A stretch of DNA of 64,000 nt, from assembly GCF_024213555.1 (NCBI RefSeq), contig NZ_JANAVO010000014.1, forward strand, positions 62,001-126,000, read 5' to 3'. How positions within the stretch are numbered: position 1 is the stretch's first letter; every line of letters begins with the position of its first letter. Under the pieces are notes generated by a model. The model made no database searches and was not told where the DNA came from. It saw only the letters and a program-made list of their open reading frames with translations. Origin of the DNA: Allokutzneria sp. A3M-2-11 16 (GTDB lineage Bacteria; Actinomycetota; Actinomycetes; Mycobacteriales; Pseudonocardiaceae). The position numbers were made by a program, and so were the translations under genes. Of this stretch, positions 1 to 64,000 are shown piece by piece.

Positions 1-18605
<18,605 letters not shown>

Positions 18606-18606
<1 letters not shown>

Positions 18607-21600
18607 TGAAGCCTTCGGGGCTTGAGGACGTCCTGCCGCTCTCGCCGTTGCAGGAGGGCCTGCTCTTCCACGCCCTCTACGACAACGAGGCGGTGGACGT
18701 CTACAACACCCAGCTCGTGCTGCACCTGCGGGGCGAGCTGGACGCCGGGCTCCTCCGGGCCAGCGCGGAGGCGGTGCTGCAACGGCACCCCAACCTCCGC
18801 GCCGGTTTCCGGCTGCGCAAGAACGGCCAGCCCATGCAGGTGATCCCGCGCGGGGTCCTCCCGGCGTGGGCGGAGCTGGCCCTGCCGGAGGAGGAGTTCG
18901 AGCGGTTCCTGGTCACCGACCGGACCACGCGCTTCGACCTCGCCCGCCCGCCGTTGCTGCGGTTCTCCCTGGTGCGCATGGCCAACGGCGACCACAACCT
19001 GGTGATCACCAACCACCACATCCTGTTGGACGGATGGTCGGCGCCGCTGCTCGTGCAGGAGCTGTTCTCGATCTACGAGCGCGGCGGCTCGGTCGCCGGG
19101 CTGCCGAAGCCGACCCCGTACCGGAACTACCTGGCGTGGCTGGGGAAGCAGGACAAGGCGGGCTCGGAGCTGGCCTGGCGGGAAGCCCTCGCCGGGCTGG
19201 AGGAGCCCACCCGCGTCGCGCCCTCGGTGCCCGGCCGGGAGCCGGTGCTGCCGGAGCGGATCTTCACTGAGCTTTCCCCTTCGGCAAGTGATCGCATCGC
19301 GGAGACGGCGCGCAAGCACGGCCTCACGCTGAACACGCTCGTGCAGGGCGCGTGGGCGACGGTGCTCGGCCAGCTCACCGGCCGCGCTGACGTCGTGTTC
19401 GGCGCGACGGTGTCCGGCCGTCCCGCCGAGATCCCCGGCGTGGAAAGCATGATCGGCCTGTTCATCAACACGGTGCCGGTGCGCGTCCGGCTCGACCCGG
19501 CGGCCGGGCTGCTGGACACGCTGACCCGGTTGCAGGACGAGCAGTCCCGGTTGATGGCGCACCAGCACCTGAGCCTCGCCGACATCCAGCGCCAGGCCGG
19601 GATCGGTGAACTGTTCGACACCATCACGGTGTTCGAGAACTACCCCTTCGACGACGGCGGCGAGCAGTCGCTCGGCGGTCTGAGCGTCGCGGGCATGGAC
19701 GGCGGTGGCGCGACCCACTACCCGCTCAGCCTGATCACCGGCATGGCGGGTGATCGCCTTGTCGCCCGCGTGGACTTCCGGCCGGACCTCTTCGACCGCG
19801 CGCAGGGCGAAGCCGTTGCCGCGCGGTTCCTCCAGGTGCTGGAGACCCTTGACCTCGGTGAGCCGACCGGGCGCGTCGACGCCCTGCTGCCCGCCGAGCG
19901 CGCCAAGGTGGTCGTGGAGTGGAACGACACCGCGAGCTACCTGCCCAGCAAGACCCTCCCCGAACTCCTTGAGGTGCAAGCGCATCGTTCGGACGTCGCT
20001 CTGACCTTCGAGGGCGAGTCGCTGTCCTATGTGGAGCTTCACGAGCGGGCGAACCGGCTCGCGCACTACCTGATCTCCGAGGGTGTCGGGCCGGAGAGCG
20101 TTGTCGCACTGGCGATGCCGCGTTCGGTTGAGCTGATGGTCGGGCTCCTCGGGGTGCTCAAGGCCGGTGCGGCGTACCTGCCGGTCGACCCGAGCTACCC
20201 GTCCGAGCGCATCGCGTTCATGCTCGAAGACGCTGCCCCCGCGAAGGTTCTCAGCACCTCTGCGGTGTCCTTGCCTGCCTTGAATCTCGATGAGAACGAC
20301 TTCGCCGAGTTCCCGTCGACAGCGCCGACCGGCGTCGATCTGCGGCTGGGCAACACGGCATACGTCATGTACACCTCGGGTTCGACCGGTCGGCCCAAGG
20401 GCGTGCAGATCTCGCACGAGGCTGCCGTGAACAGGCTCGACGGCATGCAGCGCGCCTACCCCCTCGACGCCAGCGACCGGATCTTGCAGAAGACCGCGTC
20501 GAGCTTCGACGTCGCCGTCTGGGAGTTCTTCTGGCCGCTGCTCCAAGGCGCGTCGATCGTCATGGCGCGGCCGGACGGCCACCGCGACCCGGCCTACCTC
20601 GCGTCGCTGATCCAGGACGAGAACGTCACCACTGTCCACTTCGTACCGCCGATGTTGCAGGTGTTCCTCCAGCACCCGTCTGCGGCCGGATGCACCAGCC
20701 TCCGCAGGGTGTTCTGCGGCGGTGAGGCACTGCCGGAGGAGCTGCACCGGCAGTTCCGGGACATGCTCGGGATTCCGCTGCACCACCTCTACGGCCCGAC
20801 CGAGGCGACGATCGACGTCACCGCGTGGGACGGCGGCCAAAAGATCGGCCCCGGTAACGCGCCGATCGGTTTCCCGGTGTGGAACACCCAGGTCTACGTG
20901 TTGGACAGCGCGCTGCGGCCGGTTCCCCCCGGCGTCGTCGGCGAGTTCTACCTCGCGGGCGTGCAGCTCGCGCGCGGCTACCTGAACCGTCCGGGGCTGA
21001 CGGCGGATCGCTTCGTGGCCAACCCGTTCGGGGCGCCGGGAGCGCGGATGTACCGCTCCGGCGACCTCGCGAAGTGGAACGCGGACGGGTCGATCCAGTT
21101 CGTCGGCCGGGCCGACCACCAGGTGAAGGTCCGCGGTCTGCGCATCGAGCTCGGCGAGATCGAGGCCGCCCTCACCGAACACCCCGATGTCGAGCAGGCC
21201 GTCGTCGTCGTGCGCGAGGACAACCCCGGTGACAAGCGAATCGTGGGATATGTTGTCCCGCAAGGCAACTCCGACGAGCTGCGGCAGCACTTGAAGGCTC
21301 GCCTGCCCGACCACATGGTCCCGCCCGCGTTCGTGGCGCTCGACGCGCTTCCCCTGACCCCCAGCGGAAAGCTCGACCGCGCCGCACTGCCCGCTCCGGA
21401 GGCGGCAGTGGCCACGGCCGGCCGTGCGCCCCGGTCCCCGAAGGAAGAGATCCTTTGTGGACTGTTCGCCGAAGTTCTCGGTGTCGGCCGGGTCGGCGTC
21501 GATGACGATTTCTTCGACCTCGGTGGGCATTCGCTGCTGGCGACGCGCCTGATCAGCCGGATCAGGTCGACCTTCTCCGTGGAGGTCGCGATCCGGGCGC

Positions 21601-24600
21601 TGTTCGAGGCACCCACCCCGGCCGCGCTCGTCGCCAGGCTCGACAGCTCGGCGACTGCCCGCCCGCCGGTGCGCGCGGTGGATCGGCCCGAGCACCCGCC
21701 GCTGTCCTTCGCGCAGCAGCGGTTGTGGTTCCTGCACCGCCTCGAAGGCCCGAGCGCCACCTACAACATCCCGATGGCGTTGCGGCTGCGCGGCGAACTC
21801 GACGTCACCGCGTTGGAAGCCGCGATCGGCGATGTCGTCGACCGGCACGAGGCGTTGCGGACGGTGTTCCCGGACATCGACGGAACTCCTTACCAGCACG
21901 TGCTTTCCACAGTGGACGTGCACCTGGACGTGCGCGAGACCGACCACCTCGCCGATGCGCTGGCCGAGGCCGCGGGCTACGCGTTCGACTTGGCGGGCGA
22001 AGTTCCGTTGCGCACCACGCTGTTCCGGCTCAGCGCCGACGAGCACGTGCTGTTGTTGCTCATGCACCACATCGTCGGTGACGGTTGGTCGACCGCGCCG
22101 CTCGGTGTGGACCTTTCGGTCGCCTACACCGCGCGGACGCAGGGCAAGGCTCCCGCGTGGACGCCGCTTCCCGTGCAGTACGTGGACTATGCGCTCTGGC
22201 AGCACGAACTTCACGGGGTCGACGAGCAGTTGGAGTACTGGAAGCAGACGCTCTCCGGTGCCCCCGAGCTGCTGGAGCTGCCCGCTGACCGCGCTCGTCC
22301 TGCGGTGTCCACCAACAAGGGCGCGTTGGTGAACCTGGCGCTGGACGAGAACACCCACCGCGGCATCGTCGCGCTGGCCCGGCAGAACCAGGCCAGCGTC
22401 TTCATGGTCGTGCAGGCCGGGATCGCGGCGCTGCTGACCAGGCTCGGCGCGGGCACGGACATCCCGCTCGGCACCGCCATCGCCGGTCGCACCGACGAGG
22501 CGCTGGACGAGCTGATCGGCTTCTTCATCAACACGTTGGTGCTGCGCACGGACACCTCCGGGGACCCGAGCTTCCGCGAGCTGCTCGGCCGCGTCCGGGA
22601 GACCGACCTTGCCGCGTACGCCAACCAGGACGTGCCGTTCGAGCGGCTGGTGGAAGTGCTGAACCCGGCGCGGTCGCTGGCCCACCACCCGCTGTTCCAG
22701 GTGATGCTGACCTTCCAGAACAACGCCGACAGCGACTTCTCCATGCCCGGCCTCGCGGTTACCGGCGAGCCGGTCGGCGCGGAGATCTCCAAGCTCGACC
22801 TGTCGTTCTTCCTGGAGGAGAACTACACCGACGACGGCCGTCCGTCCGGTGTGGACGGTGCGATCCAGTACGCGACGGACCTCTTCGACGCCGAGACCGC
22901 GCAGAGCTTCGCCGACCGGTTCGCCCGGCTGCTCGCGGCTGCCGTCGCCGAGCCTGACAAGCCGCTCGGCGACCTCGACGTGCTCTCCGCCCAGGAGCGC
23001 TCCGACGTACTCGACGGCTGGAACCACCCGGGCCGCGAGGTCGTGCGGACCACGGTTCCCGAGCTGTTCACCGCACAGGTCACCAAGACCCCGGATGCGA
23101 TCGCGGTGGCCTTCGGGGACACCGAACTGTCCTATTCGGAGCTTGACGCGCGGGCGAACCGGTTGGCGCGGCACCTGATCTCGCTGGGCGCCGGGCCGGA
23201 GAAGTTCGTCGCGATCGCGCTGCCGAGGTCGGTCGACCTGGTCGTGGCGCTGATGGCGGTGTTCCAGGCCGGTGCGGCGTACCTGCCGATCGACCCGGAC
23301 TACCCGGCCGATCGCATCGCATTCATGCTCGAAGACGTCGCACCGGCCCTCGCCCTGACCACCGACGAGCTGTCCGGGCTCTTCCCGGAAGCATTGCCGC
23401 AGGCGCGAATCGCCGATGCCGAGGGCTATCCGTCCACAGTGGTCACTGGCGTGAAGCGGAACCACTCGTCCGCCGCTTACGTGATCTTCACGTCCGGCTC
23501 GACCGGGAAGCCCAAGGGCGTTGTGGTCGAGCACTACTCGCTCAACGTGTACCTGGCGTGGGCTCGTGATGCTTACCGCAGCGTCTCCGGCCGGGTTCTC
23601 GTGCACTCGCCCGTGTCCTTCGACCTCACCATCACCGGGCTGTTCGCGCCGCTCACCTCGGGCGGATGCGCGCACCTGGTCCAGCTCGACGACGGTGCGC
23701 CCGGTGGTCCTCCGTCCGTTCGGCCGACCTTCGTCAAGGCGACGCCGAGCCACCTCGCGCTGTTGATGGCGCTCCCGGAGGAGTTCTCCCCGACCGAACA
23801 GCTTGTGCTGGGCGGGGAATCGCTGATGGGCGAACTGCTCGACCAGTGGCGGCAACGGCATCCCGCCGCGACGGTGGTGAACGAGTACGGCCCGACCGAG
23901 ACCACGGTGGGCTGCACCGAGTACCGCATCGAGCCCGGGGACAGCGTGCCCGGCGGTGTGATCACCATCGGCAAACCGGTCTGGAACACCAGGATGTACG
24001 CGCTGGACGCCAAACTGCGTCCGGTGCCGCCAGGGGTGACCGGTGAGCTGTACATCGCCGGTGACCTGGTGACCCGTGGTTACCTCAACCGGCTCGGGCT
24101 GACCGCGACCAAGTTCGTCGCCGACCCGTACGGCCGACCGGGGTCGCGGATGTACCGCAGTGGTGACCTCGGCCGGTGGAACCGCTTCGGGCAGCTGGAG
24201 TTCGTCGCGCGCGTCGACCACCAGGTGAAGCTGCGCGGCTTCCGCATCGAGCTCGGCGAGATCGAGTCGGTCATCGGTCAGCACCCGGCGGTGGCGCACG
24301 CGGCGGTGCTGCTGCGCGAGGACCAGCCCGGCGATCAGCGTTTGGTCGCCTACGTGGTCGCGGACGCGGATGTCGATTCGTTGCGGGAGTACGCGGCGGA
24401 GCGGTTGCCGGAGTACATGGTTCCGTCGGCGTTCGTGGTGTTGGAGCAGCTTCCCTTCACCGCCAACGGAAAGCTGAACCGTGACGCGCTGCCCGCCCCC
24501 GAGGTGACCGGCTCCGGCCAGGCGCCCCGTACTCAGAACGAGAAGGTCCTTTGTGGACTCTTCGCTGAAGTGCTCGGGGTCCCGGATGTGGGCGTTGAGG

Positions 24601-27600
24601 ACAACTTCTTCGACCTGGGTGGACATTCGCTGCTGGCGACGAAGCTGGTGTCGAAGATCCGCGCGGCGCTGGGTGCCGAGGTCAGCATTCGAGTCCTCTT
24701 CGAGGCGCCTTCGGTAGCCGCGCTCGCTGACCGCCTGGGACTGGCTGAGGAAGCACGCCCCGCCTTGGCCAAGCGCGAACGGCCTGAGCGCGTGCCGTTG
24801 TCCTCGGCGCAGCGCCGCCTGTGGTTCATGTACCGCTTCGAGGGTGCGTCGCCCACGTACAACGTGCCATTGGCGTTGCGGCTCAACGGTGATCTCGACC
24901 GCGAGGCACTGCGCGCCGCCGTCAAGGACGTGGTGGACCGGCACGAGAGCCTGCGGACGATCTTCCCCAGCGCGGATGGTCAGCCGTACCAACACATCCT
25001 CGACGACGCTTCGCCGGAGCTGATCGACGGTGAGATCGGCGAGCTGGACTCCGCGGTCCGCTACGCCTTCGAACTGGACTCCGAACTGCCGATCCGGTCC
25101 TGGCTGCTCAGGGACGGCGATGAGCACCTGCTGTTGGTGCTCATCCACCACATCGTCGGCGATGGCTGGTCCATGGGGCCGCTGGTCCGCGATCTGGGAA
25201 TCGCCTACGCGGCGCGGCGCGAAGGCACGGTGCCCACGTGGCAACCGTTGCCGGTCCAGTACGCCGACCACACCCTGTGGCAGCAGGAGATCCTGGGCAG
25301 CGAGGACGACTCGGACAGCGCGATCGCCAAGCAGACCGAGTTCTGGCGCACCACGCTCGCCGGGCTGCCCGAGCTGATCGAGCTGCCCACCGACCGCCCG
25401 CGTCCGGCCGTCGTCGGGTACCAGGGCGCCACCGTGCCCTTCGCCATCGACACCGAACTCCACCGATCCCTTGTGGCGCTGGCGAAGCACAGCAACGCGA
25501 GCGTGTTCATGGTGTTGCAGGCGGCGCTCTCCGCGTTGCTCACCCGGCTCGGGGCGGGCACGGACATCCCGCTCGGCACCGCGGTGGCCGGGCGGACCGA
25601 CGAGGCGGTCAACGACCTCATCGGCTTCTTCGTCAACACGTTGGTGCTTCGGACTGACACCTCCGGTCAGGTCAGCCTGCGCGAACTGCTCGGCCGCGTC
25701 CGTGAGGCCGACCTCAACGCGTTCGCCAACCAGGACGTGCCGTTCGAGCGCCTGGTCGAGGTGCTGAACCCGACGCGGTCGCTGTCGCACCACCCACTGT
25801 TCCAGGTGATGCTGACGTTGCAGAACCTCGAAGCCGCCGAGATCTCCTTCGCCGGGCTTGAGGCGAGGGCCGAGGACATCGGCACGGACGCGGCAAAGGT
25901 CGACCTGGCGTTCGCGCTGGAGGAGGACGACGACAACGGGATCGAGGGAATCCTCCGTTACTCCACGGATCTGTTCGACCATTCGACCGCCGAGCGACTG
26001 GCGCGACGCTTCGTCCGATTCCTCGCGGCCGCGGTGACCGATCCTGACCGTCCACTGTGTCTGATCGACGTCCTGGCTGACGACGAGCGGCGCGATGTGC
26101 TGGGGGATTGGAACGACTCCGCTACCCCGGTTCCGTCGTTGACCTGGCCGGAGCTGTTCGCCGAGCAGGTGCGGAAGACACCGCTGAACACGGCCGTCGA
26201 GTTCGAAGGCACCACTCTGTCCTATGTGGAGCTGGACGATCGGGCCAACCGCTTGGCGAACCGGCTCGTCGAACTGGGTGCGGGGCCGGAGAAGGTTGTG
26301 GCGCTGGCGCTTCCGCGCTCGGCGGACTTCGTCGTCGCTCTGCTCGCGGTGCTCAAGTCGGGTGCGGCCTACCTGCCGATCGACCCGGAGTACCCGGCCG
26401 AGCGGATCTCGTTCATGCTCGACGACGCCGAGCCGATCTGCGTGATCTCCGACGGTTCCCTCGCCGGTTCCACCGTTCCGCTGGTCGACCTGAGCGCGGT
26501 GCGGCTGGACTCCTTGCCCGCACAGGAACCCCAAGTGTCACGGAGTCTGGACAGCCCGGCCTACGTGATCTACACCTCCGGTTCCACGGGGCGCCCCAAG
26601 GGTGTCGTCGTGTCCCACCGGGGAATCGCGAGCCTGGCCGCCAACCAGGCGCAGCGCTACGACGCGGGACCCGGCAGCCGGGTGATCCAGTTCGTGTCGC
26701 CGAGCTTCGACGTGAGCGTGTCCGAACTGGCCCTGGCGCTGCTCTCCGGCGGTTGCCTGGTCGTCCCGCCGAGGACGTTGACCGAGCAACGCCTGGTGGA
26801 CTTCCTGCTGGAGCACCGGGTCACGCACATCCACATCCCGCCGTCGGTGCTGGCCGGGGTGCCCAGGGTGGCGCTGCCGGATCTCCGCGTGCTGATCACC
26901 GGTGCCGAGTCGGCGCCGCCGGAGCTGATCGCGTTCTGGTCCACCGGTCGCCGCATGATCAACGCGTACGGCCCGACCGAGGCCACCGTGGACGTTGCGT
27001 CGTGGATCTGCGAACCGGGCTCGGAGCAGCCGGTCCCGATCGGTTCGCCGATCGCCAACGCCCGGGTGTACGTGCTCGACAGCGCGCTGCGCCCGGTCCC
27101 GCCGGGAGTGGTCGGCGAGCTGTACACGGCCGGTTTCGGCCTAGCACGGGGATATCTGCGTCGCCCCGGCCTGACCGCGGAGCGCTTCGTCGCCTCGCCG
27201 TTCGCGCCAGGGGAGCGGATGTACCGCACGGGCGACCTCGTCCGGTGGCGGGCGGGGAGCCTGGAGTTCGTCGGCCGCGCCGACAACCAGGTCAAGCTCC
27301 GCGGGCTGCGCATCGAGTTGGGCGAGGTGGAGTCGGCCCTCGCCGCGCATCCCGCCGTCGCGCACACCGCGGTGGTGGTCCGCGAGCAGCGGCTCGTCGG
27401 ATACGTTGTCCTGACTGAGGATGTGACCGTCGCCGAGCTGCGTGCCCACGTGGCCGACTCGGTCCCGGCGCACATGGTGCCGTCCGCCGTGGTGGTGCTG
27501 GACGCGATCCCGTTGACCCCCAACGGGAAGGTCGACCACCGGGCGCTGCCCGTCCCCGGTGCCGTCGTCGATGAGGGCCGAGGTCCGCGTTCGCTGCGCG

Positions 27601-28574
27601 AGGAAGTCCTTTGTGGACTGCTCGCGGAGGTGCTGGAGCTGCCCAAGGTCAGCATCGACGGGAACTTCTTCGAGCTGGGCGGACACTCGCTGCTGGCGAT
27701 GCGCCTGACGAGCCGGATCGCCGACGTGCTCGGCCAGGAGCTCGCGGTGCGCACGATCTTCGAGGCGTCCACTGTGGCCGAGCTGGCCACTCGCCTCGAC
27801 GCGGCTCAGGACGAGACCAGCACACTGCTTCCCTTGCGCACCAAGGGCGATCGTGCGCCATTGTTCTGTGCGCACCCGTCGCTGGGGCTGAGCTGGTGCT
27901 ACTCCGGCCTGGTCCAGCAGCTCGACGACAGCTATCCGATCTACGGCCTCCAGGCGCGTGGTCTGGACGGCTCCGGCGAGCTTCCGGAGTCGCTGCAGGA
28001 CATGGCGAGGGACTACATCGAGCAGATGCGCACGGTCCAGCCGCACGGCCCGTACCACCTGCTGGGCTACTCGATCGGCGGCAACATCGTGCACGCCATC
28101 GCGACCGAGCTCCAGGACCAGGGTGAGGAGGTCGGGCTGCTCGCCGTGCTCGACGCCCGACCCGGCGACCCGGCCCAGCCGGAGCCGATCGAGACGCAGC
28201 GCCCGCTCACCGCGAAGGACGTGCTGTCGCGGATGAGCGCCGACGCGGGCGGCTCGGACGCCGACGACGAGGCGGGGCAGCGGGCGAAGGCGATGGGCCT
28301 GCTCGCCGAGTCCATGGGCGGCCGGGCCGACGAGCACCAGCTCGACGTGATGATCAACAGCATCCGGGTGGTGACGAGCCATCGGCCCGCGGTCTTCAAG
28401 GGCGAGCTGACCCTGATCGTTTCAGACCAGGGCGGCGACGTGCTCGAACGCGCGTGGGCGCCCTACGTGGGCGGCGACGTCGAGGTGACCGTGATCGACT
28501 GCGGCCACCACGACCTCCTCCTCCCCGCCCCGCTCTCCCGCATCGCGAAAACCATCGCCCACCGCATCACCTGA
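18606..28574 (+). CDS. Nonribosomal peptide synthetase, C-A-T-C-A-T-C-A-T-TE (terminating)
   Basis: About 3322 residues. I chose the ATG at 18606, which overlaps the upstream stop (TGATG), because GGGAGA lies 7 bases ahead; a GTG at 18603 is the alternative. Order: C (18640-19880), A (19930-21410), T (GGHSL at about 21523), C (21690-23000), A (23040-24510), T (about 24620), C (24780-26080), A (26120-27560), T (about 27675), TE (27830-28570). The first C has [15 protein letters not shown], a DCL signature that fits the E domain ending the preceding protein. The specificity strings I read are DVWHFGLIDK (Ser-like), DLTKVGEVGK (Asn) and DVSHIGAVDK (unassigned). The TE has GYSIGG as nucleophile elbow and a C-terminal CGHHDLL histidine. 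It releases or cyclises the finished peptide, so this is the last synthetase in the line. Confidence 0.97.
18640..21650 (+). other. NRPS module 7: C-A-T, Ser-like code, possibly diaminopropionate
   Basis: The A domain has [10 protein letters not shown] at about 20375. The specificity string is DVWHFGLIDK. Known Ser codes (DVWHLSLIDK type) differ mainly at position 301, where this domain has Gly instead of Ser. The cluster encodes SbnA/SbnB for L-2,3-diaminopropionate and no other A domain here looks suited to it, so Dap is the inferred substrate, with Ser as alternative. Confidence 0.6.
21690..24750 (+). other. NRPS module 8: C-A-T, predicted asparagine or hydroxyasparagine
   Basis: The A domain has [10 protein letters not shown] at about 23491 and NEYGPTETT at about 23880. 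The code DLTKVGEVGK is one conservative change from the asparagine code DLTKLGEVGK. An AsnO/VioC-like hydroxylase is encoded at 41775, so the incorporated residue may be 3-hydroxy-Asn. Confidence 0.8.
24780..28570 (+). other. NRPS module 9 with thioesterase: C-A-T-TE, unassigned code, candidate chlorotryptophan
   Basis: The A domain has [10 protein letters not shown] at about 26578 and a specificity string DVSHIGAVDK that I cannot match with confidence. It is the only intact A domain left without a substrate when the halogenase product is considered, so 5-chloro-Trp is a candidate. The TE (27830-28570) keeps the GYSIGG serine, an Asp region ([10 protein letters not shown]) and a terminal His. 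Confidence 0.55.
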
Positions 28575-28584
28575 CGCGCACGCC

Positions 28585-28712
28585 GGTACCGCGGTCTTCA
28601 AGTACCACGCACCCCCCTCCAGAACGTCGCCAACCACCACATACCCAAACGGAATGAGGCGGTTTGCGACCTCTGAGGCGGGGGTCGGGGGTACTTGAAG
28701 ACCGGCGAACCC
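28585..28712. repeat. Palindromic intergenic element, short copy
   Basis: The left end GGTACCGCGGTCTTCAAGTA pairs with the right end, whose reverse complement begins GGTTCGCCGGTCTTCAAGTA. The pairing continues imperfectly inward for about 55 bases per arm through C-rich tracts and a CAAACC-type block. A longer copy with the same arms lies at 54137-54386. It fills most of the gap between the terminating NRPS and the type II thioesterase gene. It could fold into a long hairpin and act as a terminator or transcript stabiliser, or be a non-autonomous mobile or REP-like element. No clear target-site duplication is visible. The remaining 165 bases before 28878 show nothing I can name. Confidence 0.85.
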
Positions 28713-28877
28713 GCGCGGCACGAGGAGCGCGAGGGCGCCCGTCCACGTCTGCGCGGCGTCGGCGCCGTTCGCAGGGCTGCGACCAGCGAAACTGCGGCGA
28801 TATAGCGGCAATAAGCCCGCCGAATAGCGTGGTCGGAGCACCGGGTCAGCTGTCGTGCGTGAGGCGGTACCGCAACC

Positions 28878-29654
28878 ATGTTCGAGTCCGACAGGCTCCA
28901 CGTCGAGTCCCCGTTCGTCCGGCGCGCGCGCCGCCCCAACCGGCGCGTGCGGCTGTTCTGCTTCCCGCACGCGGGGGCGGGGGCGAGCAGCTTCGCCGAC
29001 TGGCCGAGCATGCTGCCGCCCGAGGTGGAGCTGATCGCCGTCCAGTTGCCCGGCCGCGAGGACCGCGTCGGCGAGTCGCCGTTCCTGCGCATGGAGATCA
29101 CCGTGCGCACGGTCGGCTTGGCGCTGCGGCCGTACCTGCAGGGCCCGTGCGCGTTCTTCGGGCACAGCGGCGGCGCGCTGCTCGCGTTCGAGCTCGCCAG
29201 GGCGCTGCGCAAGCGCGGCATGGAGCCGAACCACCTGTTCCTCTCCGGCCAGCCCGCCCCGGATCTTCCGGCCGTCGTGCCGAACATCCACGGCCTGCCG
29301 GACGAGGACTTCCGCAAGGCGCTGCACCTGCTGGGCGGCATGTCGGCGGACGTCGTCAACGACGACGAGCTGATGAAGGTGCTGCTTCCCTCGCTGCGCG
29401 CGGACTTCACGCTCTGGGAGACCTACCGGTACCAGGCGCAGCCCAAGCTCTCCGCGCCGATCACCGCGCTCGGCGGCGACGCCGACGACCGGGCGCCGAT
29501 CTCGACGCTGGAGGCGTGGCGCGAGCACACCACCGGCGCTTTCGCCAGCCGTGTGTTCCCCGGCGGGCACTTCTACCTCAACGACGTCGGCGTCGACCTG
29601 ACCGAGACGATCGGTTCCGCGCTGCTGCGCCGCGAGTCGGCGCACGCCAAGTAG
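28878..29654 (+). CDS. Type II thioesterase (editing)
   Basis: 258-residue alpha/beta hydrolase of the GrsT/RifR family. These enzymes remove stalled or wrong acyl groups from carrier domains of the assembly line in the cytoplasm. Visible motifs are CFPHAGAGASSF (residues 28-39), the nucleophile elbow GHSGG with Ser97, and the C-terminal catalytic GGHFYL. Length is typical. It sits between the terminating synthetase and the acyl ligase-KR-T gene, 12 bases upstream of the latter, so it is probably cotranscribed with what follows. The palindromic element upstream may separate it from the NRPS message. Confidence 0.93.
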   Translation: MFESDRLHVESPFVRRARRPNRRVRLFCFPHAGAGASSFADWPSMLPPEVELIAVQLPGREDRVGESPFLRMEITVRTVGLALRPYLQGPCAFFGHSGGALLAFELARALRKRGMEPNHLFLSGQPAPDLPAVVPNIHGLPDEDFRKALHLLGGMSADVVNDDELMKVLLPSLRADFTLWETYRYQAQPKLSAPITALGGDADDRAPISTLEAWREHTTGAFASRVFPGGHFYLNDVGVDLTETIGSALLRRESAHAK

Positions 29655-29666
29655 GAGGTTCGACGG

Positions 29667-32600
29667 ATGTCCGGAGACGACGGCATCGGCGCCGACGTGC
29701 TCGCCGAGCTGCGTGCGGCGGTCGAGGCGGTTCCCGCCGTGGAGACCGCGATCCCGTTGCTGCGCCACGAGGCCAAGCTCGACCGAGCCCGGCACCTCGG
29801 GGACACCGAACGCCAGGAGTCGGCGGGCCCCAAGGCGGACGTCGAGAACTCGACCGTGCTCGCCGAGGCGTTCGGCGGCGAACTGGTGCTGGAGCCCGGA
29901 TATCCCACCACGCTCCAGGAAGCGCTGCGGCTCGCGGCGGAACTGGCTCCGGAGAAGGGAACCCGCTACGTCTCCGCGGACGGCAGCGAGGTCTTCCAGA
30001 GCTACCCCCAGCTGCTCAGCGACGCGCAGAGCGTCCTCAGTGGACTCCGCGAGACCGGCATCCAGCCCGGCGAATCGGTGCTGTTCCAGTTCGCCAGCAA
30101 CAAGAACTTCGTCACCGCGTTCTGGGCCTGCGTGCTGGGCGGCTACCTCCCGACCCCGGTCGGCGCCGCGCCCGGCTACGACAGGGACAACGCGGTGACG
30201 CAGAAGCTCCGCAACGCGTGGGAGCTGCTGGGCAAGCCGTTGATCCTCACCGACGAGCGACTCGCCGACGCCGTGCGCAAGCTGCCATCGCTGTGGGGTG
30301 TCGAGGACGTTCGCGTTGCGGCGGTTGAAGAACTGGCCGGTGCCGAGGACACCGACTGGTTCCCCGCCACCCCGGACAGCCCCGTCGTGCACCTGCTCAC
30401 CTCCGGCAGCACCGGTGTGCCCAAGTGCGTCCGGCACCCCAGCCGCACAATTCTGGCCCGTACCAAGGCAACCGCGCTGGCCAACGGCTTCGACGAGAAC
30501 GACGTCGCGCTGAACTGGATGCCGTTGGACCACGTGGGCGGCATCGTCATGTACAACGTGCGTGACGTGATCCTGCGTTGCCAGCACGTCAACGCCGAGA
30601 TCGAGGCGTTCCTCTCCGAGCCGTTGCGCTGGCTGGACTGGACCGATCGCTACGGCGCCACCAACACATGGGCGCCGAACTTCGCGTTCGCGCTCGTCAA
30701 CGAGCAGGCCGCGGCGATGAAGGGCCGCACGTGGGACCTGAGCACGTTGCGCCACATCTGCAATGCCGGTGAGGCCGTGGTCAGCCGCACCGCGGAGCGC
30801 TTCATCGAACTGCTCCGGCCGCACGGGCTGCCCAACGGCGCCATGCGGCCGTGCTGGGGGATGTCGGAGACCAGCTCCGGCGTCACCTACTCCACGATGC
30901 CCGCCGACGACCCCGTCGAGGGACGACTGTGGGTGGACAAGGACTCGCTCGCCGGGCCGCTGCGCCTGCTGGACGCCGGTGACCCGGAGGCGATCACCTT
31001 CACCGAGGTCGGCCCACCGATTCCCGGGGTGCGCCTGCGGATCGTCGACCACGAGAACATCGTGGTGCCGGAGGACCAGGTCGGCCGACTCCAGATCACC
31101 GGCCCGACGATCATGAACGGCTACTTCCGCAACGACGAGGCCAACGCCGAGGCGTTCACCGAGGACGGCTGGTTCAACACCGGCGACCTGGCGTTCCTGC
31201 ACGAGGGCCGGTTGACGATCACCGGTCGCGAGAAGGACCTGATCATCATCCAGGGCGCCAACTACCTGAACTACGACCTTGAGTCCATTGTGGAGCAGGT
31301 AGACGGCACCGAGGTCACTTACGTCGCCGTGTGCGGATATTCGGGTGCCGGCAACGACACCGACAAGCTCGTGGTGTTCTTCGTCCCCACCGACGACGAC
31401 GTGCACACCACGATCGCGGCGGTGAAAGCCCGGCTGGCCCAGGAGATCGGGCTCCAGCCGGACCTCGTGATCCCGGTGGAGCGCGAGCGCTTCCCCAAGA
31501 CCAACAGCGGCAAGATCCAGCGCAACCAGCTCGTCACCGACCTCGACAACGGGGCGTTCGACGAGTGGCTGCGAGAACTGGAAATCGCCGAAGAGTCCGA
31601 ATCCACACTGCCCGCGTGGTTCTTCGAGCGCACCTGGATTTCATCTGCCAGCCAGGTCGCAGGAGCGCTTCCCCCGGGCCCGTGGCTGGTCTTCGACGCG
31701 GACGGCCTGGCGGTGCGGCTCGCGGCGCACCCCGATGTGCCGGAGCTGATCGTCGTCGCCGAGGGCGAGGACTACGTCCAGGTGCTCGGTGAGCGGCGGG
31801 TCGGCGCGGTGCTGCACGGCTGGAGCCTCACCGACAACGACCTGGAGTCCGGTGCGCTGTCCGTCGCCGGGGTGCTCAGAACCCTTGCTGCCCAAGGAAG
31901 TCAGGCTTCCCTGCTGGTGCTGACCGGGAACGGTCTGTGGGCGCGGTCGGGCGACGGGGTCGACGTGCTCAAGTCCACGTTGCCCGGACTCGTCCGGACC
32001 GCCGCCATGGAGCGCGTGCTTCCCTTGGTGCGCCAGGTGGACGTCGACTCGGCGAACTGCGCCGACGCGATCGTCGCGGAGCTTTCCTCGCCGGACGGCG
32101 AAGACCTGGTCGCTTACCGCGATGGAAAGCGTCTCGTCGCGCGGCTGCGCCCGGTCTCGCTCGGCGATGCCGATGAGCAGCCCGCCGCGCTCAAGGCCGG
32201 TGGCCGGTACCTGCTCACCGGTGGGCTCGGCGGCATCGCGTACGAGATCGCCGAGTACCTGCTCGCCGCGTACCAGGCGAAGCTCGTTCTGGTCGGCCGC
32301 AGCGAGGTCGACGAGAACGGTGACGACGAGAAGGCGGAACGCCTCGCCGACCTCAAGATGCTCGGCGAGGTCGAGTACCACGCCGTCGATGTCTCCGACG
32401 CCGACGCGCTGAGGGCCGCACTGTCCACTGTAGAGCTTGATGGTGTGCTGCACCTGGCGGGCGCCGACGTCTCGCACCAGTGGAGCAGCCTGGAAGACCA
32501 CGCGGTCGCGAACGAGACGACCGAGGGCTACCTGGATGCCTACCGCGCCAAGGTGAACGGCACCCTGGCCATCGCGGAACTGCTGCGCGACCGGCCGGAC

Positions 32601-33377
32601 ACCCTGCTGGTGCTGTTCTCCTCGGTCAACGGCGACTTCGGCGGAAGCTCCTTCGCCGCGTACTCCTCGGCCAACAGCTTCCTCAACGGTTTCGCCGACC
32701 ACTGGGGCCGCGAGCTCGGCCGCCCGGTGCACTGCCTGGCGTGGAGCATGTGGACCGGCATCGGGATGAACCAGGGCAGCCCCGCGGCGGCGGCCGCCTC
32801 GCGCGGATTCCGTTCCATCAGCGGGGCGCAGGGCCTGGCGTCGTTCCTCACCGCGCTGTCGCTGGACCGCGTGCACCTGCTCATCGGGCTCGACGGCCGC
32901 AACGAGCACATCGTTCGCGTGCTCGATCCCGGAGAGCTTCGTGCCGCCGAGGTGATCGTCGCCTACACCGGGACTGCGGGGGCGCAGGACGTGCGCGCGG
33001 CGGTTTCCGCTGTGGCGCGCGGAGTTCCGGTGCCCGTGCGCTACCTGGCGGTGCCGGATTTCCCGGTCGGCGCGGACGGTTCGATCGACGCTGAGCAGCT
33101 GCTGGCCGACGCCGTCGCGGAGCTCGCGCGGGGCGGAAGGCGTTACGTCGCACCGGCTACGGACCTCGAACGGAAGCTCGCAGTGCTGTGGCGGGAAGTT
33201 CTCGGCAGCGGTGAGGTCGGGCGCGAGGACCGCTTCTTCGACCTCGGCGGCAGCTCGTTGCGCGCGGCGCAGCTGGTGGCGCGCATCAACGGGACGGTGT
33301 CCTCGCGGATGTCCGTGCACCACCTCTACGAGCACCCCACCATCGGCCAGCTCGCCGAGCTGCTGGAACAGAGCTAG
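29667..33377 (+). CDS. Free-standing acyl/amino-acid ligase - ketoreductase - carrier protein
   Basis: 1236 residues after a clear AGGAGG. The N-terminal two thirds is an AMP-forming ligase with [10 protein letters not shown] and the run [12 protein letters not shown]. To my recollection this resembles the starter ligase of bacillaene-type PksJ proteins more than an amino-acid A domain. A PKS-type KR follows, with the TGGLGGIA dinucleotide motif, a Lys (YRAKVNGTL), Ser ([13 protein letters not shown]) and Tyr (AAYSSANSF); the active site looks complete. A T domain ends the protein ([11 protein letters not shown]). There is no KS, C or TE. In the PksJ family the ligase loads an alpha-hydroxy or alpha-keto acid and the KR can reduce an alpha-keto group. 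By inference this protein makes a carrier-bound alpha-hydroxy acyl unit, as chain starter or for delivery to an A-less module. Confidence 0.85.
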
Positions 33378-33391
33378 AAAGGAAAACAGCC

Positions 33392-33607
33392 ATGACGAAT
33401 CCCTTCGAGGACCCCGAGGGCACCTACCTCGTGCTGGTCAACGACGAGGGCCAGCACTCGCTGTGGCCGTCCTTCGTGGAGGTTCCGGCGGGCTGGACCG
33501 TCGCGCACGACAAGGACTCCCGGCAGGCGTGCCTGGACTACATCGAGCAGAACTGGACCGACATGCGACCGCGCAGCCTCGCGGCCGCGATGGACGCCAA
33601 GAGCTGA
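33392..33607 (+). CDS. MbtH-family NRPS chaperone
   Basis: 71 residues with the family signature spread through it: [18 protein letters not shown], then [17 protein letters not shown] near the end. MbtH proteins bind A domains and are needed for folding or activity of many of them, so this one probably serves the A domains of the two synthetases and perhaps the free-standing A-T-TE protein. It starts 14 bases after the preceding stop behind AAAGGAAAA and is followed at 16 bases by the exporter genes. Confidence 0.97.
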
Positions 33608-33623
33608 GGACGGGACCACACCG

Positions 33624-34595
33624 ATGACGATGGGGATCCAGGTCGAGCGCCTGGAGAAGCACTACGGCGACCACAAGGCCGTCAACGGTGTCGACCTCGA
33701 AGTTCCCGTCGGCACGGTGCTCGGCCTGCTCGGTCCGAACGGGGCTGGCAAGACCACCACGGTTCGCATGCTGGCCACGTTGATCCCGCCGTCCGGCGGG
33801 CGGGCCAGGGTGTGCGGCTACGACGTTGCCACGCAACCGCAACAGGTCCGCCAGCTGATCGGGCTCACCGGCCAGTACGCCGCGGTCGACCAGGACATCT
33901 CCGGCCGCGACAACCTGTACCTGATCGCCCGGCTGCTGGACCTGCCGAAGAAGCGGGCGTGGGCGCGGGTCGACGAGCTGCTGGAGCGCTTCGACCTGGT
34001 CGAGGCGGGCGGCAAGCTGGCGAGGGAGTACTCCGGCGGCATGCGCAGGCGGCTGGACCTGGCCGCGAGCCTGATCGGCAACCCGAGGGTGATCTACCTC
34101 GACGAGCCGACCACGGGCCTGGACCCGCGCAGCCGCAACGCTTTGTGGGACGTGGTCCGCGACCTGGTCGCCGAGGGCTCCACCGTGCTGCTCACCACGC
34201 AGTACATGGAGGAAGCCGAGGCGCTGGCGGACTCCGTGGTGGTGATGGACCAGGGGATGGTCATCGCCAAGGGCACCGCGGCGGAGCTGCGCGCCAGGGT
34301 CGGCGGTCAGACCCTGCGCGTGAAACCCATGCGCCCACAGGATTTGATGGCGGTGGCCACCACGCTGGCCCGCGCCCGGCTCGCCGGTCATGTCGACCAC
34401 GAGGCGGGTCTGGTGCAGCTGCCCATCTCCGGCCCGAACGACCTGACCATCGCCGTGCGGGCGATCGCGGGCTCCGGCCTCGCCGTCTCCGGTATCGACA
34501 CCAGCATCCCGAGCCTCGACGAGGTGTTCCTCACCCTGACCCAGAAGCAGCGCGGCGGGGTGGAGGACACGATCCAGTTCTGGAGGATCGAATGA
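33624..34595 (+). CDS. ABC transporter ATPase, DrrA type (peptide export)
   Basis: 323 residues. Walker A is GPNGAGKT (37-44), the signature is YSGGMRRRLDLA, Walker B is VIYLDEPTTGLDP, and the C-terminal extension is the kind found in DrrA/NodI-type drug export ATPases. It pairs with the membrane protein encoded by the next gene, whose ATG overlaps this stop (ATGA). The likely role is export of, and self-protection against, the peptide product. A second in-frame ATG lies two codons downstream. Confidence 0.93.
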   Translation: MTMGIQVERLEKHYGDHKAVNGVDLEVPVGTVLGLLGPNGAGKTTTVRMLATLIPPSGGRARVCGYDVATQPQQVRQLIGLTGQYAAVDQDISGRDNLYLIARLLDLPKKRAWARVDELLERFDLVEAGGKLAREYSGGMRRRLDLAASLIGNPRVIYLDEPTTGLDPRSRNALWDVVRDLVAEGSTVLLTTQYMEEAEALADSVVVMDQGMVIAKGTAAELRARVGGQTLRVKPMRPQDLMAVATTLARARLAGHVDHEAGLVQLPISGPNDLTIAVRAIAGSGLAVSGIDTSIPSLDEVFLTLTQKQRGGVEDTIQFWRIE

Positions 34596-35467
34596 GCACC
34601 GCGACCAGTGCTCCCAGCCCTGCGGGCCCCCAGGGACCGGGCAGCTCGCCGCGGCTGCGCCCGGTGACCGTGCCGCCGCCGCTGCCCCCGCTCTCCCCGC
34701 GGGTCGGCCTGCGAGCCACCGCACGGCACTCCTTCGCCATCGCGCGGCGGAACCTGTTGCAGGTCCGCAATGATCCGGGTCAGCTGCTGGACTCCACGCT
34801 GATGCCGATGATCTTCACCCTGATCTTCCTCTACGTCTTCGGCGGGGCGATCTGGGGCGGCCGCGAGGGCGACTACAAGCAGTTCCTGTTGCCCGGCATC
34901 ATGGTGCAGACCATCATGTTCGCCTCGCGCGCCACGGGTTTCACGCTCTCGATGGACTTCGGCTCCGGGGTGATGGACCGGTTCCGGGCGCTGCCGATCG
35001 CGCGCTCGGCCGTGCTCTCCGGCCGGATCATCGCCGACGTGTGCCGCCTGCTGCTCGGTCAGGTGGTGATGCTGACCTTCGCGCTGGTCATCGGTTTCTC
35101 GGTGAAGACCGGTGTGCTGCAAGCGATCGCCGCCGTCGGCGTGGTGCTGCTCTACGGCACCGCCCTGGCCTGGGTGTCGGCGTTCATCGGCCTGATGGTC
35201 AAGAGCCCCAACACCGTGCAGGCCGTCGGCTTCCTGTGGATGATCCCGTTGCAGTTCGGCAGTTCCATGCTGGTGCCCACGGAGACCATGACGCCGTGGC
35301 TGCGCGCGTTCGCCGAGGCCAACCCGACCACCCTGGTCACCGACGCGTGCCGCAACCTGCTCATCGGCGGGCCGGTCGCCGGACCGCTCGCCGGCAGCCT
35401 GGCGTGGTGCCTCGGGCTGATGCTGATCGCCGTCCCGCTTTCGATCCGTCAATATCGCAGGCGCTGA
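34592..35467 (+). CDS. ABC-2 type exporter membrane subunit, DrrB type
   Basis: 291 residues. A Pro-rich cytoplasmic N-terminus of about 45 residues is followed by about six hydrophobic segments: FTLIFLYVFGGAI, the LLPGIMVQTIMF region, VVMLTFALVIGFSV, AAVGVVLLYGTALAWV, the VGFLWMIPLQFGSSM region, and a final LGLMLIAVPLSI. The layout matches ABC-2 family permeases of the DrrB group. Its start overlaps the ATPase gene by 4 bases, so the two should be translationally coupled. Confidence 0.92.
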   Translation: MSTATSAPSPAGPQGPGSSPRLRPVTVPPPLPPLSPRVGLRATARHSFAIARRNLLQVRNDPGQLLDSTLMPMIFTLIFLYVFGGAIWGGREGDYKQFLLPGIMVQTIMFASRATGFTLSMDFGSGVMDRFRALPIARSAVLSGRIIADVCRLLLGQVVMLTFALVIGFSVKTGVLQAIAAVGVVLLYGTALAWVSAFIGLMVKSPNTVQAVGFLWMIPLQFGSSMLVPTETMTPWLRAFAEANPTTLVTDACRNLLIGGPVAGPLAGSLAWCLGLMLIAVPLSIRQYRRR

Positions 35468-35478
35468 TCCGGCAGCGG

Positions 35479-35508
35479 TTGAACGGTGGCGATAACGCCG
35501 ACGATAAC
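35479..35508 (+). promoter_or_regulatory. Possible promoter for the A-T-TE to AsnO-like gene block
   Basis: The 105-base gap after the permease is unusually AT-rich for this genome. TTGAAC (35479-35484) and GATAAC (35503-35508) are 18 bases apart, followed by an A-rich run. The same arrangement, TTGCGC-18-GATAAC with an A-rich run, occurs before the halogenase gene. The sigma factor is unknown; the assignment rests on this similarity only. Confidence 0.4.
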
Positions 35509-35572
35509 GAGAAAAAATATCAGGCGGATACGTTTCCCATGAGGCCATACCTGATTCGAGCGGAGGGACCTC

Positions 35573-38500
35573 ATGGGAGCCCGGGACTTCTGGCAGAGCG
35601 TGCTCGGGGCAGCCGGGTTCACCGCGCTTCCCCGCTGGACAGCGCTCGTCGACGCGCCCGCCGGGATCGCGGAGCACGAGGTCGCGCTCACCGCGCCGCC
35701 GTCCCCGGCGCAGCTGCTTGCCGCGCACGCCAAGGTGATCAGCGCGCTGAGCGGTGAGTCCGAGGTCCTGACCGGTTACGTCCCCAGTGGACACATCGGA
35801 GCACCCCTGCCCTGCGCGATCGCGGTCGGCGGCACGTGGCCCGAGTTGGTCGCCCAGGCGGACAAGGCCGCCAAGGACGTCGCGGCGCACGCGGCGGAGC
35901 CGTTCACCGGTGACGCCTTCGAAGTGGTGCTCGGCGAGAGCGCTGAGCTGCCGGAGAACGTCGTCCTGTGGGTGTCCGAAAAGGACGGTCAGCTGCGACT
36001 CCGCTACCGCACAGAGGCTTTCGACGCCGACCACGTCGCCCGGATCGCCGGGTACTACCGCACCGCGCTGGACCTGCCCGAAGCCGTGAGCCTGCTTTCC
36101 CACGAGGAGCTGGACTTCCAGTTCGACGGTCTCGCCGGGCCGGAGCGCGAGCTGCCCGACCGCCGTTTCCACGAGCTCTTCGAGGACCGCGTCCGCCAGC
36201 ACCCCGACACGATCGCCGCGGTGCACGGTGACCGCAGCTGGACCTACGCCGAACTGAACGGCCGCGCCAACCGCATCGGCCGAGCCCTGCGCGCGCGCGG
36301 ACTGACCTCGCAGGACGTCGTCGCCGTTGTCACCGAACGGAACCTGGACTGGCTGGCCTCGGTCCTGGCGATCTTCAAGGCGGGCGGCGGGTACCTCCCG
36401 ATCGAGCCGCACTTCCCGTCCGACCGCATCGCGAAGACCTTGACCAGGGCCGGGTGCACGTTCGTGCTCACCGAGCGGGGGAGCACCGCAACCCTCGACG
36501 GCGCAACGGAAAACAAGATCTACCTCGACGAGGTCTACGCCGAGGACCACGACGACAGCGACCTCGGTATCGCGGTCGGCGAGGACGACCTCGCCTACAT
36601 CTACTTCACCTCGGGTTCCACCGGCGAACCCAAGGGCGCCATGTGCGAACACGCGGGCATGCTCAACCACCTCTACGCCAAGATCGACGACCTCGGGATC
36701 ACCGAGGGCAGCGTCGTCGCGCAGATCGCGCCGCAGTGCTTCGACATCTCCTTGTGGCAGCTGGTTTCCGCGCTCCTCGTCGGCGGTCGCACGGTGCTCG
36801 TCGAGCAGGAGGCGATCCTGGACGTCGAGCGCTTCGTGCGCCTGGTCTCCAACGGCGTGGACGTCATGCAGGTCGTTCCGTCCTATTTGGAGGTTGTCCT
36901 CTCCCACCTGGAGGAGCACCCCGGCGACCTCGGTCGGCTGCGCTGCGTTTCGGCCACGGGTGAAGCTCTCAAGAAGGAGCTGACCGAGCGCTGGTTCGCC
37001 GCGTTCCCGGGCATCAAGCTGGCCAACGCCTACGGGCTCACCGAGACCTGTGACGACACCAACCACGAGGTGATGGACCGCGCGCCCGAGCGCGAGCGGG
37101 TTCCCTTGGGGCGCGCGGTGAACAACGTGCGCGTGTACGTGGTGGACGACAACCTCAACCCGGTTCCGCTGGGTTCGCCCGGCGAGATCGTCTTCTCCGG
37201 CGTGTGCGTCGGTCGCGGCTACATCAACGACCCGGAGCGCACCGCGGCGGCCTTCCTCACCGACCCGCACCGGGAAGGGGAGCGACTCTACCGCTCCGGT
37301 GACTTCGGCCGCTGGCTGCCCGAGGGCAAGCTGGAGTTCCTGGGGCGCCGCGACGCGCAGGTCAAGATCCGCGGTTTCCGCATCGAGATCGGCGAGATCG
37401 AGAACCGCCTGCTGGGCGTCGCCGGGGTGCGGGACGCGGCGGTCGTCGTCGCCGAGTGGCCCGATCGCGGCAAGACCCTGGTGGCCTACTACTCCACCTC
37501 CGAGAACTCCACAGCGCTTTCCGCGGACGAGCTGCGCGAGCACCTCGCCGCCGAGCTGCCGGAGTACATGGTGCCCAGCCACTTCCACTCGCTGGAGTCG
37601 TTGCCGCTGACCGGAAACGGCAAGATCGACAAGAAGAAGCTGACCGCCGCCGCGTCGGAGCTGAAGGTCGACGACATCGTCGAGGCGCCGCAGAGCCCTA
37701 CCGAGCTGCGGATCGCCGCGGCGTGGGCCGACGTCCTCGGCGTCGCACCGGAGAAGGTCGGCCGGGGCAGTCACTTCTTCAACTCCGGCGGCACTTCGCT
37801 GTCCGCGGTGCGCCTGGTGGTCAAGCTGGAGCGCGCGGTCTCGCTCAAGGAGCTGACCCGGACGCCGGTGCTCGCCGACCTGGCCGCGTTCATCGACGGC
37901 AAGCGGCAGGAGAGCACCGGCCTGCTCCAACCACTGTCCACTGTGGATGGAGCGGCTACCACACTGATCTGCTTCCCCTACGCGGGCGGCAACGCGGTGA
38001 ACTTCCAGCCGCTGGCCACCGCGCTGGCGGGCAGCGGGATCGCCGTGCACGCCGTCGAGCTGCCCGGCCACGACCTCTCCGCGCAGCGCGAGCCCTTCGC
38101 CGAGGCCGACCAGGTCGCCAAGGCCGTCGTCGCCGAGATCGCCCAGCGCGGGATCGGCCCGGTGCTGCTGTGGGGCCACTCCTCCGGAGCCGCGCTCGCG
38201 GTGCTCACCGCGCGCCTGCTGGAGGAGCAGAACCACGACGTGCGCCAGGTTTTCGTTGGCGCGCAACTGGTTGGCGAGATCGGCGACCGCGAGAGCTTCA
38301 CCGCGACGATCACCGCGCTGAGCGACCTGGAGATCACCGCGCGGCTCAGCGGCGACAGCGCCTACACCGAGCTCGGCGGCCTCGACACCGAGCGCGCCGC
38401 ACTGGTCGGCGCCGCCTACCGGCACGACGTCGTTGTGGCGAACCGGTTCTTCGTCGCCGCACACGAGGAGAGCACGAAGCTGGCAACGCCGCTCACCGTC

Positions 38501-38695
38501 GTGGTCGCCGCCGACGACAAGGCGACCGAGGGCCACGGGCGCGAGAGCGGGAAGTGGCCGCTGCTGGCCGAGAACGTCGAAGTGCGCGAGCTGGCGGAGG
38601 GCGGGCACTACTTCCCGCGCACCCGACCGGCGGAGACCGCGGCCGTGATCAAGGCCGTAAACGAGTTGTGCAGCAACGGGAAGGGACGACTGTAA
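35573..38695 (+). CDS. Free-standing NRPS protein: C-domain remnant, A, T, thioesterase
   Basis: 1040 residues. Residues 1-190 resemble the C-terminal half of a condensation domain but have no HHxxxDG. The A domain has FTSGSTGEPKG, NAYGLTETCDDT and NGKIDKKKL, with code DIWQSTADDK, which I cannot assign. The T domain is unusual: FFNSGGTSLSAVRL. The last 240 residues are a thioesterase with CFPYAGGNA, GHSSG and GGHYF, more like external type II thioesterases than cyclising TE domains. The next gene, overlapping by one base, is a SyrP-like oxygenase. The organisation matches systems in which an amino acid is loaded on a separate A-T protein, hydroxylated there, and then released or moved to an A-less module. 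Start chosen at ATG 35573 behind GGAGGG. Confidence 0.9.
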   Translation: MGARDFWQSVLGAAGFTALPRWTALVDAPAGIAEHEVALTAPPSPAQLLAAHAKVISALSGESEVLTGYVPSGHIGAPLPCAIAVGGTWPELVAQADKAAKDVAAHAAEPFTGDAFEVVLGESAELPENVVLWVSEKDGQLRLRYRTEAFDADHVARIAGYYRTALDLPEAVSLLSHEELDFQFDGLAGPERELPDRRFHELFEDRVRQHPDTIAAVHGDRSWTYAELNGRANRIGRALRARGLTSQDVVAVVTERNLDWLASVLAIFKAGGGYLPIEPHFPSDRIAKTLTRAGCTFVLTERGSTATLDGATENKIYLDEVYAEDHDDSDLGIAVGEDDLAYIYFTSGSTGEPKGAMCEHAGMLNHLYAKIDDLGITEGSVVAQIAPQCFDISLWQLVSALLVGGRTVLVEQEAILDVERFVRLVSNGVDVMQVVPSYLEVVLSHLEEHPGDLGRLRCVSATGEALKKELTERWFAAFPGIKLANAYGLTETCDDTNHEVMDRAPERERVPLGRAVNNVRVYVVDDNLNPVPLGSPGEIVFSGVCVGRGYINDPERTAAAFLTDPHREGERLYRSGDFGRWLPEGKLEFLGRRDAQVKIRGFRIEIGEIENRLLGVAGVRDAAVVVAEWPDRGKTLVAYYSTSENSTALSADELREHLAAELPEYMVPSHFHSLESLPLTGNGKIDKKKLTAAASELKVDDIVEAPQSPTELRIAAAWADVLGVAPEKVGRGSHFFNSGGTSLSAVRLVVKLERAVSLKELTRTPVLADLAAFIDGKRQESTGLLQPLSTVDGAATTLICFPYAGGNAVNFQPLATALAGSGIAVHAVELPGHDLSAQREPFAEADQVAKAVVAEIAQRGIGPVLLWGHSSGAALAVLTARLLEEQNHDVRQVFVGAQLVGEIGDRESFTATITALSDLEITARLSGDSAYTELGGLDTERAALVGAAYRHDVVVANRFFVAAHEESTKLATPLTVVVAADDKATEGHGRESGKWPLLAENVEVRELAEGGHYFPRTRPAETAAVIKAVNELCSNGKGRL

Positions 38696-39702
38696 TGGTG
38701 TCGCCGATTGACACGGACGCCTTCGCCGGTCTCAACGGCCGCGCGGAGGAGGGCAAGCCCGCCATCGTCGAGGTGAGCGGTGTCGCCGACGCGGCCGAGT
38801 GGGCCGCGCAGAACCGAGGGGCGCTGCACCACGTCGTCGCCCAGCACGGCGCCGTTCTGGTGCGGGGCCTCGGACTTCGCGACGCCGCGGGCGCCGGGGC
38901 GGTGCTCAAGGCGCTGGCCACCGACCTGATGGCCGAGCGCGAGGCGTTCGCGCCGCGGTGGAGCTACGAGGAGGGCGTGTACTCGTCCTCGAAGTGGCCG
39001 CCGAACCAGCCGATGTGCATGCACCACGAGCTCAGCTACGCGCTGGACTTCCCCGGCATGATGCTCTTCGCCTGCCTCAGCGCGCCCACCGACGGCGGTG
39101 CCACCGCAGTGTCGGAGTCCGCGAAGGTGCTCGCCGCGCTGCCCGCGGACCTCGTCGAGCGCTTCGAGCGCGAGGGCTGGCTGCTGACCCGCAGCTACAA
39201 CGACGAGATCGGCGTCCCGTGGTCGGAGGCGTTCGGCACCTCCGACAAGGCCGAGGTCGAGAAGTACTGCGCCGACAACGGGATCACCTTCGAGTGGACC
39301 GCCGACGGCGGCCTGCGCACCACGCAGCGCCGCTCCGCGGTGATCAGCCACCCGGCGCACGGCGAGAAGCTGTGGTTCAACCAGATCGCCTTCCTCAACC
39401 AGTGGACGATGGCCCCCGAGGTGCGCGAGTACCTGGTCGACGTCTACGGCCAGGACGGCCTGCCGTTCAACACCCGCTTCGGCGACGGCGACGAGATCAC
39501 CGAGGACATCGTGCAGGTCATCAACAAGACCTACGACTCGGTGACGCTGCGCGAGCCGTGGCAGGCCGGTGACCTGATGCTGGTCGACAACCTCCGGATG
39601 GCGCACAGCCGGGAGCCCTTCGACGGCCCCCGCGAGGTGCTGGTGGCGATGGGCTACCCGGTCCGGCTCGCCGACTGCTCGCCGACCGCCCCGCTCGCCT
39701 GA
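38695..39702 (+). CDS. Fe(II)/2-oxoglutarate oxygenase, SyrP/TauD type (probable beta-hydroxylase)
   Basis: 335 residues, starting at an ATG that overlaps the A-T-TE stop (TAATG). The iron ligands are visible as H110 and E112 in MHHELSY and H304 in RMAHSREPF; the 2-oxoglutarate-binding arginine is probably R313. The family includes SyrP and the KtzO/KtzP hydroxylases, which hydroxylate the beta carbon of amino acids attached to carrier domains. The tight coupling to the A-T-TE gene suggests that its substrate is the aminoacyl group on that T domain. Free-amino-acid hydroxylation cannot be excluded. Confidence 0.88.
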   Translation: MVSPIDTDAFAGLNGRAEEGKPAIVEVSGVADAAEWAAQNRGALHHVVAQHGAVLVRGLGLRDAAGAGAVLKALATDLMAEREAFAPRWSYEEGVYSSSKWPPNQPMCMHHELSYALDFPGMMLFACLSAPTDGGATAVSESAKVLAALPADLVERFEREGWLLTRSYNDEIGVPWSEAFGTSDKAEVEKYCADNGITFEWTADGGLRTTQRRSAVISHPAHGEKLWFNQIAFLNQWTMAPEVREYLVDVYGQDGLPFNTRFGDGDEITEDIVQVINKTYDSVTLREPWQAGDLMLVDNLRMAHSREPFDGPREVLVAMGYPVRLADCSPTAPLA

Positions 39703-39728
39703 GCCACAGAACCCCTCGGAGAACCCTG

Positions 39729-40757
39729 ATGTCCCAGCACGTCCCCACCTTCTCGGTGATCTCCGGTGGCCAGGTGCAGCGCGCGCTGGCCGGCCAGGAG
39801 AAGCCCGTCACGGAGCTCATCGAGGCCGCCTACAAGGTGCACGGCGCCGGAGACACGGTGAACCCGCCGTCGTACTTCCTGCGCTTCCCCGACCGCCCGT
39901 CCTCGCGCATCATCGCGCTGCCCGCCTCGATCGGCGGCGGGGTCGGCGTCGACGGGATCAAGTGGATCTCCAGCTTCCCGGAGAACGTCGCCGCCGGGCT
40001 GCCGAGGGCCTCCGCGGTGCTGATCCTCAACGATCAGGCGACCGGATATCCCTTCGCCTGCTTGGAAAGCTCCATCATCAGCGCCACCCGCACCGCCGCG
40101 TCCGCGGTGCTGGCCGCCGACTGGTTCACCAGGGAGCGCGGCCGCCCGCCGCGGATCGGTTTCATCGGCACCGGGCTGATCGCCCGCTACATCCACACCT
40201 ACTTCGCCGGGACCGGCTGGTCCTTCGACGAGGTCGGCGTGCACGACCTGTCCGCCCAGCACGCGGAGGGCTTCCGCGAGTACCTGGAGCGCTCCGGCGA
40301 GACCGGCCGGATCACCCTGCACGCGGGCGCGGAGGAGCTGATCCGCTCCTCGGACCTGGTGGTGTTCGCGACCGTGGCGGCGACCCCGCACGTGACCGAC
40401 CCCGCCTGGTTCTCGCACAACCCGTTGGTGCTCAACGTTTCCCTGCGGGACATCTCCCCGGAGATCGTGCTGGCGTCGACCAACGTCGTCGACGACGTCG
40501 AGCACTGCCTGAAGGCGAACACCTCGCCGCACCTGGCCGAGCAGCTGGTCAGGAACCGCGACTTCCTGCACGGCACCCTGGACGACGTGATGGCGGGCCG
40601 GGTGGACCTGCCCGCCGATCGTCCGCTGGTGTTCTCGCCGTTCGGGCTCGGCGTGCTCGACCTCGCGGTCGGCGCGCACGTCTACGAGCAGTTGCGCCGC
40701 GCCGGTGAGCTCACCGTCGTCGACGACTTCTTCCACGAACTGCGCCGCTACGGCTGA
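39729..40757 (+). CDS. sbnB: SbnB-like NAD-dependent dehydrogenase (2,3-diaminopropionate synthesis)
   Basis: 342 residues of the ornithine cyclodeaminase/mu-crystallin family, with the dinucleotide motif GFIGTGLIARY near residue 141. In staphyloferrin B synthesis SbnB oxidatively cleaves N-(1-amino-1-carboxyethyl)-Glu, made by SbnA, to L-2,3-diaminopropionate and 2-oxoglutarate. The gene lies 13 bases upstream of the SbnA homologue, the usual pairing, which makes this role much more likely than true ornithine cyclodeamination. It supplies Dap to the assembly line, probably to module 7. Confidence 0.92.
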   Translation: MSQHVPTFSVISGGQVQRALAGQEKPVTELIEAAYKVHGAGDTVNPPSYFLRFPDRPSSRIIALPASIGGGVGVDGIKWISSFPENVAAGLPRASAVLILNDQATGYPFACLESSIISATRTAASAVLAADWFTRERGRPPRIGFIGTGLIARYIHTYFAGTGWSFDEVGVHDLSAQHAEGFREYLERSGETGRITLHAGAEELIRSSDLVVFATVAATPHVTDPAWFSHNPLVLNVSLRDISPEIVLASTNVVDDVEHCLKANTSPHLAEQLVRNRDFLHGTLDDVMAGRVDLPADRPLVFSPFGLGVLDLAVGAHVYEQLRRAGELTVVDDFFHELRRYG

Positions 40758-40770
40758 GGAGGTGGGGAGC

Positions 40771-41775
40771 GTGCCGATCATCTCCGAGCCGCAGGACTTC
40801 CACCAGGACGACCTTTTCGTCGACCTGGAGGGGACCTTCGGCCGCAGGCTCTACCTCAAGTGCGAGGGGTTCAACTTCGCCGGCTCGATCAAGCTCAAGG
40901 CCGCCAGGGAGATGATCGAGGCGGCCGAGCGCAGCGGCGCGCTGCGCCCCGGCACGATCCTCGTCGAGTCCTCGTCGGGCAACCTGGGTGTGGCGCTGAG
41001 CATTCTGGCCGCCAGCAAGGGGTATGAGTTCCTGTGCGTGACCGACGCGCGCTGCAACCTCGCGACCAAGCGGCTGATCGAGACCCTCGGCAGCCGGACG
41101 CACACGATCGTCGAGCCCGACGCCGACGGCGGTTTCCTCGGCGCGCGCCTGCGGTACGTGCGTGAGCTGTGCGAGTCCGACGACCGCTACCTGTGGCTCA
41201 ACCAGTACGCGAACCCGGCGAACTGGAAGGCCCACTACCGGTGGACCGCGCCCGCCATCGCCCGCAACTTCCCCGACCTCGACGTGCTCTTCCTCGGGGC
41301 GGGGACCACGGGAACCCTGATGGGGTGCGCGCGGTACTTCAAGGAGCACCACCCCGGTGTCACCGTCGTGGCGATCGACGCCGTCGGCTCGGTGACCTTC
41401 GGGTCCCCCGCGTTGCCCAGGATGATTCCCGGCCTGGGCACCGGAGTTCGCCCACCACTGCTCGATGTGTCCTATGTGGACCATGTAGTGCACGTCCCGG
41501 AGATCGACACCATCCGGGCGTGCCACCGCTTAGCCCGCAAGGGTTTTCTGTTCGGCGGCTCCACAGGGACCGTGGTCAGCGGCGCGATGCGCTGGCTGGC
41601 GGAGTTCGCGCCAGGTGGTGACCCGACCACCGTGGCGATCGCCCCCGATCTCGGGGAGCGGTACCTGGACTCGGTGTACCAGCGCGGTTGGGTCGAGGAG
41701 ATCTACGGACCCGAAGCGCTCGACCTCGACCACGAGGAGACAGTGACGATGCTGCAATCGATGGGTAGTGCGTGA
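40771..41775 (+). CDS. sbnA: SbnA-like PLP enzyme (O-phosphoserine + Glu condensation for diaminopropionate)
   Basis: 334 residues of the cysteine synthase fold. The GTG at 40771 is chosen because GAGGAGGTGGGGA precedes it; an upstream start at 40705 would run into sbnB. The PLP lysine is K41 in FAGSIKLK, and the substrate loop SSSGNLG follows near residue 72. SbnA replaces the phosphate of O-phospho-L-serine with the amino group of Glu, giving the substrate of SbnB. Its stop overlaps the next gene by one base (TGATG). Confidence 0.92.
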   Translation: MPIISEPQDFHQDDLFVDLEGTFGRRLYLKCEGFNFAGSIKLKAAREMIEAAERSGALRPGTILVESSSGNLGVALSILAASKGYEFLCVTDARCNLATKRLIETLGSRTHTIVEPDADGGFLGARLRYVRELCESDDRYLWLNQYANPANWKAHYRWTAPAIARNFPDLDVLFLGAGTTGTLMGCARYFKEHHPGVTVVAIDAVGSVTFGSPALPRMIPGLGTGVRPPLLDVSYVDHVVHVPEIDTIRACHRLARKGFLFGGSTGTVVSGAMRWLAEFAPGGDPTTVAIAPDLGERYLDSVYQRGWVEEIYGPEALDLDHEETVTMLQSMGSA

Positions 41776-42761
41776 TGTCTGTAACCGTTGACGTGATGAG
41801 TGCGGCGCCGCAGGTGGTGTCGCTGACAGAGACCGAAGCCGCCGCGGTGACGGAGATCGCCATCGGCCTGCTGGGGGTCGCGGGCGGCGTGATCGACGAT
41901 CCCGAGTGGGTCGCGGCCGCCCGGGAGGCGTGGGACGAGCTGCCGGTCACCGTCCGCAGGTCGATCCGCCGGTTCCGCAGGGACTCCGGTCCACAAGGGA
42001 CTCTGCTGCTGCGTGGCCTGCCAGTCGGCCTGGACACCCTCGGTGACACGCCGATGGTCGCGGGCTCGGTGCAGCGCCAGGCCACGGTCGGTGCCGCCGT
42101 GCTGGCGATGGTCGCCTCCGGCCTCGGTGACCCGGCCGCGTTCCGCCCGGAGAAGACCGGCGCCCTCGTGCAGGACGTGGTTCCGGTGCCCGGCAAGGAA
42201 ACCTTCCAGGGCAACGCGGGTTCGGTGCTGCTGTCGTTCCACAACGAGAACGCCTTCCACGAGCACCGCCCGGACTACGTGATGCTGCTGTGCCTGCGCT
42301 CGGACCACGAGGGCATCGCGGGCCTGCGCACCGCCTGCGTCCGCCAGGTGCTCGACCTGCTCAGCCCGCGCAGTCGAGAAGCCTTGTCCCGCGCGGAGTT
42401 CATCACCGAGGCGCCTCCGTCCTTCGGTGAGGGCAACAAGCCCGTCGCGCACGCCGTGCTCTCCGGTGCGCCGGACGATCCCGACCTGCGGGTGGACTTC
42501 GCCGCCACGCAGCCCCAGACCGAGGCCGGTTCGGCCGCACTGGTGGAGCTCGGCGAGCTGTTCGAGCAGACGTCGACCAGTTCCGCTCTGACGCCGGGGG
42601 ATCTGGCGATCGTGGACAACCACGTGACCGTGCACGGGCGGACCGCGTTCACGCCGCGCTACGACGGACGTGACCGGTGGCTCCAGCGGACGTTCTCCCT
42701 GACCGGGCTCCGGCGTTCGCGCGCGTCCCGGCCGGAGGACGGCTACGTCCTGGTGGACTAG
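41775..42761 (+). CDS. Fe(II)/2-oxoglutarate oxygenase, AsnO/VioC type (probable Asn 3-hydroxylase)
   Basis: 328 residues from ATG 41775; the adjacent GTG at 41772 is an alternative. H156 and E158 in FHNENAFH and H287 in DNHVTVHGRTAF are the iron ligands, and the Arg-rich stretch DGRDRWLQR binds 2-oxoglutarate. The DxFTPRxDGRDRW tail layout is that of AsnO and VioC, clavaminate-synthase-like enzymes that hydroxylate free Asn or Arg at C3. Module 8 carries an Asn code, so Asn is the likely substrate. This is the last gene of its transcription unit: a strong terminator begins 14 bases after the stop. Confidence 0.87.
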   Translation: MSVTVDVMSAAPQVVSLTETEAAAVTEIAIGLLGVAGGVIDDPEWVAAAREAWDELPVTVRRSIRRFRRDSGPQGTLLLRGLPVGLDTLGDTPMVAGSVQRQATVGAAVLAMVASGLGDPAAFRPEKTGALVQDVVPVPGKETFQGNAGSVLLSFHNENAFHEHRPDYVMLLCLRSDHEGIAGLRTACVRQVLDLLSPRSREALSRAEFITEAPPSFGEGNKPVAHAVLSGAPDDPDLRVDFAATQPQTEAGSAALVELGELFEQTSTSSALTPGDLAIVDNHVTVHGRTAFTPRYDGRDRWLQRTFSLTGLRRSRASRPEDGYVLVD

Positions 42762-42774
42762 GGGTCTCACCGTG

Positions 42775-42818
42775 AGGTCGGCTTGCCCAGACTCGGGGCA
42801 AGCCGACCTTTTTCTTTT
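42775..42818 (+). terminator. Rho-independent terminator after the AsnO-like gene
   Basis: A perfect 14-bp stem AGGTCGGCTTGCCC (42775-42788) pairs with GGGCAAGCCGACCT (42796-42809) across a 7-base loop. A T-rich tail runs to 42818. It separates the main biosynthetic block from the halogenase unit. Confidence 0.92.
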
Positions 42819-42908
42819 GCCCCAAGGGTGACATAAATGCTCAGCTCGATCTTGTTGGCATGAGTGGAAAAGTGGAGATCCCGTCCACTGTGGTCACAAT
42901 GCAAACCG

Positions 42909-44545
<1,637 letters not shown>

Positions 44546-44548
44546 ACC

Positions 44549-45055
44549 GTGACTGCCGCACCGGTTTCCCGCGACGTCACGGCGGCGGGGCAGTTCCGCG
44601 ACCTGATGAGCGCCTTCCCCAGCGGGGTCTCGGTCATCACCGCCGTTGACGCGGACGGCGCACCGCACGGGATGACCTGCACGTCGCTGACCAGCGTCGC
44701 GGCCGACCCGCCGACGCTGCTGGTGTGCCTGAACCTGCGCAGCGGGACGCTCGCCGCGATCCGGGACAGCGGTGGCTTCGCGGTGAACCTGTTGCACAGC
44801 AAGGGAAAGCGCGCCGCCGAGCTGTTCTCCTCCGCGGCGCCGGACCGGTTCGGCCGCCTGCCGTGGCGGCCCTCGGCCCAGGTCGGCGCGCCGCTGCTGG
44901 TGGAGGACGCCTTCGCCACGGCCGAGTGCGTCGTCGCCGACACGCACGTCTCGGAGGACCACGCGATCGTCATCGGCAGGGTGGTCGACATCGTCCAGCG
45001 CGAGGACGATCCGCTGCTCTACGGCTTCCGGAGCTTCTCCTCCTGGGAGCGCTGA
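44549..45055 (+). CDS. Flavin reductase partner of the halogenase
   Basis: 168 residues of the HpaC/FMN-binding split-barrel family, with the conserved FPSGVSVITA start, GMTCTSLTSVAADPP and a C-terminal YGFRSFS. It reduces FAD with NAD(P)H and passes free FADH2 to the halogenase. Starting at a GTG 3 bases after the halogenase stop, it is surely cotranscribed. It appears to be the last gene of the peptide cluster. Confidence 0.92.
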   Translation: MTAAPVSRDVTAAGQFRDLMSAFPSGVSVITAVDADGAPHGMTCTSLTSVAADPPTLLVCLNLRSGTLAAIRDSGGFAVNLLHSKGKRAAELFSSAAPDRFGRLPWRPSAQVGAPLLVEDAFATAECVVADTHVSEDHAIVIGRVVDIVQREDDPLLYGFRSFSSWER

Positions 45056-45057
45056 AC

Positions 45058-45092
45058 GCGAAGGGCTGGGGCCGGGGGTCTCAGCCCTTCGC
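45058..45092. terminator. Bidirectional terminator-like hairpin between convergent genes
   Basis: The 11-bp arms GCGAAGGGCTG (45058-45068) and CAGCCCTTCGC (45082-45092) pair perfectly around a 13-base G-rich loop. There is no T tract. It lies at the junction of the flavin reductase gene and the convergent HxlR gene, overlapping the last codons of the latter. Confidence 0.7.
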
Positions 45093-45458
45093 CTTGTCGT
45101 GAGCCTGGCGCGCGACCATGATCTCCGGCAGCCGCTCCTCGACGAACAGGACGAGCGCGACCAGCTTCTCCGCGGTCTGCTCCCCGAGCGGGGTCAGGCT
45201 GTACTCCACCTTCGGCGGGATCACCGGCTGCGCCTCGCGGTGCACGAAACCGTCCCGCTCCAACGCTTGCAGCGTCTGCGACAGCATCTTCTCGCTGATC
45301 CCGTCGACGCGGCGGCGCAGCGCGTTGAACCGGAACGTGCCTTCCGTCAACGCCATCATCGCCAGGATTCCCCAGCGCCCGGTGACGTGCTCCAACGCGT
45401 CCCGCGAGGGGCACGCCCTGTCGAAGACGTCAGCGATGAGCTGCTGGTGGGCGTCCAT
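45081..45458 (-). CDS. HxlR-family transcriptional regulator
   Basis: 125 residues of winged-helix HxlR type: a Cys near the N-terminus (RACPSRDALEHVTGRWG), the helix-turn-helix region FRFNALRRRVDGISEKMLSQTLQALERDGFV, and the wing with VEYSLTPLG. It is divergent from an NmrA-type oxidoreductase gene, the arrangement known for redox- or quinone-sensing pairs such as QorR-QorA and YodB-AzoR. It probably represses that gene and itself through the shared gap. Confidence 0.92.
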   Translation of the reverse strand: MDAHQQLIADVFDRACPSRDALEHVTGRWGILAMMALTEGTFRFNALRRRVDGISEKMLSQTLQALERDGFVHREAQPVIPPKVEYSLTPLGEQTAEKLVALVLFVEERLPEIMVARQAHDKAKG

Positions 45459-45501
45459 GTCCTTGACAGTACCCCTGGGTCCAGCACAACCGAATGTGAT
45501 A

Positions 45502-45539
45502 GTACTAACTAGCAGTTGGCACTAACCAGAAGTTAGTAC
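45502..45539. promoter_or_regulatory. Probable HxlR operator in the divergent promoter region
   Basis: The inverted repeat GTACTAAC (45502-45509) / GTTAGTAC (45532-45539) is perfect, with half-site centres 30 bases apart and a further ACTAAC at 45521-45526. Within it, TTGGCA (45516-45521) and TACACT (45537-45542) could be the -35 and -10 of the oxidoreductase promoter. A bound dimer would therefore block it. Confidence 0.75.
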
Positions 45540-45592
45540 ACTCTGACTGGTGAGCGCGGGACCGCCCCGCGCCGCACCGCGAGGAGATCACC

Positions 45593-46438
45593 ATGATCGT
45601 CATCACCGGAGCCACCGGCGGCCTGGGCGCGCTGGTCGTCGAGTCCCTGCTCGAGAAGGTCCCCGCGGACCAGGTCGCCGCCGCCGTCCGCAGCCCGGAG
45701 AAGGCCGCTGGCCTGGGGGTCCAGGCGCGCGCCGCCGACTACGCCGACCCGGCGAGCCTGGAGCGCGCGTTCGCCGGCGCCGACGTGGTGCTGCTGATCT
45801 CCGGCAACGAGTTCGGCAAGCGCGCCGAGCAGCACACCAACGCCATCAACGCCGCGGTCAAGGCGGGCGTCGGCAGGCTCGTCTACACCAGCGCCCCGTT
45901 CGCCGACTCCGGCCGGATGGCGCTCGCCGACGAGCACAAGGCCACCGAGGAGGTCCTGCTCGCCTCCGGGCTGACCTACACGATCCTGCGCAACGGCTGG
46001 TACCACGAGAACTACGCGCAGGCGATCACCGGCGCCGCCGAGTCCGGCGTGATCACCGGGAGCGCGGGCGACGGCCGGGTCTCCAGCGCGGCGCGCGCCG
46101 ACTACGCCGAGGCCGCCGCGGTGGTGCTGGCCACCGAGGGGCACGACAACAAGATCTACGAGCTCTCCGGCGACACCGCGTGGTCCTTCGCCGAGCTGGC
46201 CGAGCAGATCTCCCGCGCCTCCGGCAGGGCGGTGGCCTACCAGAACCTCACCACCGAGGAGCACATCGCCCAGCTCACCGGCGCGGGCCTGCCCGAGCCG
46301 GTCGCGGGCATCTTCGCCGACGTGGACGCCAACATCGCCAAGGGCGGGGTCCTCGACCACACCCCCGGCGTGCTGCGCGAGCTCATCGGCCACCCCACGC
46401 AGCCGATCTCCGACTACGTGGCCAACCTGCTGAAGTAG
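45593..46438 (+). CDS. NmrA-family NAD(P)-dependent oxidoreductase (QorB-like quinone reductase)
   Basis: 281 residues, Rossmann fold with GATGGLGALV at residues 6-15. The body resembles QorB-type NmrA-like quinone oxidoreductases: VRSPEKA, a YTSAP strand and NGWYHENY. The canonical SDR Tyr-x-x-x-Lys pair is not evident, as in other NmrA proteins. It is probably controlled by the divergent HxlR regulator through the operator at 45502. It ends 3 bases from the convergent membrane-protein gene. It is not obviously linked to the peptide cluster. Confidence 0.85.
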   Translation: MIVITGATGGLGALVVESLLEKVPADQVAAAVRSPEKAAGLGVQARAADYADPASLERAFAGADVVLLISGNEFGKRAEQHTNAINAAVKAGVGRLVYTSAPFADSGRMALADEHKATEEVLLASGLTYTILRNGWYHENYAQAITGAAESGVITGSAGDGRVSSAARADYAEAAAVVLATEGHDNKIYELSGDTAWSFAELAEQISRASGRAVAYQNLTTEEHIAQLTGAGLPEPVAGIFADVDANIAKGGVLDHTPGVLRELIGHPTQPISDYVANLLK

Positions 46439-46441
46439 CGG

Positions 46442-47029
46442 TCAGAGCGCGGCGGTCGTGCCCTCGGCCAGCTCGGCCTCGGCGGCACGGCGCTTGCCGA
46501 TGGTCCGCAGCCTGATCCCGACCAGCGTGAGCACGATGCCCCACAGCAGCGCGAAGGCCGCGATCGTGACGATGAGCGCGATCGCGCCTTCGCCGGGGCT
46601 GATGAACAGCGCCAGGCCGAGCGCGAGGGACAGGCCACCGCTGACGAACAGCAGCCACTCGCGGGCGAGGACCTTGCGCAGCCGCCACGCGACCACGATC
46701 TGCAGCACGCCCGCCACCACCGACCACGCGGCGATCACGTACAGCAACGTGAGCGCGGTGATCTCCGGCAGCGTGACCGCGACGATCCCCGCCGCCAGGC
46801 TCACCACGCCGAGCAGGCCGGTCATCCACCGGTCGGCCGAGGGAACCACCTTGTCGGCGAGCGCGACCGCCACGGCCACCAGGCCGTCGATGAACGCGTA
46901 GACGCCGAACACCAGGACCAGTGCCAGCACGGTGATGCCGGGCCAGGCGAGCGAGACGATCCCGAACAGGATCGCGGCCACCCCGCGCACGACCACGAGC
47001 CACCATCGACGCAGCAGGAAATCACCCAT
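46442..47029 (-). CDS. HdeD/DUF308-family membrane protein
   Basis: 195 residues from an ATG at 47029 (MGDFLL); an upstream start at 47065 would add 12 residues. Six hydrophobic helices in three hairpins are visible, including VVVRGVAAILFGIVSLAW, VLALVLVFGVYAFIDGLVA and LTLLYVIAAWSVVAGVLQIV, the repeat layout of HdeD-like DUF308 proteins. A short charged tail follows the last helix. Function in actinobacteria is unknown; HdeD of E. coli is linked to acid tolerance. Confidence 0.85.
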   Translation of the reverse strand: MGDFLLRRWWLVVVRGVAAILFGIVSLAWPGITVLALVLVFGVYAFIDGLVAVAVALADKVVPSADRWMTGLLGVVSLAAGIVAVTLPEITALTLLYVIAAWSVVAGVLQIVVAWRLRKVLAREWLLFVSGGLSLALGLALFISPGEGAIALIVTIAAFALLWGIVLTLVGIRLRTIGKRRAAEAELAEGTTAAL

Positions 47030-47120
47030 GCGCACATGGTCAACCCGGAGTGCTACCGCTGCCACTCGGAGTGCTCACCGATCCGGTGGAGTCGCGTCAG
47101 TCTGGCGGCGGTGTCGACTC

Positions 47121-47136
47121 ATGCGTGATCACGCAT
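47121..47136. promoter_or_regulatory. Perfect 16-bp palindrome upstream of the Cys-rich peptide gene
   Basis: ATGCGTGATCACGCAT is its own reverse complement. It lies 41 bases before the start of the micropeptide gene and 91 bases before the divergent membrane-protein gene, so it could be an operator for either. No clear -35/-10 pair was found around it. Confidence 0.6.
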
Positions 47137-47177
47137 ACCGTGGAGTTTCCGGGGCTCCCACGAGCGTGGAGGTAACA

Positions 47178-47261
47178 ATGGAAGAGATGTCGGCCGCGGG
47201 CGGCTGCAGCTGCTGCAGCAACTGCACGGGTCCTGGCTGCGGTTGCTGCGGAGGCTGCTGA
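47178..47261 (+). CDS. 27-residue Cys-rich micropeptide
   Basis: ATG 47178 follows GTGGAGG at good spacing. The peptide has a nine-residue leader (MEEMSAAGG) and then a core that is nearly all Cys, Gly and Ser. The eight Cys, at positions 10, 12, 13, 16, 21, 23, 24 and 27, form two copies of CxCCxxC separated by four residues, and the protein ends on the last Cys. The pattern suggests a metal-thiolate peptide like a minimal metallothionein. A modified-peptide precursor is the alternative, but no modifying enzyme is encoded nearby. The ORF is too short for statistical gene finding; the ribosome-binding site and the duplicated Cys motif are the evidence. Confidence 0.62.
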   Translation: MEEMSAAGGCSCCSNCTGPGCGCCGGC

Positions 47262-47307
47262 CCCAAGACACCCAAGACGCTGTGACCGGGTGTGCCCGTC
47301 GGACCTT

Positions 47308-48876
47308 CTACGGCGGGCACACCGTCGCGTTCGCGGGCATCTTCCCGTCCACCAGGTAGTCCTTCAGCGCGGCGCCGACGCAGCCGCTCCCGGTCAGCGC
47401 CCCGTGCCCGCTGCTCTGCCAGGTCACCAGTGCCGCCCCGGGCAGCTGCTCCGCGGTCCGCTTCGTGCCCTCCGGCGGCGTCACCGGGTCCGCCGCGGTG
47501 TTCAGCACGACCATCGGCCCGGCTCCGGCCGCCCGCACCGGCGGCAGCGGCTGGCTCGGCACCGGCCACGGCCCGCACCACATCAGCCGCTGGCTGAACA
47601 CCGGCCCGAACAGCGGGCTCCGGCCGTTCCACTCCTTGATCAGCTGTGCGGCCCGGTCCGGCGGGATGCGCACCGTGGTGTCGTTGCACGCGGTGATCAA
47701 CGACCCGTCGAAGCGCGAACCCACCGTGCTCTTGTTCTTGATCACCGGCGCCAGCAGCGCCGCGATCGGGGCCGGGTCCCCGGCGGCGGCCTTGCCGAGC
47801 GCCTCGCCGAGCGCGGGCCACGCCGACCGCTCACCCAGCGCGGAGACCAGCGTGAACATCGCCGAGCCGCTGTTCACCGCGATCCCGTCGGAGCTGTTGA
47901 GCGACTTCTCGTCGAGCTTGGCCAGCAGATCGGTCACCGACTTGCGCGGATCGGAGCCCAGCGCGCAACCCCGCTTCACGCAGTCCGCGGCGAACTCCGC
48001 GAACGTCGCCTCCGCCGCGGCGGCCTTCGCCTGCGCCAGCCCGATCCCGTCCGCCGCGGGGTCCGGCGAACCGTCCAGCACGATCCGGCCCGCCTTGTCG
48101 CCGAACCGCTCGGCGAACACGGTCAGCACCCGTGAGCCCTCGCCGCTGCCGATCGCGTGCAGGTGCTGCATGCCCAGGAGCTCGCGGACTTTGTTCAGAT
48201 CCGAGGCGGTCCGCCAGGTGTCGTTCGCGGGCAGCTGTTCGTCCAGGTCGAGCATGCACTCCTGGGAGGCTTCCCTGGCGATCTCCAACAGTTCGTTGAT
48301 TTTCGCCCCGTCCTTGGCGGCGGGGTCGAAGCCGATCAGCCGCTGCCGGATCGACTCCGGCACGCACTGCAGGTGCTCCGACTCGCCCGTGCCGCGCCGG
48401 TCGACACCGATCAACGAGAAGGTGCCCATCACCTCCGGCCCGAGCTTCTGCGCCAGCCGCGCCGCGAACAGGGTGCCCGGCTCGCCGTTGATGTCGTTGA
48501 CCACCACCAGCGGAACCGGCCCGGTCCCGGCCTTGAGCACCGCGATCCGGGTCGTGCCCCGCCCCGGGCGGCTCGGCGAGTCCAGGTTGTTGCTCACCCT
48601 CGCGCACTCGAAGCGCATCGTGGTGCCCGCCGCGTCACCGAGCCGGAACCGGGTCTGGCTCGTGCAGTCCGACCAGCTCATGCGCGCGCCCTCCGGCGCA
48701 CCCAGCGGCCGCACCGCGGCGGGCGGCGCTCCAGGAGGTGTGGCGATCACCGGCGGGGCGTCCCCGTCGTGCACGACCGCGGGCCGGTTCGACGGCCCCA
48801 CCGTGCACGCGGCGCCGACCGCCGCCACGACCAGTGCGACCGCCGTGGTGCTGAACGCGGCCCTACCTCGTGGCAC
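47308..48876 (-). CDS. Secreted alpha/beta hydrolase, tripeptidyl aminopeptidase (TAP) family
   Basis: 522 residues from the GTG at 48876. This start gives MPRGRAAF followed by a hydrophobic stretch ending AAVGAACTVG, a signal peptide and possibly a weak lipobox. The body has DRRGTGES, and the C-terminal TAP-like domain carries NTAADPVTP (Asp) and SSGHGAL (His). The nucleophile elbow reads IGSGEG, without the usual GxSxG glycines, so peptidase activity is less certain. Related enzymes remove tripeptides from peptides outside the cell. A longer frame upstream to 49014 runs into a palindrome and is not credible. Confidence 0.85.
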   Translation of the reverse strand: MPRGRAAFSTTAVALVVAAVGAACTVGPSNRPAVVHDGDAPPVIATPPGAPPAAVRPLGAPEGARMSWSDCTSQTRFRLGDAAGTTMRFECARVSNNLDSPSRPGRGTTRIAVLKAGTGPVPLVVVNDINGEPGTLFAARLAQKLGPEVMGTFSLIGVDRRGTGESEHLQCVPESIRQRLIGFDPAAKDGAKINELLEIAREASQECMLDLDEQLPANDTWRTASDLNKVRELLGMQHLHAIGSGEGSRVLTVFAERFGDKAGRIVLDGSPDPAADGIGLAQAKAAAAEATFAEFAADCVKRGCALGSDPRKSVTDLLAKLDEKSLNSSDGIAVNSGSAMFTLVSALGERSAWPALGEALGKAAAGDPAPIAALLAPVIKNKSTVGSRFDGSLITACNDTTVRIPPDRAAQLIKEWNGRSPLFGPVFSQRLMWCGPWPVPSQPLPPVRAAGAGPMVVLNTAADPVTPPEGTKRTAEQLPGAALVTWQSSGHGALTGSGCVGAALKDYLVDGKMPANATVCPP

Positions 48877-48997
48877 GCCAAACCCCCTCGCTCCGCGATA
48901 CCCCCGCACCCTTTCACGCCCCCCGTGAACCCCAGGTGAGCGCCCCCGCCCCACCCCCACGCGCCGACGTACCCAATGCGCCATTCGTAACGTCAGA

Positions 48998-49022
48998 CGT
49001 AACCAATGCCGCATTGGTTACG
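48998..49022. repeat. Palindrome between hrpA and the hydrolase gene
   Basis: CGTAACCAATG (48998-49008) and CATTGGTTACG (49012-49022) form a perfect 11-bp stem with a 3-base loop, 17 bases beyond the hrpA stop. It may act as a terminator, though without a T tract. A degenerate neighbour, CCAATG-CGC-CATTCG, lies at 48973-48987, and related ACCCAATGACGCATTCGG is at 54232-54249. It is therefore probably one unit of a dispersed family. Confidence 0.7.
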
Positions 49023-49038
49023 CACCCCCGGCCCCCGG

Positions 49039-52000
49039 TCAGATCTGGTCCATGGCGCGGTAGATGCGCTTGTCGGAGACGGGGTACGGGGTGCCCAGCG
49101 TCTGCGCGAAGTAGCTGACCCGCAGCTCCTCGATCATCCACCGCACCCGCCGCACCTCCGGGATGTCGCCGACCTCGGCGAGCAGTTCGCGGTACTCCTG
49201 CTCCACCGCGTGCACGGCGCGCATCGAGTCCAGGTCCCGCTGTGCGTTCGTGGACAGCTTCCCGATCCGTTGCTCGATCGCCTTCAGGTAGCGGGGGAGC
49301 TGCGGCAGCTGCGCGGACCCCGTGGCCGCCACGAAACCCGGACCGACCAAAGTGGACAGTTGACCTCGGATGTCCGCCAATGCCGCACGGGAAGCCGGGA
49401 AGTCCGGCGCGTCGGACAACGCGCGCTGCACGGCCTGCCACGCCCCCACAATCTGCTGCACGTGGCCGAGCACGTCCATCATCACGTTGCCGAGCTCCGC
49501 GCGGACCTTGTGCCGCAACGCCCCGAAGCCCTCCGCGTTCCACGCCGGACCGCCGCCACCGGCGATCAGCTGGTCCACCGCGCAGTCCGCGCAGTCCGCG
49601 AGCAGCGCGCCGACCCCGCCGTGCGGACTCGAGCTCAACGTCAGCTTGGCCTGGTTGGACAGCCGCCCGTGCACGAGCTTGATCGGCGACGGCGTCCCGA
49701 GCAGCAGCAGCCGCCGCGTGCCGAGCCACATCGCGCGCCGCTGCTCGTCCTCGGTCTCGAACATCCGCACCGCGACGCTCGAACCCTCGTCCACCAACGC
49801 CGGGTAGGCGGTGACCGCATAGCCCGCGCGCTGCTGGGTGAACGTCCTGGGCAGCTCGCCGATGGTCCAGTCGGTGAGCCCGGACCGCTCCACCGCGTTG
49901 CCCGCCGTGGACAGCTCGCGCTGCACCTTCGTCTTCAACCGGGCCTTCAGCGCGGTGAGGTCCTTGTCCTCGGCGACCTTGGCGCCCTTCTCGTCGACCA
50001 CCCGGAACGTGATCTTGAGGTGGTCTCCGACCTTGTCCAGCTCCCACGCGTCCGGCGCGACCGCGACCCCGCCCAGCGCCTGCAACTGCGTCTCCAGCTC
50101 GGCCAGCAGCAGCGCGTTCGACGGCTTCAACCGCGCCAGCAACGCGTTCACGTAGTCGGGCACCGGGACGAAGTTGCGCCGCAACGCCTTCGGCAGCGAC
50201 TTCAGCAGCGCGGTCAGCAAGTCCTTGCGCAGACCGGGAACCTGCCAGCTGAACGGCTCCGGCTCCAGCTGGTTGAGCGCCGCGACCGGCACGTGCACGG
50301 TGACGCCGTCCGCGTCCGCGCCCGGCTCGAACTGGTAGGTCAGCCTCAACCGCAGGTCGCCGTAGTGCCACTCGTCGGGGTAGTCGGCGTCGCTGACCCC
50401 GCCGACCCGCTCGTTGATCAGCATCGAGCGGTCGAAGGTCAGCAGGTCCGGCTGCTCCCTCCGCGTCTTCTTCCACCAGGTGTCGAAGTGCCGCGCGGAG
50501 ATCGCCTCGGCCCCGACCCGCTTGTCGTAGAACTCGAACAGCGTCTCGTCGTCGACGACGATGTCCCGTCGCCGCGCCCGGTGCTCCAGCTCCTCGACCT
50601 CGGCGAGCAGTTCGCGGTTGGTGCGGAAGAACTTGTGGCCGGTCTCCCAGTCACCCTCGACGAGCGCGTGCCGGATGAACAGCTCGCGGCACAGCTCCGG
50701 ATCGACCTTGCCGTAGTTCACCTTGCGCCCGGCCACGATCGGGATGCCGTAGAGCGTGACCCGCTCCAGCGCCATCACCGCGCCCTGCTTGCGCTCCCAG
50801 TGCGGTTCGCTGTAGTTGCGCTTGACCAGGTGCCCGGCCAGCTTCTCGATCCACTCCGGTTCGATCTTCGCCGCGACCCGGCCCCACAGCCGCGTCGTCT
50901 CGACCAGTTCGGCCGCCATCACCCACCGCGGCTGCTTCTTGAACAGCGCCGAGCCGGGGAAGATCGAGAACTTCGCGTTGCGCGCGCCGAAGTACTCGTT
51001 CTTGGCCGGGTCCTTCATGCCCACGTGCGACAGCAGCCCCGCGAGCAGGGCGGTGTGCACCTTCAGCGGATCGGCGGGCTCGGTGTTGAGCGTGATCCCG
51101 AGCTGCTTGGCCACCTGGCGCAGCTGGCTGTCGATGTCCTGCCACTCGCGCACCCGCAGGTAGTTCAGGAACTCCGCCTTGCACAGCTTGCGGAACCTGT
51201 TGGAGGACAAGGCTTTCTGCTGCTCGCGCAGGTAGTTCCACAGGTTCAGGTAGGTGACGAAGTCCGAGTCCTTGTCGCGGAACCGCGCGTGCTGCTGCGC
51301 CGCCGCCTCCTGCTTCTCCACAGGGCGCTCGCGAGGGTCCTGAATGGACAGTGCGGCCGCGATGATCATGACCTCGCGCGCGCAGCCGTTGTCCTCCGCC
51401 TCCAGCACCATCCGGCCCAGCCGCGGGTCCACGGGCAGCTGCGCGAGCTTGCGCCCGATCGGCGTGAGCGACTTCTCCTTGGCGTCCAACGCGTTCAGCT
51501 CCTGCAACAGCTGCACGCCGTCGGAGATGTTGCGCCGGTCCGGCGGCTCCAGGAACGGGAATCCCGCGATGTCGCCGAGCCCGATCGAGGTCATCTGCAA
51601 GATCACTGAAGCGAGGTTGGTGCGCAGGATCTCCGGCTCGGTGAACTCCGGACGGCTCTCGAAGTCCTCCTCGGAGTACAGCCGGACGCAGATGCCCTCC
51701 GACACGCGGCCGCAGCGGCCCTTGCGCTGGTTGGCCGAAGCCTGCGAGATCGCCTCGATCGGCAGCCGCTGCACCTTCAACCGGTGGCTGTACCGGGAGA
51801 TCCGCGCGGTGCCAGGGTCCACGACGTACTTGATGCCCGGCACCGTCAGCGAGGTCTCCGCGACGTTGGTCGCCAGCACCACACGACGCCCGCGGTGCGC
51901 CTGGAACACCCGGTGCTGCTCGGCCGCGGACAACCGCGCGTACAGCGGCAGCACCTCGGTGTCGCGCATGTCGAGCTTCTCCAGCGCCTCCGCGGTGTCC

Positions 52001-52911
52001 CGGATCTCCCGCTCACCGCTGAGGAACACGAGCACGTCGCCCGGCCCCTCCAGCGCCAGTTCCTCGACGGCGTCGCAGATCCCCTGGATCTGGTCGCGGT
52101 CCTCGTCCTCCGGCGCGTCCGGGTCGGACAGCGGCCGGTAGCGCACCTCCACCGGGTAGGTCCGCCCGGAGACCTCCACGATCGGCGCGTCGCCGAAGTG
52201 CCGGGAGAACCGCTCCGGGTCGATCGTCGCGGAGGTGATGACCACCTTCAGGTCCGGACGCCGCGGCAGCAGCTGCTTGAGGTAGCCCAGGATGAAGTCG
52301 ATGTTGAGGCTGCGCTCGTGCGCCTCGTCGATGATCAGCGTGTCGTACTGGTGCAGCTGCCGGTCGTTCTGCAGCTCCGCCAGCAGGATGCCGTCGGTCA
52401 TCAGCTTGACCAGCGTGCTGTCGCTGCCGCGGTCGGTGAAGCGGACCTTGTAGCCCACCGTCTCGCCGACCTCGCCGCCCAGCTCCTCGGCGACCCGCTC
52501 GGAGACCGTGCGCGCGGCGATCCGGCGCGGCTGGGTGTGCCCGATCAGCCCGCGCACCCCGCGCCCCAGCTCCAGGCAGATCTTCGGGATCTGGGTGGTC
52601 TTCCCGGAGCCGGTCTCCCCGGCCACGATGACCACCTGGTGGTCCCGGATCGCAGCCAGGATCTCGTCCCTGCGCTGGCTGACCGGCAGCTGCTCCGGAT
52701 ATGTGATCTTCGGGACGGCGGCGCGCCGCTGGGCGACGCGCAGCTCGGCCTGCTCGACTTCGGCGGAGAGGCGTTCGACCAGCGCCTGGCGGTCCTTGGC
52801 CCGGCGGGCCCCGTCGATTCGACGGCGCAGGCGGCGCTCGTCGCGGAGCGTCACCTCGGAAAGACGATCTGCCAGGGCTGTCAGCGGAGACTTCGTGACC
52901 GGTGTTCCCAT
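49039..52911 (-). CDS. hrpA: ATP-dependent RNA helicase HrpA (DEAH box)
   Basis: 1290 residues, the usual length for full HrpA. Walker A is GETGSGKT (98-105) and the DEAH motif is at 195-198 (IIDEAHERSLN). These are followed by the SATID motif, TNVAETSLTVPGI, and QRKGRCGRVSEG, then the helicase-associated domains and the long HrpA-specific C-terminal region (DUF3418 type). HrpA proteins act in the cytoplasm on RNA and on stalled ribosomes. A DNA ligase gene lies 50 bases upstream on the same strand. Confidence 0.96.
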   Translation of the reverse strand: MGTPVTKSPLTALADRLSEVTLRDERRLRRRIDGARRAKDRQALVERLSAEVEQAELRVAQRRAAVPKITYPEQLPVSQRRDEILAAIRDHQVVIVAGETGSGKTTQIPKICLELGRGVRGLIGHTQPRRIAARTVSERVAEELGGEVGETVGYKVRFTDRGSDSTLVKLMTDGILLAELQNDRQLHQYDTLIIDEAHERSLNIDFILGYLKQLLPRRPDLKVVITSATIDPERFSRHFGDAPIVEVSGRTYPVEVRYRPLSDPDAPEDEDRDQIQGICDAVEELALEGPGDVLVFLSGEREIRDTAEALEKLDMRDTEVLPLYARLSAAEQHRVFQAHRGRRVVLATNVAETSLTVPGIKYVVDPGTARISRYSHRLKVQRLPIEAISQASANQRKGRCGRVSEGICVRLYSEEDFESRPEFTEPEILRTNLASVILQMTSIGLGDIAGFPFLEPPDRRNISDGVQLLQELNALDAKEKSLTPIGRKLAQLPVDPRLGRMVLEAEDNGCAREVMIIAAALSIQDPRERPVEKQEAAAQQHARFRDKDSDFVTYLNLWNYLREQQKALSSNRFRKLCKAEFLNYLRVREWQDIDSQLRQVAKQLGITLNTEPADPLKVHTALLAGLLSHVGMKDPAKNEYFGARNAKFSIFPGSALFKKQPRWVMAAELVETTRLWGRVAAKIEPEWIEKLAGHLVKRNYSEPHWERKQGAVMALERVTLYGIPIVAGRKVNYGKVDPELCRELFIRHALVEGDWETGHKFFRTNRELLAEVEELEHRARRRDIVVDDETLFEFYDKRVGAEAISARHFDTWWKKTRREQPDLLTFDRSMLINERVGGVSDADYPDEWHYGDLRLRLTYQFEPGADADGVTVHVPVAALNQLEPEPFSWQVPGLRKDLLTALLKSLPKALRRNFVPVPDYVNALLARLKPSNALLLAELETQLQALGGVAVAPDAWELDKVGDHLKITFRVVDEKGAKVAEDKDLTALKARLKTKVQRELSTAGNAVERSGLTDWTIGELPRTFTQQRAGYAVTAYPALVDEGSSVAVRMFETEDEQRRAMWLGTRRLLLLGTPSPIKLVHGRLSNQAKLTLSSSPHGGVGALLADCADCAVDQLIAGGGGPAWNAEGFGALRHKVRAELGNVMMDVLGHVQQIVGAWQAVQRALSDAPDFPASRAALADIRGQLSTLVGPGFVAATGSAQLPQLPRYLKAIEQRIGKLSTNAQRDLDSMRAVHAVEQEYRELLAEVGDIPEVRRVRWMIEELRVSYFAQTLGTPYPVSDKRIYRAMDQI

Positions 52912-52961
52912 CGCACTACCAGGATAGATCTCGGGCGCTCGTGGTTTTTTCTAGTCCGCCG

Positions 52962-54044
52962 CTAGTCCGCCGGGCGGACCTCGCCGGAGAGCACCGAGGG
53001 CAGGTCGTAGCGCGCGGGCTGCTCCAACTGGTCGTACCGGCAGGACGCGGCGTCGCGGTCCGGCCGCCACCGCGCGAACTGCCCGTTGTGCCGCAGCCGC
53101 GCCGGGTGCGCGCCCTCGGTCTGGCTGTAGGAGATCTCCAGCACCCGCTCCGGCCGCAGCGGCTCCCACACCTGCTCGCCCTTGCGCCAGCGGTTCTCCC
53201 CGCCCGGCAGCCTGCGGTCGGTGTGCTCGCCCAGCCACGGGTGCCCCTCTTCCGCGCCGACCCGCAGCTCCGCCAGCTCCTCGACCAGCGCCCGCCGCCG
53301 CGCCATCGTGAACGATCCGACCACGCCGACGTGGTGCAGCACGCCCCGCTCGTCGTGCAGCCCCAGCAGCAGCGACCCGACCGCCGTCCCCGGCTCGGCC
53401 TTGACGTGCCACCGGAACCCCGCGACCACGCACTCCGCCGTCCGCGCGTGTTTGATCTTGGTGAGGACGCGCTTGCCGGGGGAGTAGGCCGCGTCGGCGG
53501 GCTTGCCGATCAGCCCGTCCAGCCCGGCGCCCTCGAACAGCGTGAACCACTCGCGGGCCGTCGCCGGATCGTCGGTCACCGGAGTGATGTGCACGCGCTC
53601 GCCCTGCGGCAGCACCTCCTCCAGCCGCTTGCGGCGCGCGCTGAACGGCTGGTCCAGCAGGCTCTCGTCACCGATCGCCAGCAGGTCGAAACCAATGAAC
53701 CGGGCGGGCGTTTGTTCGCTGAGCAGGGTGATGCGGCTCTTCGCCGGGTGGATGCGCTCCGTCAGCGCGTCGAAGTCCAGCTCCCCGTCGCGGTCGATCA
53801 CCAGCTCGCCGTCCACGACGATCCGCTCCGGCAGCTCGGCCAGCAGCGCCGCGCACATCTCCGGGAAGTACCGCGCCAGGTCCTTGCCGTTGCGCGACTG
53901 GAGGTACAGCTCGTCACCGTCCCGGAACACGATGCACCGGAACCCGTCCCACTTCGGCTCGTACCAGAGCCCGCCCTCGTCGGAGACCGCGTCCGCGGGG
54001 CTCGCGAGCATCGGCAGGACCGGAGGGTTCAACGGCAGCGCCAT
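52962..54044 (-). CDS. ATP-dependent DNA ligase, LigC-like
   Basis: 360 residues. The adenylation motif is EPKWDGFR with K31 as nucleophile, followed by VDGELVI (motif III), FDLLAIGD, GLDGLIGK (motif IV) and LTKIKHARTAECVV (motif V). It ends with the OB-fold domain. The size and lack of polymerase or nuclease domains match the single-domain LigC group of actinobacteria, which serve repair beside the essential NAD-dependent LigA. An 11-base unit (CTAGTCCGCCG) is repeated in tandem around its stop codon at 52951-52972. Confidence 0.93.
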   Translation of the reverse strand: MALPLNPPVLPMLASPADAVSDEGGLWYEPKWDGFRCIVFRDGDELYLQSRNGKDLARYFPEMCAALLAELPERIVVDGELVIDRDGELDFDALTERIHPAKSRITLLSEQTPARFIGFDLLAIGDESLLDQPFSARRKRLEEVLPQGERVHITPVTDDPATAREWFTLFEGAGLDGLIGKPADAAYSPGKRVLTKIKHARTAECVVAGFRWHVKAEPGTAVGSLLLGLHDERGVLHHVGVVGSFTMARRRALVEELAELRVGAEEGHPWLGEHTDRRLPGGENRWRKGEQVWEPLRPERVLEISYSQTEGAHPARLRHNGQFARWRPDRDAASCRYDQLEQPARYDLPSVLSGEVRPAD

Positions 54045-54136
54045 AGCCGCGCATTCTCACAGCTAGCTCCCGCTCCCGCAGCCGCTCACCGCACCCCGCC
54101 CCACACTCGACGCACCCGCCCGATCGTGTGAGCCCC

Positions 54137-54386
54137 GGTTCCGCAGTCTTCAAGTACCCCCAACCCCACCCACAGCGGTCTCAAACCGCCCCCAACCCCC
54201 GCGCCGTCCCACACGCCGCGTACCCAATGACGCATTCGGGGCGTTGGATTCCCTGAACGGGTCGTTCAGGGCACTCAACGCCCTGAACGAGTCGTTGAGG
54301 GCACTGGCGTTGGTGTGTCGTGGGGGGTTGGGGGTGGTTTGTGACTGCTGGGGTGGGGGTTGGTGGTACTTGAAGACTGGCGAACC
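54137..54386. repeat. Palindromic intergenic element, long copy
   Basis: The left arm starts GGTTCCGCAGTCTTCAAGTA and pairs with a right arm ending at 54386 for about 80 bases, with few mismatches and one small gap. The arms match those of the element at 28585-28712. The interior (about 54231-54303) carries smaller palindromes: ACCCAATGACGCATTCGG, a perfect CCCTGAACG-GGT-CGTTCAGGG at 54251-54271, and a close variant at 54280-54302. The layout suggests an element into which another repeat family was inserted, or one long hairpin. It lies in a 715-base gap (54045-54759) with no credible gene. Confidence 0.85.
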
Positions 54387-54403
54387 CTGGGTGTCACGAT
54401 GTG

Positions 54404-54450
54404 CTGAATGAGTCATTGGGGGCGCTGAAGTACCTCAATGACTCATTCAG
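54404..54450. repeat. 15-bp perfect inverted repeat
   Basis: CTGAATGAGTCATTG (54404-54418) and CAATGACTCATTCAG (54436-54450) are exact reverse complements around a 17-base spacer, and each arm is itself built on the palindrome AATGAGTCATT. The unit belongs with the CCCTGAACG-type palindromes inside the adjacent element. Confidence 0.8.
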
Positions 54451-54593
54451 GGCATACGCGAAGCGCGCGACGCGCACGGAGGCGCCACGACCACATCAGG
54501 CTGTCGTGCACCGCACCGCACTGAGCACGTCACAAGGACGAACGAGCACGTCAAGCCGCCGAACACCGCACCGCGCCGAGCACGTCCCGCCAG

Positions 54594-54621
54594 TTGTCCA
54601 CATCGACCGCGCTTGTCCACA
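54594..54621 (+). other. Two DnaA boxes in direct orientation
   Basis: TTGTCCACA, the actinobacterial DnaA-box consensus, occurs at 54594-54602 and 54613-54621, with 10 bases between. The rest of the gap to 54759 is G-rich and has no gene I can support. No dnaA, dnaN or rep gene is near, so this is not evidently an origin. DnaA titration or regulation, or chance, are the options. Confidence 0.55.
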
Positions 54622-54759
54622 ACCCCCGCCGAAGTGGATCTTCAACGGGGGTGGGGGTGGGACACTGGGACCGGGGTCGCCCCCCTGGGAGGGCGGGGGC
54701 TGGGTTGGGGCGCTGGAAAGCAGCGACGACACCAACCCGCGCCAATGCCCAGCGGTAGG

Positions 54760-55779
54760 TCAGAACTGGTCGGCCAGCAGCCAGCGGAGGCTGCGCGCGG
54801 CCAGCAGCTTGTTCGGCAGCGCCCTGATCAGCCCTGGGATCAGCTTCGCGCTGCGCTCCATGTCGTCCGGGCCCTGCGCGCCCTGGCCGATCGCCCGGCG
54901 CGCCACCGCGGCCACCCAGTCCACCTCGTTGCCCAGGTCACCGGCGGCGTCGACCACGTCAAGCGGCCGCTCCAGCTCGCCGCCCGCGGCCCGGTACCCG
55001 GCGATGACCTGGCGCAGCGTCTCCCGCACCGGCCCGTCGTCCTGGTTCCACCCGGACACCGACAGCGCGCAGCCCGCCAGGTCCTCCCTCGGCACCTTCG
55101 CCGCGGCCATGTCCCAGTCCACCAGCACCGGGCCCGTCGCCGCGACCAGCACGTTCTTCGCCCGCAGGTCGGCGTGCGTGAGCACGTCCGGCAGCCAGCG
55201 GGTGGCCGCGATCTGGGTGAGGTCGTAGATCTCCTCGACCACCGGCGCCAGCGCGGCCAGGTCACCGACCCACTCCGCGCCCGCGTCCTTGGACAGGTCC
55301 ACCAGGTCCTGCCAGCGCGTCGCCTCGGCGGTCCCGGTCGGCGGGAACGCCCAGCGCGGCTCGGCGGGCATGGCCAGCGAGTGCATCGCGGCCAGCGTCC
55401 GCCCGGCCCAGTTGCCGACGCCCGCGTCGATGGGCTGGCTGATCGACCGGCCGTTCACCCAGTGGTGCACGCGCACCGTCGCGGGCGGCGCGTCGTCGAC
55501 CGGCACCTCGGCCACCACGCCGCCGCCGGGCGGGGGCACCGGCTCCGGCATCCGGATCCGCGCGTGCCAGGCCGCCAGCTCCAGCCGCCACGCCGCCTGC
55601 AACCACGGCATCCACTCCGGGTTGTCCTGGCGGTTCATCTCCTTGACCGCATACGAGCCGCGATCGGTGTCCAGTCGCCACATCCGATGGACGTGGCCGC
55701 CGGGAACGGCACGCAGCCGGGCGCGGGCCTGGCCGAGTCCGAAGACCTTCGCCACGTCCTGTGCCTGCAACGTGCTCAT
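54760..55779 (-). CDS. APH-fold phosphotransferase, substrate unknown
   Basis: 339 residues from ATG 55779 (MSTLQAQDV); a GTG at 55863 would add 28 residues of low-complexity sequence. The kinase-like core is clear: an ATP-site lysine in SYAVKEMNR, the catalytic loop THADLRAKNVL (HxDxxxxN) and the metal-binding DWD in VLVDWDMAA. These place it in the aminoglycoside/choline-kinase superfamily. Members phosphorylate antibiotics, homoserine, choline or sugars, and nothing here decides which. It is divergent from the arginine operon, with about 500 bases between. Confidence 0.85.
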   Translation of the reverse strand: MSTLQAQDVAKVFGLGQARARLRAVPGGHVHRMWRLDTDRGSYAVKEMNRQDNPEWMPWLQAAWRLELAAWHARIRMPEPVPPPGGGVVAEVPVDDAPPATVRVHHWVNGRSISQPIDAGVGNWAGRTLAAMHSLAMPAEPRWAFPPTGTAEATRWQDLVDLSKDAGAEWVGDLAALAPVVEEIYDLTQIAATRWLPDVLTHADLRAKNVLVAATGPVLVDWDMAAAKVPREDLAGCALSVSGWNQDDGPVRETLRQVIAGYRAAGGELERPLDVVDAAGDLGNEVDWVAAVARRAIGQGAQGPDDMERSAKLIPGLIRALPNKLLAARSLRWLLADQF

Positions 55780-58490
<2,711 letters not shown>

Positions 58491-58494
<4 letters not shown>

Positions 58495-59374
58495 ACGTCA
58501 AGGTTGCGGCAGACAAAGCCGCCGTTCTCATCGAAGCCTTGCCGTGGCTGCAACGGTTCCACGGCGCGATCGTGGTCGTGAAGTACGGCGGCAACGCCAT
58601 GGTCGACGACGAGCTGAAGCACGCCTTCGCACAGGACATGGTCTTCCTCCGCACCGCCGGCCTGCACCCGGTCGTCGTGCACGGCGGCGGCCCGCAGATC
58701 ACCGCGATGCTCGACCGCCTCGGCATCCCCGGCGAGTTCCAGGGCGGCCTCCGCGTGACCACGCCGGAAACCATGGACGTGGTGCGGATGGTGCTGGTCG
58801 GCCAGGTCGGGCGCGAGCTCGTCGGCCTGGTCAACAAGCACGGCCCGCACGCGATCGGCATGTCCGGCGAGGACGCGAACCTCTTCACCGCGCAGCGCCG
58901 CACCGCGACCGTCGACGGCGAGCCGGTGGACATCGGCCTGGTCGGCGACGTGGTCTCGGTGAACCCGGGCGCGGTGCTCGACATCATCCAGGCCGGGCGC
59001 ATCCCGGTCGTCTCCAGCGTCGCCCCGGACCCGGAAGGCGTGGTGCACAACGTCAACGCCGACACCGCGGCGGCCGCGCTGGCCATCGCGCTCAAGGCCG
59101 AGAAGCTCGTCGTGCTGACCGACGTCGAAGGTGTCTACGCCGACTGGCCGGACAAGTCCTCGCTGATCGACAGCATCGACGCCGAAGCGCTCGAAGGTCT
59201 GCTGCCGAGCCTGGCCAGCGGCATGGTGCCGAAGATGGAAGCGTGCCTGCGCGCGGTGCGCGGGGGAGTCCCCAGCGCGCACGTGATCGACGGCAGGCTC
59301 GCGCACTCCGTCCTGCTAGAAGTCTTTACCAGCTCAGGAATCGGAACCATGGTCGTGCCAGGGAAGGAGCAGCA

Positions 59375-59378
<4 letters not shown>
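58491..59378 (+). CDS. argB: Acetylglutamate kinase
   Basis: 295 residues, amino-acid kinase fold. VVKYGGNAM binds the phosphates near the N-terminus and HGGGPQI follows, with the later nucleotide-site segment [14 protein letters not shown]. It phosphorylates N-acetylglutamate, normally the arginine-feedback step. It overlaps argJ and argD by 4 bases each. Confidence 0.96.
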
Positions 59379-63984
<4,606 letters not shown>

Positions 63985-64000
63985 GATCGGGGACCCCCTT

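Follow-up and report, generated by a model that had tools for sequence, protein, structure and literature searches.

How does a peptide synthetase obtain residues at modules that have no working A domain? The question is posed by a stretch of 64,000 nucleotides from Allokutzneria sp. A3M-2-11 16 (the window, numbered from its first letter), where several modules of a main synthetase are vacant in this sense and a nearby operon encodes an A domain with a carrier of its own. We consider it probable that this operon is a self-contained cassette for L-2,3-diaminopropionate (Dap), which loads and oxidises the residue and feeds it to modules M2, M3, M5 and M6, probably by transfer from carrier to carrier.

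Vacant modules and the loader protein

The gene of the main synthetase truly starts at -3737, outside the window, and modules are counted from there. The first-pass annotation had recognised three vacant carriers, in its modules 1, 3 and 4, which correspond to M3, M5 and M6; the number is four, since M2 has to be added, a module lying mostly upstream and represented within the window only by the end of its T domain (1..18). The relevant features are as follows.

-1832 to -531 (C), -566 to -234 (A remnant) and -164 to 18 (T), + strand: M2, vacant
103..1401, + strand: C-family domain after the M2 T domain, read as an epimerase domain from its position and motif HHLVVDG
1510..3045, + strand: M3, vacant; C (1510-2754) fused straight to T (2854-3045), A absent
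6304..8316, + strand: M5, vacant; C, remnant of the A C-terminal subdomain (7741-8052), T (8125-8316)
8374..11046, + strand: M6, vacant; C, decayed A (9892-10782), T (10855-11046)

The decayed A domain of M6 has no P-loop motif, has lost an Asp and carries Arg in place of the catalytic Lys, while the C and T domains of M3 were matched jointly in all seven genomes searched. A P-loop motif is present in 76/76 loaded modules and in 0/34 vacant ones, the latter figure following in part from the definition of a vacancy; the carrier Ser is retained in every one of the 34 vacant T domains. The same four-vacancy plan occurs together with this loader in seven clusters (the window, G021, G053b, G203, G200, G201 and G202, the contig of the last stopping inside the M6 carrier), with representatives in Allokutzneria, Kutzneria, Saccharopolyspora, Streptomyces and Actinoplanes. 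The points at which their A domains are eroded differ among the seven clusters, so that an assembly artefact was rejected as the cause; with the carrier serines retained as well, we take the vacancies to be real.

The operon that may serve these modules comprises the following genes.

35573..38695, + strand: loader; truncated C half, A, T and type II-like thioesterase (TE), with A-domain code DIWQSTADDK
~aa 1-180 of the loader, + strand: truncated C half (hhalign)
36212-37630, + strand: loader A domain
37715-37888, + strand: loader T domain
~37940-38692, + strand: loader thioesterase, type II-like
38695..39702, + strand: Fe(II)/2-oxoglutarate oxygenase of the TauD family (Pfam TauD), the usual partner of the loader
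39729..40757, + strand: SbnB-type protein of L-Dap synthesis (TIGR03944, 417.9 bits against a cut-off of 326.9)
40705..41775, + strand: SbnA-type protein of L-Dap synthesis (TIGR03945, 383.8 bits against a cut-off of 349.95)
41772..42761, + strand: AsnO-type free-asparagine beta-hydroxylase (399.7 bits to asparagine oxygenase 2og5)

The loader is a single open frame of 1040 aa in which Pfam recognises, from the N terminus onwards, AMP-binding (273 bits), PP-binding (37.5) and Thioesterase (72) domains with undamaged motifs (GGTS in the carrier, GHSSG and GGHYF in the thioesterase), in agreement with the first-pass description of an A domain, its own carrier and a type II-like thioesterase in one protein. 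Its N-terminal ~180 residues align with a condensation domain over the C-terminal half of the latter and lack HHxxxDG (hhalign probability 99.1%). The adjoining hydroxylase gene and its one-base overlap were also correctly read, as the last A of the loader stop codon (TAA, 38693-38695) is the A of the ATG of the oxygenase at 38695. Across the 124 kb of contig scanned, the loader contains the only stand-alone A domain of amino-acid type, and vacancies recur with it, which upholds the earlier suggestion of a trans-acting loader for several vacant positions.

Predicted substrate and the partner oxygenase

The operon runs on past the oxygenase into SbnB, SbnA and AsnO genes, which were not used in the first reading. 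SbnA and SbnB both score above their NCBIfam equivalog cut-offs, and as the SbnA frame from 40705 overlaps SbnB, its true start may be further in. Since these two genes lie directly downstream of a loader with a code of diamino-acid type, its substrate is most likely L-Dap. The code is repeated in 83 of 98 aligned loader rows, that of the window included, and SbnB is present in 17 of 21 loader loci. The code alone cannot single out Dap, because published Dap and Dab codes share 80% identity and the same code stands in loci with other gene sets (G024, G029, G125, G078 and NBC01351); the string itself was not found in the open-access papers searched.

The oxygenase (Pfam TauD, 136.7 bits) has an HxE...H motif and a downstream Arg, presumably the metal and co-substrate positions, which are invariant in 101/101 aligned rows. 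SyrP-type carrier-bound hydroxylases are encoded by a TauD-family gene beside a loading unit and share the HxE...H motif. By family, motif, Arg and gene position the window enzyme would fit this type; unlike that type, its predicted substrate is Dap and not Asp. In 20 of the 21 loader loci from G genomes the oxygenase lies inside the stretch examined. In a single natural fusion, that of G067, it is joined to A-T in one protein, which is suggestive of a carrier-bound substrate. From this regular partnership and the fusion we infer that the enzyme acts on Dap held on the loader carrier. Many carrier-bound hydroxylases of this kind act on Asp or other residues, and the oxygenase might likewise modify another residue of the chain; we regard this as improbable, given the fusion in G067 and the fact that, where it is found beside the polymerase halves described below, the identified genes show no other activated residue. 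Production of beta-hydroxy-Asn by the oxygenase is unlikely as well, because this hydroxylation is already provided for by the AsnO-type enzyme, whose predicted activity agrees with the Asn-type code that module 10 carries (DLTKVGEVGK).

Beta-hydroxylation of Dap gives a hemiaminal, which is expected to lose ammonia. The earlier designation of the product as a beta-hydroxy amino acid is therefore too simple, as code and neighbouring genes indicate a residue whose hydroxylated form should be unstable. No on-topic text on hydroxylated Dap was found in the open-access literature searched.

Proposed delivery to the vacant carriers

We propose that SbnA and SbnB, judged by their families, would make free L-Dap, and that the loader A domain, judged by its code, motifs and neighbours, would activate it onto the loader's own carrier, where the TauD-type oxygenase would oxidise it. 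The aminoacyl group would then pass to the vacant carriers of M2, M3, M5 and M6, as suggested by their conservation and by the lack of any other supplier nearby, so that a product of 11 residues would contain this one type of residue four times, arranged around a single threonine. The probable route is from carrier to carrier, the fused thioesterase being not strictly needed and more likely to aid or edit. In the parts of the open-access literature searched there was no matching lipopeptide from the producer genera. Further genes of the cluster are these.

18603..28574, + strand: second synthetase, M9-M11 with a terminal TE and zero vacancies
28878..29654, + strand: stand-alone thioesterase (PF00975, 166.5 bits), type II by position and size
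29667..33377, + strand: fatty-acyl-AMP-ligase-like domain, ketoreductase and carrier protein

The last of these likely supplies the lipid, and its domain pattern recurs in the other four-vacancy clusters.

The earlier suggestion casts the fused thioesterase itself as acyltransferase, carrying a beta-hydroxy amino acid from the loader carrier to the vacant ones; SyrC and LgnA act in this way. The Ser-Asp-His triad is undamaged in the window, all seven four-vacancy clusters have a TE-bearing loader (those of G200, G201, G202 and G203 being L109, L126, L151 and L129), and among solved structures the domain, though type II-like by PF00975, matches ObiF1 best and type II thioesterases next. There is also a working model in the stand-alone A-T proteins, C-T acceptors and type II thioesterase shuttles of the legonindolizidine (LgnA/LgnB/LgnD), WS9326A and rotihibin systems, where LgnA shifts Thr from the A-T protein to the C-T unit and shuttling of two Thr units is proposed for rotihibin (PMC8748450). 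The loader TE shares the type II sequence of LgnA (PF00975) but differs in being fused and in being missing from about one third of relatives, and the present system has another amino acid, four acceptors and an oxygenase partner. Pacidamycin offers a second comparison, its protein PacP handling 2,3-diaminobutyrate. PacP is an A-T-TE0 tridomain protein that hands its aminoacyl group to a separate carrier (PMC8748450), and the loader is likewise a free-standing A-T-TE of the same domain order; in contrast to TE0, however, the loader TE keeps the Ser, Asp and His motifs of its catalytic triad. It also faces four acceptor modules in one synthetase, and its operon includes genes for an oxygenase and for Dap synthesis.

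Against a general need for the thioesterase, it is absent from 35 of 98 aligned loader rows (G067 counted; 33 of 95 without three duplicates), and its nucleophile is replaced by Glu in G029. The TE-less rows include G001, from the same genus, whose synthetase has its own terminal TE and the same module plan as that of the TE-bearing G002a. When eight whole genomes with ten TE-less loader loci were searched with the Pfam thioesterase model (matches listed down to E 1.3e-4), only G067 had, among the matches listed, a stand-alone thioesterase linked to its loader locus (one contig, at most 100 kb away), the distance being 13 kb; thioesterases do occur elsewhere in all eight genomes, and unlinked help is thus possible. 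Transfer by the fused domain is therefore unlikely as the general route, and the earlier proposal is weak in this part. Release of the free acid by the TE and re-activation on the main line was rejected for want of a functioning A domain in the vacant modules.

A close alternative to carrier-to-carrier transfer is direct trans-charging of the vacant carriers by the loader A domain, in which case the loader's own carrier would be a relic or would serve the oxygenase alone. This requires no TE, consistent with the TE-less relatives, and has a counterpart in capreomycin, where a single A domain, CmnA-A1, provides the A-less module CmnI with L-Dap in trans (PMC12400406). The resemblance lies in a single A domain, an A-less acceptor and Dap supplied in trans (here predicted), whereas the capreomycin A domain is part of a module of the chain and charges two carriers, in contrast to a stand-alone protein and four vacant modules here. 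Service of several positions by one unit, which had been called unusual, is so, but is not without precedent, being shown for capreomycin and proposed for rotihibin. We nevertheless see direct charging as possible rather than likely, since the loader keeps its own carrier Ser in 96 of 98 aligned rows and direct charging would skip an oxygenase acting on that carrier. Much less credible is filling of the vacant modules in cis by A domains of the synthetase, or their skipping, with the loader supplying something else: assembly lines that use one of their A domains iteratively are known, but the serines of the vacant carriers are all kept, the same loader accompanies vacancies from different parts of the C-domain tree, and the code of M7 varies among four-vacancy clusters while the vacancies persist.

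The cassette in other genomes

Vacancies are concentrated near the loader, with 34 of 110 C-to-T steps vacant in 13 loader-linked clusters compared to 2 of 59 in 14 control loci, with ~775 aa of other sequence separating C from T in both of the latter. This count left out loader loci without SbnA/SbnB (G024, G029, G125, NBC01351 and NBC01431), with the exception of G078. On the C-domain tree, which has very long branches on two vacant rows, the vacant label changes at least eight times, four changes being forced by well-supported branches, and vacancies thus probably originated more than once next to this loader. Against the proposed role, G029 has loader and oxygenase and zero vacant modules, judged by eye. 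The loader also appears to have moved between contexts: that of the Kutzneria four-vacancy cluster G021 groups (SH-like 95) with the loader of G053a, which adjoins a carrier-encoding gene about as large as a polymerase half, and the nearest relatives of the window loader are those of one-vacancy clusters in the same genus.

In many soil bacteria the cassette of loader, oxygenase, SbnB and SbnA also adjoins assembly enzymes of other kinds, A-less polymerases of Pls type among them, the full set being present in 59 of 80 related loci and a polymerase half going with the cassette in most of the 80. The one polymerase half scored, that of L083, reaches 863.5 bits with TIGR02353 (cut-off 423.1), the others being assigned by tblastn to the G002b copy. 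None was noticed in the cluster of the window, and the genome carries two elsewhere. In the Pls/PosA-family poly-Dap synthetase of Streptomyces albulus PD-1, A domain and polymerase are in one protein (PMC4668381, PMC10522769). The Dap monomer (predicted here) and SbnA/SbnB-type synthesis are shared with that enzyme, but in most related loci the polymerase half has a T and no A domain, the loader is a separate protein and an oxygenase is added.

We tentatively suggest, as an idea that may well prove wrong, that a portable cassette for Dap synthesis, loading and oxidation is common to a membrane polyamino-acid polymerase and to modular synthetases, that A domains decayed in the synthetases that acquired it until four lipopeptide positions came to depend on one supply of carrier-oxidised Dap, and that the loader has been swapped between the two kinds of machine. 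If so, one small gene set would feed an unusual residue into up to four positions of a single assembly line and would serve different synthetases and polymerases, making it a unit that could be transferred between pathways to install a cationic residue. A vacant module adjoining the cassette would then predict Dap, making many cassette-bearing clusters easier to read. The cassette also raises the enzymological question of what an Fe/2-oxoglutarate oxygenase produces from carrier-bound Dap. As a counter-observation, oxygenase and polymerase half occur in 4 of the 80 loci with a different A protein, and loader, SbnA and SbnB are absent.

Vacant modules of the main synthetase

The window covers 62001-126000 of contig 5 in a genome of 8.8 Mb. 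The first synthetase begins at -3737 (negative coordinates lie upstream of the window) and comprises eight modules; the second comprises three (M9-M11). Code residues were placed by motif anchors.

M1: A-T
M2: C-[remnant]-T-E (E predicted from position)
M3: C-T
M4: C-A-T, code DFWNIGMVHK, which we take to be a Thr code
M5: C-[remnant]-T
M6: C-[decayed A]-T
M7: C-A-T, code DAWTVAAVCK, presumably aromatic
M8: C-A-T-E (E predicted from position), code DAWTVAAVCK, as in M7
M9: C-A-T
M10: C-A-T, code DLTKVGEVGK, assumed to be an Asn code
M11: C-A-T-TE

The vacancies at M2, M3, M5 and M6, where C and T domains stand without a working A domain, are genuine. The same module plan with four vacancies is found in Kutzneria viridogrisea (G021), Saccharopolyspora subtropica (G203; M1 cut), Streptomyces sp. 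TRM49041 (G200), Streptomyces californicus (G201), Actinoplanes sp. KI2 (G202) and cluster G053b; the synthetase line is spread over two contigs in G200-G202, and G202 enters the count with three vacancies because its contig stops inside the M6 carrier. The extent of the A remnants varies from lineage to lineage. We counted 13 clusters, namely these seven (including the window) and G001, G002a, G067, G108_2, G058 and G078, the last with neither of the L-2,3-diaminopropionate (Dap) synthesis genes sbnA and sbnB seen at the search thresholds used. Five further loader records (G024, G029, G125, NBC01351 and NBC01431) stand outside the count, their loader being without close sbnA/sbnB or built into a larger synthetase; judged by eye, G029 has no vacant module. 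All 34 vacant modules lack the P-loop motif and keep the carrier serine, while the motif is found in 76/76 loaded modules; its absence from the vacant ones is partly built in, since vacancy was defined as coverage of the A model below 75%. The catalytic-lysine motif pattern is present in 57 of the 76 loaded modules versus 0/34 vacant ones. Among 14 control loci, hand-picked from lower-scoring matches of the same search, two of 59 steps were without an A domain, and in both some other sequence of approximately 775 aa separates C from T. On a C-domain tree built by a quick method, in which two of the vacant rows have very long branches, the vacant label switches eight times, four of these forced by starred branches.

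The first synthetase opens with A-T and lacks a starter condensation domain, despite a FAAL-ketoreductase-carrier protein in the cluster (29667-33377), whose domain pattern is identical in the other four-vacancy clusters. A flavoenzyme of the tryptophan-halogenase family (43001-44545; Pfam, 484.9 bits) is followed by a flavin reductase (44549-45055), which suggests that the product is halogenated or otherwise flavin-oxidised.

Substrate of the loader and chemistry of the oxygenase

As the first-pass annotation had described, a single protein (the loader, 35573-38695) joins an A domain to a carrier and a type II-like thioesterase (TE), and its stop codon shares one base with the gene of a TauD-type oxygenase (38695-39702). 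SbnB and SbnA both exceed their curated cut-offs, and within the stretches covered, sbnB accompanies 17 and the oxygenase 20 of 21 loader loci drawn from the top matches in 200 relatives. The loader code, DIWQSTADDK, recurs in 83/98 rows, or in 80/95 with three loci that appear under two identifiers counted once (L080/G001, L094/G021, L108/G004); three of the 98 rows are fragments with no readable code. It suits 2,3-diamino acids in general and does not by itself point to Dap, as the loaders of G024, G029, G125, G078 and NBC01351 share it without close sbnA/sbnB; the Dap assignment thus depends on the neighbouring genes. In place of sbnA/sbnB, NBC01351 has genes for a PLP enzyme, an argininosuccinate-lyase-like protein and an ATP-grasp protein, which may offer a different way of making a 2,3-diamino acid. 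In a published comparison, two Dap codes are reported to have 80% identity to Dab codes (PMC12283262).

The oxygenase is probably active, since its metal and arginine positions are unchanged in 101/101 rows, and its HxE motif argues against a halogenase. The first-pass annotation had the unit making a beta-hydroxy amino acid. Beta-hydroxylated Dap would be a hemiaminal and would lose ammonia if its nitrogen carried no acyl or carbamoyl group; the oxygenase may instead desaturate its substrate or oxidise it to an aldehyde. One further gene may bear on hydroxylation:

-4774 to -3782 (L003:15226-16218), minus strand: an ornithine-carbamoyltransferase-like gene that lies just outside the window and is transcribed divergently from the first synthetase

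Its score falls short of the cut-off for true ornithine carbamoyltransferase. Among the other four-vacancy clusters, the stretch at the start of the first synthetase was compared in G021, G053b, G200, G201 and G202, and in all five it carries a copy of 70.5 to 73.2% identity; at E 1e-25 the other loci examined gave no copy. Capreomycin-type pathways carbamoylate Dap, and we speculate that a ureido group on Dap would stabilise a hydroxylated form.

Proposed transfer to the vacant carriers

It is established that A-less modules can be loaded in trans, L-Dap being among the residues so supplied, and for a single loader two positions have been proposed (PMC8748450, PMC12400406, PMC4668381, PMC10522769, PMC12283262, PMC12858407). 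Here, by contrast, one stand-alone, oxygenase-coupled loader is predicted to serve four positions, in five named genera, for which the available parts of these papers hold no counterpart.

The fused TE had been proposed as the acyltransferase for this step. We do not take it to be a general transferase, because it is missing from 35/98 loader rows (34 by script, plus G067 added by hand where the script took a fused oxygenase for a thioesterase; 33/95 after removal of duplicates) and because, within one genus and one module plan, the loader of G002a has a TE whereas that of G001 has none. All seven loaders of four-vacancy clusters do carry it, and there it may help. Its nucleophile is mostly Ser, with Cys in G078, G125 and NBC01351 and Glu in G029. 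In a Pfam thioesterase search of eight genomes carrying ten TE-less loader loci (matches listed to E 1.3e-4), the matches on a loader's contig and no more than 100 kb away from it were terminal TEs of the linked synthetases of G001, G058, G108_2 and G067 and a sole stand-alone gene, which is separated from the loader of G067 by 13 kb. A second model, applied to the stretches of the 35 TE-less rows, returned nothing beyond the same terminal TEs, recovered in L080 (= G001) as well, and a weak hit on this stand-alone gene of G067. The matches listed number between 7 and 37 per genome, so that an unlinked thioesterase may serve these loaders. In G067 (L054-L055), A-T and oxygenase are fused in one protein and the thioesterase is absent.

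Origin of the loader and its occurrence beside Pls-type polymerases

Approximately 180 N-terminal residues of the loader resemble the C-terminal half of condensation domains, with the catalytic motif missing, and its ancestor was therefore probably a C-A-T-TE module that has since lost half of its C domain. On a FastTree phylogeny of 91 rows, after removal of one short row and of six that were duplicates or fragments, the four-vacancy loaders do not form one group: that of K. viridogrisea groups with a G053 loader (support 95) which adjoins a carrier-bearing gene of polymerase-half size, and the window's groups with one-vacancy loaders of its own genus, to which G001 also belongs by kinship. 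The pattern would fit a plug-in unit, with the caution that trees of this sort, built from one gene, may be misleading.

When named genomes were searched with an oxygenase alignment, 508 relatives were obtained, and 59 of the best 80 loci carried a Pls-type polymerase half together with loader, oxygenase, sbnB and sbnA, some incomplete sets being cut by contig ends; as the oxygenase was the query, the frequency of the other genes without it cannot be read from this search. One polymerase half reaches 863.5 bits with the Pls/PosA model, and in a domain scan most of these halves show a T domain but no A domain. Beside such a protein the loader would need to pass its residue to another protein's carrier, as in the window. 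The five-gene set with an A-less polymerase half is present in most of L081-L159, from many actinobacteria. In L127, L133, L135 and L142 a polymerase half and oxygenase accompany an A-type protein of another kind, whose code by motif anchors is DASVATMRSK, with no sbnA/sbnB seen, and these loci perhaps use another monomer. At about 13.2 kb in L086, a minus-strand synthetase with a bare C-T step adjoins a polymerase-type gene set. The window's own genome encodes two Pls/PosA-family proteins (G000:C11:3051043-3053022 and 740589-742604), whose open reading frames, 1374 and 1352 aa long, leave room for an A domain of their own.
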